A DNA stretch of 64,000 bases, taken from positions 2,371,001 to 2,435,000 of the forward strand of contig NZ_CP058648.1 of NCBI RefSeq assembly GCF_018141405.1, given 5' to 3'. The position numbers were made by a program, and so were the translations under genes. Source of the DNA: Serpentinicella alkaliphila. GTDB lineage: Bacteria > Bacillota > Clostridia > Peptostreptococcales > Natronincolaceae. Below the pieces are notes generated by a model, which ran no database searches, was not told the DNA's origin, and saw nothing but the letters and a program-made list of their open reading frames with translations. Below are positions 1 through 64,000 of the stretch, piece after piece (the first letter of the stretch is position 1; each line of letters begins with the position of its first letter).

Positions 1-702
1 AAAGTAGTTGGTTATAAAGGTGTATGTACTGACGAAATAATTAAATACAATATTAAAGTAGCAAAACATATTTGGTGTAGCCAACCAGAAAACAAGTGCT
101 TCAAATATTTAAGTGGTGAAATATCAAGAGATGAAATAACTAAGTTTTACAATGAAACAAAATTTGAATTCAGCAAGTCTGTTTGTTATGAGAGCCAAAT
201 GTTTGAAATATGGACTGCTGGTGCAGGGGTTACTCAGAATGGTGATGATAAAGGAAAACCTATGTCGCTGAGAAATGTAAAACCAAATAGTTTAGCATTA
301 CTAACCTCTAAACTTCCCTATGCTGATGATAGCGAGAGATTTATTTTTGCTGTATTTCTAATTAATGAAAATTATGAAGGGGATAGTCGAGAAGAAGGAC
401 ATGTAGGAGCAAACCCAAAATATAGATTACATCTATCTCTTGATGAAGCCAAAAAGTTGAAGTTCTGGGATTATTACTTCAATCCTAATAAGCCAGAAAA
501 GATTGTATTTGGAAGTGGATTACATAGATACATAACAGATATACAGGCATCCCAAGTACTAAATAAAATTTGTGAAATAAAGAAAGGGACTTCGGAAGAG
601 AAATTTGCAAAAGAGTTCCTGGAACATTACTGTTTCATCAAAGAATTAGATATTAAAAATATACCAACACCAAATGGTGCATTACAAAGGACGATGGGGT
701 GA
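1..702 (+). CDS. Unrecognised protein, 5' end outside the window
   Basis: The frame is open from the first base of the window to a TGA ending at 702, so an internal ATG at 199 is probably not the start and the gene begins upstream. The visible 233 residues show no membrane segment or signal peptide. Residues after the Trp-Thr-Ala-Gly-Ala-Gly stretch (around 69-74) run through a SLALLTSKLP strand and an IFAVFLINENYEG strand, then a FWDYYFNPNKPEK segment and a GSGLHRYITD segment. The composition suggests a compact alpha/beta domain. I do not recognise the family and assign no function. The next gene starts 8 bp downstream, so the two are probably co-transcribed. Confidence 0.7.
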   Translation, partial: KVVGYKGVCTDEIIKYNIKVAKHIWCSQPENKCFKYLSGEISRDEITKFYNETKFEFSKSVCYESQMFEIWTAGAGVTQNGDDKGKPMSLRNVKPNSLALLTSKLPYADDSERFIFAVFLINENYEGDSREEGHVGANPKYRLHLSLDEAKKLKFWDYYFNPNKPEKIVFGSGLHRYITDIQASQVLNKICEIKKGTSEEKFAKEFLEHYCFIKELDIKNIPTPNGALQRTMG

Positions 703-709
703 TATTGAT

Positions 710-1327
710 ATGCCGAAGAAAAAATGCCCAGCATGTGGATCAACAGAAACGGTTAAAATTTTATATGGAATGCCATCATATGAAGCTTTCGAATTAATGA
801 AACGTGGAGAAATAGTGTTAGGGGGGTGTTGTGTTTCAGACAATGATCCAACCAGACAATGTAAAACATGTGGACAAGATTTTGGATTTGTCGATACATT
901 TAAGATACTTGGAATGACATCCTTAGAATTCTATGTAGGGGGATATTTTGGAGATTCCCACTTTGTGTATATTAATGGGAAGAGAAAAAATAAATTAATA
1001 AGGTATGGTAAGACTCCAGGTGGAATGTCGGTAGATTTGAAACATCCCAAAAATGAAGTTAACTTTCATCCAGATATTTTATTAAAGGAAATTACACTAA
1101 TACCAGAACAATGGATTACTTTTGCAGAGGAAATAGCTGCTTTGGAAGTATCATGTTGGAAGGATAGTTACTTTGATGATTACGTATGTGATGGAACTCA
1201 GTGGCGCCTAACTATTAGATTTCCTAATCGTGAAAAGATTAGTAAGAATGGAAGCAATGATTACCCACCATACTGGAATAGATTTATAAAAATTATGAAA
1301 AAGTACATAGGTGAAGATATAGGTTAA
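710..1327 (+). CDS. Zinc-ribbon domain protein of unknown function
   Basis: A 205-residue protein. It opens with CPACGS (Cys6, Cys9) and has a second pair CKTCGQ (Cys51, Cys54), the four-cysteine spacing of a rubredoxin-like zinc ribbon. The rest, about 150 residues, is polar and mixed alpha/beta with no motif I recognise. I chose ATG 710 because GGGGTG lies 8 nt before it and the first CxxC then sits at the N-terminus. The frame is open back to 674 but that would put a VHYKGRWGD leader before the ribbon. It follows the preceding partial gene by 8 bp and is followed by a convincing terminator. A nucleic-acid or regulatory role is possible but not shown. Confidence 0.7.
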   Translation: MPKKKCPACGSTETVKILYGMPSYEAFELMKRGEIVLGGCCVSDNDPTRQCKTCGQDFGFVDTFKILGMTSLEFYVGGYFGDSHFVYINGKRKNKLIRYGKTPGGMSVDLKHPKNEVNFHPDILLKEITLIPEQWITFAEEIAALEVSCWKDSYFDDYVCDGTQWRLTIRFPNREKISKNGSNDYPPYWNRFIKIMKKYIGEDIG

Positions 1328-1358
1328 TAGTAATGTAGAGAAATACCATATAATCAGA

Positions 1359-1402
1359 AGATAGAGGAGATTACATAAAGTCAATCACCTCTATCTTTTA
1401 TT
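1359..1402 (+). terminator. Rho-independent terminator after the zinc-ribbon gene
   Basis: AGATAGAGG at 1359-1367 pairs with CCTCTATCT at 1388-1396, extended by GATT/AATC after a single-base mismatch, and is followed by a T-rich run. It ends the transcript of the two genes to its left and separates them from the non-coding region to its right. Confidence 0.75.
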
Positions 1403-1429
1403 GTATTCCCACCACCCACCCTAGAAATA

Positions 1430-2075
1430 CTGGGGTCAACAACCTTTTGTCTATACCTAATCATCCACTAAGGGATAAATTTTAATTTTCTAATGTAATT
1501 CTATCATTTCATTCACTATACAAAAGATCGTATCTTTCGGGTCATTGTATACGCTCCTTCCACAGACTGCAGCTGATTTCTTAATGGGTATAGGAGAAGG
1601 ACCAAAGTGATATGGCTTGTTATTACCTACGTCCATAAAAGCCATCTTTTTTGCAGGGACTTATATTAACTCAATGGGCTGCAGACTGTTGCAGTCGAGT
1701 GCTATTGCTACCGCACCTTTACAGACTGAAGCACTATAGGGATAAGGTTTAGGGAGCTACAGACTGTTACGGTGGCTAAGGAAGGCTCCGTAGGTCTAGT
1801 CTTCACAGACTGCCTACTTATAGGGGCGCTTCGAGGGAAGAGGCAGACTGTTCCGATTAGGTGTCCACCTTAAGAATCCAATCCCTCAACTAACGTTACA
1901 TAGAGTTAGGAGTATCTAGGGTAAGTTTTTATAGAAGCTGCTCCAACCACTATTTCACTTTCCCTAAATGTCTTGTTTGGGAAACAGTTTTTAGAACTGA
2001 CACTTCGTTTTCCCCAAACGCACATTTAGTGAATAGTTGGAGAACATTTTTGGGGTCATGATATGGAGGGTATAA
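1430..2075. ncRNA. Candidate large structured non-coding RNA (class not identified)
   Basis: About 650 bp without a credible ORF and visibly richer in G+C than the flanks. CAGACTG occurs six times, at 1563, 1682, 1722, 1760, 1806 and 1844; the last five are 38-46 nt apart. Several copies sit in possible hairpins: GACTG-TTG-CAGTC at 1684-1696, and TAGG/CCTA enclosing AGTCT-TCAC-AGACT at about 1791-1817. GGAGC/GCTCC can close another arm at about 1754-1790. At the 3' side a long rod can form from 1941 to 2042: CTCCAAC/GTTGGAG, CTAAATGT/ACATTTAG, GTTTGGG/CCCAAAC and CAGTT/AACTG. The length and complexity recall ornate large RNAs such as OLE, GOLLD or ROOL, but I cannot match it to any of them. 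Strand is uncertain; a T-tract hairpin at 2186-2221 favours plus. Confidence 0.5.
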
Positions 2076-2185
2076 TAAACTGATTAATCACCCCTCATAA
2101 GTAAGCAGTAGTGTTGGTAGAGAAGAATTAGGCTGCAATCAGTCAATTATAGAATTATATATATAGATCAAAGAGTAAAGTATAA

Positions 2186-2221
2186 CCCACTAAATGATGA
2201 ATTTAGGGGATTTGTCTTTTT
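2186..2221 (+). terminator. Possible terminator downstream of the candidate RNA
   Basis: CCCACTAAAT (2186-2195) and ATTTAGGGG (2201-2209) form a hairpin with one mismatch and a GATGA loop, followed by a T-rich tract at 2211-2221. It lies about 140 nt after the rod hairpin and 170 bp before the hydrogenase operon. It could end the RNA transcript on the plus strand. The remaining 2222-2394 region probably contains the operon promoter, which I could not place. Confidence 0.5.
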
Positions 2222-2394
2222 ATAGAGATAAGAAATTTGCGGATATGTATGTCGCATATAGAGGGAAAGGTTAACATGTATTCTACTGATCAGAGATTTT
2301 AGGTACTAGATGAGTGATTTATAAGAGTTAAGATTAATAATTCCTAATTACTCAACATAAAATTTATAGAATTAATAATTTTGGAGGAGATTAA

Positions 2395-3717
2395 GTGAGT
2401 AAAAATACTTGGTACAATAAAGAATTATCCTTCATTAATAACAATATACGATATTATCAGCAGATGATTTTGTTGAGCACAGATCCCTATCAAAGAATGT
2501 TTTATGAAGGTTTACTAAGCAATGAAATGAGACGATTTTATTATAAGCAATGGCACATTAACTGTATGAACAATCCAAGTAACCGGGAGGGAGAAAATAC
2601 ACACGTCAATCAAAGAGAGTTCACTTTGGAAGAGTTGGCTCAATATGATGGTGCCGGGGGGAGACCTGCCTATGTGGCGGTAAATGGAATTGTTTACGAT
2701 GTAAGCTTAGATGCAACCTGGGGTGGGGGTACTCATTTTAGTTTATATGCGGGAAGAGATTTATCTGGAGCCTTTATGGGATGTCATGGCGGTAGAACAG
2801 AGATTTTGAGGAATTTGCCACAAGTTGGAGTGTTAAAGTTAAACGAGATGTCAATAAACTGTCCAATTAGAAATTTAAAAACAATTACAGCTAGAAAGAT
2901 AATGGATCTAGCACTAGAGAAAATCAAAAACGCTAGTGTTAAAAAAGTTAATCTAATCTGGTTAGAAGCAACTGGTTGTGCAGGAAATATCATTTCTTTA
3001 CTCAATGCAGAAAACCCAGATGTCATTTACCTATTAGATCAAATGGTAACGTTAAAATATAACAATAGTCTAATGGCTGCAGAGGGAGAGTCGGCCTTTC
3101 AGCAGTTTTTGGATACTTTAGAGACCGAATTCATTCTAGTAGTTGAAGGGGCAGTAGCAACAAAGGATGAAGGACTATACACAATAATTGCACGATATCA
3201 AGGGGAGTTGGTAACTGCCATGGAGGCAGTGAAAATCGCGGGTGAAAGAGCTAAGTATGTGGTAACAGTAGGGACGTGTGCTTCCTATGGAGGTCCTTCT
3301 GCTGCAAGACCTAACCCTTCCCAAAGTGTTAGCGTACCACAGTTATTAAATAAGGAAGTGATCAGAGTACCAGGTTGTCCTAGTCATCCAGATTGGGCTA
3401 TTGGAACGATTGCTAACCTCATCGCTTTTGGCAAGCCAGAATTAGATGCACAAGGTAGGCCTATAATGTTCTATGGAATTACAATACATGATCAATGTAC
3501 TAGGAGGTCTTATTTTGAAAAGGGCATCTTTGCAACTAAGCTAGGAGATAGAGAATGTATGTTCAAATTAGGATGTCGGGGACCTGTTACTAGAACAGAT
3601 TGTCCTGTGAGACAGTGGAATGGGTATGTAAATTGGCCTATTGAAGACAACACCCCTTGTATTGGTTGTGCACAGGAAAGATTTCCTGACGGGATGGGGC
3701 CCTTTGTTAGATATTAA
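2395..3717 (+). CDS. Cytochrome b5-like / [NiFe]-hydrogenase small-subunit fusion
   Basis: 440 residues in three parts: a polar helical segment (about 8-60), a cytochrome b5-like heme/steroid-binding domain (about 74-148, from REFTLEEL through YVAVNGIVYDVS to LPQVGVL), and a [NiFe]-hydrogenase small subunit (about 180-440). The hydrogenase part has the proximal-cluster segments GTCASYGG and PGCPSHP, the medial/distal cluster ligands (IHDQC, LGCRGP, DCPVRQWN, CIGCAQERF) and no Tat signal, so a cytoplasmic enzyme is expected. The first proximal-cluster motif is CAGN (Cys195, Asn198) where most families have CxxC. GTG 2395 is the start, 5 nt after a GGAGGAG site. It passes electrons between the large subunit's NiFe site and an unknown partner. 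It begins the hydrogenase operon. Confidence 0.85.
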   Translation: MSKNTWYNKELSFINNNIRYYQQMILLSTDPYQRMFYEGLLSNEMRRFYYKQWHINCMNNPSNREGENTHVNQREFTLEELAQYDGAGGRPAYVAVNGIVYDVSLDATWGGGTHFSLYAGRDLSGAFMGCHGGRTEILRNLPQVGVLKLNEMSINCPIRNLKTITARKIMDLALEKIKNASVKKVNLIWLEATGCAGNIISLLNAENPDVIYLLDQMVTLKYNNSLMAAEGESAFQQFLDTLETEFILVVEGAVATKDEGLYTIIARYQGELVTAMEAVKIAGERAKYVVTVGTCASYGGPSAARPNPSQSVSVPQLLNKEVIRVPGCPSHPDWAIGTIANLIAFGKPELDAQGRPIMFYGITIHDQCTRRSYFEKGIFATKLGDRECMFKLGCRGPVTRTDCPVRQWNGYVNWPIEDNTPCIGCAQERFPDGMGPFVRY

Positions 3718-3738
3718 AATAATATTCTGGAGGAAGCT

Positions 3739-5148
3739 ATGGGAAGTAAAATTACGATTAACCCTATTACTAGAATAAGTGGTTTTTTAGAGATTCAAGT
3801 AGAGGTTGAAAAAAATCAGATTATAGATGCCAAAAGTAGTGGCATGTTATTCAGAGGCTTTGAAAAAATGCTAAGAGGAAGACCGCCTTTAGATGCCATA
3901 TATTTTACAGAAAGGATTTGTGGCATTTGCTCTACTGCCCACTCTATGGGATCTACTTTAGCATTAGAAGATATATTAGACATCCGTCCCGATGAAAATG
4001 ACAAGATGATCAGAGATTTTATGCATGGCTGTGAATTTGTTCAAAACCATTTAAGACATTTTTATCAATATACCTTTCCGGATTTTGTAAGGGGACCAGA
4101 CATTCAACCCCTATTCAATGTTACCCATAATGATTATAGATTACCAGAAGAATTGAATCGGGAGTTATCTAGAAACTATTTAGAATCTATTGAATATAGT
4201 CGTTTAGCTCATGAAATGTTAGCAGTTCTAGGAGGTAAAGCCCCCCATACCCATGGAATATTTGTAGGGGGTGTAACAGTAAATCTAGAAGCAGCTAAAT
4301 GGATAAAGATTAAATCTATATTATCCTCTATCAGAGAATTTGTGGTGGCGCGAATGATTCCTGATGTCTATACCATTGCAAAATACTACTCTGATTATTT
4401 TGAAAATGGAGTAGGGTATAAAAATCTAATGACTTACGGGGTCTTTGATACATACTTAGAAGAAGACCTATTCTATGTAGCACCTCATGTATTAATAAAT
4501 GGAGAACTTCAGGGGTTTAATGCTGAAAAAATTACTGAAAATATATATGCAGCTTGGTATGAGGCTAGTCAAATCGAACAAAGGCCTACAGAGCCAACAG
4601 TAGAAGAGAATGTGTATAAGGAAAAGGCTTATAGTTGGATAAAAGCCCCACGGTATGGGGGAGAGCCCATGGAGGTTGGGCCTCTTGCACGAATGTGGCT
4701 AAGCGGTGATTATACCAATGGTATTTCCACTATGGATCGAACCATTGCTAGAGTGCTAGAGGTAAGAAAAATCATCGGAATCATGGAGGGCCTTTTAGAA
4801 CGGATGGAGCCTAAACCAACTAAACAAGGAAGATATGTGTTTTCCGGTGAATCCAGGGGTAAGGGACTTATTGACACTACAAGAGGTTCATTAGGGCATT
4901 GGGTTGCTACTCGGGATGAAGGGATTGTAAACTATGAGATTATTACTCCTAGCTCTTGGAATTTATCTCCCGAGGATTCTGAAGGAGTTAAAGGAGTAGT
5001 GGAAAAAGCATTGATCGGAACGGCAATATCAGATTTGAAAAACCCTGTTGAAATAGGAAGAATTGTTAGGTCCTTTGATCCCTGTGTTTCCTGCGCTACC
5101 CATGTACTAAGTGATCGCTACTTCCTAATACAGATTAGGATTGTGTAA
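3739..5148 (+). CDS. [NiFe]-hydrogenase large (catalytic) subunit
   Basis: 469 residues. The N-terminal nickel-ligand motif RICGIC (Cys61, Cys64) and the C-terminal DPCVSCATH motif (Cys449, Cys452, His455) supply the four cysteines that hold the NiFe(CN)2CO centre. The 14 residues after His455 (VLSDRYFLIQIRIV) are the extension that the maturation endopeptidase removes after nickel insertion; that endopeptidase is encoded next. The gene starts 21 bp after the small subunit behind GGAGG. Pairing with a signal-less small subunit predicts a soluble hydrogenase. By general resemblance it belongs to the uptake-type group 1 lineage rather than the group 3 or 4 complexes; the exact subgroup needs a tree. 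Confidence 0.92.
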   Translation: MGSKITINPITRISGFLEIQVEVEKNQIIDAKSSGMLFRGFEKMLRGRPPLDAIYFTERICGICSTAHSMGSTLALEDILDIRPDENDKMIRDFMHGCEFVQNHLRHFYQYTFPDFVRGPDIQPLFNVTHNDYRLPEELNRELSRNYLESIEYSRLAHEMLAVLGGKAPHTHGIFVGGVTVNLEAAKWIKIKSILSSIREFVVARMIPDVYTIAKYYSDYFENGVGYKNLMTYGVFDTYLEEDLFYVAPHVLINGELQGFNAEKITENIYAAWYEASQIEQRPTEPTVEENVYKEKAYSWIKAPRYGGEPMEVGPLARMWLSGDYTNGISTMDRTIARVLEVRKIIGIMEGLLERMEPKPTKQGRYVFSGESRGKGLIDTTRGSLGHWVATRDEGIVNYEIITPSSWNLSPEDSEGVKGVVEKALIGTAISDLKNPVEIGRIVRSFDPCVSCATHVLSDRYFLIQIRIV

Positions 5149-5149
5149 T

Positions 5150-5602
5150 ATGGCTGTAAAATGTATTGGGATTGGCAATCGGATTATGGGAGATGATGGG
5201 ATAGGAATTAGGGTAGTAGAGCAACTGTTAAAACAGTTAAGAGATATATGCATAGAAGTAATATTGGGAGAGACAGATATAGATTATGCAATAAGTAAAA
5301 TTGATAATGGAGACTTTTTATTTATTATTGATGCAGCGTATTTTAATGAAGAACCAGGGACTGTAACCTTCATTTCAATTGATAAATATATTAAGCAGCA
5401 TACTCAAGCTTATTCACAGCATCAATCAAGTTTAGTTCATCTGATAAAGGTTTATAAGAAATCAGTTAAAGGATTCATAATTGGCATTGAAGTGCATGAG
5501 ATTGATTTCAGTTTAGAACTCAGTAACACATTGCAAACCAGACTTCCTCATATATGTGAGGAAGTGTATCAATTCATTTATAAAAATACGAGGAGGGTAT
5601 AA
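5150..5602 (+). CDS. Hydrogenase maturation endopeptidase (HyaD/HybD/HycI family)
   Basis: 150 residues. It opens with the family signature CIGIGNRIMGDDGIGIRVVE, including the conserved Asp that binds nickel in the substrate, and continues with an FIIDAAYFNEEPGTV segment holding the second conserved acid. The family cleaves the C-terminal peptide of the large subunit once the NiFe site is assembled, and the neighbouring large subunit has such a peptide. I chose ATG 5150, one base after the large-subunit stop; an in-frame TTG at 5141 would overlap that gene. The Shine-Dalgarno site (AGGA) is weak, so translation is probably coupled to the large subunit. Confidence 0.88.
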   Translation: MAVKCIGIGNRIMGDDGIGIRVVEQLLKQLRDICIEVILGETDIDYAISKIDNGDFLFIIDAAYFNEEPGTVTFISIDKYIKQHTQAYSQHQSSLVHLIKVYKKSVKGFIIGIEVHEIDFSLELSNTLQTRLPHICEEVYQFIYKNTRRV

Positions 5603-5603
5603 A

Positions 5604-5864
5604 ATGCATGACACCTACTTATTAAATAAAATATCACAAGCTCTAAAGGAACTATGCCAGAAGCATAAGCTAGAGAAAATAGAAGCCTTTACTTTGGTAG
5701 TGAACCATCATAGTCATGTTAACGAAGAGAGTCTACGAGAGCACTTACAGAACCATAGTAAGGAACTAATAGGAGATAATTTATTGATAAAATTGCAAAG
5801 AGAAGATATAGAAGAGCAGACAGCTATTATTCATAGTCTCCAGGGTGAGACCTTTGAACCATAA
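5604..5864 (+). CDS. HypA-like nickel chaperone lacking the zinc domain
   Basis: 86 residues beginning MHDTYLL, with the Met-His-(Asp/Glu) N-terminus through which HypA binds nickel. The pattern of two helices and strands (KIEAFTLVVNHHSHVNEESL, then IGDNLLIKLQRED) follows the HypA N-terminal domain. HypA is normally about 115 residues and has two CxxC pairs forming a zinc ribbon; there is only one cysteine here, so the zinc domain is missing. AGGAGGG 6 nt upstream makes this ATG clear. It lies between the endopeptidase and hypF, as expected for a maturation factor. The stop overlaps the upstream extension of hypF. HypA assignment rests on the N-terminal domain and context only. Confidence 0.6.
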   Translation: MHDTYLLNKISQALKELCQKHKLEKIEAFTLVVNHHSHVNEESLREHLQNHSKELIGDNLLIKLQREDIEEQTAIIHSLQGETFEP

Positions 5865-5880
5865 AAATAGTCATAATGAT

Positions 5881-8139
5881 ATGGCTGAAAAAAGATACAT
5901 CATAAAAATTTTTGGAATAGTCCAAGGGGTAGGGTATAGACCATATATATATAACCAGGCTAATATATTTAACATTAAAGGTTGGGTTAGTAATCAGGGA
6001 AGTGCTGTTATCCTAGATATAGAGGGTAGAAAAGAGGACATAAGTGACTTTTTAATAAAAATTATTAAAAATCCTCCTAATTTGTCTACAATAGAAAAAG
6101 TAAAATTACTTCATAAAGAATATAAGGGATATCTAGATTTTCAAATTATGCCTAGCTCCTCTGATGAAAAAGAACTTAAATTTATAGGGATTGATGTGGC
6201 TACTTGTCCAGAATGTTTAGAAGAAATCTCTAATATTGATAATCATAGATATCATTACCCTTTTACAAACTGCACAGCCTGTGGCCCACGATATTCTATT
6301 CTTAGAAAATTGCCCTATGATCGAAATAATACAACTATGGATACTTTCCAAATGTGTCTTAATTGCAGAGAAGAATACAATGATACGACAAGTAGGAGAT
6401 TTCATGCTCAACCAAATTGTTGTCCAAATTGTGGACCCTCTTTACTTTTATTAACTAATAAGGGAAGTAAAGTAATATGCACGGATCCTATTCAAAAATC
6501 TATAGAACTTTTGCAACAGGGGAAAATATTGGCCATAAAAGGGGTAGGTGGATATCATTTGGCTTGCAATGCTGAAAAACAAGAGGCTGTAACGACATTG
6601 AGAAAAAGAAAAAACAGACCCCATAAGCCCTTTGCTCTTATGGTTAAGGATATATATATAGCAAAACAATTATGCAGGATTAATGCAACAGAAGAAAAGA
6701 TCTTGTTAAGTAATAAAAGACCTATCGTTATATTAGAAAAAAAGGAAGATACGATATTACCTGATGAAATTGCTCCCGGAATGAAAAAATTAGGAATTAT
6801 GCTTCCTTACACACCCTTACATTATATAATGTTTAGAGAAAGAATTACAGCTATTGTCATGACTAGTGGTAACGTAAGTAGTGAGCCAATACAATATGAA
6901 AATAATAAGGCATTTGAGAACTTAGGAACTATTGCTGACTATTTTTTAATACATGATAGAGACATACATATTCCACTGGAGGATTCGGTTGTAAGGGTAA
7001 TAAATGACCAAGAGGTCTTAGTGAGAAGGGCGAGAGGCTATACCCCCTTTAACTTCCCAATCAATATAGCTCAGGAAGTATTGGCCTTGGGGGCTGAGGA
7101 AAAAAGTGCATTTTGCGCTGCTCAAAATCAATATGGGTATATGAGTCAGTATTTGGGAGACTTAAAGAATTTGGATACCTATGAAATCTATGAAAAGGCA
7201 ATAGAAAATATAGTAAAATTATTGGGATTGAAGCCTAGAATAATTGCCTATGATTTCAATGAAAGCTATCTGTCATCTCAATATGCAGAAAGTCTAGTAG
7301 GTAAAAAAATAGCAGTACAGCATCATCATGCCCATATGGTTAGTTGCATGGTCGAACACAAGATTGTTACACCTGTAATAGGGGTAGTTTTTGATGGAAC
7401 GGGCCTAGGCACAGACGGGAAAATATGGGGTGGAGAATTTTTCGTGGGTAGTAGGAAGAGTTTCATTCGTGTAGGGCATTTCAAATATGCAACCATACAA
7501 GGCGGAAATAAGGCAATCAAAGAACCCTGGAGGATTGCTTTAAGCTATCTACATCAAAATAATTTAAGGTTTGATAAGATATTTAAAGAGGTAGATGAAA
7601 AAAGTATTAATACAATTACCCAGGCTTTAAATCAGAAATTAAATTGTTTTGAAAGCTCGAGTGTGGGAAGGATTTTCGACTGTGTAGCAGCTCTACTAAA
7701 TCTTAGACAAAAAATTACCTACGATGCTCAGGCAGCTATTGAATTAGAAAATATTTTAGATTCTACTGTTAAAGAATACTATTCTTATCATATAGAAGAT
7801 GAAGATGGAGTTTATAGAATTGATTACAAAAGTAGTATAATCGGAGTTTTAAAAGACATAGAAAATCAATTATCATCTTCCTCTATTTCTACGAAATTTC
7901 ATAATACTATAGGTAATGTGACCCTAGAGGTGATCTCTAGAATAAAGGAGATATACAATATAAACCAGGTAGTATTGAGCGGAGGAGTTTTTGAAAATAC
8001 ATATCTATTGTCTCATGTAGTCCAGGGGTTGAAGAAAACAGATTGCCATGTCTATTACCATCAACAAATCCCTACTAACGATAGTGGTATTTCAGTTGGA
8101 CAATTAGGGGTGGCAGCTGCAATAGAAGGGAAGGGATGA
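5881..8139 (+). CDS. hypF: Carbamoyltransferase HypF
   Basis: HypF makes thiocarbamoyl on HypE from carbamoyl phosphate and ATP, the precursor of the active-site cyanide ligands. Domains in order: acylphosphatase-like (GIVQGVGYRPY near the N-terminus), two zinc-finger modules (CPEC, CTACG, CLNC, CPNCG), a YrdC-like domain (AIKGVGGYHLACNA) and a Kae1-like C-terminal domain with the HHHAH metal motif and VVFDGTGLGTDGKIWGGEF. About 752 residues, the usual length. I chose ATG 5881 because it puts the acylphosphatase domain at the N-terminus as in the family; an in-frame GTG at 5845 would overlap the preceding gene by 20 nt. Neither start has a strong ribosome binding site. Confidence 0.95.
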   Translation: MAEKRYIIKIFGIVQGVGYRPYIYNQANIFNIKGWVSNQGSAVILDIEGRKEDISDFLIKIIKNPPNLSTIEKVKLLHKEYKGYLDFQIMPSSSDEKELKFIGIDVATCPECLEEISNIDNHRYHYPFTNCTACGPRYSILRKLPYDRNNTTMDTFQMCLNCREEYNDTTSRRFHAQPNCCPNCGPSLLLLTNKGSKVICTDPIQKSIELLQQGKILAIKGVGGYHLACNAEKQEAVTTLRKRKNRPHKPFALMVKDIYIAKQLCRINATEEKILLSNKRPIVILEKKEDTILPDEIAPGMKKLGIMLPYTPLHYIMFRERITAIVMTSGNVSSEPIQYENNKAFENLGTIADYFLIHDRDIHIPLEDSVVRVINDQEVLVRRARGYTPFNFPINIAQEVLALGAEEKSAFCAAQNQYGYMSQYLGDLKNLDTYEIYEKAIENIVKLLGLKPRIIAYDFNESYLSSQYAESLVGKKIAVQHHHAHMVSCMVEHKIVTPVIGVVFDGTGLGTDGKIWGGEFFVGSRKSFIRVGHFKYATIQGGNKAIKEPWRIALSYLHQNNLRFDKIFKEVDEKSINTITQALNQKLNCFESSSVGRIFDCVAALLNLRQKITYDAQAAIELENILDSTVKEYYSYHIEDEDGVYRIDYKSSIIGVLKDIENQLSSSSISTKFHNTIGNVTLEVISRIKEIYNINQVVLSGGVFENTYLLSHVVQGLKKTDCHVYYHQQIPTNDSGISVGQLGVAAAIEGKG

Positions 8140-8140
8140 T

Positions 8141-8374
8141 ATGTGTATTGCAGTTCCAGGGGAAGTCATTAAATTATTTCATCATGAGGCAAGGGTAAAA
8201 ATTATGGGAGTAGAAACGACTGTCAATATACAATTAGTTGCTAATTTAAAGGTGGGCGAACATGTGCTAATTCATGCAGGGTGTGCCATTGAGAGGATTG
8301 ATAGTATATATTATGACGATCTGCTAGGTATATTGGAAAGTATGGTGGATGGAAATGAACGGGAAGATAGATAA
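8141..8374 (+). CDS. hypC: Hydrogenase assembly chaperone HypC
   Basis: 77 residues with the invariant Met-Cys N-terminus (MCIAVPGEVI); Cys2 binds the Fe(CN)2CO unit with HypD and carries it to the large subunit. The conserved VGEHVLIHAGCAIERID segment is present. It begins one base after the hypF stop behind an AAGGGA site, and its end overlaps hypD by 26 nt, so the genes are translationally coupled. Confidence 0.95.
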   Translation: MCIAVPGEVIKLFHHEARVKIMGVETTVNIQLVANLKVGEHVLIHAGCAIERIDSIYYDDLLGILESMVDGNEREDR

Positions 8375-9443
8375 GGATCTGTTAACACACCTAATCAATG
8401 AGGTGAATTCCATGGTCACGGAAGAGATAAAGATTATGGAGGTATGTGGCACCCATACCCAAATGATTGCAAAGCTGGGGTTAAAAACTCTGTTATCCTC
8501 AAAAATTAAGCTCTTATCGGGGCCAGGATGTCCTGTCTGTGTAACGGAGGAAAAGTACATTGACCGTGCTATAGAAATTCTAAATAAATATGATGTAACG
8601 TTGGCTACCTTTGGGGATTTAATAAAGGTAAGGGGAAGTAAGGTGAGTTTACAGGAAGAAAAGAGTAGGGGAAAGGATGTAAGGATAGTCTATTCACCTC
8701 TGGACCTAATTGATATGGCGGAAAAAAATCGAGGAAAACAGATTGTTTTTCTTGGAGTAGGTTTTGAGACAACAGCACCTATTATAGCCTTAGCAATTAA
8801 AACTGCCTATGATAGAGGAATCGACAACCTATATTTTCTAACTTCCATTAAATTAATGTCACCCGTCCTACATTATATTATGAAGGAGGCTAACAGTCAG
8901 ATCCATGGGCTAATCTGTCCAGGTCATGTGGCCACTGTAAAAGGGTCGGATTATTTTAAATTTATAAATAGAGAGTACCTTATTCCTGCTGCCGTATGTG
9001 GTTTTGAGGCTATTGACATTGTAGGTGGAATATATTACTTAGTTAAACAGATTACTCAAAAAAGGGAAAATGCCTTTCAAAATCTGTATAAAAGATGTGT
9101 GAGCTCTCAGGGAAATATAAATGCCAATATGTTGTTAGATGAGGTGTTTGATATTTTAGATGGAGAGTGGAGGGGAATTGGGAACATAGAAAAATCTTCT
9201 TTACAGATTAATAAAAAATATGCTAGATTTGACGCACTGAATTTATTTGTGGTAGAAAACCAAGATGTAAAGGTGAGTATGAATTGTGAATGCAAGGATA
9301 TTTTATTGGGAAAGAAGACACCAGAGGAATGTAAGCTTTTTATGATGGGATGTAACCCTAGGAGTCCCCAGGGGCCTTGTATGGTATCCACAGAGGGGGC
9401 TTGTGCTATTGCTCATAGGTATGGGGGGGGAAGTATAGAATGA
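8349..9443 (+). CDS. hypD: Hydrogenase formation protein HypD
   Basis: HypD is the iron-sulfur scaffold on which HypC, HypE and HypD build the Fe(CN)2CO group. All family motifs are visible: EVCGTHTQ, LLSGPGCPVCV, GVGFETTAP, CPGHVATVKG, AAVCGFEAIDI and a C-terminal cysteine-rich region (CECKD, EECK, GCNP, GPCMVSTEGAC) that ligates the [4Fe-4S] cluster. Length 364 is typical. ATG 8349 and ATG 8355 are both possible starts inside the hypC end; I kept the first. It overlaps hypE by 4 nt. Confidence 0.95.
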   Translation: MEMNGKIDKDLLTHLINEVNSMVTEEIKIMEVCGTHTQMIAKLGLKTLLSSKIKLLSGPGCPVCVTEEKYIDRAIEILNKYDVTLATFGDLIKVRGSKVSLQEEKSRGKDVRIVYSPLDLIDMAEKNRGKQIVFLGVGFETTAPIIALAIKTAYDRGIDNLYFLTSIKLMSPVLHYIMKEANSQIHGLICPGHVATVKGSDYFKFINREYLIPAAVCGFEAIDIVGGIYYLVKQITQKRENAFQNLYKRCVSSQGNINANMLLDEVFDILDGEWRGIGNIEKSSLQINKKYARFDALNLFVVENQDVKVSMNCECKDILLGKKTPEECKLFMMGCNPRSPQGPCMVSTEGACAIAHRYGGGSIE

Positions 9444-10444
9444 ATGATAAAGTGTTACTCCGGTATGGAGACGGAGGAAAGCATACAAACTTACTTATAA
9501 GGAATATTTTTTATAAGCATTTTCATAATGATATGTTAGTAAACTATCATGATGCCTCTGTATTTGATTTGGATCATGGGAGACTGGCCTTTACAACAGA
9601 TTCCTTTGTTGTAAAGCCTCTGGTATTTCCTGGGGGGGACATTGGGAAATTAGCTGTTTGTGGTACTATAAATGATCTAGTTACAGCAGGAGCCAAGCCG
9701 TTATATTTAAGCTGTGGCTTTATAATTGAAGAGGGCTTTGATATAAAGCTAATTGAAAAGATTGCAGAGTCCATGGGAGAGATGTGTAGAAAAACCGGAG
9801 TAAAAATAATAACAGGTGATACAAAGGTGGTTGAAAAAGGGGCAGTAGATGGTGTATTCATCAATACCTCAGGAATAGGAGTAGTTCAGGCTGGATATCA
9901 ACCCAAAACGATACAAGAGGGAGATCAAATTATTATAACTGGGGGTATTGCAGAGCATGGTACTACGATAGCAGTTGAACGATTTAAAATAAAAGTAGAA
10001 GGAAACATCAAAAGTGATTGTAGTCCATTAAACCATATAATTGAAAGGATCCAGCCAAAATTGGAAAGTATTAGGTTAATGAAGGACCCTACCAGGGGAG
10101 GTCTAGCAACTGCCTTAAATGAAATCGTAGAAATGTCTGGAAAAGGAATTAGGTTGTTAGAAAAGGCTATCCCAATATCAAGTGAAGTGAAATCTATAAA
10201 TGAGCTTTTAGGGTTAGATCCTTTATATCATGCTTGTGAGGGTAGATTGATCATTATAGTTGAGAAGCAAAATGCTGAAGAAGTACTAGATGAAATTCGA
10301 CGATGTGAGGGCTGTGAAGATGCAACAATTATAGGTGGATTTGATTTAATTGGTGTACATCCCAGGGTAGTGATGGAAACATATATTGGGGGCAGGAGAA
10401 TTGTTAGCCCCCTAGAGGCAGATATGCTACCACGAATATGCTAA
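9440..10444 (+). CDS. hypE: Hydrogenase maturation protein HypE
   Basis: 334 residues of the PurM-like ATP-binding family. The protein ends in Pro-Arg-Ile-Cys; the terminal Cys334 is the residue that HypF carbamoylates and HypE dehydrates to thiocyanate. The N-terminal RYGDGGKHT segment and the KDPTRGGLATALNEI segment are family motifs. Its ATG overlaps the hypD stop (ATGA) and a strong terminator follows, so it is the last gene of the operon. No hypB homologue is present between 2.4 and 10.4 kb; nickel delivery must rely on a hypB elsewhere or on another chaperone. Confidence 0.96.
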   Translation: MNDKVLLRYGDGGKHTNLLIRNIFYKHFHNDMLVNYHDASVFDLDHGRLAFTTDSFVVKPLVFPGGDIGKLAVCGTINDLVTAGAKPLYLSCGFIIEEGFDIKLIEKIAESMGEMCRKTGVKIITGDTKVVEKGAVDGVFINTSGIGVVQAGYQPKTIQEGDQIIITGGIAEHGTTIAVERFKIKVEGNIKSDCSPLNHIIERIQPKLESIRLMKDPTRGGLATALNEIVEMSGKGIRLLEKAIPISSEVKSINELLGLDPLYHACEGRLIIIVEKQNAEEVLDEIRRCEGCEDATIIGGFDLIGVHPRVVMETYIGGRRIVSPLEADMLPRIC

Positions 10445-10455
10445 AAAAAAATTAG

Positions 10456-10504
10456 AAGTGTAGAGAGCTAGGATATCAATACCATAGACTCTACACTTTT
10501 TATA
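10456..10504. terminator. Bidirectional terminator between hypE and the cupin gene
   Basis: AAGTGTAGAG (10456-10465) pairs with CTCTACACTT (10489-10498). A T-rich run follows on the plus strand and an A9 run precedes it, which gives a T-run on the minus strand. It can end both the hydrogenase operon and the convergent cupin gene. Confidence 0.85.
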
Positions 10505-10530
10505 TTTTATAGGTATAATACTTTTAATAT

Positions 10531-11085
10531 TTAGTACCCTGGGTGTTTTTCAGCATCTGCTTTTGTTCTATGAATTGTACCCCGAGGATGCTCGGGTGGT
10601 GCGTAAATAGAGTATAGTTTTAGAGGGGTACGTCCTGTATTAATCAAGTTGTGCCATTTACCAGCAGGGATAAATATTGCATAATCATCATAGACTTCTG
10701 CTTTAAAATCTAATTGATCTTTACTGTCTCCCATCATAATAATACCCTGACCTTCTTCAATACGTATGAATTGATCATGGTCTTCATGAAGCTCTAAACC
10801 TATATCGTCCCCAGGATTGATACTCATTAACGTAAGCTGCAAGTATTCTCCTGTCCATAAAGCGATACGGTAATAATCGTTTTGTTTGGTAGCCTCTTCA
10901 ATATTAACTACATAGGGGCAGGGGCCATAATCTTTTAATCTAATAGGCTGTGTCGGGGGACATGGATGGTGCATCGGTGTATACCCCCAATAAGGGTGTT
11001 GATAAGGGTTATAGCAATTATAGGGATTGTATGGGTTATATACTGGATGATTAGGGTGTGGATATGGTTGGTATCCATTATTCAA
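10531..11085 (-). CDS. Cupin-domain protein with Tyr/Pro-rich N-terminus
   Basis: 184 residues. Residues 1-55 are low-complexity, rich in Tyr, Pro, Asn and His (repeated YNPYNPYNCYNP-like units). Residues 70-170 form a cupin: motif 1 spans GDDIGLELHEDHDQFIRIEE and motif 2 IFIPAGKWHNLINTG, with the metal-binding His, Glu and His residues in place. It ends with PPEHPRGTIHRTKADAEKHP, typical of a clostridial/bacilli cupin family with no proven substrate. I chose TTG at 11085 because AAAGGAG lies 7 nt before it; the ATG 18 nt upstream would place that site inside the gene. The tyrosine-rich tail resembles spore-coat proteins, but that is only a compositional hint. Confidence 0.8.
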   Translation of the reverse strand: MNNGYQPYPHPNHPVYNPYNPYNCYNPYQHPYWGYTPMHHPCPPTQPIRLKDYGPCPYVVNIEEATKQNDYYRIALWTGEYLQLTLMSINPGDDIGLELHEDHDQFIRIEEGQGIIMMGDSKDQLDFKAEVYDDYAIFIPAGKWHNLINTGRTPLKLYSIYAPPEHPRGTIHRTKADAEKHPGY

Positions 11086-11322
11086 ATTGATCACTCCTTT
11101 CATATCTTTGCTAATAGTGTATGCCTTATTCTCAGGATAGGTGTACAGTTATGAATGCCATTATTGTAGAATATCTTATAATATATTTCCTACTTAATTA
11201 GTCACCTCTTTGCTTTAAGAGAATATAATGGACTGCAAAAGGAATTTAGGTGTCTAGAAAGTATAGCTAGGTCTATTATTACTTTAAAAACTGCCCAATA
11301 TGAAAATTGTGGGGGAAAATAT

Positions 11323-11766
11323 ATGGAAAGATTAGATCCTGAAAAACTTTATGTGGAATTCAGACCAGGTGTAACAACGACGGAACCAATACTAGGACGA
11401 AAATATACATTGACACACTCTGATATAACAGCCGAGCTATTTTTAACTATAGGTTTACAATTTGCATATGATAAAATTACTAGCATGAGGGATGAGGTTT
11501 TGGCAGAATGGAAAACTTCTAACTTAGGTATATTTCTTTATGTATACGTTTATATAGGTAATTTTGATTCTGCCATAAATGCTATACGTAATGCTATCTT
11601 TAGGAGGGAATTGCCATTGGCGCTTGAAGCAATCATCTATGGAGACAATGAATTTTTTGCAACACATACACAATTAAATTATACACCTATATGGATATAT
11701 TTTGATTCAACTGATCCTGCTTACAATCCATTTGAATATTGGGGAACTCCTACGGATTACAAGTAA
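11323..11766 (+). CDS. Staygreen (SGR)-family protein
   Basis: 147 residues, MERLDPEKLYVEFRPGVT at the start, then the family-typical RKYTLTHSDITAELFLTIG and a MRDEVLAEW segment. The plant members are magnesium dechelatases that turn chlorophyll a into pheophytin a. Bacterial members are found in non-photosynthetic clostridia and bacilli and have no established physiological substrate. It is monocistronic, 218 bp from the divergent cupin gene, with a GGGGG site before the ATG. I assign the family with good confidence by recognition of the sequence pattern; the function in this organism is open. Confidence 0.75.
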   Translation: MERLDPEKLYVEFRPGVTTTEPILGRKYTLTHSDITAELFLTIGLQFAYDKITSMRDEVLAEWKTSNLGIFLYVYVYIGNFDSAINAIRNAIFRRELPLALEAIIYGDNEFFATHTQLNYTPIWIYFDSTDPAYNPFEYWGTPTDYK

Positions 11767-11912
11767 ATTAGCAAATGGAAAAAAGATAATGAATTGTATT
11801 TGAGTAACAATGCTTAATAAAAGGATAAGCTCTTACTAATAGCACCATTTTACAGTAAGTGTATAATTTATAGTAAGACTAGAGATGCTCAAATATAAAA
11901 GAGGTGATATAG

Positions 11913-12116
11913 ATGGCAGATATCGCTAAAGAAAGTAGAGGGATTTTATGAGGTATATTTAGCAAAGATAGTACGATACTATTTTTCTTCTTGCTGCAAG
12001 TAATTATCTTCTGTAACTGTCGTGCTTTACACGGTATATCAGGAGTTGAATTACTATTCTTCTTCCTATTACTAGTTGTATTATTCATTGGCCCAAGGTT
12101 ATGGGGATGCTTCTAA
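11913..12116 (+). pseudogene. Small hydrophobic protein gene with an in-frame TGA
   Basis: From ATG 11913, with GAGGTG 6 nt upstream, the frame reads MADIAKESRGIL, then TGA at 11949-11951, then 54 more codons to a TAA at 12116. The part after the stop has a GIFSKDSTILFFFLLQVIIF segment and a second hydrophobic run LLFFFLLLVVLFIGP. This matches the look of short glycine/phenylalanine-rich proteins common in spore-forming Firmicutes. A TGG to TGA change at codon 13 is the simplest explanation. Selenocysteine or readthrough is possible but I see no convincing hairpin just after the TGA. Confidence 0.5.
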
Positions 12117-12182
12117 ATAAGATAAAGTACAAGTGAGGAAGCATTTGACAAGATAGTAAGCACACTCATTAATTCAACCTCT

Positions 12183-12220
12183 AAAAAGTACCAGAGAGTT
12201 TAATGTCTAGCACTTTTTTT
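12183..12220 (+). terminator. Terminator-like hairpin
   Basis: AAAAAGT at 12183-12189 pairs with ACTTTTT from 12212, with partial pairing inside the loop and a long T run. It follows the broken small ORF at 11913-12116 by about 70 bp. Confidence 0.5.
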
Positions 12221-12330
12221 CTGGGTGATGGGTAAATTTTACTTTAGAAGTAAATATATTTAGTTTGTACAATAAAGGAGTTAGAGGAAGTGTAACAAGC
12301 AATATGCCTTCTTCATATGATTCAGATGAT

Positions 12331-12360
12331 TTGCCACCAACTTGCCACCGCTTTGCCACC
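12331..12360. repeat. Three TTGCCACC direct repeats with 11-bp period
   Basis: TTGCCACC begins at 12331, 12342 and 12353, exactly 11 bp apart, which is one helical turn. A further copy lies at 12581 and an inverted one at 12603. The even phasing suggests binding sites for one protein on one face of DNA, as in integrase arm-type sites or operator arrays. No integrase of that kind is encoded nearby. Confidence 0.7.
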
Positions 12361-12579
12361 CACCCAAAAGTTAAAGGGAACTATAGAAAAGTATAGAAAG
12401 TTCCTATACAATCTTTAGTTCCCTATATTTCAACATTTCAAGAGTATAAAATAATATACTATGATATATACATTGATGATAAAATAAACCCATGGAATAA
12501 CCGCTCATGTGGAGTGTGTCGCTAAAATATCTAGGATTTAGAAGGGTTTCAGAGGCTATAAAACCAAAAAAGATACTAC

Positions 12580-12611
12580 TTTGCCACCCGTTATTACAGC
12601 AGGGTGGCAAA
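12580..12611. repeat. Perfect inverted repeat built on TTGCCACC
   Basis: TTTGCCACCC (12580-12589) and GGGTGGCAAA (12602-12611) are exact reverse complements separated by 12 bp. The core is the same octamer as in the 12331-12360 array 220 bp to the left. No T run follows, so a protein-binding site fits better than a terminator. Otherwise 12221-12760 holds no gene that I can support. Confidence 0.7.
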
Positions 12612-12760
12612 CTTATTTATTGGATGTATAATTGAGTAGATTTATGGCGAATTAATATCTTAAATAGATTGCAAAAACCCGCAATTACCTCATCGCTTCC
12701 TTAACGTATATTTAGTTAATTGTTGGGGGATCTTGAGTCTCGTAATTCTATTAGCTGACA

Positions 12761-12817
12761 CCACTGATGTCCCTAGTAAGTACTAGAGTCTTTTGAGTTA
12801 CATCTAGTGGTTTTTTA
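12761..12817 (+). terminator. Hairpin with T6 run before the IS21 element
   Basis: CCACTGATGT (12761-12770) can pair with ACATCTAGTGG (12800-12810) with a small bulge; TTTTTT follows at 12811-12816. No intact gene lies directly upstream, so it probably served a lost gene. Confidence 0.55.
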
Positions 12818-13005
12818 TTTATTATAATATAATTGAACCCAACCAGATTGATATAGAAAAAGAGGAATTTTGGAGAGTATATGGAATACTAAGGAAAAAA
12901 GTGTAAATTATATAATTAAATTAGCCAAAAATTCTAATCTCAAAATACACAGATTTGTACATTTTCTATTGTATAATATTTTCAAAAAAAGATAGGGGAA
13001 ATATT

Positions 13006-14223
13006 ATGCGGAGAGATGTGGCTAATCAAATAAATTTATTGAGAGAGGAGTTTGGGTTGTTGAACAAGAGTGAACTAGCAAGAAGATTTAACTGTGATAG
13101 AAGAACTGTAGATAGATACATTTCTAATTTAGGAAATGAGACAAGAAAGCCAAGAGAATCAAAAAGTAAGCTGGATCAATTTAAAGAGATCGTAATAGAT
13201 AAGGTCGATAACTACGGCTCAAAATCTATGGCAGTATTTAAATTTATTCAAAAGAAAGGATATGATGGAGGTTATCAAACTGTAAATAATTTTATTAAAA
13301 AGCATAGAAAGTCTGAAGTAAAGAAAGCAACAATTAGATTTGATACTAGTCCTGGGCTCCAAGCACAAGTTGACTGGAAAGAAAGTATAAAGATGATCAG
13401 TAAACACGGTGAGGTTTTTGAAATAAACATATTTCTAATGGTCCTAGGCTATTCCAGGCTTAAATTTTTAAAGCTTACAACAAACAGAACTCAGGAAACA
13501 CTATTTGAGTGTTTATTTGAAGGATTTAGATACTACCAAGGCGTTCCTAAAGAAATACTTTTTGATAACATGTCAACAGTCGTAGACAGAAGTAATACTA
13601 CATTTAAAAACATATCAATAAATAAAGTTTTTAAATATTTCTCTATGGATGCTGGATTTGAAGTAATAACATGTAGGCCATATAGACCGGAAACCAAGGG
13701 AAAGGTTGAAGCACTTGCAAAGCTAGTAGATAGGCTAACACCGTATAATGGAGAGTTTGATACATTTGATGAATTGGAAAGTATTGTTAAGTCTTTTAAT
13801 GAAGATATAAATAATGAAATTTCACAGGCAACAAATGAGATCCCAAAATTAAGATACGAAAAAGAAAAAGAGTATTTAAACCCTCTACCTACAATGGATG
13901 TCCTTTTATCATATTTCCACCACGAAAAACAATATAAGGTATCTAACGAATCCATGATCAGATATAAAGGTAAAAAATACTCTGTGCCAACCGGCTATAT
14001 TGGTTGCTATTTAACAGTATCACAAATTGATACTGAATTATACATCTATTTTAATCAAGATTTAATTGTTTGTCATCAAATATCGGATAAAATTTTACAC
14101 TACAAAAAAGATCATGCAAAAGATATATTACTCTCTGATGCTTTAAGACATTATTCAGATGAAGATGTTGAATTATTTATCGAGCAGAATTTAAGAAATA
14201 TGGATATATTTTTGGAGGAGTGA
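13006..14223 (+). CDS. istA: IS21-family transposase IstA
   Basis: 405 residues. The N-terminal helix-turn-helix (NKSELARRFNCDRRTVDRYI) binds the element ends. The catalytic core has the DDE triad in QVDWKE, ILFDNMSTVVD and TKGKVEALAKL. A C-terminal beta-rich region (VPTGYIGCYLTV) follows. I chose ATG 13006, with AGGGGA upstream, rather than an earlier in-frame start that overlaps the inverted repeat. The gene is intact; only its partner istB is split. Confidence 0.9.
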   Translation: MRRDVANQINLLREEFGLLNKSELARRFNCDRRTVDRYISNLGNETRKPRESKSKLDQFKEIVIDKVDNYGSKSMAVFKFIQKKGYDGGYQTVNNFIKKHRKSEVKKATIRFDTSPGLQAQVDWKESIKMISKHGEVFEINIFLMVLGYSRLKFLKLTTNRTQETLFECLFEGFRYYQGVPKEILFDNMSTVVDRSNTTFKNISINKVFKYFSMDAGFEVITCRPYRPETKGKVEALAKLVDRLTPYNGEFDTFDELESIVKSFNEDINNEISQATNEIPKLRYEKEKEYLNPLPTMDVLLSYFHHEKQYKVSNESMIRYKGKKYSVPTGYIGCYLTVSQIDTELYIYFNQDLIVCHQISDKILHYKKDHAKDILLSDALRHYSDEDVELFIEQNLRNMDIFLEE

Positions 14224-14754
14224 CCCCATGAGTTCGTATACTAAATTACTTAATAATCTAGAATCCCTTAAATTAGATAAATTCAGAGCCTTTTTACCTA
14301 ATTACTTAGGTGAGATATCTAAGCGAGATATTCCGTTTACAGACGCTCTTTTAGAGCTAACTGAAAAAGAATTAGAGTTTAGAAATGAAAGAGCTTCGAA
14401 AATACAAATAGCGGTTTCTGCATTCCCCTACGAAAAAACCTTATCAGACTTTGATTTTGATTTTCAACCCTCCATTAATAAATCTCAATTATTGGATTTG
14501 GAGAGTTTGAGATTCTTAGAAAACAAAGAAAATGTTCTGTTTTTCGGATCTTCCGGAGTTGGAAAAACTCACTTAGCTGTAGCACTAGGAGTAGCTGCAG
14601 CTAAGAAAAGATACATTACTTACTTTATTTCTTGTAATGATTTAATCATGCAGCTAAATAAGGCTCACGCAGAAAATCGCTTAGAATCAAAGTTAAAGCA
14701 TTATGCTAAATATAAACTATTGATAATAGACGAATTATGAAAAGCTTTGCATAA

Positions 14755-14788
14755 TTCGTCTTATGGAAAGTAATTTATTATGTGAAGT
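14755..14788 (+). repeat. RIT left terminal inverted repeat
   Basis: 34 bp beginning TTCGTCTTATGGAAAGT and ending ATTATGTGAAGT. Its reverse complement occurs at 18163-18196 with one A/G difference. Confidence 0.85.
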
Positions 14789-14881
14789 TGGTAGCTAAAA
14801 TCGTTACATTTCAATAGAATATTTGTTTTTAACTTTGCATAATAATTTCTGATATAGTAGATAGAAAAGGAGAATTCAGTG

Positions 14882-16107
14882 ATGAATATGACTACTATAT
14901 CATTAAAACAATTAATCAGTAGTGTAGAATCACACCTTAGTGCTTCTGGATATTCCAAAAATACAATTAACAGATATCGTTCTTGTTGGAGAAAAATATT
15001 AAAACGATGCAGTATTTATGGAATAGAAGAATTTTCTTATAAAAAATGTTTGTCATTTATTCAAGAAGAATACAATATCCCATCATTAGAAAACCTCAAG
15101 CACCACCATGTATTTTATCTTAGGACTATTAAAGTTTTGAATGAGTATGCACTATATGGTAAGATTCTTAAATGTCATCAAAAATTAGGAGTTCAGGTAG
15201 TCTCAGAATTTGCAGATATATTATCCGAATTTCTAAATACTGGATTAGAATCTGGATTGACTAAAAGGACTATAGAAGGTAAATCTATTCAACTAACAAG
15301 TTTTCTTAATTATATTGAGAAAATTGGTATAAGGAAAATTAGTCTACTGGAACCAGAACCTATTCTCTCATATGTGAAATATATTTCCGAAAAGGGTTAT
15401 TCTACGTCTACTAGAAGTGGTATTCTGTTCACATTAAGAAACTTTTTATCCTTCTTATATGAAAAAAGTATATTACTACTCCCATGCAGCAATTATTTCC
15501 TGTTATTTTTTCTAATAAAATGGAGCGTATTCCATCTTACTATAATGAAGATGAACTTAAGAAAATACTTTCACATGTAAATAGAGATAAGGACATAGGT
15601 AAAAGAGATTATCTAATTTTATTGCTTGCCATACAATTAGGAATTCGTGCTGGTGATATCCGGTTAATGAAGTTAGAATTCATAAAATGGAGCAAAAATA
15701 CAATTGAATTTATTCAGCAAAAGACAGGAAATCCAATTCAAATCCCCTTGCCCGATAATATTAAATATGCAATTATTGATTATATTAAAAATGGTCGCCC
15801 AAAGGGAGAGTCCCACTATATTTTTTTAAGACATCGAGCGCCATTTGTACCTTATGGATCAACAAATGTATTTCATTATGTAATAACTCGATATATGGAT
15901 GAAGCGATGGTATCTTATTCAGATCGTAAACATGGATTGCATTCTATGAGACATAGTTTGGCAAGTAATCTACTAAAAAACAATACACCCTACCCAGTAA
16001 TTACAGGGATACTAGGGCATGAAAATACAAGTACAACTCGCCTGTATCTATCAATTGATATTGAGCAACTCCGCTCTGTAGCATTGGAGGTGGCATATGA
16101 AGAGTAG
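14882..16107 (+). pseudogene. RIT recombinase A (tyrosine recombinase), frameshifted
   Basis: The first part (14882-about 15470) encodes an N-terminal SAM-like DNA-binding domain. The second (from about 15469, in another frame) encodes the catalytic domain: the first Arg in IQLGIRAGDIRLMKL, HSMRHSLASNLL, GHENTSTTRLYLS with the nucleophile Tyr. The two frames meet at an A6 run (15462-15467); one extra A would restore a protein of about 408 residues reading through ITTPMQQLFPVIFSNK. Either a real inactivating deletion or a homopolymer sequencing error. ATG 14882 follows AAAGGAG; GTG 14879 is also possible. The end overlaps gene B by 11 nt. Confidence 0.8.
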
Positions 16108-17097
16108 AGAGATTACCTATATCTTTACGGGTCCCCTCGCAGAATATTGTACAAAGTATATAGTCTATAAACGCAGTCTTGGATTTAAAATGGGATCATC
16201 TGTTTATTATCTTTTAAGGGGAATGGACACTTTCTTTTTTTCAAAGATGGTCTACCATTAAATTCTCACATTCTCACCAAAGAAATGGTAGAAAAATATG
16301 TAGCACGTCGGGGAGTAGAATCAGTTAAAACACAACATATGAGAATGAGCATTATTCGTCAATTTTCTTTGTTTATGAACCGAATAGGCTTTAGCTATTA
16401 TGTATATCCTGAAACAGATCTTGTTCAAATTAAAAATGATTTTACTCCATATATTTTTACACACAATGAGATAAATAGACTAACTAAAATCCTTGATAAA
16501 ATTCCAATTAGTCCAAGATATCCAACATACCATATTATATATCCGATGTTATTTAGGATGCTTTATGGATGTGGACTAAGAATTAATGAAGCCCTTGGTT
16601 TGAGAATGAAAAATTTAGATATTGAACAAGGAATCATAAGGTTGGATGCCACCAAGAATAACATACAACGTCTGATGCCTATGTCCAAATCACTACTTAA
16701 ATATTGTAAAAAGTATGTAAAGAGAATGGGTTTTTCATCTACATATGACGGTTACTATTACCCTAGTAAAAATGGTAGTCAATATAATAGCACCCCCGTA
16801 TACTGTCAATTTAGAAAGTTTATGACCTTTGCTGGAATATTTAGAGAAAATGGAACAACTCCTCGAGTACATGACATTCGCCATACGTTTGCTGTCCATG
16901 CTTTGGAAAAGATGGTTGACGAAGGAAATGATATATACTGTTCACTTCCAATTCTAAGCACATATCTTGGACACAGGGGTTTGGAAAGCACAGAAAAATA
17001 CCTTCGATTAACAATTGAAGCCCATGCTTCCATCATTGACACAATGACTGAGTACTACAACAATGCCTATCCGGAGGTGGTAGACTATGAAAATTAA
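16097..17097 (+). pseudogene. RIT recombinase B (tyrosine recombinase), frameshifted
   Basis: ATG 16097, behind GGAGG, starts MKSREITYIFTGPLAEYC and continues YKRSLGFKMGSSVYYLLRGM until a T7 run (16235-16241). One extra T there would link it to KDGLPLNSHILTKEMVEKYV and the rest. The catalytic domain is otherwise complete: LLYGCGLRINEALGL, HDIRHTFAVHAL, LGHRGLESTEKYLRLT. Restored length about 333 residues. Overlap with A and with C is 11 nt each, the translationally coupled arrangement typical of RIT elements. Confidence 0.8.
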
Positions 17098-18103
17098 TTA
17101 TTTTCAACAGTTACTGTCCTCTTACTTTCTAAAACATATACCTGAACGTACAAATTACAGTGATAATACGATTAAATCTTACAGAGATACATTCATTCTT
17201 CTCTTTCAGTACCAGGAAGAGTTTCTAAACAAATCGATTTCTAAAATGAGACTTGAGACGTTGTCCAGAAAATATTTAGAAGACTTTCTAGTTTGGTTAG
17301 AGAAAGAAAAACAATATTCCGTGTCAAGCATTAATCATAGGCTCTCAGCACTCCATGCTTTCTTCAAATATATCCAAATGGAAAAGCCCGAGTATATTGA
17401 ACTTTGTTCATCAATATTTGATATTAAAACTCGCAAAGTACCTATTATTCCAATGAACTATATCTCAGTAGAAGCCATTAAACATCTATTTCGTCTTCAT
17501 GACAGTTCATCTACAGAAGGACGAAGAGAAATGGCAATATTAGTTCTCCTTTATGATAGTGGGGCTAGAGTTCAGGAAATTGCTGATTTAACTTTTGGAG
17601 ATATTCGAAACATAAAACCTGCTACAGTAAAATTAACAGGAAAAGGCAATAAAACAAGAATTATACCCCTAATGCCACAAACACTTGATATCCTAAATAT
17701 CTATATGAATGACTGCAAAAGAAAAAAAGAAATGCAACCTGTACATCCCTTGTTTTTCAATAAAAAGTTTGAGAAACTTACAAGAGCTGGAATTGCTTAT
17801 ATATTAGATAAATATGTAAAGAAAGCAAGGAGTCTACATCCAGAACTATTTTCAGGAAAGATATCACCACATACCTTAAGACATAGTAAAGCTATGCACT
17901 TGTTAGAAGGCGGAGTAAATTTAATTTATATTAGGGACTTTTTAGGCCATACATCTGTTATTACTACAGAAATTTATGCAAAATCAAATCCTGAAATTAA
18001 ACGTAAGGCAATAGAAGAAGCAAGCCATAATGTTTTACCGCTAGAAAAATATTCAGAAAAGGAGAAAGAAGAAATGATAGAATGGCTTAAAACAATTATC
18101 TAA
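17087..18103 (+). CDS. RIT recombinase C (tyrosine recombinase)
   Basis: 338 residues, intact. An N-terminal SAM-like domain (NTIKSYRDTFILLFQYQEE) is followed by the catalytic domain with Arg in LLYDSGARVQEIADL, Lys in LTGKGNKTRIIPL, the HxxR box HTLRHSKAMHLL, GHTSVITTEIY with the nucleophilic Tyr. The ATG follows GGAGG and overlaps gene B. This is the only one of the three recombinases with an unbroken frame. Confidence 0.9.
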   Translation: MKINYFQQLLSSYFLKHIPERTNYSDNTIKSYRDTFILLFQYQEEFLNKSISKMRLETLSRKYLEDFLVWLEKEKQYSVSSINHRLSALHAFFKYIQMEKPEYIELCSSIFDIKTRKVPIIPMNYISVEAIKHLFRLHDSSSTEGRREMAILVLLYDSGARVQEIADLTFGDIRNIKPATVKLTGKGNKTRIIPLMPQTLDILNIYMNDCKRKKEMQPVHPLFFNKKFEKLTRAGIAYILDKYVKKARSLHPELFSGKISPHTLRHSKAMHLLEGGVNLIYIRDFLGHTSVITTEIYAKSNPEIKRKAIEEASHNVLPLEKYSEKEKEEMIEWLKTII

Positions 18104-18162
18104 AAAAATTATGTGAAGTTTGAAGCTGATATTTGGTTGGTTTAATCAGTATATTGCTTCTT

Positions 18163-18196
18163 ACTTCACATAATAAATCACTTTCCATAAGACGAA
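18163..18196 (-). repeat. RIT right terminal inverted repeat
   Basis: 34 bp, the reverse complement of 14755-14788 with one mismatch. It ends in GACGAA, directly before the resumed istB frame. Confidence 0.85.
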
Positions 18197-18502
18197 ATCG
18201 GCTACTTACCTATTGATAGACAGGGAGCTAACTTACTATTTCAACTGATAAATAAGCGTTATGAAAAGAATTCCACAATTATAACTACAAATCAACCATT
18301 TAGTAAATGGGGAGAAGTATTTTCAGATATTACTCTTGCAAATGCAATACTAGATAGGCTTATTCATCATTCTACTATTATTAAAATAACGGGACCTTCT
18401 TATAGACTAAAGGGTAAAGTAGAGTTGCTTGAGTCTAAGAAAAATAACAACTAATTATAAAAATTGTACATTTTGAGATTATAATTTTTGAGCATTTTTG
18501 TA

Positions 18503-18532
18503 TTGACATTTACAAAAAGATTCCACTAAAAT
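18503..18532 (+). promoter_or_regulatory. Sigma-A-type promoter for the TOTE gene
   Basis: TTGACA at 18503-18508 and TAAAAT at 18527-18532, spacer 18 bp, placed just outside the IS21 right end and 140 bp before the TOTE start codon. Confidence 0.6.
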
Positions 18533-18671
18533 ATTTTACTATAAGATGGGATGTAATTCTAAGGGATGTATATATGTATAATCGATATAAAGATTTAATA
18601 TTTGATGAAATGATTTTCAGAAAGAAATGATAAATACTGGATATGAATATATACTGAGGAGAAAAAATACT

Positions 18672-21581
18672 ATGGAATATAAGATTCTTCTAGAAAGATA
18701 TGAAAGACTGCTGGAAGAAAATAGAATACTGAAAAATGAGAACAAAATACTTAAGGAACAGCTTAATACAGGTTATTCCATCTATGATATAGAGGACAGA
18801 GAAGTAACGTCTATTTGTGAAGATAAAAATATAAAAACAAGTGAAATTAAAGTTAATTCTATCAATAAAGATAGCTCTGCAAGTGAAAAGATTAAGTTAT
18901 TTATGAATCTATTTAAAGGACGACCCGATGTATACGCTAAACGGTGGCAAGATAAAGTAGGTAAATCTGGATATAGCCCAGTGTGTTTAAATGAGTGGAA
19001 AAAAGGAGTTTGTAATAAACCTCAAATAAAATGCTCTAAGTGTAATAATAAAAAATATGCATCCCTGAATGAACATATAATTGAGAAACATCTTAAAGGA
19101 CAAGAGGTATTAGGAATTTATCCTATGCTTGAAGATGAGTCTTGCTATTTTCTTGCAATCGATTTTGATGATAGTGGATGGCAGAATGATGTTACAGCTA
19201 TTATAGAAATATGTAATGAAAAAAACATTCCAGCTTCAGTTGAACGTTCAAGATCTGGAAATGGTGCTCACTTATGGTTCTTTTTTGAAGAAAAAATTAG
19301 TGCTACTTTGGCGCGAAAACTCGGAACTGCAATACTAACCTATGCAATGATGCAAAGACATGAAATTAAATTCAAGTCATATGATCGCCTATTTCCTAAT
19401 CAAGATACTATGCCTAAAGGTGGACTTGGTAATTTGATTGCGTTACCTTTGCAGTTATATGCAAGGAAAAATAATAATAGTAGCTTTGTTGACAACAAAT
19501 TTAATTCTTATGAAGATCAATGGAAATACCTTGATAGTGTTCAGAAATTGAATGAAAGCGAAGTTAAACTTATAATATCAGAGTTATGTAATGATAATGA
19601 ATTAGGTGAATTAAGGACGAGTGATGATCAGATACCTAAACCATGGCAAACGAATACTGTAAAAGTGGAAATAAACAAATTTGATTTTCCTTATAAAATA
19701 TATGCTATAAAAGCCAATATGCTATATATAAAAAAGGAAGGGTTTTCAAATAAATCTTTAAATATAATTAAACGGTTGGCATCTTTTAAAAATCCTGATT
19801 TTTATAAAGCTCAGGCCATGAGAATATCCACTTATGGGAAACCCAGAATCATCTCATTGTGCGATGAAACTGATGATTATTTATGTCTCCCTCGTGGATG
19901 CGAATTAGATCTTGTTAGTTTATTAAAGGTATATGAAATTCCTATTGAATGGGAAGATGAAAGATTTTATCAGAAAACAATTAATGCTAAATTTGTCCGA
20001 AAGTTGAGAGAAGAACAAGAGGAACCCGTTAAAGAAATGTTACAATATGACAATGGAGTTTTATCTGCAACTACAGCTTTTGGGAAAACCGTAATTGGAG
20101 CTAAGTTAATAGCCGAAAGAAAATTAAATACCCTTATACTTGTACATACTAGGCAACTATTAGAACAATGGAAAGAACGTTTAGGTGAATTTCTTCAAAT
20201 TAATGAAGTTTTACCTAAAGAAGAAGTGAATAAAAGAGGACGCAAAAAGAAATTTAGTATTATAGGTCAAATAGGAGCTGGAAAAAATAATCCTAGTGGG
20301 CTTATTGATATTGCAATTATGCAGTCCGTAGTAACAGGTGACGAAGTAAAGGATTTTGTTAGGGAGTATGGGATGGTTATAGTAGATGAATGTCATCATG
20401 TTCCTGCATTTAGCTTTGAGCAGATAATGAAAAACATTAATGCAAAATATGTATATGGACTAACTGCAACTCCGATCAGAAAAGATGGACACCATCCAAT
20501 TATATTTATGCATTGTGGTCCTGTTAGATATAAAGTTAATCCCCTACAGCAAGCTAAAAAAAGGCCTTTTGAACATTATATTATCCCACGATTTACGTCT
20601 TTTAGAAGCTCGCAGACAGAAAATGAACAGAGATGGACAATGGGAGAAATATATTCAGATATATGTAAAAATGATATTAGAAATCAACTTATTATTAAAG
20701 ACGTGCTACAAGCTTTAAGCCAAGGAAGAAATCCAATTATATTAACTGAGAGAACATCACATGTTGAAATACTTGCACATAATTTAAAAGAAAAATTAGT
20801 AAATGTGGTAATATTGACAGGAAGGATGTCTGCAAAACATAGGAAAAACGAATTAGAAAAGCTAAATGTTATGCATGTTGAAAATAATACTGTAATAGTT
20901 GCTACAGGGAGGTTGGTAGGAGAAGGATTTGACATGCCAAGACTAGATACTTTATTTTTAGCTATGCCTATAGCATGGAAGGGAACAATCTCTCAATATG
21001 CAGGAAGACTTCATAGATTATATGAAGGTAAAAGTGAAGTACAAATATATGATTATATAGATATACATATAAATGTGCTTGAAAGAATGTACCAAAAAAG
21101 GCTAAAAGGGTATGCAGCAATTGGATACTCAATTAAAAGTGATAGCAAATCTTTTAGCGATTTTAATTCTATTTTTAATAATGGAAACTTTTTAACTGCA
21201 TTTATAGAAGATATATTAGCTGCTAAATCACATATAATTATTGTTAGTCCTTATATTAATAAAAAAGGACTAGATCTAACATTAAACAAGTTTATTGAAG
21301 TATTAAAAAGTGGAGTAAAGATTACTGTTGTTACACGACCAGAAACTGATCATAAGGAAAAAGACAGGTTCAATATTGCTTGTAGAATTAATGATATCGA
21401 AAAAATTGGTGTTAATGTAGTCTTTAAATCTGATATAAATCAAAAGTTTGCCGTTATTGACCAGGAGATTGTTTGGTATGGCAGCATAAATATTTTAAGT
21501 TCTAATAGACTTGATGAAAATATCATAAGGTTAGAAAATGTAAATATTGCTGATGAATTACTAAGCAATATTGATATGTAA
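18672..21581 (+). CDS. TOTE conflict-system primase-helicase-PLD protein
   Basis: 969 residues in four parts: a short coiled coil (LLERYERLLEENRILKNENK), an archaeo-eukaryotic-type primase domain of the TOTE class with a CNEWKKGVC-type zinc region (FLAIDFDD at about 161, SRSGNGAHLWFFF, FPNQD), an SF2 helicase (TTAFGKT near 470, DECHH near 571, GLTATPIRKDG, GEGFDMPRLD, QYAGRLHR), and a C-terminal PLD-like nuclease domain (IIIVSPYINKKGLD, then NQKFAVID, VWYGSIN). In the PLD motif HxK(x)4D the His is Asn923. I chose ATG 18672, with GAGGAG 10 nt upstream. TOTE proteins are predicted conflict or defence factors that act on nucleic acid. Confidence 0.85.
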   Translation: MEYKILLERYERLLEENRILKNENKILKEQLNTGYSIYDIEDREVTSICEDKNIKTSEIKVNSINKDSSASEKIKLFMNLFKGRPDVYAKRWQDKVGKSGYSPVCLNEWKKGVCNKPQIKCSKCNNKKYASLNEHIIEKHLKGQEVLGIYPMLEDESCYFLAIDFDDSGWQNDVTAIIEICNEKNIPASVERSRSGNGAHLWFFFEEKISATLARKLGTAILTYAMMQRHEIKFKSYDRLFPNQDTMPKGGLGNLIALPLQLYARKNNNSSFVDNKFNSYEDQWKYLDSVQKLNESEVKLIISELCNDNELGELRTSDDQIPKPWQTNTVKVEINKFDFPYKIYAIKANMLYIKKEGFSNKSLNIIKRLASFKNPDFYKAQAMRISTYGKPRIISLCDETDDYLCLPRGCELDLVSLLKVYEIPIEWEDERFYQKTINAKFVRKLREEQEEPVKEMLQYDNGVLSATTAFGKTVIGAKLIAERKLNTLILVHTRQLLEQWKERLGEFLQINEVLPKEEVNKRGRKKKFSIIGQIGAGKNNPSGLIDIAIMQSVVTGDEVKDFVREYGMVIVDECHHVPAFSFEQIMKNINAKYVYGLTATPIRKDGHHPIIFMHCGPVRYKVNPLQQAKKRPFEHYIIPRFTSFRSSQTENEQRWTMGEIYSDICKNDIRNQLIIKDVLQALSQGRNPIILTERTSHVEILAHNLKEKLVNVVILTGRMSAKHRKNELEKLNVMHVENNTVIVATGRLVGEGFDMPRLDTLFLAMPIAWKGTISQYAGRLHRLYEGKSEVQIYDYIDIHINVLERMYQKRLKGYAAIGYSIKSDSKSFSDFNSIFNNGNFLTAFIEDILAAKSHIIIVSPYINKKGLDLTLNKFIEVLKSGVKITVVTRPETDHKEKDRFNIACRINDIEKIGVNVVFKSDINQKFAVIDQEIVWYGSINILSSNRLDENIIRLENVNIADELLSNIDM

Positions 21582-21663
21582 AATGTACTTAGTTTAAAGA
21601 ACCCTATTGTTTTTATAAATCTATATTTTTAATGTTTTAAAATATATTGAATCAAAAGCGACA

Positions 21664-21709
21664 TTTACAAAAATACTGATTATGTATATAATATAAGTAT
21701 ATTTGTAAA
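21664..21709 (+). promoter_or_regulatory. AbiE promoter inside an inverted-repeat operator
   Basis: TTTACA (21664-21669), 17-bp spacer, TATAAT (21687-21692). The -35 half lies in TTTACAAAAATAC (21664-21676), whose imperfect reverse complement GTATATTTGTAAA is at 21697-21709. AbiEi antitoxins are known to repress their own operon by binding inverted repeats, so this is the likely autoregulatory operator. Confidence 0.65.
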
Positions 21710-21725
21710 AACAGAGGTGGTATAA

Positions 21726-22319
21726 ATGAATTACATTGAAAAATTAGAAAGTTATATAAAACAAAAAAATGGAACTATATTAACATCAGACCTAGTAGAT
21801 TTAAATATCCCAAGGGTATATTTATCAAAGCTAGTTGAAATGGGAAAACTGGAACGGGTAAGCAGAGGTGTATATGTATCACCTGAAACAATTGAGGATG
21901 AAATGTACTATATGCAGTGTAAATATCCTAGAATAATCTATTCTCATGAGACTGCTTTATTTATACATAATTTAACCGATAGGACACCATTTGAGTATTC
22001 TGCCACTGTTCCAAGTAGCTACAAAGTTGTTAAGAATATATCTGAGAACTTCAAAATCTACTATATCAAAAGGGATTTACATTCATTAGGAATTATTGAT
22101 GGAATAACTTCCTTTGGAAATAAGATCAAGGTATACAACGTTGAAAGAACAATTTGTGATATTGTAAGAAGTAGAAATAAAATAGATATTCAGATTGTAA
22201 ATGAAGCATTAAAGGGGTATATAAAGTTGAAGTCAACAGACTATAGACTTCTTTTGGAATATGCAAGAAAATTTAGAGTTGAGAAACTAATTAAGGGCTA
22301 CATGGAGGTGCTACTATGA
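21726..22319 (+). CDS. abiEi: AbiEi-type antitoxin of a type IV toxin-antitoxin system
   Basis: 197 residues. The N-terminal winged helix (GTILTSDLVDLNIPRVYLSKLVEMGKLERVSRGVY split over two segments) is the DNA-binding antitoxin wing; the C-terminal domain contains the YSHETALFIHNLTDRTP and VYNVERTICDIVRSRN signatures of the AbiEi family. RBS GAGGTGG precedes the ATG. The stop overlaps the toxin start by 4 nt (ATGA). The antitoxin counters the AbiEii nucleotidyltransferase and represses the operon. Confidence 0.9.
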   Translation: MNYIEKLESYIKQKNGTILTSDLVDLNIPRVYLSKLVEMGKLERVSRGVYVSPETIEDEMYYMQCKYPRIIYSHETALFIHNLTDRTPFEYSATVPSSYKVVKNISENFKIYYIKRDLHSLGIIDGITSFGNKIKVYNVERTICDIVRSRNKIDIQIVNEALKGYIKLKSTDYRLLLEYARKFRVEKLIKGYMEVLL

Positions 22320-23147
22320 GCAGTAAAGCCATGAGTCTAAAAGCCAAAATCAGAAATCTAGCAAAACAAAAGGATATGTCAGCTCAAGTGGTTCTTCAAA
22401 ACTATATGTTCGAGCGTTTCTTAGAGAGGGTATCAAAATCCGAATACAAGGATAAATTCATACTGAAGGGTGGCATGCTAATAGCAGCTATAGTAGGGAT
22501 TGATAATCGAGCAACAATGGATATGGATGCAACCATAAAGAATTACCCACTGAATGCTGAATCACTATCAAAAGCGATTGCTGATATCTGTTCAGTAGCA
22601 CTAGATGACGATGTGAAATTTTCCTTTCTAGGAACTGAAGCAATAAGGGAAGATGATGCCTATGGTGGATTCCGGGCCAGTATACAAGCTGATTATGATA
22701 CGATCACTACACCAATGCACATTGATATAACGACTGGAGATGCCATAACGCCAAAAGAAATTTTCTACAGTTTTAAGAATGATTTTTGATGACCGGACTA
22801 TAGGTGTTTGGGCCTATAATATCGAAACAGTTTTAGCAGAGAAGTATGAGACGATCTTAAGGAGAGGTGAGCTTAGTACTAGACCGAGAGATTTCTATGA
22901 TATCTATATCTTGGCTAAAACTCAAGATTTTGATGAAGAAGTCTTTGCTGATGCAGTTAAAAAGACTTCAGCTAACAGAGGTACAACCCATATTTTAAAA
23001 GATGTTGAAAAAAGAATTGCTAGCATTGGAAGTAGCGAAGATTTAAAAAGACAGTGGAAGAAATACACTAGGAATTATCGTTATGCCGAAGATATACCCT
23101 ATGATTATATTATTGAAGCATTAAAACGATTGGCTTTAAATGTATAA
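22316..23147 (+). pseudogene. abiEii: AbiEii-type nucleotidyltransferase toxin, frameshifted
   Basis: Frame 1 (22316-22789) covers the catalytic core: LKGGMLIAAIVGIDNRATMDMDA is the nucleotidyltransferase GG...D-x-D region, split here at the usual positions. Frame 2 (22779-23147) carries MIFDDRTIGVWAYNIETVLAEKYETIL, RPRDFYDIYIL and the C-terminal helices. Removing one A at about 22778 (AAGAATG to AAGATG) would rejoin them to a protein of about 276 residues. As sequenced, the toxin is truncated after 157 residues and lacks the conserved VLAEKYETI helix. An intact antitoxin upstream of a broken toxin is a common decay state. Confidence 0.85.
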
Positions 23148-23399
23148 AGAATATTTAGTACCCCAGACAGTATAGTGTGGTAAAAAAGAGTTGCAAAATA
23201 GTGGTATGTATCCCCCTTTCTTATCTCTACCAAGGTTCTTTCGTACTTATTTAATTATTATAATTGTTTAATGAGATATTGAAAACTTTGAAAATACAAG
23301 ATATATTTTTCTCGATTTATATAATTTTTGCGTTTTTCGAGACTACGAATCAGAAGATCCTAAAAGTTTTACATATTAGATAGATAATAAAAATATCTT

Positions 23400-23565
23400 T
23401 TTATAATAAAAATTATGGTTATATTGGTGACTGTAGATCACAAGCAAAAGAGAAAGGATAAATCGAGTATTATTTTTATCTCTTTCATGATTAACGTATG
23501 CAATAGCACTTCCATAAGTGAAGAGCATTGGCTCAATAAAATTGATAAGACCAGGATATTTATTA
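23400..23565 (-). pseudogene. Possible gene remnant
   Basis: Within the 580-bp gap 23148-23727 the minus strand reads a protein-like run of about 50 codons: LINFIEPMLFTYGSAIAYVN, followed by HERDKNNTRFILSLLLVIYS. It has no start codon or ribosome binding site that I can see and ends in stops. It may be a fragment of a lost membrane protein beside the desaturase gene. I do not recognise the family. The rest of the gap shows nothing. Confidence 0.3.
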
Positions 23566-23727
23566 ATTATTTAAAATGAGGAGCAAATTTGTAAAGATCA
23601 GCCATTCAACAATTTGATTATTAGTTGCTATCTAGCATATTTACAATTTGCAAAGTTAAAACTACTATACTTTCATTATGTATGGTAATTTTACTTAATA
23701 CTTAATTCCAATATAATCTTATAAATA

Positions 23728-25219
23728 TCATTTTTCACTTTTTAGTATTTCCTGAACTACAAGCTTGCTTGAGAGCAATACAATAGAAACCCCAGGACCA
23801 GGATGAACAGAGGCTCCAACAAAGTAGAGGTTATTGATAGTATCGAGTTTCAGATGAGGTCTAAAGTAATTAGTTTGAGTTAATGTTGGACTAAGTCCAA
23901 AGGCAGCTCCAGCATAGGAATTATAGTCTTCCTTTAAATCTATTGGAGTAAGGTAATCTACAAATTCAATATTATCTTCAATATCCTCTAAGCCCTTAAT
24001 GTTTTTAAGGGTTTTTATTATTCTATCTCTCATAGTTTCAATTGTATGGTTGTCCCATTCTATTCCTTTAAATAGTAAATTAGGCACTCTAACTACTACA
24101 TTAATAATTTCTCCATTGTTTATAGCCATACTCTGGTCAATTTGAGTTGGTGAGTAAATGTAGAAAGAAGGCTCTATAGGAAGCTTACCTGTAAATGCAT
24201 AGTCTATATTATCTTTAAAGTTATCGTAAAATATAAACATTATGGACATTAAGTTCGGGATACTTTTTCTTTAGGCCTAAATAAAGAATAAATGTGGAGC
24301 AGGTGTATTTCATTTTTTCTATTTTTTCTTTTATATATTTTCCCTTATGTGAGTTGTCCTTAATAAGTTCATCCATCGTATAGGGAAAGTCTGCATTACT
24401 TATTACTATATCTCCATTGATTTCTTTATCTTTAGATATTATGCCAATAGCTTTATTGTCAAATATTAAAATCTCATCGACAGGGGAGTCTGTACGAATT
24501 TCTCCACCTAAATCAGAAATAGCCTTTTCTAATGCCTTAACATAGTAATACATTCCACCTTTAATATGATATATACCATAGAGTTGAGATACAACAGGAA
24601 CTAAGGAATAAATGCTAGGTCCCTCATAAGGGGATATTCCTACATATAGGGATTGGTATAGGAGAAACTTTTGAAGTCTCTCATCCTTAATGTATTTAGA
24701 TATTAGATCATAGGATGATGATAAGGACTTTGTTTTTAAGGCGTTAACGAGGGTTGAGGGCTTAAAGAAATCTATTGGTTCTTCAAAAGTATTATTTAGA
24801 AAATGCTCATTAGCAATAATGTATCTTTCGTATACGTCTGATAAAAATTTAATGTATCCAATAGCGTCCTCTTTTGAAATAGACTCTAGGTTTTTTATTA
24901 ATAACACCAAATCCCGATTTAAATTAATTAGGGATCCATCTGCATAAAAGCAACGATAAACTGGATCGACCTGTATAAATTCTATGTAATTCTTATAATC
25001 AAGGTTAGATTCACGAAAAACTTCTTCATAGATTTGTCTATTCATTAAAATTGAAGCAGTCAAATCAAAAGTATATGGGTAGTTTACTAGTTGATTTGTT
25101 TTACCGCCTATATTTTTTTCTTTTTCATAAACTTTCACATCATATCCTTTACTAAGTAATCTTACAGCTGTAGACAAACCACCTATTCCTGCACCAATAA
25201 TTAATACTGACTTTTTCAA
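23728..25219 (-). pseudogene. CrtI/CrtN-like FAD-dependent desaturase, frameshifted
   Basis: The 5' part (25219-24221) starts at TTG behind GGGGTG and encodes the FAD fold VLIIGAGIGGLSTAVRLLSKG plus the insert domain; it breaks off after LNVHNVYI. The 3' part (24249-23728) resumes with YDNFKDNIDYAF and ends with the family's C-terminal flavin motif NLYFVGASVHPGPGVSIVL. One surplus T near 24230 explains the break; the repaired protein would be about 490 residues, normal for phytoene-type desaturases. No crtM-like synthase is in the window, so carotenoid synthesis is not shown. Confidence 0.85.
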
Positions 25220-25331
25220 TGTTTCACCCCTTAGTAAATTATGTATAAAGTTATTATTACTATTAGTTTAATTTTAATTCTCTATTTTAGGAACTCTGTT
25301 TATATCACTATAGTAAGAGGTCTACCCAAAA

Positions 25332-25400
25332 AGTGAATATGCCCTCCTTACGATATACAGTTTATTATTTTAACTGTCTACCATAAGGGGAGCATATCAA
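25332..25400 (-). terminator. Terminator for the minus-strand NTPase gene
   Basis: ATATGCCCTCCTTA (25337-25350) pairs with TAAGGGGAGCATAT (25384-25397), two mismatches, with a CAGTT/AACTG inner stem. On the minus strand it is followed by CACTTTTTGGG. It lies 85 bp after the 25483-26826 gene and before the desaturase gene. Confidence 0.65.
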
Positions 25401-25482
25401 TTTAATTAGGATTACTTTTTTTATATTTGCATTCTGCCTTTGTTATCAGCAGCTATATTAAAAAGGATATATCTGATAAATA

Positions 25483-26826
25483 CTAGATTAATAAATTATG
25501 TGTTTTAATAAAATCATTCAATACTTCTGTAAGGTTAGGAGTGCCTACTTCATCTAAATCATAATGTACTCGAGTAAAAGGTTTTTTAATGCTAATTATT
25601 CTTGTTAAATCAATCGGTGTACCTATTATTACAGAATCACAATCCGTATTATTTATTGTCTCTTCTAGGTCTTTTAATTGTTGTTCACCATAGCCCATTG
25701 CTGGTAAAACAGTACCGATCTCTTTATAGATTTTAAATGTATCAGTTAATTTACCTACCGTGTAAGGACGAGGGTCGACAAGTTCTGCTGCTCCTAGTCG
25801 TTGAGCCGCAACTACACCGGCACCTATTTTCATTTCACCATGGGTTAAAGTAGGACCATCCTCTACAACTAAAACTCTCTTTCCTTTTATAATATCTGGA
25901 TTATCTACGGTAATTTTTGATTCAGCCTTTATAATTAAGGCCTTTGGATTAACGTTTTTAATGTTTGACTCAACTTTTTCTACTGCTTCCTTGCTAGCAC
26001 TATCTATTTTGTTAATGATGGCTACATCCGCAGTTCTTAGATTAACTTCTCCTGGATAGTAACTCAATTCATGTCCAGGACGATGAGGGTCAAGGACTGT
26101 TATGGCAAGGTCTGGCTTGAAGAAAGAAAAGTCATTGTTACCACCATCCCATAAAATTACATCGCACCCATCCGGGTCTTGCTCAACCTGTTTTAAAATC
26201 TCTTCGTAATCTACACCAGCATATATAATGTTTCCTCGAGTAATATGAGGTTCATATTCTTCCATTTCCTCAACGGTACACTTATGTTTCTTTAGATCTT
26301 CTAAAGAAGCAAACCTTTGAACTTTTTGTTCTGAAATATCACCATAAGGCATAGGATGTCTAACTGCGACAACCTTTAAGTCTTTGGCCATAAGTAACTC
26401 TATAATCTTTCTAGATGTCTGACTTTTACCTGTTCCCGTTCTAACAGCACATACAGAAATTACAGGTTTATTACTTTGTATCATAGTATTGTTCGGTCCT
26501 AATAGTTTGAAGTCTGCACCGGCCGCATTAACCATTGCACTTATACCCATTACAGTTGTATAATTTACATCGCTATATGAAAAAACACATTCATCTACAT
26601 TTAAATCCTTTATTATTTCTGGTAATTTTTCTTCAGGATATATAGGGATTCCTTCTGGATAGAAACTACCTGCTAACTCTGCTGGATATTTACGGTCATC
26701 AATGTCCGGTATTTGGGCTGCAGTAAATGCAACAACTCTATAATTGTCATTATTTCTATAATATGTATTGAAATTATGAAAATCCCTTCCAGCTGCCCCT
26801 ATAATCACTATATTCTTTTTAGCCAT
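25483..26826 (-). CDS. Cyclic 2,3-diphosphoglycerate synthetase-like P-loop NTPase
   Basis: 447 residues. A Rossmann-like N-terminal domain (NIVIIGAAGRDFHNFNT) is followed by a P-loop domain with AVRTGTGKSQTSRKI (Walker A) and VILWDGGNNDFSFFKPD (Walker B region), VAIINKIDSA and ERVLVVEDGPTLTHGEM-like segments (here KRVLVVEDGPTLTHGEM). In methanogens the family makes cyclic 2,3-diphosphoglycerate; bacterial members are widespread with uncertain function and are usually annotated as GTPases. I chose the second ATG (26826), 10 nt after GGAG; the first ATG is only 4 nt away. The promoter region of this gene is duplicated 18 kb to the right. Confidence 0.85.
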   Translation of the reverse strand: MAKKNIVIIGAAGRDFHNFNTYYRNNDNYRVVAFTAAQIPDIDDRKYPAELAGSFYPEGIPIYPEEKLPEIIKDLNVDECVFSYSDVNYTTVMGISAMVNAAGADFKLLGPNNTMIQSNKPVISVCAVRTGTGKSQTSRKIIELLMAKDLKVVAVRHPMPYGDISEQKVQRFASLEDLKKHKCTVEEMEEYEPHITRGNIIYAGVDYEEILKQVEQDPDGCDVILWDGGNNDFSFFKPDLAITVLDPHRPGHELSYYPGEVNLRTADVAIINKIDSASKEAVEKVESNIKNVNPKALIIKAESKITVDNPDIIKGKRVLVVEDGPTLTHGEMKIGAGVVAAQRLGAAELVDPRPYTVGKLTDTFKIYKEIGTVLPAMGYGEQQLKDLEETINNTDCDSVIIGTPIDLTRIISIKKPFTRVHYDLDEVGTPNLTEVLNDFIKTHNLLI

Positions 26827-26828
26827 TT

Positions 26829-26911
26829 GCATTCATCTCCTTCTTGGAATAGTTATATATATTAACACTATTTTACATTATAAACTGAGACATATAAAGT
26901 CTATGTTTAAT
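26829..26911. repeat. Imperfect direct repeat, left copy (island boundary?)
   Basis: About 80 bp immediately upstream of the NTPase gene and including its ribosome binding site. The core CACTATTTTACATTATAAA and flanks recur at 45000-45085 in the same orientation with roughly 85-90 percent identity in the best 55 bp. The two copies enclose the restriction and MORC-Z1 genes and could be the product of an ancient integration. Confidence 0.55.
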
Positions 26912-27724
26912 AATTCAGGGATTATTTGTAAATAAGATAAATAAATATAATATTTGTATTAAATTCATAGATTATTATCCTTAACAGAGAGGATATATAG
27001 GTTGTGTATTGTTGAATTATAGGAAGTCGTATGGATCTTATGATGGAGATATATACATTGATGAAAAAAACACAGTGAACTCAAGGCAAAGGTAGGTTAT
27101 ATTTGTATTAGGAGAGTGATATATTAGTGTTTGCAGAATATGAGATACTGTGTTCCTCAACAGGGACAATTTAATAAGTTTGATATTAATAAGTTTGATA
27201 TTAGGAATGAGTTCATGAATCGAAGAACTATAGAATTATTCACAGTTGAACTTCAGTGATTTTGTTTGTTAGAGTCATTAATCCCAACAAGAAATTTATT
27301 ATTACAAATGTATGACTACGATGCCTGAAGCTATAATTTGAGCAAAATTTGTTATGGATTTACACAAATATGTAGAGAATTAATTAGGCTTAGTAGTTGT
27401 TAATAACGATAAGAGTTTTAAAATATATTTTGTACAGAAAGTTAGCTCCAATTTCAAAATAATGTAGTTATCTTTTCATTCTATAAAAGTAAGTGTTAGT
27501 ATGGGAGTGTAAGAGCAGGAGAGAACTAATTTTTTATTATGGAAATGTATTTTGCCGAGTTAATATTTTGAAATCCATAATAAAATATGATTCTACTGCT
27601 CTACTTGCTATATCTAAAAGTCATTTAATAATATAAAGCCAGAATTAGGATTTTGTGCAATCAAAACATAGTTTACTTTAATTTTCTATTTTATAATTGC
27701 TCATAGCTTATAATTAGTGTATTA
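26912..27724. other. Non-coding stretch left of the LlaJI operon
   Basis: 813 bp with no supported gene on either strand. It has a short tandem duplication (AATAAGTTTGATATT twice near 27174-27204) and a faint coding-like run on the plus strand near 27205-27380 broken by several stops. Probably degraded DNA inside the island. Confidence 0.5.
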
Positions 27725-28942
27725 TTAAATATCTAAAGAAAACTGAATAGCTTTTCTTGTATTGATATAGTGTTCAAAAATGATGAAATTATCTATACGG
27801 AGTCTGTCTAAATGCACATATGTTATGTCGTCAAAGCAAGTTGGTAGAATTAAGGCGCCATATATTCTATTAATTTCATTATTATTATTATTATTAAGAA
27901 CAAAATAGCAATAAGCCACTTGTTTATAATCAAGCTCATTGAGATTGTTATAGTATTTTGAGTCAAAAACGTATGCAATATTATCTTTATAAAAATAATG
28001 ATCTATTTCTATCAATCGCATACCTTTATGATATTCACCAATAGCCAATTCTAATTTACTGGTAAAGCTAAATTTGCAATTATTTTTAGAAAAGAGTAAA
28101 CTATTTTCTTCTTTATTAATACCAGCGAAATTAGTTGAGAGATAATTGTTAACCATATTCTCCCATATTAGATTAAAGTAGTTAATTACAAATTTAGTTT
28201 TGTTATCCCATTTACTTAGCCATGTGAAAAAAATGATTAAACTATTTATTAAAATTCTATTTATATCTTTGAACTCAGTACTATAGCACCGTTTTAGCTT
28301 TTTAATTACTGATTTATAATCTTCAAAACTATTCTTATTATATTTATAATTTATGCTACTTTTATTATCAAAATAAAAAGGAATGATACTATATATTTTT
28401 TCTATTGCATAAGCCATGCACTCAGTCACAAACATAAACATGGCTTCTTTTTTTTCAATTATTAATGGCAAATAAATAATATTGTAGTTTGAGACAATAT
28501 GTTTTTTACTATGTATAGTTTTTTTCCATGAAACTCTACCTGAATAGTCAGTTGTGTATTGTCTGGTTTCTACATGATATAGTCCATACCTTCGGTAATA
28601 GTTCAAAATATCATAGAAAGCTTTGAGCGGGATATTATTAGTATCTGATGAATTAGTGTTATAACCTTTGAAGTTTTGATGTTGTTTAATTAATAACTTA
28701 CTTACAAGTTTTATGTCTTCTTCAACCTCTGAATATGTGGTAGTGATATTATATAATCCAAATTGAAAAAAATGTTTTGGGAAAGAGAACAATAATTCAT
28801 TATTCCTAAAAATAAAGCCAACGAACAAAGATAAGCCTTCAGGTGATATTAATTTCTCATCGGCTCTCAAATCAAATCTTTGAATAATTTCTGCATTAAC
28901 CAAAGTTCCTTCTTGTAATATATGGACTATTTTAACTTTCAT
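27725..28942 (-). CDS. LlaJI-family restriction endonuclease subunit
   Basis: 405 residues resembling the LlaJI restriction-endonuclease family (the R2 subunit), which works with a McrB-like NTPase. The C-terminal half has the PD-(D/E)XK-type features: KLELAIGEYHKG, then RLIEIDHYFYKDNIAYVFDSKYYN, where Asp in IAYVFDSKYY and the following Lys fit a D...(D/E)XK core. It overlaps the AAA+ gene by 11 nt and is last in a four-gene minus-strand operon. Expected role: cleaving unmodified DNA recognised by the complex. The family call comes from sequence pattern plus exact gene order; catalytic residues are my reading. Confidence 0.75.
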   Translation of the reverse strand: MKVKIVHILQEGTLVNAEIIQRFDLRADEKLISPEGLSLFVGFIFRNNELLFSFPKHFFQFGLYNITTTYSEVEEDIKLVSKLLIKQHQNFKGYNTNSSDTNNIPLKAFYDILNYYRRYGLYHVETRQYTTDYSGRVSWKKTIHSKKHIVSNYNIIYLPLIIEKKEAMFMFVTECMAYAIEKIYSIIPFYFDNKSSINYKYNKNSFEDYKSVIKKLKRCYSTEFKDINRILINSLIIFFTWLSKWDNKTKFVINYFNLIWENMVNNYLSTNFAGINKEENSLLFSKNNCKFSFTSKLELAIGEYHKGMRLIEIDHYFYKDNIAYVFDSKYYNNLNELDYKQVAYCYFVLNNNNNNEINRIYGALILPTCFDDITYVHLDRLRIDNFIIFEHYINTRKAIQFSLDI

Positions 28943-30452
28943 TTGAGTACACCATCAATAATTGTAAAAAGTTTTCAGAAAAAATGTTTTCATTATTTTT
29001 TAACTTCTTATAGGCTTGAGAGAAACTACGTATATCTTTCGAGATGAAATTTTTCCCAGAATCATTAATTAGATTTACATCATTCCAAATATATTGGAGT
29101 AATTTATTATATAACTGTTTATTATTATAATGATCATCATTTTCTTTAAACTTAATAAAAAATTGACCAATTTGTTTATCTTCTGGTAAAGACAGCTCCT
29201 CAACAATATATTTATTAAAAGATTGGTAAAAGTTACTCCATAGAATGTTATACTCCACACCGTTTTCAATAAGTTTAATTACAAAATCATTTAATAGTTG
29301 TCCAGTTGTATCTTTAATTGGATCTAAATCAACATATTCGAATTCGAATCTTCTCTTAAATGCGTTGTCCATAACAAAGACATTTTGGTCACTAGTATTT
29401 ACTGTACCGATTATATTTAAGTTTCTAGGTAAGTAGATGTCTTTACCTTCTGAAGGAAAAACTTCCGTCTGAATCAGATCATTTTTTATACTATATTCGC
29501 TTACTCCATCAGAATCTCTATCTAGTAGTTGAAAAATATCCCCAAAGATTGAAGCTATATTTCCTCTCGACATTTCCTCTAAAACAAGATAGACAGGTTG
29601 AGTCGGGGAACTAAAAGCAGTTTTCAAAGCCTGAGTAAAAATACCAGGTGTGAATTTATACTCAATAGTTTTATCACCATCATTATTGTGTACTCTAGGT
29701 AAAATACTTCCAACAAAATCAAAATAGCTATATTCGGAGTGGATAGTTGTTCTAAAGACAAACATATTATTTTGATTTGTGGGACTATAATCAGAATAAT
29801 CTTCTTGTATTATTTTAGTTGCTTGGAAGCTTTTACCTGTTCCTGGAGGACCAAAAAGTATTAATTGCAATCCGAAATTCTTAAAGTCCTCATGATTATT
29901 TAAGTTGATTTCATAATTTACTCTTTTTTCTTTTACATTAGCAATATCGTATTTAAATTCAATATCAATTTCAAAAGTTTTCTCAACAAGATTAACAGTG
30001 TAGTGAAGTAAATTGCCCTGTATATTATTATCATAAAGCTCTGAGAACCATTTACAACCAGGGTCATTATGTTTCTCATATTGAGATTTAAAAAGTTGGG
30101 GCTTATTATTAGTTGCGTGGTGTATTAGAAGCTTATTATTTACATTTTGATATTTTTCACCAATTAGTTTTAATATATTTTTGCCCAAGATTAATTTAAA
30201 TTCATTTACTAAAATATACTCATCTTTTGTCCTAGAACCCGAACCAACTATTTGATTGAATTTGATTACTTGTTTTTCTTTGCAAATATCAAAAAATTCT
30301 TTAGGAATATTATATGAAACTTGCGCACCAGCGTAATTATCTATTGCTTTATTATCCATCACTTCAATAATTTTATAAATATTATACTTATTTTTAGATT
30401 CTGATTTAGTTACAGTACTTTCATCCTCAATTAAATTCTCACAATAATGCAT
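28932..30452 (-). CDS. McrB-like AAA+ NTPase, LlaJI restriction subunit
   Basis: 506 residues. The N-terminal 190 residues are a variable domain likely to recognise DNA. The AAA+ module has Walker A LILFGPPGTGKSFQATKII (about 195), Walker B VYLVLEEMSRGNIASIFGDI, and the NTSD-containing sensor NIIGTVNTSDQNVFVMDNA followed by the arginine-finger FKRRFEFEYVD. These are the hallmarks of McrB-type GTPases that translocate DNA and activate the partner nuclease. ATG 30452 has GGGGGG upstream. It lies 34 bp after the second methyltransferase gene. Confidence 0.85.
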   Translation of the reverse strand: MHYCENLIEDESTVTKSESKNKYNIYKIIEVMDNKAIDNYAGAQVSYNIPKEFFDICKEKQVIKFNQIVGSGSRTKDEYILVNEFKLILGKNILKLIGEKYQNVNNKLLIHHATNNKPQLFKSQYEKHNDPGCKWFSELYDNNIQGNLLHYTVNLVEKTFEIDIEFKYDIANVKEKRVNYEINLNNHEDFKNFGLQLILFGPPGTGKSFQATKIIQEDYSDYSPTNQNNMFVFRTTIHSEYSYFDFVGSILPRVHNNDGDKTIEYKFTPGIFTQALKTAFSSPTQPVYLVLEEMSRGNIASIFGDIFQLLDRDSDGVSEYSIKNDLIQTEVFPSEGKDIYLPRNLNIIGTVNTSDQNVFVMDNAFKRRFEFEYVDLDPIKDTTGQLLNDFVIKLIENGVEYNILWSNFYQSFNKYIVEELSLPEDKQIGQFFIKFKENDDHYNNKQLYNKLLQYIWNDVNLINDSGKNFISKDIRSFSQAYKKLKNNENIFSENFLQLLMVYSNES

Positions 30453-30486
30453 ATATGTATACCCCCCATCAATAAATTCTTTTTAG

Positions 30487-31545
30487 TTACTTATTTTTCA
30501 TATTGATTAATTCTTCCTTTATTACTTTCGCCACCGCATATGCGAGTAAAGGAGGGACAGCATTTCCTATTTGTGTATATTGACTAGTTTTACTACCATT
30601 AAAATAATAATTATCAGGAAAGCTCTGAATTCGAGCTGATTCTCTTGCAGTAGGTATTCGATTTTCTTCGTAATGGAAATAGTTTCTATGACCACAATCT
30701 ATAGTATTACTTGGTAAGGTACTATCCATTCTTCTAAAAGCATTATTATAGTTTCTAACTTTATAGTATTCTGGTGGAAGGTCTCTAATGCTTCCACCAT
30801 CAGGAACTAAACTAATAATGCTAATTGTTTTCTCTGTATGTAATGTTTTTACGTGGTTTGTGACCTTATTGGAATTTTGTCTTACCCAATATTGAAATTT
30901 GTTTTTAGGCATACTTTGGTATTTTTCACTTTCTGTCTCTTCACGAAGAGTAGGTAAGTCGCTCAAAGCGTCTTTTGTTGTTACAAGCTCGCTTTTTTCA
31001 ATTCTGTCAAAATCAAAAAAAGTTTCATTAAAAATGTCATTTTTTAATCCTACGAAAAAAACTCTTTCTCTTGCTTGAGGGACTCCATAGTCAGATGCTT
31101 TAAGTAATTTATAGTTAACATTATAGCCTAAATTACCAAATCTATTGATTATATCATCTCTATATATTCCTTTTCCTAAACTCAATAAACCTTTGACATT
31201 TTCTAACACAAAGAAACTTGGCTTAACTATATCGACAAATCTAACATATTCTAGATATAAGTTGTTTCTAAAATCATTCGTATCTCTAGTACCGACAAGA
31301 CTAAAACCTTGACAAGGTGGTCCACCTATAATGCCTTCTACAGTGTTACTATTCAACAAGTGTAGAAGCTTTTCATTTGTATAGTCATGAATATCCATAC
31401 TTATACCAACTTTGTTTTCTCTATTATAATTATATGTAGCTATGGCATCAGGCCACTTATCCAATGCTAGTATTGATTCAAATCCTACTAGTTCGAATCC
31501 CTTACTTAGACCTCCAGCTCCACAAAATAAATCAATTATCTTCAT
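30487..31545 (-). CDS. DNA (cytosine-5) methyltransferase 2 of the operon
   Basis: 352 residues with the C5-methyltransferase motifs in order: I (IIDLFCGAGGLSKGFE), IV (GGPPCQGFS, catalytic Cys78), VI (FFVLENVKGLL), VIII (SDYGVPQARERVFFVG) and X near the C-terminus (QIGNAVPPLLAYAVAK). The target-recognition region lies between VIII and X. RBS GGAGG, ATG 31545. It is 4 bp after the other methyltransferase. Two methyltransferases are the rule for LlaJI-type systems, whose site is asymmetric so each strand needs its own enzyme. Confidence 0.95.
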   Translation of the reverse strand: MKIIDLFCGAGGLSKGFELVGFESILALDKWPDAIATYNYNRENKVGISMDIHDYTNEKLLHLLNSNTVEGIIGGPPCQGFSLVGTRDTNDFRNNLYLEYVRFVDIVKPSFFVLENVKGLLSLGKGIYRDDIINRFGNLGYNVNYKLLKASDYGVPQARERVFFVGLKNDIFNETFFDFDRIEKSELVTTKDALSDLPTLREETESEKYQSMPKNKFQYWVRQNSNKVTNHVKTLHTEKTISIISLVPDGGSIRDLPPEYYKVRNYNNAFRRMDSTLPSNTIDCGHRNYFHYEENRIPTARESARIQSFPDNYYFNGSKTSQYTQIGNAVPPLLAYAVAKVIKEELINMKNK

Positions 31546-31549
31546 AACT

Positions 31550-32614
31550 TTATCCTCCTAAAATGCTACTTAATATGGCACTAGCAATACATTCTGACAA
31601 AATAGCAGGAACTGCATTACCAACTTGTCTAAATTGATCTGTTTTACTTCCCAAAAAAACAAATGAATCAGTAAAGGTTTGTATTCTTGCAGACTCTCTT
31701 ACTGTAGGGACTCTATGAAATATTGGATGGAAGTAATTCATATGACCTGTATCAATTGTAATTGATGGCTTATTATAACTTAATCGTCTATACGCAGAAG
31801 AATGTCTATTATTCCTTTGTGTATCCCACATACTATCTGGAATATCTCTCCAATTCCCACCTTGCGGTACAAATTTCATTCTTTCAACAACTTGTTTACT
31901 ATGAGTGCTAATATCATGATTCGCAATTTGATCCATTTTTTCAGCATAATAATAGTTTTGAATTGGAGATCGCAAAATTTCCTTAAGTGTATTAAAATTA
32001 GCCTTGTTCTCTAACTGTTCCAAATCACCGATAGCGTCAAATACAGTTGTATCTGTAAATTTAGGTTGGATAGAATCAAAATTAAAAGCTTTATTCAAGT
32101 CATTTCTTATGCCAACAAAAAAAGCCCTCTTTCTTGTTTGTGGTACACCATAGTCATATGCATTCAAAACGCTTACGCTTACGTTGTATCCTAATTCGGT
32201 AGTTATCTCTAATATTTTGTTTTTTGCGTACCCATTATCTCTTGTTAAAATTCCTTGTACATTTTCTATTACAAATACGCTTGGTTTTATTAATCTCACA
32301 AATCTCATGTATTCTAAGAATAGTTTATTTCTAGGGTCATCTTCTATAGGCGTGTATCTATTAGCCGAACTAAATCCTTGACATGGTGGCCCACCAATAA
32401 TAACATCAATATCATTCAACTCATTTACGACAGTAATATCGCTTATTTCTTGTATATCACCACAATAATGGAATTTAGTATTAAAGTTGGCATTGTGCGT
32501 ATCCATAGCAGCCTTATTAAAGTCTACACCACCAGCTATAATAAAACCTGCATTTTTGAAGCCTAAGCTTAGGCCCCCAGCCCCACAAAATAAATCTAAA
32601 ACTTTATAACTCAA
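31550..32614 (-). CDS. DNA (cytosine-5) methyltransferase 1 of the operon
   Basis: 354 residues. Motifs: I (VLDLFCGAGGLSLGFK), IV (IIGGPPCQGFSS, Cys78), VI (VFVIENVQGIL), VIII (YDYGVPQTRKRAFFVGI), X (FRQVGNAVPAILSECIA). I chose TTG 32614 because AGGGGTGG lies 5 nt before it; a GTG three codons earlier overlaps that site. It is the first gene of the operon, transcribed leftward from the divergent region 32615-33038. The target-recognition region differs from its neighbour, so the two probably methylate different strands. Confidence 0.95.
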   Translation of the reverse strand: MSYKVLDLFCGAGGLSLGFKNAGFIIAGGVDFNKAAMDTHNANFNTKFHYCGDIQEISDITVVNELNDIDVIIGGPPCQGFSSANRYTPIEDDPRNKLFLEYMRFVRLIKPSVFVIENVQGILTRDNGYAKNKILEITTELGYNVSVSVLNAYDYGVPQTRKRAFFVGIRNDLNKAFNFDSIQPKFTDTTVFDAIGDLEQLENKANFNTLKEILRSPIQNYYYAEKMDQIANHDISTHSKQVVERMKFVPQGGNWRDIPDSMWDTQRNNRHSSAYRRLSYNKPSITIDTGHMNYFHPIFHRVPTVRESARIQTFTDSFVFLGSKTDQFRQVGNAVPAILSECIASAILSSILGG

Positions 32615-33038
32615 AGTCTCCACCCCTAAACGTGTAATTTCAATAAAAGTTAAAATGATTAAAATAGGTCAAAAGTAACGAGTATACATTTTTTCGTATA
32701 GAAAGTATGTATTCATGTTCATAATATTAAGTTTATAACTTTTGCAAATTATATTATAACCTTAAATGATAATTAATTCAATTATGCAATAGTGTCTAGT
32801 ATGTAATCATTTGACAAACATGAACCGTAATAAATGTTGAGTGGAGATTGATTTATATGAATACCCCTTTAATAATAGTGTCAAGAAATGTCGAAAGAAA
32901 CCAGGAGGTGTATAATTGATTATGTCGAATATTATTAAAGTTAAAATATATTAGAAGCTTTGTTACTGTAATGTTAATACTTTAAAAAATTTAGATTACT
33001 TCTAAATATAAATAAAAAATAAGAGAGGATATATATAT
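32615..33038. promoter_or_regulatory. Divergent control region of the two restriction operons
   Basis: 424 bp between the leftward methyltransferase/LlaJI operon and the rightward GHKL-Z1 operon. It is very AT-rich and has no ORF worth reporting. Promoters for both operons must lie here, but I could not fix -35/-10 pairs with confidence. A shared control region would couple methylation to both restriction modules. GAGAGGA before 33039 is the ribosome binding site of the GHKL gene. Confidence 0.5.
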
Positions 33039-34457
33039 ATGGAAGTTGTAAAACCCAATTTAAAAAACTTTGTTAAATCTCTAAGAGATATTGGATATAC
33101 GTTTGAAATTGCAATTGCAGACATACTAGATAATAGTATTAGTGCTAATGCTTCAAAGATAAAAATTTTTACAGTAGCAGAACCTGAACTAGTTTTTGCA
33201 ATTTTAGATGATGGTATAGGTATGTCTACAGAAGAATTAGTGAATGCAATGAGACTAGCAACTAAAAACCCAGAGAATGAAAGGGCAAAGGATGATTTAG
33301 GAAGGTTTGGGCTAGGTCTAAAAACTGCGTCATTCTCTCAATGTAAGAAGCTTACTGTTATATCAAAGAAAAACAATAAACTTTCTGCAAGACAATGGGA
33401 TCTTGATTTTATTGCAGAAACAGATGAGTGGTATTTACTTAAACCTGAAAATGAATGTTTAAAATCTTTGCCATTATTTGATGAACTTTGTGATCAGGAA
33501 CATGGGACACTTGTAATATGGCAATACATAGATGGATTAAAAAATAATAATTTTTCAGATAAAATTACTAAGCTAAGACAACATCTTTCATTAGTGTTTC
33601 ATAGATTTATCGAAGGAACAGATATGTTTAGGTCAGTATCTATAGAAGTTAACAATAACCCGATTAAAGCATTTAACCCATTTAACTCAAATCATCCAGC
33701 TACACAACAACTAGCGGTCGAAAAAATAAAACTCCATGATTCTACGATTAATATTCAACCTTATATCTTACCACATCATTCTAAGTTATCTCAACAGGAA
33801 TATGAAAGATATGCAACAGAGGACGGTTATACAAGATCACAAGGGTTCTATTTATATCGAGCTAATAGGCTCTTAATTTACGGTACTTGGTGGGGATTAC
33901 ATAAAGCAATTGATGCACATAAATTAGTCAGAATTAAAATAGATATACCGAATGAGCAGGATTCTTTATGGGGAATAGATTTAAAGAAATCAACAGCAAA
34001 TCCTTCTATGGAAATAAAGAATGATTTAAAGAGAATTATAAATCGTATTACTGAGAAAGGATCCAGACCATATACTGGTAGAGGAAGAAAAATTGATGAT
34101 AAGTCTACTACAATGTTTTGGAAGCTAGTTCCTATAAATGATGAGTTTAGATTCGAGATTAATGAGGAACACCCTCTTTTCAAAAAGTTGCTATTTGAAT
34201 TACCTAATGAAACAAGAGAATTATTTAATGTGTATTTAAAAGGTATACAAGCATACCTTCCTTTAGATTCAATACAAGCTCATTTACAACAGAACCCTCA
34301 TAAAGTTGTTCAAGAGACCGTTTTATCTAGGGAGGAGATAGATAAAATTGTAGAGCAGTTAAAGTTATCTGGATTAGACAGAAACTCAATTGATGAGCTA
34401 CTTAAAACGGAGATATTCAAGAATTATAGGGAGGCATTTGTTAATGATGCAAAGTAA
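33039..34457 (+). CDS. GHKL ATPase, MutL/MORC-like
   Basis: 472 residues. The Bergerat-fold ATPase motifs are clear: N box EIAIADILDNS (Glu23, Asp28, Asn32), G1 LDDGIGM (about 57-63), G2 GRFGLGLKTASFSQC (about 88-102). The middle region contains the second GHKL-side domain with KSTANPSMEI. Prokaryotic MutL/MORC-like ATPases in restriction operons with Z1 proteins were described by Iyer, Abhiman and Aravind (2008); eukaryotic MORC proteins are related. It likely clamps on DNA in response to ATP. It starts the plus-strand operon and overlaps the Z1 gene by 14 nt. Confidence 0.88.
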   Translation: MEVVKPNLKNFVKSLRDIGYTFEIAIADILDNSISANASKIKIFTVAEPELVFAILDDGIGMSTEELVNAMRLATKNPENERAKDDLGRFGLGLKTASFSQCKKLTVISKKNNKLSARQWDLDFIAETDEWYLLKPENECLKSLPLFDELCDQEHGTLVIWQYIDGLKNNNFSDKITKLRQHLSLVFHRFIEGTDMFRSVSIEVNNNPIKAFNPFNSNHPATQQLAVEKIKLHDSTINIQPYILPHHSKLSQQEYERYATEDGYTRSQGFYLYRANRLLIYGTWWGLHKAIDAHKLVRIKIDIPNEQDSLWGIDLKKSTANPSMEIKNDLKRIINRITEKGSRPYTGRGRKIDDKSTTMFWKLVPINDEFRFEINEEHPLFKKLLFELPNETRELFNVYLKGIQAYLPLDSIQAHLQQNPHKVVQETVLSREEIDKIVEQLKLSGLDRNSIDELLKTEIFKNYREAFVNDAK

Positions 34458-37068
34458 TAGTTATGAAAAAATCAAAGATTTTATTTACAAAAAACTTCAA
34501 GATGTAGATGGAGTATTACCTAGAGAGAAAATTGATTTTGAAATTGACAATACAAAAGCACTAATTTCGACTATTGGTTTAAAAAGTTTTGCACTGGTAC
34601 TTTCTATTGAAAATATTGAGCCATTAAACTCAGAAGATTGGAGTCAGATGAAGAGGGAATTAGAAACACATTTCAATGTTGAGATGGATAATGGTATAAT
34701 TATCCAAGGGGTGGAACAACAATCAAGAGATACAACTTGGCGGTCCGGTAAAGAGAAACAGAAAAATAAGTTGTATTATTGGAGTAGATATAGGGAATAT
34801 ATGAAAAAATCTTTACCACCAGAAGTAGTAAAAACAATTGACACTGATACAGATATAGTAATGGATAATATAGAAGATCCCTCATTTATCGAATTTTCTA
34901 GATATGGTATGGTTGTAGGTCATGTTCAGTCAGGAAAGACTGCTAATTATTCTGGTTTGGTATGTAAAGAAGCAGATGCGGGATATAAATTTATAGTGAT
35001 AATAGCTGGTGGGATGAATAATCTAAGAAATCAAACTCAAGTTAGGCTTAACGAAGCATTTGTAGGGCTAGATAAAGGGTTACCAGTTGGTGTAGGAAAG
35101 TTAGGGAATATCAAAGATATGCCTGTAAGTTTAACTACTACTGAACAGGATTTTAATAAACAGGATGCAAACAAGAATGCTCAAGCTTTAAATTTTGATA
35201 ATATTAGTAGTCCTGTTTTACTTGTAATTAAGAAGAATGCTAGCACATTATCAAATGTTATTAAATGGTTAGAAGCTCAATATAAAAATCAGATTTCAAA
35301 TCATGCAATGCTACTAATAGATGATGAATCTGATTACGCATCAATAAATACTAAAGAAGAAGATGATCCTACAATAATTAATAAAAGGTTGCGTAAGTTA
35401 TTAAGTCTGTTTAAAAAAAGTGTATATGTAGCTTATACCGCAACACCATATGCAAATATTTTTATTGATCATAGGACTGATACCGATGATTTAGGTAGAG
35501 ATTTATTCCCTAGAGATTTTATATACGCTTTAGATGCTCCTAGCAATTATTTTGGAGCTAGGAAGATATTTCTTGATACAGATAATAAACATATTGTTGA
35601 GATTGACGATTATAACGATATAATCCCTTTAGGTCATAAAAAAGAATCCGATCTCCCTACTCTGCCAGAAAGTCTATATGAGGCAATGCGTGTATTTATT
35701 ATAAATGTAGCTATTCGGAATTTACGTAAACAAGTAAATAAGCATAATAGCATGCTTGTTCATGCTACTAGATTTACAATGATGCATAAAAAAATAAGTA
35801 TACATATAGACACATATATAACTGAGATGAAGAAGGAGATTAATACATTTGGACGACTTAAAGATGCTATAGTATATAGCAGATTAATTATGAGTATAAA
35901 AGAAACCTATGAATTATGTTTTCAAGAGCTCAGTTATGAGTGGGAAACTGTATTAGAGGCAGTTTGCAACGTAATTGATAGTATTATTATAAGAGAAGTG
36001 CATCAGAGTACAAGTATTCCTCTGGAGTACAGAAAGGACATTCCGACCAATGCAATAGTTATCGGAGGTACAAGTCTATCACGAGGATATACTTTAGAAG
36101 GCTTAAGTGTCAGTTATTTTTTAAGAAATACTGTGTTTTATGACACGTTAATGCAGATGGCTAGGTGGTTTGGTTATCGGGAAGGTTATGAAGATTTATG
36201 TAGGATATATATGACTAAGTCAATGAGCGATGACTTTGCTCGTATAATTGAAGCTACAGAAGATTTAATTGATAACTTAAAAAGAATGTCTGAAAACAAA
36301 ATGACCCCTAACGACTTCGGATTGGCAGTACAGTATCATCCTGATAGCGCATTACAAGTAACTGCTAGAAACAAACAAAAGAATAGCAAAGATATATATA
36401 TTGAAATGAAGTTAGATGGACATATAAAAGAAACAGGTTGGCTACATAGTGATGAAGAAGTAAGAGCAAAAAATTTAGAAGTATTATTGAATACCGTTAA
36501 GGAGTTAACTAAGAGTAATAAGCATAAAACCGTCGGTAATGCACATTTATGGGAAGATGTATGTAGTGATTTTATAATAAAATTTTTAAATGGGTTTACA
36601 GTCTACTCATCGGACCCATTTGGTATTAATTCTCGAATGCCAATCGATTTTGTTAAGAAGTATGTTGAAGAGATAGATACTAAATGGGATGTTGCTTTAT
36701 ATAGTGGAAATGGTAAAAAACATCCTGTGACTGAATATATATATATATATAAAGAAGAAAGAATAATATCAAATGGTAACAAAGAAAAATATTTTGAGCT
36801 TCAAAAGAGACAAGTTTCATCAGGAAATGCTGAGGCCATAGTTCTTAAAGATAGAAAAAATATCAATAGTAATCGAAAGAGTATAAGAGAGCAGATGATA
36901 AAACCCTTATTAATGCTTCATATTTTGGAAACTATACCAGATGAGAAATTAGCTGCCTTTGGTGTAAGTTTTCCAGGGGGGATTAAAAGCAAGGGTCAGA
37001 CGGTTAAAATGAAAATTAACTCAGTATATATAGAGAAATTATTAACTGAGGAGGAGTCAGATGATTAA
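34444..37068 (+). CDS. Z1-domain ATPase/helicase-like protein
   Basis: 874 residues. Helicase-like motifs: Walker A GHVQSGKTANYSGLV (near 158), Walker B LLIDDESDYASIN (near 292), YTATPYANIFID, and the Z1 signature GGTSLSRGYTLEGLSVSYF followed by QMARWFGYREGYEDL. Z1 proteins are superfamily-2-like ATPases that occur with GHKL ATPases and nucleases in restriction-type operons. I chose ATG 34444 because GGGAGG lies 9 nt before it; the frame is open further upstream inside the GHKL gene. It overlaps the next gene by 8 nt. Confidence 0.9.
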   Translation: MMQSNSYEKIKDFIYKKLQDVDGVLPREKIDFEIDNTKALISTIGLKSFALVLSIENIEPLNSEDWSQMKRELETHFNVEMDNGIIIQGVEQQSRDTTWRSGKEKQKNKLYYWSRYREYMKKSLPPEVVKTIDTDTDIVMDNIEDPSFIEFSRYGMVVGHVQSGKTANYSGLVCKEADAGYKFIVIIAGGMNNLRNQTQVRLNEAFVGLDKGLPVGVGKLGNIKDMPVSLTTTEQDFNKQDANKNAQALNFDNISSPVLLVIKKNASTLSNVIKWLEAQYKNQISNHAMLLIDDESDYASINTKEEDDPTIINKRLRKLLSLFKKSVYVAYTATPYANIFIDHRTDTDDLGRDLFPRDFIYALDAPSNYFGARKIFLDTDNKHIVEIDDYNDIIPLGHKKESDLPTLPESLYEAMRVFIINVAIRNLRKQVNKHNSMLVHATRFTMMHKKISIHIDTYITEMKKEINTFGRLKDAIVYSRLIMSIKETYELCFQELSYEWETVLEAVCNVIDSIIIREVHQSTSIPLEYRKDIPTNAIVIGGTSLSRGYTLEGLSVSYFLRNTVFYDTLMQMARWFGYREGYEDLCRIYMTKSMSDDFARIIEATEDLIDNLKRMSENKMTPNDFGLAVQYHPDSALQVTARNKQKNSKDIYIEMKLDGHIKETGWLHSDEEVRAKNLEVLLNTVKELTKSNKHKTVGNAHLWEDVCSDFIIKFLNGFTVYSSDPFGINSRMPIDFVKKYVEEIDTKWDVALYSGNGKKHPVTEYIYIYKEERIISNGNKEKYFELQKRQVSSGNAEAIVLKDRKNINSNRKSIREQMIKPLLMLHILETIPDEKLAAFGVSFPGGIKSKGQTVKMKINSVYIEKLLTEEESDD

Positions 37069-38011
37069 TAATACTAATCCTTGGATTAAAATGTCTGTAT
37101 CTTCTCTAAGACGTATAGATGCTAAGGTAAATCACAATATTTTTTGGATTAAAGACTTTTATGGTAATTACGGTTTTTGTATTCATTCGAAAATTGGATT
37201 TAATATTGATGAAAATACAATTAAACTAAGAGGAATTTCCATATCAAAAAGAAACTCTAATTCCAATAATGGGATTGTAGAATTATATTTAATACTTAAT
37301 AATTACGAAGAATGGGAAATTTTTCTGACATTATGTGAAGATTTAGTTGCAGTTACAAAGAAATATATTTCTGATGAGTTAATGATTCATGCAGTTGAAA
37401 ATAGATTAAGACGTTGGCAGCAACTATTGAAAATGCAGATAAATAGAAGCTTAACCTTAGAAAAACAAATGGGTTTATTTTCAGAATTGCTATGTTTAAG
37501 AGATTTTGTATGTAAAAAAGTTGGAATTAAACAGGCTATTACCTCATGGGTTGGTCCTGAGTATGACAAGCAAGATTTTTTACTAGATGATATGGTAATA
37601 GAAGTTAAATCATACCGCTCCTCAAAAGGAGAATTTGCACATATATCTTCATTACATCAATTGAATAGTGAAAAGGAGCCGTTGTATTTATTTACATATT
37701 CGTTAACAACATCAGAAAATGGGTTAACTGTTGAAAATGTAATAGAAAGTATTAGATTAGTTTTAAAAAATGAGTCAAATGAAACAATAAATATGTTTGA
37801 AGATAGATTAATCGAATATGGTTATGTACCAGAATTAAATAATGAACCACTTAAGAAATTTATTTTAGATAAATTAAAGGTTTTTTGTGTAATGCCTTGT
37901 TTTCCTAAAATATCTTCAAATGTCGTAAGCTCACATATTGTATCAGTTAAATACACTATAGATTTAACCAAATGTAACGAATTTGAAATTAATATAGGGT
38001 CTTTGTTGTAA
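37061..38011 (+). CDS. PD-(D/E)XK motif protein (DUF4420-like)
   Basis: 316 residues. The nuclease core is GLFSELLCLRDF (conserved Glu), then WVGPEYDKQDFLLDDMVIEVKSY with Asp and the E-V-K triad (near 178), followed by ISSLHQL. This is the DUF4420 family of putative PD-(D/E)XK nucleases, found with Z1 and AIPR genes. It is the likely DNA-cleaving subunit of this module. RBS GAGGAGG; the ATG overlaps the Z1 stop. Confidence 0.85.
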   Translation: MINNTNPWIKMSVSSLRRIDAKVNHNIFWIKDFYGNYGFCIHSKIGFNIDENTIKLRGISISKRNSNSNNGIVELYLILNNYEEWEIFLTLCEDLVAVTKKYISDELMIHAVENRLRRWQQLLKMQINRSLTLEKQMGLFSELLCLRDFVCKKVGIKQAITSWVGPEYDKQDFLLDDMVIEVKSYRSSKGEFAHISSLHQLNSEKEPLYLFTYSLTTSENGLTVENVIESIRLVLKNESNETINMFEDRLIEYGYVPELNNEPLKKFILDKLKVFCVMPCFPKISSNVVSSHIVSVKYTIDLTKCNEFEINIGSLL

Positions 38012-38029
38012 GAAAGGGGGAAAATCGTA

Positions 38030-40063
38030 ATGATTAGTTTAAATGAATTTCATCAAGATTTCTTGCAATCAATTCTATCCGATGCTGAAAGCAGAGGACT
38101 AATGAAACCACAAGCATTTTTTGAAAATGTATGTGAAGAATTAGTAAGTTCAGGAGAATTAAGTAATAACTATACCGCAGCAGAATATATTAAGACAGGG
38201 ATGGAGGTATATGGCTACGATTTTGACCAAGAAAGAAAAATATTATCTTTACTAGTGCATCAATTTTTTCAAGAAGACGAGATTGAAACACTTACAAAAA
38301 GTCATATATATTCTAAATTTAACAGATTAAAATCTTTCTATAAGAAATGCACTTTAGGATTATATAAAGATCTAGAGGAAACCTCAGAGGCATTTTCAAT
38401 GGCATACAACATATTCAGATATAGACAAGAAAATAAATTTGATAAAATAAGGTTAATAATTCTAACTGATGGCAAATCAACAAGAACTCTATCGAACATA
38501 CCTTCAGAGTTAATTGACGATATAGTAACGGAATTTAGAGTTATTGATATTGAATATATCTATAAAATATTTTTATCTGAATATAACGATAGTGATTCTG
38601 AATTAGAAATTAAAATACCATGTTTGGAAATTTCTACATTAACAGATGAATATAAATCATATCTTACTGTATTAAACGGAAATTATATAGTTGACATTTA
38701 TGAAAAGTTCGGACAGAAGTTGTTTGAGCAAAACGTAAGAACATTCCTGCAGTTTAAAGGGAGTGTAAATAAGGGTATAAGGAACACTATAGAGTATAAA
38801 CCGGAGTTGTTTTTTGCATATAATAATGGTATTACTGCAACAGCAACGGATATTGAAATGGATAACTTTGGTAATATTAGCAAAATAGTTAATTTCCAAA
38901 TAGTTAACGGTGGACAAACAACATCAGCTATATATGCAGCAAAAAAAGTATCAAAACTTGATGTATCTAACGTAAATGTTCAAATGAAGCTATCAGTTGT
39001 TAAAGATAAAGAAAAACAAAATGATTTTGTGTCGAAAGTTTCTGAATACGCGAACACACAAAATAAAGTTAACAAATCAGACTTTTTTTCTAATAGCCCA
39101 TTCCATAAGGAAATTAAGAATTACTCTAAGCGAATTTGGGTTGCGGCAGTTAGTGGCTCACAACGCAGAACTCATTGGTTCTATGAAAGAGTAAGAGGAG
39201 AATACCTAAATGAACAAGCATATCTTACTAATGCGCAAAAGAAACAGTTTCAGTTAGAGAATCCTAAGGAACAATTAATTGATAAGACATTTTTATCAAA
39301 AAGTGAAAATGTATGGCTTCAGAAACCTGATATTGTATCAAGAGGTGCTCAGTATAGTTTTTCTACATTTGCAGAATATATAACTAATTTGTTAGAAAAG
39401 GATAATCTAGCTATTACGGAAAGTTATTTTAAAGACGCTATTTCAAGAGTAATTATGTTTAGATCTGTTGAAAAACTAGTATCTAAGTCAAGTTGGTATG
39501 ATGGAGGGTATAGAGCACAGATTGTTGCCTATACAATAGCCTACCTTTCTTATCTAGTTGAGAAAACTGGTAAACATTTAAATTTTAACTTGATTTGGGA
39601 GGAACAAAAACTACCTGATGCATTAATTGATATCCTAAAAGTAATTTCAAAATCTGTTTACGATGGAATTATTAATACCCCCGAAGGATCTGCTAACGTT
39701 TCTGAATGGTGTAAAAATTCTAGGTGTTGGGAATTAATAAAGCAAATGAAAGTAAATATAACTTTGGATAATCGGTTGTTAATTGACAAAGAAGACTTAA
39801 AATATAGTAAAAGAGAAGATAAGAAAGAAAAAAAATTAGAAAATAGTATTGAAATGCAGATACTTACTATCACTACTCCTAGTGAGGTATGGAATGCAAT
39901 GTATGATCATTATAAAAAATATGAATTTGTTTCAAGTATTACAAGAACCCAATTAGACATACTTGAAAAGATGGCTAAAAAAAGTTTAAATCCACCATCA
40001 GAAAAGCAGTCTAAGATTCTGTACCAATTATATCAACAAGCTGATACAGATGGTGTAATATAG
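38030..40063 (+). CDS. AIPR-family protein (abortive infection phage resistance)
   Basis: 677 residues with the AIPR signature: RTFLQFKGSVNKGIRNTI, FFAYNNGITATATDIE (near 261), NFQIVNGGQTTSAIY, then SEYANTQNKVNKSDFFSN. The family name comes from an abortive-infection protein; biochemical function is not settled. It is the last gene of the GHKL-Z1-nuclease-AIPR operon, 18 bp after the nuclease, with GGGGG upstream. The C-terminal 80 residues contain a charged KREDKKEKKLE linker. Confidence 0.85.
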   Translation: MISLNEFHQDFLQSILSDAESRGLMKPQAFFENVCEELVSSGELSNNYTAAEYIKTGMEVYGYDFDQERKILSLLVHQFFQEDEIETLTKSHIYSKFNRLKSFYKKCTLGLYKDLEETSEAFSMAYNIFRYRQENKFDKIRLIILTDGKSTRTLSNIPSELIDDIVTEFRVIDIEYIYKIFLSEYNDSDSELEIKIPCLEISTLTDEYKSYLTVLNGNYIVDIYEKFGQKLFEQNVRTFLQFKGSVNKGIRNTIEYKPELFFAYNNGITATATDIEMDNFGNISKIVNFQIVNGGQTTSAIYAAKKVSKLDVSNVNVQMKLSVVKDKEKQNDFVSKVSEYANTQNKVNKSDFFSNSPFHKEIKNYSKRIWVAAVSGSQRRTHWFYERVRGEYLNEQAYLTNAQKKQFQLENPKEQLIDKTFLSKSENVWLQKPDIVSRGAQYSFSTFAEYITNLLEKDNLAITESYFKDAISRVIMFRSVEKLVSKSSWYDGGYRAQIVAYTIAYLSYLVEKTGKHLNFNLIWEEQKLPDALIDILKVISKSVYDGIINTPEGSANVSEWCKNSRCWELIKQMKVNITLDNRLLIDKEDLKYSKREDKKEKKLENSIEMQILTITTPSEVWNAMYDHYKKYEFVSSITRTQLDILEKMAKKSLNPPSEKQSKILYQLYQQADTDGVI

Positions 40064-41068
40064 TAATGTTGGTATTAAGAGTAGACCCTTTAAATAAGCT
40101 GTACCTAAATAGTTATAATAATTGGTCGGACAATGGTACTAAGGTTAAAAGATTATTAATTGTTTATCTAAAGCTATACTCTAGAAGAACAGGATAAGTC
40201 ATATGAAATTAAGATAGTATCACTTAAGGTAAATTAACTTTTTAAACAAAAACTAGTTGATGCTTTCATAGATTTACTAAAGGACAAGGAACGTCAAAAA
40301 ACACTTTTATCAAGCGAATAGTACAGTTTACTGAATATCTAAAAACTAATTATAAAAGTATATTTCTACCTAGATTAAGTATTTGAAATGGAAACAATTA
40401 ATTCTATGAAAGGTTAGTAGATTTACTTAAGACTTTAAATGAGGATATGTCAAAACAAGAATTAATGGACTATTACGGGATTTAAAATAGAAAGACATTA
40501 ATCGAAGATATTAAGTAGTTGTAATTGGTACTAAAATACTTGGACAAAGGGTTGAAATTCGAGACTTTTATAAAGTAGGAAATAAAATTACATACCAGTC
40601 AACCTTGCACCCTATATTTCTTTCGCTTAACTTTACAGAAGTATATTGTTTATTGATGGGTCTTAAGAACCTTTCTATGTATAATAATATTCTGGTTTGT
40701 AAAGTATATGATCATTTAGCAAATAGGGTATATTGTCAGCTTTCTGATTACTTAAGGAATAGGATAGAAAAGAAATTTAAAGTAATGGGTGTGTTTTTCC
40801 AAGCAAAATGAATTTGAAAAGTATAGTTACTCAATAGATGAATAATCATGACTCGTAGGAATCTATAAAACTCCATATTATATTTAACAAAATCCGGTGC
40901 CAAATGTAATATTCATCTAAATAATTGTGAAATGAAGTGATTCAAGATTACTATATTGACTATAATTTTAATGGAAATAAAGTACATATTAAAAAAGATC
41001 CATTTGGAGAAAATAAGAGATATAAATATTTTAGAATAATGGATTTCGAGTATGATTTTATTTAGTAT
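40064..41068 (+). pseudogene. Decayed gene(s), unidentified
   Basis: The kilobase after the AIPR gene contains protein-like fragments in changing frames. Examples: AFIDLLKDKERQKTLLSSE near 40260-40320, NEDMSKQELMDYYGI near 40438-40480, LAEVY-type and NNILVCKVYDHLANRVYCQL near 40685-40760, and an in-frame C-terminus IDYNFNGNKVHIKKDPFG to DFEYDFI at 40957-41068. Numerous stops separate them. They probably come from one regulatory-type gene that has decayed; I cannot name it. The hairpin terminator at 41073-41102 belonged to it. Confidence 0.5.
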
Positions 41069-41132
41069 AAAACAAAATGGGTAGCTTAGCTACCCATTTT
41101 TAATTAGCGGTTTCTATAAAAATAAGATATAA
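41041..41132. repeat. 92-bp target duplication of the IS1634-like element, left copy
   Basis: The 92 bp directly left of the IS recur exactly on the right side as 43027-43054 plus 44416-44483, the second copy being interrupted by an IS3-family element. The duplicated sequence spans the end of the decayed gene and its terminator. Long, variable target duplications are a known property of IS1634. Confidence 0.85.
41073..41102 (+). terminator. Terminator of the decayed gene (duplicated at 44424-44453)
   Basis: AAAATGGGTAGC, loop TTA, GCTACCCATTTT: a perfect 12-bp stem ending in T5. It lies 5 bp after the stop at 41068 and has an exact copy in the right-hand duplication. Confidence 0.85.
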
Positions 41133-43026
41133 CCTGAGTTTATAGGTTGCAAGAACAAAAAATCAGCTAAACACCTTAAAAATACTAGGTCATAGCTGAT
41201 TTGTTTTTATTTTTTTATGTTGTGAACTATTTCTTTCCTATAAGAACGAATTTGCTCGATTCTTATATTTCTGTAATTTAGAGAAACACCAAATAATTTT
41301 TCGATATCTCTATAAATTTCATCTTGTTTATTAAGTGAGTAGATTCCATTGGTAATAAATCTACACGTTGCATTTCTAAGAGACTCTTGTATTCGTTTAA
41401 TAGAGTATTTGTTTTTGAGTTTATTCTCTAGAATTCTCGAAATTAATAATGCTACGAAACAAATAAGAAAATGTCCTTCTATTCTATCCTCTCTTCGAAC
41501 ATAGACAGGACGACCTTCTAAATCTGACTTTAAAACTTTAAAAGATTCTTCTATCTTCCAAAGACCTCTATACCTTTCAATTATTTCTTCATCAGGCATT
41601 TCAAGCTCACTGGTAACAAGAGCATAATACCCATCTAAGGCCACATCTCTTTCGTACTTAGCGACTTCAAACTCTAAGAGCGTTTTTTTATCTTCCACTT
41701 CACCTGTATAAGTATCTATCTCTATTTCTTTTAAATACTTTTTTACACCATAACGATTAGAAGCTTTATATTTCGAAGGATTTTCAAGATACTCTTGAAT
41801 TTTTTTCTTCTAATTTTTCTCTTTTGTGTTTTTCTCTAGCATCATAATCAGCACCCAGAAAGATACAACTTTTTCTTTGAGTGTAATTTCCTCACCATTT
41901 TCGTTATTAGTTTTTCTTTCCCTGAAGAAAGATTTAATCTTAAAAGTTTTAGTAGAGTTATAAACGGAGCCTTCATCTTTAAGAATTTCTTTTATAAATG
42001 TCTTAGAGCCTTATCTTACCTTTTGTGAAACTATGTAACCATCATTGTTTTCTACAAGAAAAGCTAGGTTTTTACCACTATTTAGAGCTTTGTCTTTGTT
42101 AGAATTACTCTCTCAAGAGCATATCTATTTTTCATATTCTTTAAGGCAGGAATAAGCATTGTACTATCATGGGTATTACCAGAAAAAGATCATACCCAAC
42201 AGGTAGGCCTGCTCTATCAATTGCTAGACTCATTTGTACGATTGGCGTTGTTCTTTTTTGTTTAGAGATACCAACTTTTTAAGATTATTTTCTAAGTCTG
42301 ATTCAAAGTAATAGTTAGTTACATCAAAGAAAACAAGTGAAGTATCTCTACCGTGGATCTGTGAAACTTGTTGATGAAGATGTTGTTGTAGGTCTTCTTT
42401 AATATCCTTCATTAGAGAGAGAGACTCGTAAATAGAATTTATAGTTACTTTAAAAGATTCGAAATACTCATCTTTATTTTCAAATGTTGATTTTTTACTA
42501 GCAGGTTTCAGAATTCTTCCATATAGAAGCAATTGAAAAACTTCATTCAAGTCAAAAACATGCTTTCTTTTACGCATTTGTGATTTAAAAAACTGAGGCA
42601 AACTAAGCTCATTATAGAGTCTTTCAAGAAAAAAGTAGCCATAGTTCTTATCAATTTCCATATCATCGTTACTATCACTAAGGTTCAATGTTAGATTTAC
42701 TTGGTTTTTAGTTATCAATTTAGCAGAATCTTTTAGCTTTTGTAGAATATCCGGATCATTAGCCTCTAATTCTTCAAGATTGCCATAGCATTTAATAATT
42801 CTTTGTTTAGATTTACCATTTTCGTCACGGTAGCCTTCAACAAGATATACTTTTTTATACTTAGCTGTAGGACTCTTAGTCACTCTAATAAACATAAAAT
42901 CACCCTCTTTTATTATATCACAGTACATCGAAGTACACAACAATTATTTCCAAAATTTCCAATAAAAAAACACCTGAAATTCAAGTGTTTTATCATCTTT
43001 TTAGTTTTTGAACCTATAAACTCAGG
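41133..43026 (-). mobile_element. IS1634-like element (IS4 superfamily), degraded
   Basis: 1.89 kb bounded by inverted repeats CCTGAGTTTATAGGTT (left, 41133) and AACCTATAAACTCAGG (right, ending 43026). It carries a single minus-strand transposase gene broken by several frameshifts. The flanking 92-bp duplication proves the boundaries. Confidence 0.85.
41207..42895 (-). pseudogene. IS1634-family transposase, frameshifted
   Basis: The N-terminal part (42895-42230) begins MFIRVTKSPTAKYKKVYLVE behind GAGGGTG and includes the first catalytic region DTSLVFFDVTNYYFE. The C-terminal part (41698-41207) has the YRGLWKIEESFKVLKSDLEGRPVYVR segment, the Y-(2)-R-(3)-E-(6)-K-like signature with the catalytic Glu, and HFLICFVALLISRIL. 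The 530 bp in between hold the rest in broken frames. The gene is inactive. Confidence 0.85.
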
Positions 43027-43124
43027 GGATTTCGAGTATGATTTTATTTAGTATTGGTACTATGTCAAGAAAAAGTACAAGTTAAATTAGGATTTTCTTA
43101 ATATTCTCATCATTCAACATTATG

Positions 43125-44048
43125 TCAACTCGCTTCTTGGTATAATTTGCTTAGCTCCTTGTTATATTCAGCTTCATACTGATTTGGAGATAAATATCCA
43201 CAATGGCTATGTATTCTTACTGTATTATAAAATGCTTCTATATAGTTAAAAACCAATCGATATGCATGATTATAATCTAATATCTTGAATCTATTTATCC
43301 ACTCTCTTTTGATTAATGCATGGAATGATTCTATACATGCATTATCCCATGGATTAGCTTTTCTAGAATAACTATTTATAAATTTTTCTGTAGATTTTTG
43401 ATACGCTTCACATGTATATTGCACTCCGCGATCCGAATGCATAACTAAAGGTTTACTTATATTCCGTGATGCCTTGGCTTTATTAATTGCTTCTATTACC
43501 CATTTTGCTTCTAGGGTAGTACTAAGCACCCAAGATATTATTTTTCTTGAATACAGGTCCATTATACTAGTTAAATATACAAACCCTTCATAGGTCCAAA
43601 TATATGTAATATCCGAACACCATACTGCGTTTGGTTCTGATGGGTTAAATTTCTTATTCAATATGTTAGTAAGTTCCTCACTAAAATTCGAATCTATTGT
43701 TGTAACCGTATAAGGCTTTACATATTGGGCTTTTATTCCCATTTCTCTCATATAATTACCTACTGTTTTTTCTGATATGGTTTCTCCATTTTGTTGTAAT
43801 CGCTGTGTTATTTTAGGAGCTCCATAGTTCTGATAAGACTCATCATGTATTTGCTTAATTTGAACCTTTATATATTCTTTTCTTTTATTCATATCAGAAG
43901 GAACCCTTCTCTTAAAGGAATTATAACCACTCCTAGAAACGCCTAGTATTTTAAGCACTCCGCTAACATTAAGCCGGCGTTTTCCCTCTTCATTTAATTC
44001 ATCTTCCTTTTGGGATGTTTCTATAAAGAGAGCCTCTGTTAGTTTCCC
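43125..44048 (-). CDS. IS3-family OrfB integrase domain
   Basis: The DDE integrase: WCSDITYIWTYEGFVYLTSI (first Asp), KPLVMHSDRGVQYTC (second Asp), NPWDNACIESFHALIKREW (Glu), preceded by an HTH_21 segment (YGAPKITQRLQQNGETISEKTV). It has no good independent start; the frame runs back to the GGGAAAC slippery heptamer at 44042-44048 (plus coordinates), so it is expressed as an OrfAB fusion after a -1 shift. An internal ATG at 43958 could give the domain alone. Confidence 0.9.
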   Translation of the reverse strand, partial: GKLTEALFIETSQKEDELNEEGKRRLNVSGVLKILGVSRSGYNSFKRRVPSDMNKRKEYIKVQIKQIHDESYQNYGAPKITQRLQQNGETISEKTVGNYMREMGIKAQYVKPYTVTTIDSNFSEELTNILNKKFNPSEPNAVWCSDITYIWTYEGFVYLTSIMDLYSRKIISWVLSTTLEAKWVIEAINKAKASRNISKPLVMHSDRGVQYTCEAYQKSTEKFINSYSRKANPWDNACIESFHALIKREWINRFKILDYNHAYRLVFNYIEAFYNTVRIHSHCGYLSPNQYEAEYNKELSKLYQEAS

Positions 44049-44326
44049 AGAATGCTGATTGCCTTTTTTAGTATTTCTAATGCATCCTGCGCATCTCTTA
44101 ACTCTTTACGTAGTCTTGCATTTTCTTTAGCTTCATCACTTTGGTAATTACCAGATCCTCTCGTAGGCACCTCACCATTATTTGACTTTGATTCTTTTAC
44201 CCAAGCTGATAACGCTGTTCTACTTACCCCCAAATTCTTTGCACAAACCATTAATCCTAAGTCTTTATGCTCTAAATAGTACCTAGCTGCATCCTCTTTA
44301 AATTCTTTTGTATACTGTTTACTCAT
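44039..44326 (-). CDS. IS3-family OrfA
   Basis: 95 residues from ATG 44326, with GGAGG 8 nt upstream. The helix-turn-helix is KEFKEDAARYYLEHKDLGLM through AKNLGVSRTALSAWV; a leucine-zipper region (RLRKELRDAQDALEILKKAI) follows. The last codons are CTG GGA AAC TAA; G GGA AAC is a standard -1 slippery heptamer that shifts some ribosomes into OrfB. Confidence 0.9.
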   Translation of the reverse strand: MSKQYTKEFKEDAARYYLEHKDLGLMVCAKNLGVSRTALSAWVKESKSNNGEVPTRGSGNYQSDEAKENARLRKELRDAQDALEILKKAISILGN

Positions 44327-44513
44327 GTCTATTCCTCCATCTTTCACTAATTTCATTATAACTTTATTTATGGAATTTTCCACTTTCAACTTGTACTATT
44401 TATATTCTAGCACCAGTATAAAACAAAATGGGTAGCTTAGCTACCCATTTTTAATTAGCGGTTTCTATAAAAATAAGATATAAAACCGAGGGGCAATAAA
44501 TAAAATATAAAAA

Positions 44514-44990
44514 CAATGAGTAATTTAAATCCAAGTAATGAGATTTTTGATGAAGTAAGTTTTTATAAGTGAATGTGGGGACATGTTAGAAAAACTAGTG
44601 AATGGTAATTTTAAATCGCAAGAGTTAGTAAGTTTTATAGAGGATTTGGTGAAGATGGTTATTGGAGTTTAATTAATAGTAACGATATGCCTTTTGATGC
44701 TAAGATTGAATATTGGAAAAGAACAGCAGTTTTATTTGTAGCTCAATATTATTATACATTTGAAATTGTATTTCTCTAAAGTATGTGAGGAGATAGAAGG
44801 ATCTAATAATACTCTTCTAAAGGCTTTAGATATATTAGAAAAAGGTAAGTTATCAGGACATGTTTTAGTAGCTTTCGCTTTACAAAAGATTCACTAAAAA
44901 CTTTACTGCAAGCGGATGTAATGAAATTTATTAAGTTGTATCTTGATTTACATATTAAATTCACTAAAATGATTCTAGAAATTAAGTTTT
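44514..44990 (+). pseudogene. Decayed gene, unidentified
   Basis: Right of the IS cluster the plus strand holds protein-like pieces in several frames, e.g. MSNLNPSNEIFDEVSFYK at 44514 and EEIEGSNNTLLKALDILEKG near 44790, followed by KLSGHVLVAFALQKIH. Stops and frameshifts break them. I do not recognise the protein. Confidence 0.4.
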
Positions 44991-44999
44991 AGATTAAAG

Positions 45000-45085
45000 A
45001 ATCATCTCCTCTTGAAAATTTAATATTATCACTATTTTACATTATAAAGTGAAACATATAAAGGCTAGGTTAAAAAAATTCAGAA
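45000..45085. repeat. Imperfect direct repeat, right copy (island boundary?)
   Basis: Copy of the NTPase-gene promoter region (26829-26911), including an AGGAGATGA-like segment on the minus strand, but not followed by that gene. It marks the right end of the putative 18-kb island. Confidence 0.5.
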
Positions 45086-45231
45086 CGTATTAGCGAGAAA
45101 GGTCAATAACTGACTGACTAAATAAGTAGAGTGAAAGATATTTTAAAATATGGAATTAAATATTTTATATGAAGCTAAGAGGGTAAATTAGGAATATTGT
45201 AGTTTTCCGATAATGGCGTAAAAATCTTGTT

Positions 45232-45316
45232 GCGGGTAAGGGCACGGAAAAACATTGTACGGGGTTAGAACCCGGAAAAACATTGTACCGGGTTAAGGCC
45301 CGGAAATAAATTGTGA
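45232..45316. repeat. 29-bp tandem repeats with palindromic cores
   Basis: Units at 45232-45260 and 45261-45289, plus a partial third to 45316; a diverged fourth may precede. Each has a palindromic core (GGGTTAGAACCC, CCGGGTTAAGGCCCGG) followed by GGAAAAACATTGTAC or a variant. The third unit ends in the -35 region of the SatD promoter, so this is a likely operator array. The 45086-45231 stretch to its left holds nothing I can name. Confidence 0.75.
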
Positions 45317-45339
45317 AAAAGTGGAAATTGTGATAATAT
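45311..45339 (+). promoter_or_regulatory. Promoter of the SatD/DUF3307 operon
   Basis: TTGTGA (45311-45316), 17-bp spacer, TAATAT (45334-45339), 25 bp before the start codon. The -35 box is the tail of the third tandem repeat. Confidence 0.6.
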
Positions 45340-45363
45340 TAGCATAGAAAGGATGTGGGAATA

Positions 45364-46227
45364 ATGGGCGATATAAATAGTGAAAGACTTCATATTGACG
45401 AATTAAAAAAAAGATTTGAAAAATATAATACGATTAGTGTAAATGATTTTAATGATTTTTACAAAGAAATTTATGGGAACATAAAAAGAAATACAGTAAG
45501 TTGGCTTATTTATAAACTAAAAAAAGGAAAAGTTATTAAGAATGTATCAAGAGGCCACTATAAGCTGGAAGATTTTGAAAAGATAATTACGACTGATTAT
45601 GTTGTCATAACGATGGACATTATAAAATCTTCTAACATGAACTATAATAAATTTAATGAAGAGTTAAATCAAAAAATAGAAGCCTTAAATATAGTGATTG
45701 CAAATACTTATAACTATGAAAGAGAATTCTTTATATCGCAAGGTGATGAAATACAAATATTATGTCCATTTGATAATAGAATAAGTTATTTGGTAATGAT
45801 TACATTATGTTATTTACACCCTTTTAAAGCACGATATGGAGTAAGCTTTGGTGAAATGGATAGTGAAATAAAAAGGAATTCTTGGGAGATGAATGGTCCG
45901 ATATTTTGGAATGCAAGAGATTGTTTGGAAAAACTAAAAAATAGTAAAGATTATGAGGGCTTAGTTGTAAGTGAGTACAATTATGCGGATAAACTTTGCA
46001 ATAATATATTACCACTAATAAATAAAGCTATTGGCAAGATTACGGATAAACAATGGGAGGCAATTAAGTTTGAATTATCCAAAACTGATTTAGATATTGC
46101 CTTAGCAGAATTAAACATTAGCAAAACTAGTTACTATGATAGAGTAAATGTAGCAAATATAAAGGAAATAATGAATTCTTTTAAATCAATAATTGAGATT
46201 ATGAAGGTTAGGAGGTTAATTGAATAA
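45364..46227 (+). CDS. SatD-family protein with N-terminal winged helix; cyclase-like core
   Basis: 287 residues. Residues 10-70 look like a winged helix (FNDFYKEIYG, NTVSWLIYKLKKGKVI, VSRGHYKL). Residues 76-230 match the SatD family and show class III nucleotide-cyclase-like features: VVITMDIIKSS with Asp85, FFISQGDEIQIL with Asp128 (43 residues later), YGVSFGEM and GPIFWNARDCLEKLK. In class III cyclases the two metal-binding aspartates are also about 44 apart and lie in DI and GD motifs. Residues 235-287 may be a second HTH (LDIALAELNISKTSYYDRV). ATG 45364 has AAAGGA upstream. The stop overlaps the next start by one base. Enzyme activity is inference. Confidence 0.7.
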   Translation: MGDINSERLHIDELKKRFEKYNTISVNDFNDFYKEIYGNIKRNTVSWLIYKLKKGKVIKNVSRGHYKLEDFEKIITTDYVVITMDIIKSSNMNYNKFNEELNQKIEALNIVIANTYNYEREFFISQGDEIQILCPFDNRISYLVMITLCYLHPFKARYGVSFGEMDSEIKRNSWEMNGPIFWNARDCLEKLKNSKDYEGLVVSEYNYADKLCNNILPLINKAIGKITDKQWEAIKFELSKTDLDIALAELNISKTSYYDRVNVANIKEIMNSFKSIIEIMKVRRLIE

Positions 46228-47042
46228 TGTTTACATTATTAATGTTAATCTCTCATACTATATCTGATTTTATTATACAAACTGATAGTATAGTCAATTT
46301 AAAGTCTAATCTACACTGGAGAGGGTTCTTATACCACGGAATTGGTCTTTCTATATCTTCAATCTGCATGATTTTACTGGCTAAAGCAAGTTACATACCT
46401 AAATTAATTAGTGTAATTTTTATAATTGTGCTAATTCATTTGTTAATAGACTTTTCAAAAGAAAAACTTCAAAGAATTATTACAGAATCAAATAATAATG
46501 AAAGGATTAAAAAAGCAGGTATAATTACGTTTGTGCTGGATCAAATACTTCATTTACTAGTAATTTTACTGTTAACAAATAATGTTACAATAGAATTTAA
46601 TGAGTTAAATGAAGTTTTATTAAGAATATTTAATCAAAATGGTTTAACTCAATTAGATTTAAAAATAATATTCATAATATTATATATTGCTTTCTCTGGA
46701 GCATATTTGATACCGTTAATATTTGACTTAATATATATGAATATTAGTGATTACAATAAAACTTTGAATGACATGCTTAAGGAAGATGTCAAGGATAGTG
46801 CCCATAAGTTTATTGATGAAGTGAAGGCAGGTAAATGGATCGGAATATTAGAAAGGATTTTGATAACATTTTTTATATATAATAATCAGTTAAATGCTAT
46901 AGGTTTTATTATTGCAATGAAATCATTAGCAAGATTTAAAATGTTAGATAGTAAAATCTTTTCAGAATACTATTTGATCGGAACTTTATTTAGTATTGTA
47001 TATACTTTTTTTGGTTTCCATATTCTTCAAAGAATACTTTAG
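46227..47042 (+). CDS. DUF3307-type membrane protein
   Basis: 271 residues with about six membrane segments: roughly 33-53, 57-75, 98-117, 145-167, 205-228 and 246-266. The N-terminus (LMLISHTISDFIIQTDSIVN) and LIHLLIDFSKEKL match the DUF3307 family as I know it. It starts at the A of the TAATG overlap with the SatD stop and has AGGAGG upstream, so the two are co-translated. No function is established; context suggests it responds to or is controlled by the SatD protein. Confidence 0.7.
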   Translation: MFTLLMLISHTISDFIIQTDSIVNLKSNLHWRGFLYHGIGLSISSICMILLAKASYIPKLISVIFIIVLIHLLIDFSKEKLQRIITESNNNERIKKAGIITFVLDQILHLLVILLLTNNVTIEFNELNEVLLRIFNQNGLTQLDLKIIFIILYIAFSGAYLIPLIFDLIYMNISDYNKTLNDMLKEDVKDSAHKFIDEVKAGKWIGILERILITFFIYNNQLNAIGFIIAMKSLARFKMLDSKIFSEYYLIGTLFSIVYTFFGFHILQRIL

Positions 47043-47102
47043 ATTATTAATTACTGAAATATATTGGAATAAATATGGCCTCTATAAAGTTACTAAATAG
47101 TT

Positions 47103-47492
47103 TTAAATCCAGTCTTTTAATACAACAAGTGAAATGTTTTTTTCTTTAGCAATTTTTATTGCATTCCTTGCTAAATGAAATGCTGGTCCATCAAGTTGAT
47201 TAACTGTTAATTCAAAATTATGTATTGTGATAACTCCAATACCAATCCCACAATAAATATTAAGATGGTTTAATTTTTTATTAAAAAATTCTATGATATT
47301 TTGATAATTACAAGGATACTTTAGTAGGCCTTGCCATTCATCACCTATAGTAATAATAAAATCGCTAGCTATAATACTGCTATATTCTTTATTCACCTCT
47401 TTTATAGTATCAATAAGTTTATATTGTACAGCTTCCCTATCAGGTAATTGTTTAGAATCCTTTATATCAAATATCATAACTAAATATACCAT
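47103..47492 (-). CDS. Second, minimal SatD-family protein
   Basis: 129 residues, only the cyclase-like core: YLVMIFDIKDSKQL with Asp9, FIITIGDEWQGLL with Asp51 (42 residues later), YCGIGIGVITI, and GPAFHLARNAIKIAKE. The order and spacing of these motifs match the larger SatD protein at 45364-46227. I chose ATG 47492; GGTGGTG lies just upstream. It is convergent with the DUF3307 gene and 61 bp from it. The 380 bp beyond its start (47493-47872) hold no gene. Confidence 0.7.
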   Translation of the reverse strand: MVYLVMIFDIKDSKQLPDREAVQYKLIDTIKEVNKEYSSIIASDFIITIGDEWQGLLKYPCNYQNIIEFFNKKLNHLNIYCGIGIGVITIHNFELTVNQLDGPAFHLARNAIKIAKEKNISLVVLKDWI

Positions 47493-47872
47493 TGGAAACA
47501 CCACCAAATCTAGTATAATAATATATACACAATGTATATATGAAGTATTACCAAAAACATATTTTTTAAGACAATGGTTATTTGAAACAAGGTGACAGTT
47601 TTTCTACATTCTAATTAAAATAGCTTCTGTAGTGTAGAAATCGTAGAAGTTAACAAATAAGGTGGGAAAGAGTTTTATTAGGAAAAAATGGAGCTACAAC
47701 ATTAAATATATTGGACTGTATATAAATATATAATAAGAGTATCCCGTTAAAGGCTGATATTTATCATCTTAATTCAAGTTTTGCTACCGTAAACAAAATC
47801 CTACTGGTCTGTTATACACTTTTATATGCATTTTAAATTGAAATATATAATATTTAAAGGGAGGAATTAGAA

Positions 47873-48385
47873 TTGAAAAAAAGTTTAATAATTTTATTGA
47901 TTATTTTAATGGCATTTGGGGTTATGGCATGTAGTAATGTAACGACGGATAATAAAAATGACATCAAAGATAATAAGGAAATTGAGAAAGAAATAGATGA
48001 AATCAGTAATTATGACAAAATAAGTGAATTTATGGAAGCGGAATGTAGAAATGCTTTCTCACCTTATTATGAGCTGCTAGAATTTGAAATATTTGATTAT
48101 AAGGAAGAAGTTCAGGATGAAAATATAGAAGCAACTTTTTCTTATAGGATGATTCATAAAAACTATGATAGAGATCCAGATACAGTAGGATATATTAAAG
48201 AAGCAAAGGAAAGTGGAAATCCTAACTATAAACGAATGTATGATGAGTATTTACAACCAAAAGAAATGAATTTCCATTTAAAAGTAATTATAGATAAAAA
48301 TAGCTCAATAACTTTATATTCTAATATAGCACCAAAAGGAATTGAATGGGAAGAGACAAAAATGACTGATTTTATTCTTAAATGA
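47873..48385 (+). CDS. Putative lipoprotein
   Basis: 170 residues from TTG 47873 (GGGAGG 9 nt upstream). The first 20 residues are a lipoprotein signal, MKKSLIILLIILMAFGVMAC, with Cys20 as the lipidated residue. The mature part begins with a charged DNKNDIKDNKEIEKEIDEI spacer and then a soluble domain with no motif I recognise. It should sit on the outer face of the membrane. Confidence 0.75.
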   Translation: MKKSLIILLIILMAFGVMACSNVTTDNKNDIKDNKEIEKEIDEISNYDKISEFMEAECRNAFSPYYELLEFEIFDYKEEVQDENIEATFSYRMIHKNYDRDPDTVGYIKEAKESGNPNYKRMYDEYLQPKEMNFHLKVIIDKNSSITLYSNIAPKGIEWEETKMTDFILK

Positions 48386-48462
48386 TTAAATTGTTGTAGA
48401 GAGTGATTTATATAGAAGGTCTAAAATAGCTTGTATAAAATTAGACGTCTCAGGGGGATTTT

Positions 48463-48981
48463 TGTTAAAAAAGAAGAAAATTTTTTATGTAGTTTTCGTT
48501 GTGGTTAGTTCTAGTAAATATAGCTACACCTAAAAATATTTATTCAATGGAAAAAAGATTGATAATGCACTTACTGCAAGAGATCATATAGAAGTATTAA
48601 ATTTAATCGAAATTTATGATTATAGATTTGCTGGATATTTTCTAAGGGAAAAACAACTATACAAGAAGTTTAGCTTTGCATTATTTAGGGTAGATAGAAA
48701 TGGGTGATTACGAACTTATTAAGCTTATAGATGCAGATGAAGCCTATGATTTAGCACCTGAAATTACAGGCTATAGGTTTTACAATTTAGAGGCTTCAAA
48801 TGTAAAAGTCTAACCACAGTTAGTTATTATTAGTAATAACATAGATCTTACTAAGATAGAACAAATAAATGAAAATGGAGAAATAAATACAAAAGAAATT
48901 GAGACAAATCCGTCAATTAGTATTTTTAGCGATTACAATGTACACTCGAAAGCAAATTATAAGTTTTATTATAATAAATAA
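48463..48981 (+). pseudogene. Decayed gene after the lipoprotein
   Basis: Plus-strand protein-like runs in changing frames: a hydrophobic start (KKKIFYVVFVVVSSS), IEVLNLIEIYDYRFAGYFLR near 48590, DYELIKLIDADEAYDLAPEI near 48708, and QINENGEINTKEIETNPSIS to the stop at 48981. At least two frameshifts and a stop (48813) break it. It looks like a secreted or membrane-anchored protein; the family is not recognised. Confidence 0.5.
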
Positions 48982-49044
48982 ATTATTAAACAAAAATCTA
49001 TTAAATACGTATTATGGGGTCTAAGTGAGAGAGGATGTTAACTA

Positions 49045-49581
49045 ATGAGCAAAGTTGTTTTACTTGTTGTAGATGTTCAAAATGAATTAATAAACAGGCA
49101 GCCATATAATGTACTAAGCGTGATTGATAATATCAAAAAACTAATTTCAACTGCAAGAAATAGTAAGAAAGAAGTTATATATGTACGTCATGATGGTGGA
49201 AATGGTTCAGTGCTAGAAAAGGACTCGGAAGGATGGCAGATTTTTAATGATGTATCACCGATAGATGGTGAACTAATCATAGAAAAGAGATATAATAGTG
49301 CTTTTCTTAAAACTGAATTAAAAGCGTATTTGGAAAGCAAAGGTATTCATTCTATAATACTTGTGGGGCTTCAAACAGAGTATTGTATTGATGCTACCTG
49401 TAAGAGTGCTTTTGATACTGGGTATAAAATAATTATACCTGAAGAAACCAATACAACTTTTGACAATGAGTTTTTATCTGGTAATAAGCTGTATGAGTTT
49501 TTCAATTATAAGATATGGAATAAACGTTTTGCTAGTGTTCTACCAATCCAAGAAGTAATAGAAATATTAAATAATTACTAG
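49045..49581 (+). CDS. Cysteine hydrolase, isochorismatase family
   Basis: 178 residues. The family's catalytic triad is visible: Asp10 in VVDVQNE, Lys81 in IEKRYNSAF, and Cys114 in GLQTEYCIDAT. Such enzymes hydrolyse amides or vinyl ethers (nicotinamidase, isochorismatase and others); the substrate is not predictable here. RBS GAGGATG precedes the ATG. It is followed by its own terminator. Confidence 0.88.
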   Translation: MSKVVLLVVDVQNELINRQPYNVLSVIDNIKKLISTARNSKKEVIYVRHDGGNGSVLEKDSEGWQIFNDVSPIDGELIIEKRYNSAFLKTELKAYLESKGIHSIILVGLQTEYCIDATCKSAFDTGYKIIIPEETNTTFDNEFLSGNKLYEFFNYKIWNKRFASVLPIQEVIEILNNY

Positions 49582-49611
49582 AAAATGTAATTAAAAAATG
49601 AAGTCTTAAAA

Positions 49612-49652
49612 AATTGCTAATTATTTTATGTTTAATTATTAGCAGTTTTTTT
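49612..49652 (+). terminator. Terminator after the cysteine hydrolase
   Basis: ATTGCTAAT pairs with ATTAGCAGT (one G-T pair) around an AT-rich loop and is followed by T7 at 49645-49652. Confidence 0.7.
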
Positions 49653-49787
49653 GTAATTACAAAAATGATATAAAGTTTTAAGTAAAGCATTACATATTTC
49701 TGTGTAAAACTTATGGGCTTAGAACAGAATGAAATGTTAACCATAATCTTATTTGTATAACGAGTAAATTTGATAGGAGAGACTTAG

Positions 49788-50276
49788 ATGATTAGAAAAG
49801 TGGAATTAATAGATTCAAGTGATATCTGTGAGATTTATAATTATTATATAAATAACACTATAATTACATTCGAAGAAGAACCAGTAACAAATGAGGAGAT
49901 GGAAAAAAGAATAAAGGATGTATCCAAAGAATTACCTTGGTTCGTATATGATGAAGCAGGGAAAGTACTTGGATATGCTTATGCTACAAAGTGGAAAACT
50001 AGAAGTGGCTATCGTTATTCTGTAGAGCTATCAGTATATATAGATAAAGACTATAGGAATAGAGGGATAGGTAGCCAATTATATAAGTATTTAATAGATT
50101 CATTAAAAGAAAAGGAGATACACACTCTTATTGGTGGTATAGCACTTCCTAATGATAAAAGTGTAAAATTACATGAAAAACTTGGTTTTGAAAAAGTAGC
50201 CCATTTTAAAGAAGTAGGGTATAAGTTTAATACATGGATTGATGTTGGATATTGGCAGTATAATCCTACAGTTTAA
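49788..50276 (+). CDS. GNAT acetyltransferase, phosphinothricin-type
   Basis: 162 residues with the features of the phosphinothricin/methionine-sulfoximine acetyltransferase group: YNYYINNTIITFEEEP near the N-terminus, VELSVYIDKDYRNRGIGSQLYKYL (acetyl-CoA pyrophosphate loop RNRGIG) and LHEKLGFEKVAHFKEVGYKF. It transfers acetyl from acetyl-CoA to a small amino substrate. GGAGAG precedes the ATG. Confidence 0.88.
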   Translation: MIRKVELIDSSDICEIYNYYINNTIITFEEEPVTNEEMEKRIKDVSKELPWFVYDEAGKVLGYAYATKWKTRSGYRYSVELSVYIDKDYRNRGIGSQLYKYLIDSLKEKEIHTLIGGIALPNDKSVKLHEKLGFEKVAHFKEVGYKFNTWIDVGYWQYNPTV

Positions 50277-50332
50277 TTTGAGCATTTATATTAGATGTAA
50301 GTAAATATACTGATATTTGGAAGGAGATAAAT

Positions 50333-50719
50333 ATGAAAGAAAATAAGATCTTAACATCTATAGATGACTATATACTAAAATTTGATCCTGATGTACAAGA
50401 AATTTTAATAAAATTAAGGAAAACAATCAAGGAAACTGCACCAGATGCTGTAGAAAAGATAAGCTATCAAATGCCTACATTTTATTTGCATAGTAATCTC
50501 GTACATTTTGCTGCTTTTAAAAATCATATTGGATTTTATCCAGCTCCAAGTGCAGTTGAAGCATTTAAACAGGAGTTATCCGATTATAAAGTATCTAAAG
50601 GGGCAGTACAATTTCCATTAGGAAAGGCTATACCGTATGATTTGGTTAGAAAAATAGTTGAATTTAGAGTAGCGGAGAATGTTAAGAAGGCAGAGAATAA
50701 ATCGAAAAATAAAAATTGA
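50333..50719 (+). CDS. DUF1801/YdhG-like protein
   Basis: 128 residues with the DUF1801 pattern: IDDYILKFDPDVQEILIKLR, PDAVEKISYQMPTFYLH, LVHFAAFKNHIGFYP, SKGAVQFPLGKAIPYDLV. YdhG-type relatives in Bacillus are called frataxin-like iron chaperones; here only the family is supported. RBS GGAAGGAG. The lysine/asparagine-rich C-terminus overlaps the next frame by 4 nt. Confidence 0.85.
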   Translation: MKENKILTSIDDYILKFDPDVQEILIKLRKTIKETAPDAVEKISYQMPTFYLHSNLVHFAAFKNHIGFYPAPSAVEAFKQELSDYKVSKGAVQFPLGKAIPYDLVRKIVEFRVAENVKKAENKSKNKN

Positions 50720-51057
50720 CTTACTTAGACAAAGTACGGTATATATTATTTCTATTAAGAGGATTTATTGGAGGAATTATATTGGAACATAGAGATATAC
50801 GGTTTATTAATGAATGGGGAGAAAGTAGATTAAAAGGAAAGCGAAAATATGTTTTAACTTCTGCTGCACTTACTGGAACTGCGCCATTATTAGGCACTAT
50901 ATTTGGAAGTATAATATTGTTTAGTCCACTAAATTCATATTCTATAACATATTATGTGCGAACATATTTTTTAATATATCTTTGTGGATTCATAGGTGGA
51001 GCAATAAAATCAATATATACTTGGGTGAAAAACGAAGAAAGATATTTAAAGTTTTAA
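50716..51057 (+). CDS. Small membrane protein, unknown
   Basis: 113 residues from a TTG that overlaps the preceding stop; alternatively TTG 50782, which has GGAGGA 7 nt upstream and gives 91 residues starting EHRDIRFINEW. Two clear membrane segments: VLTSAALTGTAPLLGTIFGSIILF and TYYVRTYFLIYLCGFIGGAI (split at a short loop). With the longer start a third hydrophobic stretch (YILFLLRGFIGGIIL) is included. Function not recognised. Confidence 0.55.
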   Translation: MTYLDKVRYILFLLRGFIGGIILEHRDIRFINEWGESRLKGKRKYVLTSAALTGTAPLLGTIFGSIILFSPLNSYSITYYVRTYFLIYLCGFIGGAIKSIYTWVKNEERYLKF

Positions 51058-51094
51058 GTTAAAATTAACATTTAGTGTGGGTGAGGTAATACGA

Positions 51095-51622
51095 GTGGAA
51101 AAATTAATTGAATTAGTAAAGAAACATAAGGAATTAAGGCCTCTTATGGAAATACAAGATGTATATAAATTACTTTATCAAAGTATTTTAGGGCTAGGTC
51201 ATTTGTTGGAAAATCATCAAAGAGCAAAGAAATATTTATATGATGAATTAGATAACCTATTTGATAATAATTTTGAAGAATTATTAATTGAGGATATTTC
51301 TATTAAGGATAATATGGTTAGAATCAATTTAAGACCTTTTTATGAGAAGAAATTATCAACTGAATTACTTTTCAATGCAATGCTTTATACGGAAAAGAAA
51401 AATACTGCTACCTTAAATAACTTGATTAGTATATGGAATTTGTTTATTGATCTAGTAGAAAAGGGAGATATAGACTTTAATATAAATGAACTTAAAGACT
51501 TCAATAAAAAAATTATAGAAATGAATTATCCCATAATGCATCATTCAGATATATATAATAAAAATTATAAGCCGGCTTATAGAGTTATTTATAGGGATGT
51601 ATTCCAGGAACTTTTCGACTAA
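51095..51622 (+). CDS. Conserved protein of unknown function
   Basis: 175 residues from GTG 51095, with GGTGAGG about 5 nt upstream; an in-frame GTG at 51077 lies before that site. The first third has the pattern LIELVKKHKELRPLMEIQDV then LYQSILGLGHLLEN, which I have seen in uncharacterised bacterial proteins, and it ends PAYRVIYRDVFQEL. All-helical, no membrane segment. No function assigned. Confidence 0.65.
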   Translation: MEKLIELVKKHKELRPLMEIQDVYKLLYQSILGLGHLLENHQRAKKYLYDELDNLFDNNFEELLIEDISIKDNMVRINLRPFYEKKLSTELLFNAMLYTEKKNTATLNNLISIWNLFIDLVEKGDIDFNINELKDFNKKIIEMNYPIMHHSDIYNKNYKPAYRVIYRDVFQELFD

Positions 51623-51744
51623 TGGTAGATATAGACGGATACTAAGCTCATACCTACAATGTATTCTATGATACTGCAAATTATTTTGCTTTAAAAAATA
51701 TGTATATTGTAGTTATAATATAATAGTTTGAAAGAAGGCATAGC

Positions 51745-52296
51745 ATGAATTGGATTGAGACTATTAATAACTATATTGCTTGTAATGAACAAGAGGAAAA
51801 AGATAAGGAACTAACATTAAAATGTATTGATATGTTTGAAGACCTACTGACTAGAGAGAACAAATTAGTACATCTAACAAGTTCGGCAATTGTTGTAAAT
51901 AAGAGTAAAGATAAAGTTTTAATGGTTTATCATAATATATATGATTCCTGGTCATGGGCTGGGGGACATACGGATGGAGAAGAAGATTTATTATTTGTAG
52001 CAATCAAAGAAGTCAAAGAGGAGACAGGAATAAAGAACGTTTTCCCTGTTCGCCAAGACATTATATCTTTAGACATTATACCTGTATTAGGGCATACAAA
52101 AAAAGAAGAGTACATATCGCCACATCTACATATTTCTGTAGCATATTTATTAGAGGCAGATGAATGTGAACCTCTTGCAGTTAAGATAGATGAAAATAGC
52201 GGAGTAAAATGGATTCCTATGAAAGAAATCGATATATATTCAAGTGAACCTCATATGAAGAAGATATATTCAAAATGTCTCAATAAAATATTGTAA
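51745..52296 (+). CDS. NUDIX hydrolase
   Basis: 183 residues. The Nudix box GGHTDGEEDLLFVAIKEVKE-ETGI (split here) has the required Gly, Glu, Arg-position Lys and the EE pair; it binds the metal for hydrolysing nucleoside-diphosphate-linked substrates. The helical N-terminus of about 45 residues and SPHLHISVAYLLEAD, SGVKWIPMKEI are typical of a clostridial subgroup. RBS GAAAGAAGG. Confidence 0.9.
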   Translation: MNWIETINNYIACNEQEEKDKELTLKCIDMFEDLLTRENKLVHLTSSAIVVNKSKDKVLMVYHNIYDSWSWAGGHTDGEEDLLFVAIKEVKEETGIKNVFPVRQDIISLDIIPVLGHTKKEEYISPHLHISVAYLLEADECEPLAVKIDENSGVKWIPMKEIDIYSSEPHMKKIYSKCLNKIL

Positions 52297-52430
52297 ATTT
52301 ATATGGCAATTGCAATTATTGAGAGTTATTAATAATAAAAATACAGTATTCAAAAAAATATTAAAAAATTATTTGGAAAACTATTTTTTGGGTATAATTA
52401 AAAACATATAAAATTTGGAAGGGTGATTAT

Positions 52431-52943
52431 ATGTTTAAAAGAGAAGGTTTATTTACAATGAAGGGAAATCCTATTACAATAGTAGGGAATCAAATTAAAG
52501 TTGGGCAATCTGCTCCAGACTTCAAAGTACTTACAAATGATTTAGCACCTTTTACGTTAAAGGATGCGGGAGACAAGGTAAAAATAATAAGTGTGGTGCC
52601 TTCTCTAGATACAGGAGTTTGTGAATTACAGACGATTAATTTTAATGAAAAAGCATCTGAATTAGATGATGTAGTAATACTTACAATTAGTGTTGATTTG
52701 CCTTTCGCACAAAAAAGATTTTGTGGAGCAATGGGAATTGACAAGGTAATAACTTTATCTGATCACAAGGATTTATCTTTTGGTGAAAACTATGGGTTTA
52801 TCATTGAAGAGTTTAGACTTCTTGGAAGAGGTATTGTAATACTTGATAAAAACAATACAGTAAAATATGTGGAGTATGTAAAGGAAATTGGTGAGCATCC
52901 AGATTATGAAAAAGCTGTTGAGGAAGCTCGTAAGCTTATCTAA
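52431..52943 (+). CDS. tpx: Thiol peroxidase Tpx
   Basis: 170 residues. Peroxidatic Cys64 in VPSLDTGVCELQT and resolving Cys98 in FAQKRFCGAMGI, the spacing of atypical 2-Cys Tpx. It reduces hydrogen peroxide and organic peroxides using thioredoxin, relevant in an anaerobe. RBS GGAAGGGTG. It is followed by a strong terminator. Confidence 0.95.
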   Translation: MFKREGLFTMKGNPITIVGNQIKVGQSAPDFKVLTNDLAPFTLKDAGDKVKIISVVPSLDTGVCELQTINFNEKASELDDVVILTISVDLPFAQKRFCGAMGIDKVITLSDHKDLSFGENYGFIIEEFRLLGRGIVILDKNNTVKYVEYVKEIGEHPDYEKAVEEARKLI

Positions 52944-52980
52944 ATAAGTTTAGTATTAGAATTTAATATGCAAAAAACAA

Positions 52981-53019
52981 AAACCTAAGTTCTGTCAAAA
53001 ATTGAACTTAGGTTTTTTT
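52981..53019 (+). terminator. Terminator after tpx
   Basis: AAACCTAAGTTC (52981-52992) and GAACTTAGGTTT (53004-53015) form a perfect 12-bp stem followed by T-run. The 53020-53335 stretch after it holds no gene; it includes the promoter region of the helicase gene, not resolved. Confidence 0.9.
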
Positions 53020-56000
53020 AGACCCAAATTAGTGTATTAGCTAGAAATAGATAAAAGTCGGAATAGGTATAAAGATTATTTAAACTCAATTAGTTTAAAT
53101 AAAAATTATTGCCAAGTTAGTTATGTATGATATTTTTTATCATTAGAGGATTATCATTTTTTAGAACGAATTATTATTGGTAGAACTGTATTTAAATGGA
53201 AATGTATGATTATAGTTTTTATTTTTTAAAAAGTAATGAAGTAAATCAGAAATTTTTTGTTGTAGCTTTTAACAGTGTAGTAGTTATAGATTTGAAACTT
53301 AACGAATAAATAAACGTTCAAATGGGGTGATTAAAATGCTAAAGCAGGGAATATATGAAGAGATTATTAATAATAAATTAAGGGATGAACTTGATAGTTT
53401 AGATTTACATAAGTTTGTTATAGAGAAAGAGTCTATTGATGTTGAAGAGGCTAGGAAAATACTATCTGCATATATATCAACTATTACTAGAAGGGCATTA
53501 AGGTATATAAGAGATAATGTTGGGGATGATAGGGACTCTTTATTACGCCAAATAAAGGCATGTAATGATGTTATTGATATTTTAAGTCGAAATTTAGGTC
53601 AGGATGAATTTGATTCTTTAAAGATTACTGAAGAGGGACAAGTCTTGACTTCAATTTACTCTAAGTTAAATAGTATAAGAAGTATAGATAAAGCAAAATC
53701 TATTAGGCCCGTAACCCCAATTTCCCAGAGTTCTCTATTTACTGGATCTAATTACGAGCCAAGTATGTTAGAGGAACTAAAGAAGGAAATACTTACTTCA
53801 GATTCAATAGATATGTTAGTTTCATTTATTAAGTGGAGCGGGCTACGTTGTATTATTGAAGAATTGAAAAGTTTTACAGAACGGGATGGTCAATTAAGAG
53901 TAATAACTACATCATATATGGAAGCTACTGACTATAAGGCTATTTTAGAATTAAGCATGCTTAGAAACACAGAAATAAAAGTATCCTATGATGTTAATAG
54001 AACAAGATTACATGCTAAGGCATATATGTTTAAGCGAGAAACCGGTTTTAGTACGGCATACATAGGATCTTCCAACTTATCAAATCCAGCCTTAACATCT
54101 GGCTTAGAGTGGAATATAAAAGTAACAGAGAAGGACTCCATTGATATTATAAGGAAGGTGGAAGCTACCTTTGAGAGTTATTGGAATGATCGGGAATTCA
54201 TAAGCTTCGATAAGGAACGTGAAGAAGACAGAAAAAATCTATTGGAAGCGCTAAATAAGAAGAATGTGGTAGATAGCTCAGTTCAATATTTAAGCATAGA
54301 CATACAGCCTTATCCATATCAAAAAGAAATACTAGAAAAACTACAGGTAGAAAGAGAAATATTTAAAAGATATAGGAATTTACTTGTGGCAGCAACAGGA
54401 GTTGGTAAGACTGTTATATCTGCCTTTGACTATAAAGGGTTTAGAAAGAGAAGTGAACAGAGCAGGTTTCTATTTGTTGCCCATCGAGAGGAAATACTTA
54501 AACAGAGTCTCATGACCTTCAGGACAATACTAAGGGACTATAATTTTGGAGATCTTTTAGTAGGTGGTAATACTCCAAAATCCTTAGATAATCTATTTAT
54601 AAGTATTCAAAGTTTCAATAGTAGCAAGTTATATGAGAAAACATCTAAAGATTTTTATGATTTTATTATTATTGACGAATTTCATCATGCCGCTGCAGAA
54701 TCATATCAGAAATTACTTAATTATTTTGAACCTAAAGTACTGCTAGGATTAACTGCTACCCCAGAAAGAATGGATGGTAAAAATATCTTAGAGTATTTCG
54801 AAAATACAATTGCTAGTGAAATGAGATTAACTGAAGCCATAGATAGAAAGCTATTAAGTCCTTTTCAGTATTTTTGCGTGACAGATAATGTGGATTTATC
54901 TAAACTTAAATGGAATAGGAAAGGATACGATATTAAGGAATTAGAAAATGTTTATACGTCCAATAAGTTAAGAAGTAGGCAGGTAGTAGATAGTGTATAT
55001 AAGTATGTAACAGATATAGAGGATGTTAAAGGGTTAGGTTTTTGTGTTAGTATTGAGCATGCAAAATATATGTCTGACTTTTTTAATGAAAATGGAATAG
55101 CCTCCATTGCTTTATATGCGGGGGTTGACTCGAAGATCAGAGAAGAGGCTAAAAATAGATTAGCTAATGGTGAGATAACTTTTATATTTGTTGTTGACCT
55201 ATATAATGAGGGCGTAGATATACCGGAAATTAACACTGTGTTATTTCTTAGGCCTACTGAAAGCTTAACGGTTTTTGTACAGCAGCTTGGAAGGGGTTTA
55301 AGGCTATCAGATGGGAAAGAATGCTTAACTGTATTGGATTTCGTTGGTCAAGCCCATAGAAATTATAATTTTGAAGAAAAGTTTAGAGCCTTAATAGGAA
55401 GATCTAAACATTCTATAAAACATTATCTAGAAAATGGTTTTTTCAATTTGCCAAAGGGTTGTTTTATTCAACTGGAGAGGCAAGCGAAGGAATATATTCT
55501 AAGAAATATAAAGGAAACTTCGAATACAAAAAATAATTTAATATCTAAAATGAGATATTTTGAACAGGACACAGATCTACAATTAAATCTAAATAACTTC
55601 TTAAGATATTATAATATGTCTATATACGATTTTTATGGAAAAAATGGGGATAGGTCATTTAAAAGAATGATGGTTGAGGCTGATTTAATTCCAGACTTTG
55701 AATTTTATAATGAGAAAACTGTAATAAAGAGGTTGCCAAACTTGTTCTATCTTAACTCAGCAAGTTTAATAAATTTTATTACTGACTATATTAAAGGAGA
55801 AGAAATTAAAACTGAAGCAGATAAATTAATGCTTTCAATGCTATATTATACCTTTTTTAATTCCTATCCAGGAAACGAAGGCTATAGAAGCATGGAAGAT
55901 GCCCTTTTGTCAATTTTCTCGATTACTGAGATGAGAGAAGAAATTTTGGATATTCTAGAGTACAAATACAATACCATTGATACTCTAGAGATTGATAATA

Positions 56001-56161
56001 AATTTAATTTTATCTGTCCTTTAAAAGTTCACTGTAATTATTCTACTTCACAAATTCTAGCTTCATTAGGATACTATAATGAAGAAAAAACACCTGCATT
56101 TAGGGAAGGGGTAAAATACTTTGAAGATAAAAAATTAGATATATTCTTTATTACATTAAAT

Positions 56162-57844
56162 CATGAGTTATGCAGTTCGTGTAAATAAATGTAAATAAGA
56201 CTGATGTATCGTATATTATAATATACTAAAAAATATTTTTGTTTTATATGTCTTGAAATAGCAAAAAAGACTTGACTTTTTAAACCCGCCCCAATAATCA
56301 AAGTGAATGGTATTAATAGCCATTACTCTTGATGAATGGGTGATAAATATGACTCTTGGGAAACCGAAATATAGAAATTTACAACAAGGAAATGGGGGCG
56401 GAACGCCAGTTTTAAAAGCAATTTGGGATAAATTTGATTTTTCACTTCTGCTTACGCAATCGGGTATTGTAAAACGTAATGGTGTACCCACTTGGCTTAT
56501 TGCTTTTGCTTATGTGGTAGGACTTATTGCTAATAAAAATTCTGTCTCACGTATTTCTGATTATGCTACTAAGGATAGCTTATTACAACCGATGTTTCGG
56601 AATCTTAAAATGGCTCAATATACCTTTAGCCGCTTTTTTACAACTGATTATAATTGGGGTTTATTTAGTTTTAAAAGAGTACAAAGACTACAACAAGAAG
56701 AAGAAACTGCATTTACTGAAGGAGATGTTATTGTACTTGATGATACAAAGGTGGCTCATGCCCATGGAAAGAAAATCCCTTTCCTTTGTTGGTTATATGA
56801 TAGCTCCATTAAAATAAATATCTGGTGTATGAATATAGTTGCTACAACTGTTGTATTAAAGAACGGACTTAAATATCCATTGTTTTGGCGTATTTGGCGT
56901 AAGGTAGAAAATAGCGATGAAAAACAGACAAAAATAGATCTTTCAAAAGAAATGCTAATGGATATTCGCCGGATTTACACAGGGGTACTATGGGTTGCCA
57001 TGGACCGCGGTTTTTATGCAAAGACTTTTTAATTGGCTCACAGATCATCAATATGATTGGGTTACTAAGGCAAAACGTAATACTGACACTTTATCGAAAA
57101 GAAATTGAGAATATTACAGGCCGAGAACGCTTTATCCCTGTAAAGCCTTCAATGCTTATTAAAGAAGTTTTTTCAAACTTCTTATTAGTGTCTTAAAGAT
57201 AAAGTAAGTGCTATATCCATACCTAATATTTATATCAAGTTACCCTACCGTTTAGTTGGAAAGCAGGGTAAAGTAGTAACTAAGTATCGTTATACGCCTA
57301 TTGCAAAGCAGTTGTAGCTACAAGACTCAAAGAAGATACTGAAATGATGAAGGATGAATTTGAGAAAAACAAAGAGGTTGCAGCTACATATCGTGGGGCT
57401 TACCTTTTGATTAGTAATAGGGTCGATAATCCTGAAGAAGCTTTAGATGCATATATTAAGCGTTGGAGCATTGAGGTTTTTTTTAGAACTGCAAAACAAG
57501 AACTGGGGTTGAATTCTTGCCACTCAACGTCGGAAAGTCATCATTACGCCCATATTGAGCTCATTTTTACAGCAGAAACTTTACTTGTCTATGCAAGATG
57601 GGAACTCAATAATAAAGGCGCTGAAGAAGGCTTCACCCACGGCGAAATGGTCCGAAACTTTTTCAACGCCACATACCGTATCGTTATAAAAGCACAGCAA
57701 TGCTTTCAAACTATACAAGTACATTTTGACACAGAAGTTAGGCAATTTGCAAGACTTATTGATAAATTTTGGCCGAAGAATTTATTGTTAGGTTGGTTTA
57801 CTGTGCAAAATTCCCAGTATATGGAGTCAACTGCATAACTCATG
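56162..57844 (+). mobile_element. IS4-family element inserted in the helicase gene
   Basis: 1683 bp. Inverted ends CATGAGTTATGCAGTT (left) and AACTGCATAACTCATG (right). The 7-bp duplication ATTAAAT lies at 56155-56161 and 57845-57851. Removing the element and one duplicate restores the helicase reading frame (FITLNKSEKDFSPSTL). Confidence 0.92.
56349..57838 (+). pseudogene. IS4-family transposase, frameshifted
   Basis: ATG 56349 behind GGGTGA begins MTLGKPKYRNLQQGNGGGTP. First Asp in VIVLDDTKVAHAHGKK, second in WVAMDRGFYAK; the C-terminal frame (from about 57344) has YIKRWSIEVFFRTAKQELGL, the Y-(2)-R-(3)-E-(6)-K signature of IS4 transposases. The middle (57020-57340) is broken by at least two frameshifts or stops, so this copy is inactive. 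The remnant fragment there reads LNWLTDHQYDWVTKAKRNTD. Confidence 0.85.
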
Positions 57845-58214
57845 ATTAAATAAATCTGAGAAGGATTTTTCGCCATCAACTCTTTATGAAGACTATGCAA
57901 TAAATGATAAATTATTTCACTGGCAAACTCAGAGCAAGGTTTCAAAAGATAGCAAAACTGCTCAAAGATATATAAATCATCGTAAAATAGGAAGTAAAAT
58001 TGCTTTATTCGTAAGGGAGCATAAGAAAGAGAGCGGATATACATCACCATTTGTATTTTTAGGTGCGTGTCAGTATATAAGACATTCTGGGGATAAACCT
58101 ATGAGTTTTATATGGGAGTTAGATGAAGAGATGCCACCAATGTTTGTACCAAAAGCTAATAAGAATATATTGTAGCTAATATCAGAAGTTCATTTTCTTT
58201 CTAAAGAAGTAATA

Positions 58215-58251
58215 AAATGCCTAAGTTATGAAAATTTTAACTTAGGCATTT
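58215..58251. terminator. Palindromic terminator before the Wadjet operon
   Basis: AAATGCCTAAGTTA pairs exactly with TAACTTAGGCATTT, loop of about 9 nt. A and T runs at both feet fit a bidirectional terminator; it ends the helicase transcript. Confidence 0.7.
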
Positions 58252-58374
58252 AAATAAGGTTTACATAGAGTCTTTATGCCACAAACTGTAAATAGATTGA
58301 TACACACTTTGAAATCTGATAGATTAAAAGTAGTAAAATTAAGAATAATATTATACCTAATGGTGGGTGCTTAT

Positions 58375-59451
58375 ATGAATAGAATTATTAAAAGCTTTAT
58401 AGCAAGGTACGAAAATGAAAACAAAAAAAGATTTGATTTAAATACATTAGAGATGTTTATTATTAATCAATATAAAAGTGAATCGGAGTATATAAATAAG
58501 GGTGGTTATAGGGAGTTACACAAACAAATGATGGAGTTAGTGAATCAAGGCTGTATTAAAGAAATTAAATCTTCTAGCTACAATGGGCTAAATCCACCTT
58601 TGAAAGTAAGCTGGCAAATAATTAATAAAAAAGAGGATTCCAGGTGGGATAAATCTAAAATTTTAAAGTATAGCGATCTTCTAGATTTTAGTTATTATAT
58701 TAATAATCCATCCTTTCAGACCGATGGAGAATGGGAATATATTCAGAATATTTATAGGTTCCTAAAATCCTCTAGTAAAAGGGAAATAGTTAGCTTGGAA
58801 GAACGATGCTTAGAACTTTTTTATGATGAAAAATTCCTTATAAATAGGAAAGACACCACTAAAGGGAAGTATGGCATATTAAGTAGACTAAAGCTATCTT
58901 ATGTGGATTTAAGGATGAGAAAGTATGGAGAGATGTTTATCTATTGGAATAAAGGGGTTAATGATATTAAAAGAATTATAATATTAGAAAATCATTCAAC
59001 TTTCTTTGCTTTTAAAAGAGTGGTAGAGATTCACAAAGAAGTACTAGGCTTTAATCCTGATGCTTTAATTTATGGAGAGGGAAAGAAAATTGAAAGTAGT
59101 TTTTCTTTTCTCCAGGAAATAGCTAATACGTCAAATGTTGAAATACTATATTTTGGAGATATTGATTCCGAAGGATTTGGCATATATGCTAGACTAAAGG
59201 AAAAATATCCAAATATTAAAATGGAATTGTTTAAAACTGCCTATGATAAGTTAATTACCCTATGTAATAGGAACTACCCTTTGGATGGACAACAGAAAAA
59301 TATAAAATACTTTAACCTGTTTATTGATGAGATGAAGGACTACATAAATGAAGAGCAAATAAAAAAAATAGAATTTATTTGGAACAATGATTATAGAATT
59401 CCTCAGGAATTACTTAACTATGAATACTTATTGAAGGCGGTAAAATTATGA
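58375..59451 (+). CDS. jetD: Wadjet JetD, Toprim nuclease subunit
   Basis: 358 residues. A helical/winged-helix N-terminal half is followed by a Toprim domain: IIILENHSTFFAF with Glu near 204, then VEILYFGDIDSEGFGIYARL with the DxD pair near 261, as in DUF2220-type JetD. In Wadjet, JetD cleaves the DNA that the JetABC SMC complex has extruded, restricting closed circular plasmids. I chose ATG 58375 with GGTGGG upstream; the frame is open to 58276 but that part precedes the site. It overlaps jetA by 4 nt. Gene order D-A-B-C, with these domain families, points to type III. Confidence 0.88.
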   Translation: MNRIIKSFIARYENENKKRFDLNTLEMFIINQYKSESEYINKGGYRELHKQMMELVNQGCIKEIKSSSYNGLNPPLKVSWQIINKKEDSRWDKSKILKYSDLLDFSYYINNPSFQTDGEWEYIQNIYRFLKSSSKREIVSLEERCLELFYDEKFLINRKDTTKGKYGILSRLKLSYVDLRMRKYGEMFIYWNKGVNDIKRIIILENHSTFFAFKRVVEIHKEVLGFNPDALIYGEGKKIESSFSFLQEIANTSNVEILYFGDIDSEGFGIYARLKEKYPNIKMELFKTAYDKLITLCNRNYPLDGQQKNIKYFNLFIDEMKDYINEEQIKKIEFIWNNDYRIPQELLNYEYLLKAVKL

Positions 59452-60920
59452 TAGAGAGTGGCTTTTTTAATAGGATGAAAAAATTCCAAGCAATTCGTAT
59501 GTTAGGAACGGGAATGGACCTAGGAAATTTAAATGAATATGCCTATGAAATATGTTTTCTTTTAATTCAAAACATTTTCACTAGAGAATTAAGAGAAAAT
59601 CCTAATCGAACTAGAGATGATATGTTATTTATTACTGACAAGATTATTAGGGATATGGATTTAGAAGTAAATCGAGATATTGTTGAAAGAATAGTTGATG
59701 GAACACTTTGGTATAGGGACCCCAGTAAACAGGAAGCATTCCTCACTAAAATCTTTAACGAGGAACAAAGAAAAAAAGAAGATTATACATTCAGGTATTT
59801 TAAAGTGGATAGAGAACATAGCCACTGGGAACAGGGTGGATCAACAGTCTATATGTTGTCCGAAGAAAGCCAAGAGATGATTTTTATTACTAGAGAAATT
59901 CTAGAGGAATTTGGATTTGACCTAGAGCAGTTTTACACTCTTCAATTAATTAAAACTGGGAACTTTTCAAAGGCTAGAGATAGTATAGATCATCTTATAT
60001 CAAGAGTGCGAGTACTTATTAATAGAGAAAAGGATTATAAAAGGGATATTCTAAGAGACCCACAAAATATATTTTTCGATAGGAGCATTCGTGGTAAAAA
60101 AACAGAGGAGGAAATAAAGGAGCAGTTTGAAGAGGAACAAAAGGTTTTTCATAACATGCTTTCATGGAGAAGCAGATATGATTCTCTACCAGAGGAAAAA
60201 AAGCGAGATGCAGAATTTATGTTCACCAATTTAGAGAGGGCTAGGGCATTACATAATAGTCTTGCTAACTATGTTATCCAAAATCTTGCCTTGGAGTTAG
60301 AGATAAGGGTAAAGTATCCTGAAACTTTCTGGAATATTTCAAATTTTAGTTTTAAGAAGGATATTTGGCAAAACCATATAGTCAAAAATGGACTTAGAGA
60401 AATAAATGATTTGGAAAAGGTAGTTTCTCAATTATTTTCACCACAAATCGAATTTATCTACCCCCTAGATTGGGCTTGGGCTGAGCAAAGGGTGCAGTAT
60501 AAAAAGAAACAAAGAAAAACTCTAGATATTACTGAACAGGATGATTGGATATTTAAAGAAACGGATTGGGAATTAATTGAGGACCTATATGAAGAGATAT
60601 TTGTTGGACTTTTAGAAAAAGGGAGTTTTTCTATTTTAGAGTTAAATTTAAAAGAAGATGAAGAAAAGATTAAGTGGTTAAGTCAAGGCGAGAATATTGA
60701 CTTATTTATGATGTTTGTAATTTCAGATGTTACACTAGACTATAATTATGTTGGAGAAGACGAAAGAATGAAATTGTTCAAACGTCTATGTAATAGGGAT
60801 TCTAAATTTAGATTACTTAATAATAAAAGAATACTAACAAGGATAGAGGATACAGAGGATGTTTTTAGGTGGAATGAACTATTTATTTCACCCTATACCA
60901 TATATATTGAGGGGGCATAG
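59448..60920 (+). CDS. jetA: Wadjet JetA, kleisin-type subunit
   Basis: 490 residues resembling the JetA family formerly called DUF5716, found in type III Wadjet. It begins SGFFNRMKKFQAIRMLGTGM, and has the long helical middle region (about 190-270) and winged-helix parts expected for the MukF/kleisin-like subunit that bridges JetC heads. Its start overlaps the jetD stop (ATGA). Function is by analogy with studied Wadjet systems. Confidence 0.85.
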   Translation: MIESGFFNRMKKFQAIRMLGTGMDLGNLNEYAYEICFLLIQNIFTRELRENPNRTRDDMLFITDKIIRDMDLEVNRDIVERIVDGTLWYRDPSKQEAFLTKIFNEEQRKKEDYTFRYFKVDREHSHWEQGGSTVYMLSEESQEMIFITREILEEFGFDLEQFYTLQLIKTGNFSKARDSIDHLISRVRVLINREKDYKRDILRDPQNIFFDRSIRGKKTEEEIKEQFEEEQKVFHNMLSWRSRYDSLPEEKKRDAEFMFTNLERARALHNSLANYVIQNLALELEIRVKYPETFWNISNFSFKKDIWQNHIVKNGLREINDLEKVVSQLFSPQIEFIYPLDWAWAEQRVQYKKKQRKTLDITEQDDWIFKETDWELIEDLYEEIFVGLLEKGSFSILELNLKEDEEKIKWLSQGENIDLFMMFVISDVTLDYNYVGEDERMKLFKRLCNRDSKFRLLNNKRILTRIEDTEDVFRWNELFISPYTIYIEGA

Positions 60921-60924
60921 AAGT

Positions 60925-61683
60925 ATGAGCTATACAAATGAAGATATTAGAAAAGCAAGTGAATTATTTTTCTATTTATTAAGCAAGAGGATTGTCCCAG
61001 CAAATGATGTATTGGCAAGCCAATACTATGAAAATAACGAGATTAGTGAAATTATTAAGAATATGGCGGAGGAAGGTGGCTTAAGAGTTCTTGCAACTAG
61101 ACAAAATTTACACTTAGTAGCCAAGGGGGAAAGTTCTATATTTGCCACTACTTATTCACATATGAAGGAAAGATATACTAGATTACAAAGAAAAAGACAT
61201 TTTTACTTAGCAAATATTATTATTTGTATTTATTTGGCTGAAATAGATAGGGATAATAGGTTTTCATTTAGAATTGAGGACGCAGGGATTTCATATTTTA
61301 AATTAGAGGAAATTATTACAAATACTTTAGAGGCTTGGAAAAAGCGGAATGAACAGGAAGAAGGTTTTTCACGGGACTTTGCCATAGCCTTAGATGAAAT
61401 TTACCATCTTTGGATGGTCGAAATGTCTCATTCCAAGGAGAGTAAAGACGGTGTAGGATTTAGTACGGCATCTAATACTAGACTGGGCTTTATAAATGAG
61501 GCTTTAAAGCCATTGGAGCAGGAAAATTTAATAATAAATTTGACTCGTGAAAGTAGAATTATCCCTAAGGAAGAGTTATACGAAAGACTTGAGCATCTTT
61601 ATCATGGGGGAGACAGATATGAGGAAATAATTGAGCTAATTAAATATGAAAGAAGGGATAATGAAGATGCCAAAACTAGCTAA
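60925..61683 (+). CDS. jetB: Wadjet JetB, KITE-type subunit
   Basis: 252 residues of the DUF6063-like family. ATG 60925 lies 4 bp after the jetA stop with GGGGG upstream. Winged-helix features: SELFFYLLSKRIVPANDVLA, EEGGLRVLATRQNLHLVAKG. It corresponds to the MukE/KITE subunit that binds JetA and DNA. It overlaps jetC by 17 nt. Confidence 0.85.
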   Translation: MSYTNEDIRKASELFFYLLSKRIVPANDVLASQYYENNEISEIIKNMAEEGGLRVLATRQNLHLVAKGESSIFATTYSHMKERYTRLQRKRHFYLANIIICIYLAEIDRDNRFSFRIEDAGISYFKLEEIITNTLEAWKKRNEQEEGFSRDFAIALDEIYHLWMVEMSHSKESKDGVGFSTASNTRLGFINEALKPLEQENLIINLTRESRIIPKEELYERLEHLYHGGDRYEEIIELIKYERRDNEDAKTS

Positions 61684-64000
61684 GATTAGATTAACTGGCT
61701 GTAAATATGATGGTTTAAAGAAAGAACATGAAAATTCTATCTTTGATTTGACTAGAGATGGACAAGCAGATCATGCACTTTTTACCTTATTTAATGGTGG
61801 AGGAAAAGGCGTAATGATGCAACTAATTTTTCAACTCCTTTTACCCGAAACTAAATGGGGAAAAAACAATGGTAATAAAGTTATTTCTATGTTTTATGAT
61901 CAACGAAATAATCTACATCCCTTTACTTTTCATGTTGTTTTAGAATGGATATTAGATACTGTTCCAGAAAAGAGATTAATAACAGGAATTGCTATTAAAG
62001 CGATTATTAAAAATACTGGCAACGAGGAGGAGGATAAAACCGGTTTATCCTTATTTTTGTATACCCACGAGCATGATAATAAAGGATATTTTAAAGTAGA
62101 AAACCTACCGCTTTATGATAAAGAAACAGGAGAAGCTGTTGATATAGATAAATTAGAGGATTTTATTGATTCTAACAAAAGGGACTTTATTAAGTATAGT
62201 CAATCTAATGTAAAGAAGAAAGATGGTCAATACTACGCTTACTTAGAGAGCAAGGGGATTTATCGCAGTGAATGGATTAATCTTAAGGCTATTAATAAGT
62301 CTGAGGGTGGCGCGGGGGATTACTTTATTGGTGCTAGTGATAATAAGTCGGTTTTTGATAAAATAATAATTCCTGCAATAAGTGAAAACCTTAGAAATTA
62401 TAACTATGAAAATAAAAATAGTTTAATTGAGATGTTTAAAAGTAATCTTTCCATCACTAAAGATCTACCAGTTCTAATCAAGCGAGAGGGAGACTTCAAA
62501 GATCTTTTAGTTGCTATAAAACCATTGATAGAAAATGCGGATAGTGGGTCTCGTTTTTTAGACATGAAAGAAAGATTAATCAATGAAGGCAACGATATCT
62601 TCTTTATATTAAGTGAAGAAGAGAATTATGTAAAACAAGAGATTGATAAATGGGGTAATGAAGAAAAAAGGGCAAAAGATGAAGGTAAAAACCTAATATA
62701 TAATAAGGATAATCTTCTATACAATCAGGAAAAAAAGGATCTAGAGTCGGAAGAAAAAGAAATGGAACAATTAGTACAGATATTTAAGGATTTAGATGAA
62801 GAAGTTAAAGGGAAGAATAAAGACCTATTGTTGTATAAAATTAATAAGGAAACCAAGGTTAAAAAAGAATTAGATGTGAAGATATCTAATAAATATGAAG
62901 AGAAGGAAAGACTACTAGAAACCTTAAATATTTCAGATATTCAAAAAGAAGCAGAAATATTAGACTTTCAATTAGAAAAGGAATGGAACATTAGAAAGAG
63001 TGTATGGTATGAATATGAGAATCAATATAGGGGTTATTTAACATATGCAAAGCAGAATATAGACCAAAATAAAATTAAAATAAAAGAATTTGGTGCAGAA
63101 GTTGATAATCTAAATAGAGAAGTAGTTAAATACGAATTTTTAGAAGCAGAATTAGAGAGATACAGAAATAAATTAGAGTTAAAATACGACGCCATGAGTC
63201 TATTGTTTCCTGACAGAATAGCAGAAGATCTCAATAAGGAAAAGAAAAAAAATGATCTAGAAATTACTAGTTTAAAAAATAACATAAGTTCATATAAGGA
63301 AAGAATTAATATAATACATAGAGAAATCGATAAACTAAAAGATAGGCTCAAGACTGGACAAGAAGATGTAAAGAAGTTAAGGATTGAGGCTGATTTACAA
63401 AGAGACTTTGAGATAAAAGTTGCTCATGGAATAACAAAACAACTTCTAGAGAACTATGATGGTAGTGTTTTAGATCATCATTGGTTTGCTAAAAAGCAGG
63501 AAGCCCTACTACTTATGGAAGATATAAAAAAAGCAAAGCTTGAAGAAGTTCAGAGAACTATTTGGGAGAAAAATATTGATAGGCTTTTAAATAAGGATAA
63601 TTACTTTGTACCAAATAAAGATATAGTTATGGTAAAGGATGAAATAAAAAGGTTAGGTATTAACGTAGAAACTGGAGCAGAATATTTTACTGACTTAAAA
63701 AATGAAGAAAAGTTAGAGATTTTAAATAATTATCCTGGATTTATATATGGAGTAGTAATAAGCAACATTAAGGATTGGCAGTCTATTGAAAGAAACATAG
63801 ATAAAGAAATATTTTTAAATAATATGGTTCCCATATATGTAAGATCTGAAATGAGTATATCTGAAAAAGAAGGTTATAGAAGTTTATGGACTAAAGCCTT
63901 TGAGTTAATCGATCAAGAGAAATATTTGATCTGGAAAAATACAATGGAAGATGTAATAAATAAACTTTCTGAAACGGAAAGCAGTATAAAAATTGATCTA
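61667..64000 (+). CDS. jetC: Wadjet JetC, SMC-like ATPase (3' end outside the window)
   Basis: 778 codons visible with no stop. The N-terminal ATPase half has LAKIRLTGCKYDGLKK and the P-loop FTLFNGGGKGVMMQLIFQ (about 39-56). The GGGKG form instead of GxGKS is characteristic of this JetC branch as I know it. A long coiled coil begins near 320 (EEENYVKQEIDKWGNEEKRA onward) and runs beyond 600. The Walker B and signature motifs must lie in the missing C-terminal part. JetC is the loop-extruding motor. I chose ATG 61667, 9 nt after AAGGG, over ATG 61661. Confidence 0.9.
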   Translation, partial: MPKLAKIRLTGCKYDGLKKEHENSIFDLTRDGQADHALFTLFNGGGKGVMMQLIFQLLLPETKWGKNNGNKVISMFYDQRNNLHPFTFHVVLEWILDTVPEKRLITGIAIKAIIKNTGNEEEDKTGLSLFLYTHEHDNKGYFKVENLPLYDKETGEAVDIDKLEDFIDSNKRDFIKYSQSNVKKKDGQYYAYLESKGIYRSEWINLKAINKSEGGAGDYFIGASDNKSVFDKIIIPAISENLRNYNYENKNSLIEMFKSNLSITKDLPVLIKREGDFKDLLVAIKPLIENADSGSRFLDMKERLINEGNDIFFILSEEENYVKQEIDKWGNEEKRAKDEGKNLIYNKDNLLYNQEKKDLESEEKEMEQLVQIFKDLDEEVKGKNKDLLLYKINKETKVKKELDVKISNKYEEKERLLETLNISDIQKEAEILDFQLEKEWNIRKSVWYEYENQYRGYLTYAKQNIDQNKIKIKEFGAEVDNLNREVVKYEFLEAELERYRNKLELKYDAMSLLFPDRIAEDLNKEKKKNDLEITSLKNNISSYKERINIIHREIDKLKDRLKTGQEDVKKLRIEADLQRDFEIKVAHGITKQLLENYDGSVLDHHWFAKKQEALLLMEDIKKAKLEEVQRTIWEKNIDRLLNKDNYFVPNKDIVMVKDEIKRLGINVETGAEYFTDLKNEEKLEILNNYPGFIYGVVISNIKDWQSIERNIDKEIFLNNMVPIYVRSEMSISEKEGYRSLWTKAFELIDQEKYLIWKNTMEDVINKLSETESSIKIDL

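Follow-up and report, generated by a model that had tools for sequence, protein, structure and literature searches.

The window analysed here, the whole stretch of 64 kb, carries close to its left end a block without open reading frames, flanked by a convergent plus-strand gene with CxxC motifs on one side and a hydrogenase operon on the other. No ORF of at least 60 aa is present on either strand between 1327 and 2395, and the GC fraction, 0.44-0.47 at 1600-2050, falls to 0.28-0.35 in most of the flanking intervals (700 to 2649), so that the lack of ORFs and the GC enrichment reported in an earlier note on this DNA are both borne out. Homology, iterated profiles and the module map place the conserved element between about 1357, where a 5' hairpin lies, and 2045, with the minus strand likely, which shifts and lengthens the span of 1430-2075 first given to it. 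The segment 2108-2395, upstream of the hydrogenase operon, was considered as part of the element and rejected, because genomes without an element at this place have similar sequence ahead of their hydrogenase operon. It is 70-81% conserved in several such genomes, its portion 2108-2238 recurs at other loci (G015 and G017), and it may have a role of its own as a leader or regulatory region. The gene at 2395-3717 encodes a small subunit of the NiFe-hydrogenase type that is extended at its N terminus by what resembles a cytochrome b5-like domain. Farther along, 12330-12480 holds a repeated TTGCCACC and an inverted repeat (GGGAACTATAGAAAAGTATAGAAAGTTCC); this stretch is similar to sequence preceding the hydrogenase operon of G011 (L079, about 5680-5810) and is possibly another repeat family.

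The most visible feature of the element is the exact heptamer CAGACTG, which starts at 1563, 1682, 1722, 1760, 1806 and 1844 and is found nowhere else in the window on either strand; 2.9 occurrences are expected in 64 kb counting both strands, versus six observed within 288 bases on one strand. The heptamer is self-complementary save for its middle base, and it pairs with itself around one mismatch. The earlier note was right that the six copies are identical, but they do not merely fall in hairpins here and there: all of them pair in twos as the helix arms of three hairpins, 1563 with 1682 (enclosing a further hairpin), 1722 with 1760, and 1806 with 1844. The rod that had been described beyond them is also real, its nested helices and the closing helix being kept in 19 full copies, and it is one helix stack of the 160-nt D domain. 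The features are collected in Table 1. Profiles give the usual module order as T-Q-A-B-C-D-M-N-P-Q, of which the window copy has T-Q-A-B-C-D; longer relatives reach about 2 kb by adding M, N, P and a second Q beyond D, that is, on the 5' side of the RNA.

Table 1. Features of the element and its surroundings, in positions of the window.
Feature	Position	Strand	Description
Convergent neighbour gene	674..1327	plus	217 aa, CxxC motifs, matches phrog_24571; outside the RNA
Whole conserved element	1357..2045	minus (probable)	modules T-Q-A-B-C-D in plus orientation, from homology and module map; as a minus-strand RNA, D would be the 5' side and T the 3' side
T module	1357..1446	minus	hairpin 1360-1374/1381-1395, then conserved GGGTC/ACAACCTT segment
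Q module	1430..1574	minus	profile match; at both ends of longer relatives
A module	1551..1697	minus	helix 1562-1573/1678-1689 from CAGACTG copies 1 and 2; encloses the A hairpin
Six CAGACTG heptamers (minus: CAGTCTG)	1563..1850	minus	exact motif scan
A hairpin	1610..1647	minus	variable stem, one bulged base, YUAU/AUAR; 24 copies aligned
B module	1708..1779	minus	helix 1721-1732/1756-1767 from CAGACTG copies 3 and 4; 33 copies aligned
C module	1798..1870	minus	helix 1805-1815/1841-1851 from CAGACTG copies 5 and 6; 12 copies, module profile
D domain (rod)	1882..2044	minus	closing helix 1883-1892/2034-2044; rod 1960-1991/1999-2033
D side hairpin	about 1900-1912/1941-1953	minus	within the D domain
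Second, decayed copy	12662..12728	minus	only the 3' half of the D domain

The evidence for structure is strong. The region 1357-2060 folds better than its dinucleotide shuffles, with z scores of -4.25 on the minus strand and -3.82 on the plus strand, and covariation, which the earlier note had proposed as a check, is strong in three separate parts of the element. In the D domain, 36 of the 48 pairs are changed on both sides (153 doubly changed cells versus 39 in shuffled alignments), covariation is 0.224 versus 0.083 with none of 500 shuffles reaching it, and 92% of the cells are paired, a value that drops to 35-45% when the partner is slid along; these counts lean towards structure, since the D alignment was fitted to the model. 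The B hairpin, aligned with MAFFT, has a covariation of 0.501 versus 0.192 (0/500 shuffles) and 62 doubly changed cells versus 17, and the A hairpin reaches 0.627 versus 0.196 (0/500), with 62 such cells versus 22. The aligned copies are related to one another, so the 0/500 values are not to be read as probabilities; the slid controls keep this relatedness and yet fall far below the real pairing. Seven of the 15 pairs of the T module, which is present at 13 places in the examined loci, also show double changes. Conservation extends to positions outside the regular helices: a U.U mismatch in the B module (A.A on the plus strand) is kept in 32 of 33 copies, and the loop of the A hairpin reads GGACGU(U/A)AGGUA on the minus strand and is conserved. 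The region is thus free of ORFs, conserved, and marked by compensatory changes across many helices, as a large structured non-coding RNA would be.

Paired arms of this kind could also form in DNA, and an unlikely alternative is that the elements act as folded single strands or cruciforms, serving as recombination or cassette boundaries in variable islands. The scarcity of G-U pairs in D first raised this suspicion: hand-picked D helices hold 7 G-U versus 18 A-C in 896 cells, compared with 177 to 6 in RNase P. This argument was dropped after a control in which RNase P helices chosen without G-U gave 14 G-U to 6 A-C, which removed most of the contrast and shows the rarity to be largely an artefact of selection. 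What still speaks for a DNA structure is that the conserved helices are mostly Watson-Crick, that the elements are grouped in islands together with methyltransferase and restriction genes, that partial duplications flank genes in G009 (L023) and G011 (L031), and that folds of single sequences (in sliding windows), measured against shuffles, favour neither strand (9 of 18 elements), whereas those of RNase P do. The cassette-boundary idea itself is anecdotal, as it rests on two duplications, and neither an integrase nor a transposase is constant among the tallied neighbours. In G009 (L023:5663-9001), a truncated D and a second C-D copy flank two phrog_888-like genes, which look like an insertion into the element or a capture by it, and in G011 (L031) two genes lie between two T ends. 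The consensus folds, in contrast, clearly favour the minus strand, as a DNA structure would not. Consensus energy is lower on that strand in eight of eight modules; for T, A, D and Q, as for the B hairpin, the difference is larger than in any of 40 column shuffles, and the true strand is likewise the lower one for the controls RNase P and c-di-GMP-I. Furthermore, unpaired D positions are purine-rich only on the minus strand (A+G 58% versus 42%), and two closing pairs of D in the window copy are U-G when read as minus and C-A if read as plus. Promoter-like sites around all elements are not above chance on either strand, and no terminator-like U run follows the T hairpin on the minus strand. Since the minus strand gives the more stable consensus fold for every module, the RNA is probably read from it; the evidence for strand is moderate, and a minus-strand RNA is most likely, and favoured over a DNA structure.

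Homologues at 71-77% identity occur in distinct genera of related anaerobic bacteria, the nearest to full length being that of Natronincola peptidivorans (G012), which aligns over 1382-2043 at 71%; homology also extends to G009, G003, G004, G011 and G019. A covariance model of the D domain (R1; E 7.8e-37 on the window copy) has 26 matches in eight of the 20 sampled Natronincolaceae genomes, and one of the B hairpin (R2; E 6.5e-12 on the window copy) has 51 matches in exactly the same eight. R1 has no match in 388 genomes of the class sample outside Natronincolaceae, and R2 none in 289 further genomes of the order, of which 277 fall outside the family, although the larger genome searches use stricter filters, so that weak distant relatives could escape them. 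An exact-pattern scan of 84,980 genomes returned two genomes already in the sample and four contigs without demonstrated relationship, in Crocinitomix, Bacillota, Bacteroidaceae and Pseudomonas records. The element was not found in phage or plasmid records. The single viral contig with a match (IMG/VR) is the chromosome region of G009 itself, a predicted viral contig where the copy lies near the edge and is separated from the prophage genes by defence-type genes. Most carriers have several copies, with fragments, shortened copies and a varying number of modules. The decayed second copy of the window matches the profile at E 1.1e-11 and 1.7e-5 and is not detected by R1; it lies a few hundred bases from an apparent IS21-like transposase gene (about 13010 onward).

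REP/BIME are multi-copy intergenic mosaics of palindromic modules, and the element is likewise multi-copy, intergenic and built of palindromic modules. It could therefore be asked whether the copies are non-autonomous mosaic repeats of this kind, or of the MITE kind, spread by a transposase and without a dedicated RNA function, a reading less probable still than a DNA structure. The several copies per genome (R1 finds nine in G011 and four in G003), the variable module number with fragments and truncated copies, and the confinement to one family agree with it. The element is, however, much larger than REP/BIME, its consensus fold is strand-specific and its modules keep a fixed order in most copies. 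In addition, unpaired loops are conserved across genera (GGACGUUAGGUA), compensated helices remain intact in copies at about 70% identity, one locus order is common to two genomes (see below), and neither target-site duplications nor terminal repeats are apparent by eye.

The surroundings of the elements suggest what such an RNA might accompany. Type I and II methyltransferases and restriction subunits are abundant among the ORFs within 5 kb of about 30 elements, as is an M15 peptidase that matches phage endolysins. The M15 gene, the IDISNKV gene and genes for membrane proteins form an endolysin/holin-like operon, divergent from an ORF with a LexA DNA-binding domain whose end adjoins T in several loci; the LexA-like ORFs beside units of M15 operon and element belong to one close subfamily. 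The M15 gene is present in all eight genomes with the RNA versus one of the 12 others in the family (Fisher test by hand, about 7e-5, which ignores the relatedness of the genomes), and the IDISNKV protein, for which structure and family searches gave nothing, in seven of eight versus none of 12. Of the 16 M15 genes, ten have an element no more than about 3 kb away and six have none nearby, and many elements stand beside methyltransferases without an M15 gene; the operon is therefore not a fixed partner. Elsewhere in the order, outside this family, IDISNKV is encoded next to an amidase or M15 gene, and some of these loci include a holin-like gene as well, but no element is detectable at them. 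The order M15 operon, element, GGDEF, WYL is found in both G012 and G004, which makes this locus probably the ancestral one, the remaining copies having presumably arisen by spread. In S. alkaliphila itself, an interrupted M15 remnant lies about 2.1 kb left of the T end. To the left of the window, at L172:17747-18133, an M15 fragment is fused in frame to an apparent fragment of a tyrosine recombinase, as if a recombination event had hit the gene. A recurrent 105-aa ORF directly upstream of the element (L030:7380-7694, L114:14242-14553, L024:6006-6326 and L025:4850-5161) is a candidate partner protein.

Proximity to genes also brings up the very improbable alternative of a cis-acting leader, attenuator or terminator array controlling a neighbouring gene: on the plus strand the T hairpin is directly followed by TTTTATT, is terminator-like for the gene that ends beside T, as the LexA-like ORFs do in several loci, and could end the convergent gene of the window, but at 700-2000 nt the element greatly exceeds the size of a terminator, its flanking genes vary among copies, and an RNA from the likely strand would converge on the plus-strand gene.

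The element of the window is best explained, with somewhat better than even confidence, as a member, read from the minus strand, of a new Natronincolaceae family of large, structured and modular RNAs. This is in essence what the earlier note had proposed, and it remains the best supported reading, as the rod helices covary among homologues and no strong Rfam match turns the element into a known family. The likely minus strand, the modular build with many copies and the tie to a lysis-like operon go beyond that note. The family is apparently undescribed, no description in Alkaliphilus or Natronincola having been found in the open-access literature. Each module would be a hairpin or a small domain, the whole element would be transcribed from the minus strand and fold as one RNA, and this RNA would act as a free-standing molecule or as an RNP scaffold, not as a leader; a scaffold or an RNA-only assembly is a guess. 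The evidence for a putative function is weak. The linked M15 operon suggests that the RNA is produced or put to use upon induction of the lysis-like cassette, and we infer a role connected with this operon by analogy with GOLLD, which rises in phage lysis. The window copy, being near a broken M15 remnant, may represent an RNA that persists without its partner operon. The most specific version, a giant RNA of 0.7 to about 2 kb that is built of modules, may form RNA-only assemblies and would serve an inducible holin/endolysin-type cassette in the defence islands of Natronincolaceae, is put forward as a doubtful idea. To our knowledge, very few bacterial RNAs this large and complex are known, namely GOLLD, ROOL, OLE and raiA, each of which has raised new questions, and the family would add a new plan, a large RNA that is made of variable numbers of repeated modules and that most carriers have in several copies. 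Its tie to a lysis-like operon offers a testable suggestion as to when the RNA is used, and since at least one carrier, N. peptidivorans DSM 18979, is a cultured isolate, its expression and folding can be tested directly.

Comparison with known RNA families began from Rfam. It gives nothing convincing for the element: GOLLD has no match in the 64-kb window at gathering score, and permissive searches of 1000-2600 (E up to 5) and of four longer relatives (E up to 0.5) give only implausible weak matches to miRNA, ctRNA and the like. RNase P, tmRNA and group I and II introns, excluded earlier for want of their landmarks, have no Rfam or ARAGORN match in the window, and the RNase P genes of the genome are located outside it. 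There are two genes for RNase P RNA, separated by about 23 kb and each scoring above 300 bits (G000:C1:2842407-2842761 and 2866055-2866427). The covariance models of GOLLD, ROOL and OLE match neither the window nor the four relatives, in agreement with the failure of the earlier note to recognise these classes. GOLLD is a structured RNA of more than 800 nt with a conserved 3' region and a less conserved 5' region, which is carried by phages and prophages and increases in amount as the phage lyses its host (PMC12286853). The element likewise combines a conserved core with variable modules and adjoins a lysis-like operon, but it has no sequence or covariance-model similarity to GOLLD, is found mostly as several chromosomal copies per genome, and consists of repeated CAGUCUG hairpin modules. 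The setting of GOLLD, in a phage or prophage and near a tRNA, is not shared either, as there is no match in phage records or plasmids and no tRNA in the 64-kb window. ROOL, an ornate RNA of about 660 nt with no known protein partner (PMC12286853), is similar in size, but its Rfam model does not match the element, which is absent from phage records. OLE differs in that the element lacks an Rfam match to it and is multi-copy and modular. Because the covariance models and the phage and tRNA setting fail, the element is not filed under any of the three; judged by sequence it appears unrelated to GOLLD, ROOL and OLE, and the resemblance to them, as they are described in PMC12286853, is one of kind.

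Follow-up and report, generated by a model that had tools for sequence, protein, structure and literature searches.

SatD proteins with a predicted palm fold and a DUF3307 membrane protein form a candidate signalling module in Serpentinicella alkaliphila

In Pycsar, where a PycC cyclase making cCMP or cUMP upon phage infection is paired with a PycTM or PycTIR effector, the signal activates the effector. The Panoptes locus optSE comprises the mCpol protein OptS and the 2TM-beta effector OptE, and it shows that a palm protein close to SatD in size can work by an inhibitory logic (PMC12657218). For the families studied here, SatD and DUF3307, the open-access papers on DUF3307 and on the SatD family protein give no mechanism. 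We found no description in the open-access literature of the SatD-DUF3307 pair, of a cyclase fold in SatD or of DUF3307 in Pycsar proteins, and an older mention of SatD as a cyclase is possible. We analyzed a 64,000-nucleotide stretch of the S. alkaliphila genome (the window), in which a large SatD protein (SatD-L), a DUF3307 protein and a small SatD protein (SatD-S) form one module:

45233-45316, forward strand: three tandem copies of CGGGTTARRRCCCGGAAAAACATTGTA, 28 bp apart (starts 45233, 45261 and 45289), a candidate operator of the SatD-L/DUF3307 operon.
45364-46227, forward strand: SatD-L, 287 amino acids, with a winged helix, a palm (SatD) domain and a C-terminal HTH-like region (PF16264, E 1e-14).
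45382-45576, forward strand: AbiEi-like winged helix of SatD-L (PADLOC AbiEi, Mrr_N), modelled at low confidence.
45616-45618, forward strand: codon of SatD-L Asp85, putative metal ligand 1 (DIxxS), invariant in the alignment.
45745-45747, forward strand: codon of SatD-L Asp128, putative metal ligand 2 (GDE), invariant in the alignment.
46227-47042, forward strand: DUF3307 membrane protein, 271 amino acids, translationally coupled to SatD-L (PF11750, E 5e-17).
47103-47492, reverse strand: SatD-S, 129 amino acids, a stand-alone minimal palm domain, convergent and lacking an HTH (PF16264, E 1e-20).
47340-47342, reverse strand: SatD-S Asp51 of GDE, putative metal ligand 2, invariant.
47466-47468, reverse strand: SatD-S Asp9, putative metal ligand 1, invariant.

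This module shares several features with Panoptes: a stand-alone palm protein of ~14 kDa, two active-site aspartates, an operon with a membrane protein and a proposed inhibition. Nonetheless, the window proteins match SatD and DUF3307 and have no mCpol or 2TM-beta match in Pfam or PADLOC. OptE has a soluble domain that is missing from DUF3307, a polytopic helical protein, and most SatDs carry a DNA-binding HTH. A nucleotide or phage role of SatD-DUF3307 is putative. Judged by these profile matches, membership of the module in Panoptes is not supported. The same holds for Pycsar: both have a cyclase-fold protein beside a membrane protein, and DUF3307 lies C-terminal to PycTM in two genomes, but the SatDs match neither PF00211 nor PycC and the window has no PycTM domain (Pfam, PADLOC). 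In addition, the gene-loss pattern of SatD-DUF3307 suggests restraint.

In the streptococcal sat locus (satD-satE), both families occur in this order too (for instance, ffh-SatD-DUF3307 in L202), and satE presumably encodes the DUF3307 protein. The window differs by the winged helix on SatD-L and by the additional minimal SatD-S. Clusters of a CHASE2-adenylate cyclase, a GAF-HD-GYP protein and DUF3307 likewise place DUF3307 beside a nucleotide cyclase, but this is a true class III cyclase, DUF3307 is often half-length and SatD is missing. Finally, the N-terminal winged helix of SatD-L is AbiEi-like, as in AbiE type IV toxin-antitoxin systems, whereas the partner of SatD-L is a DUF3307 membrane protein and not an AbiEii nucleotidyltransferase toxin.

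A preliminary description of this DNA, made from its letters, had assigned both proteins to SatD, and their PF16264 scores of 55 and 75 bits exceed the curated cut-off of 29 in a Pfam scan. The motif order and acid spacing that it listed are also in place: DIxxS and GDE are followed by YGVSFGEM in SatD-L or CGIGIGVI in SatD-S and then by GPxFxxAR, with 43 residues between Asp85 and Asp128 in SatD-L and 42 between Asp9 and Asp51 in SatD-S. The winged helix that it saw on the larger protein resembles the N-terminus of the AbiEi antitoxin (PADLOC, 2.5e-11); the match to Mrr_N (4e-4) is under the Pfam cut-off. It had made the conservation of the two aspartates across homologues a point to check, and both are near-invariant, the first being kept in 130 of 131 and the second in all 132 of the non-redundant SatD relatives.

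Co-translation of SatD-L and DUF3307, also proposed from the letters, agrees with the TAATG at 46225-46229, in which the DUF3307 start overlaps the SatD-L stop, and with an AGGAGG ahead of it. SatD-S lies convergent beside DUF3307 as described, and the terminator scan found no terminators at the locus. The CGGGTTARRRCCCGGAAAAACATTGTA repeats may be the operator of the SatD-L/DUF3307 operon: all three matches in the 3.26-Mb genome lie upstream of SatD-L, and a Tepidibacter metagenome-assembled genome (MAG; L084) has two copies at the equivalent place before its SatD-L, although the chromosomal site differs.

In order to assess the fold of SatD, we built an AlphaFold2 model on the SatD-L alignment, in which the core has a pLDDT of about 80-98. 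The 50 best PDB matches of the core in VIA-align (Z 9.6 to 8.2) are all GGDEF, class III cyclase, Cas10 or GTP cyclohydrolase III structures. Among the 50 best matches in Foldseek, all but one are palm cyclases or polymerases (GGDEF, class III, Cas10), with E no better than 0.006. The best match in a viral structure library is a phage diguanylate cyclase, and it is weak. At the sequence level, SatD had only chance or HTH matches among PDB chains. The model thus points to SatD as a member of the superfamily of GGDEF, class III cyclase and Cas10 proteins, with a palm fold and both metal aspartates kept, which bears out the suggestion that the fold would be that of the cyclase palm.

The narrower claim, that SatD has the core of class III cyclases, stood only in part. 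The palm fold and both aspartates are present, but class III is not singled out because GGDEF (Z 9.6), Cas10 (9.3) and class III (8.9) all fall within the differences of less than 1 that we counted as ties. The profile-profile comparison that had been proposed did not back this claim either: hhalign with shallow and deep alignments gave P of 0.04-0.09 against class III cyclases, which is not significant, although the shallow alignments are in the right register and the DUF3307 control gave no alignment. Neither SatD protein matches PF00211, the Pfam family of class III cyclases. Asn-x3-Arg is the transition-state motif of class III cyclases, and it is absent from the SatD alignment, where an aromatic residue (Phe or Tyr) stands four positions ahead of the conserved Arg. 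Given the non-significant hhalign result and the missing motif, we do not file SatD as a class III cyclase. A fold in common is no proof of activity; we infer that SatD may make a (cyclic) nucleotide from NTPs.

The window DUF3307 protein scores 62.6 bits against PF11750 (curated cut-off 23, Pfam scan). It had been described as a six-helix membrane protein. It is a membrane protein with some five to six segments of strong hydrophobicity, but its model (pLDDT 88) has about 12 helices. Its conserved motifs are H-x3-DF-x2-Q, H-x3-D-x2-K, DQ-x2-H, G-x2-IG-x-LER and AKSxAR. Foldseek found no relative in the PDB, and the best VIA-align Z of 6.5, to ABC transporters, corresponds to helical-bundle background.

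To see how often the genes occur together, as the preliminary description had proposed, we scanned one genome per species with SatD-S, which gave 34 loci. About 30 Clostridia have the three-gene layout of the window, in which SatD-S faces DUF3307 and SatD-L in convergent orientation. In two Bacilli, SatD-L, SatD-S and DUF3307 all run in one direction. Because the layout recurs in these Clostridia at unrelated locations, it is not due to chance. More widely, SatD and DUF3307 are neighbors throughout Bacillota and also in haloarchaea, including haloarchaeal plasmids. A Pfam DUF3307 match was located within 2.5 kb of SatD at 26 of 30 places in one set (Fisher on genomes, p 1e-28) and at 55 of 78 in another (p 7e-41), and a custom HMM detected DUF3307-like partners for several of the remaining places. 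With the recurrent layout and these p values, chance adjacency of SatD and DUF3307 was rejected. In the tree, the SatD-S sequences (n = 30) form a monophyletic clade with support 100/99, while SatD-L of the window and of Tepidibacter stand apart on a long branch; SatD-L therefore appears to have been exchanged.

DUF3307 also occurs in genomes where it has no SatD neighbor. For 12 of 18 such genomes, a class III cyclase lies within 6 kb of DUF3307. All 18 genomes together hold only 16 class III cyclase domains, and our own arithmetic puts the chance expectation at about 0.07. Several of these DUF3307 genes belong to the clusters with a CHASE2-cyclase and a GAF-HD-GYP protein. In two genomes, a PycTM protein carries DUF3307 as its C-terminal portion. 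One of these fusions neighbors a PycC cyclase and an E2-like protein, and the other neighbors E1-E2 and JAB genes. This proximity to class III cyclases is the strongest indirect support for a cyclase-like role of SatD.

We used gene decay to examine the relation between the two partners. In one genus, which by its ffh and topA contexts appears to be Streptococcus, SatD is present in 48 of 108 species, DUF3307 in 48 of 108 and both in 47. DUF3307 is broken or missing at 9 of the 47 loci read. SatD is broken at three of these nine and at none of the 38 loci with intact DUF3307 (Fisher p 0.005, a value weakened by the few events, the related species and the draft genomes). Outside that genus, DUF3307 is broken and SatD intact in L070, L215 and L229. 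Two MAG loci, L087 (which keeps SatD-S) and L143, show a broken SatD with intact DUF3307, opposite to what restraint would give.

In a Tn-seq re-analysis, satD was the single accessory gene among the S. pyogenes genes scoring in the top quarter for essentiality, and it is present in 178 of 249 genomes (PMC11323703). Since only one accessory gene is in this class, a DUF3307 partner of equal distribution would not be essential. An accessory gene whose loss is not tolerated by the genomes that have it behaves like the gene of an antitoxin or of an inhibitory synthase. Polar effects could also be the source of the Tn-seq result. Together, the loss pattern and the published essentiality fit a SatD that restrains DUF3307 rather than an activation of the Pycsar type.

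We therefore favor, at close to an even chance, a two-component signalling module in which a nucleotide-making SatD restrains a DUF3307 membrane effector. SatD would make, or at least bind, a nucleotide, and its DNA-binding parts would probably act on the upstream repeats to control the operon. DUF3307 would be a membrane effector that harms the cell if unrestrained, and the SatD product, or SatD by direct contact, would hold it off. In the window there would be two copies of the palm, one in the regulator-type SatD-L and one as the minimal SatD-S, and the two might form a heterodimer. If SatD or the nucleotide were lost (for example, to a phage nucleotide sponge or under other stress), DUF3307 would be released. 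This restraint would follow the logic of Panoptes or of an antitoxin, carried out by other protein families. We note that phages and non-defence clusters also carry DUF3307, and toxicity of the protein is therefore not a given.

The reading originally put forward was immunity with the layout of Pycsar. In such a system, phage infection would lead SatD to make a cyclic nucleotide that activates DUF3307, and the membrane would be permeabilized or degraded. The locus was said to lie between defence genes, and in the window it does:

27725-40063: MzaB-E, a pair of C5 methyltransferases, and an McrB-like ATPase next to its restriction-type partner.
58276-61683: Wadjet genes, arranged as JetD3, JetA3, JetB3.

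This setting, the sporadic distribution, the palm fold of SatD with both aspartates and the PycTM-DUF3307 fusion beside PycC and an E2-like protein would all suit such immunity. Nevertheless, no Pycsar model in PADLOC matches the window proteins, and the idea that SatD-DUF3307 pairs lie near defence genes across genomes failed: the 135 flanking proteins of 18 loci elsewhere include no recurrent defence genes. The relatives sit among housekeeping genes, and the defence surroundings are specific to the window. We thus rejected a defence-island location as a general property of the module, and the location lends no support to a general defence role. As the loss pattern and the essentiality of satD also point to restraint and not to activation, we consider immunity of the Pycsar type quite unlikely here, even though the fusions exist. 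In the same window, AbiEi-like and AbiEii-like genes occur at 21726-23147, the AbiEii-like gene being split in two frames.

The housekeeping contexts raise another reading, an ordinary stress-signalling operon in which SatD is a nucleotide-dependent HTH regulator and DUF3307 a membrane sensor or transporter that would tune it, with neither toxicity nor immunity. The streptococcal loci have fixed housekeeping positions after ffh or topA, and DUF3307 also accompanies CHASE2-cyclase and HD-GYP sensors. The S. mutans sat (secretion and acid tolerance) genes are tied to acid tolerance, as cited in PMC11323703. Against this, the presence is patchy (48 of 108 species) with strict co-loss, DUF3307 has repeatedly decayed while SatD was retained, which is unlike equal partners, and an essential gene that is missing from 29% of strains is ill-suited to a housekeeping role. 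We regard a purely stress-signalling operon as unlikely.

A plain toxin-antitoxin pair would suit the loss asymmetry and the essential yet accessory satD. SatD would bind DUF3307 and repress the operon, its palm being a catalytically silent binding domain; the HTH in SatD, the AbiEi-like winged helix in SatD-L and the phased upstream repeats would suit this role. Yet the catalytic-type residues are near-invariant in both SatDs and the other partners of DUF3307 are true nucleotide cyclases, which suggests that a nucleotide matters. We consider a plain toxin-antitoxin pair very unlikely.

Extending the favored restraint by SatD beyond this locus, SatD-DUF3307 might be a widespread guard system of bacteria and haloarchaea, in which a constantly made nucleotide restrains a membrane executioner that fires upon its loss. 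Its palm would lie outside the mCpol and CD-NTase families, and it would come in forms with one synthase or two (SatD-L and SatD-S). We find this broader reading possible but rather doubtful.

The predicted nucleotide-cyclase fold of SatD, together with DUF3307 beside cyclases, provides one concrete hypothesis for two families listed as unknown. Restraint of DUF3307 by SatD would explain how satD can be essential although 29% of S. pyogenes genomes lack it. If the nucleotide were confirmed, Streptococcus and Clostridium would hold a signalling or guard module that is missing from current defence catalogues.

Some further variants were observed among the loci. At L081 (8886-11168), a protein of 760 amino acids has a SatD domain and, after it, a long stretch of tetratricopeptide-like repeats, and the gene adjoins DUF3307. 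Diverged SatD-like proteins without a Pfam match lie beside DUF3307 at L190 (3328-4092) and L197 (431-1192), and they resemble SatD-L of Alicyclobacillaceae. In several Bacillota, GAF-HD-GYP and DUF3307 occur together, mostly with a CHASE2-adenylate cyclase, at L183, L184, L185, L187, L191, L199, L200 and L201. The two PycTM-DUF3307 fusions (L188, 1-2309; L196, 1287-4537) represent an apparently undescribed architecture of a Pycsar/CBASS effector. At L194 (3279-3800), a cNMP-binding-like protein, recognized by eye, adjoins a short DUF3307.

Searches of viral contigs gave no relative of SatD, with SatD-L lacking a match in phages, and no relative of the window DUF3307. A DUF3307-like membrane protein is present in 77 phage records, mostly of Streptomyces phages (H11-H20; phrog_2470), and such a phage copy possibly interferes with the DUF3307 of the host.
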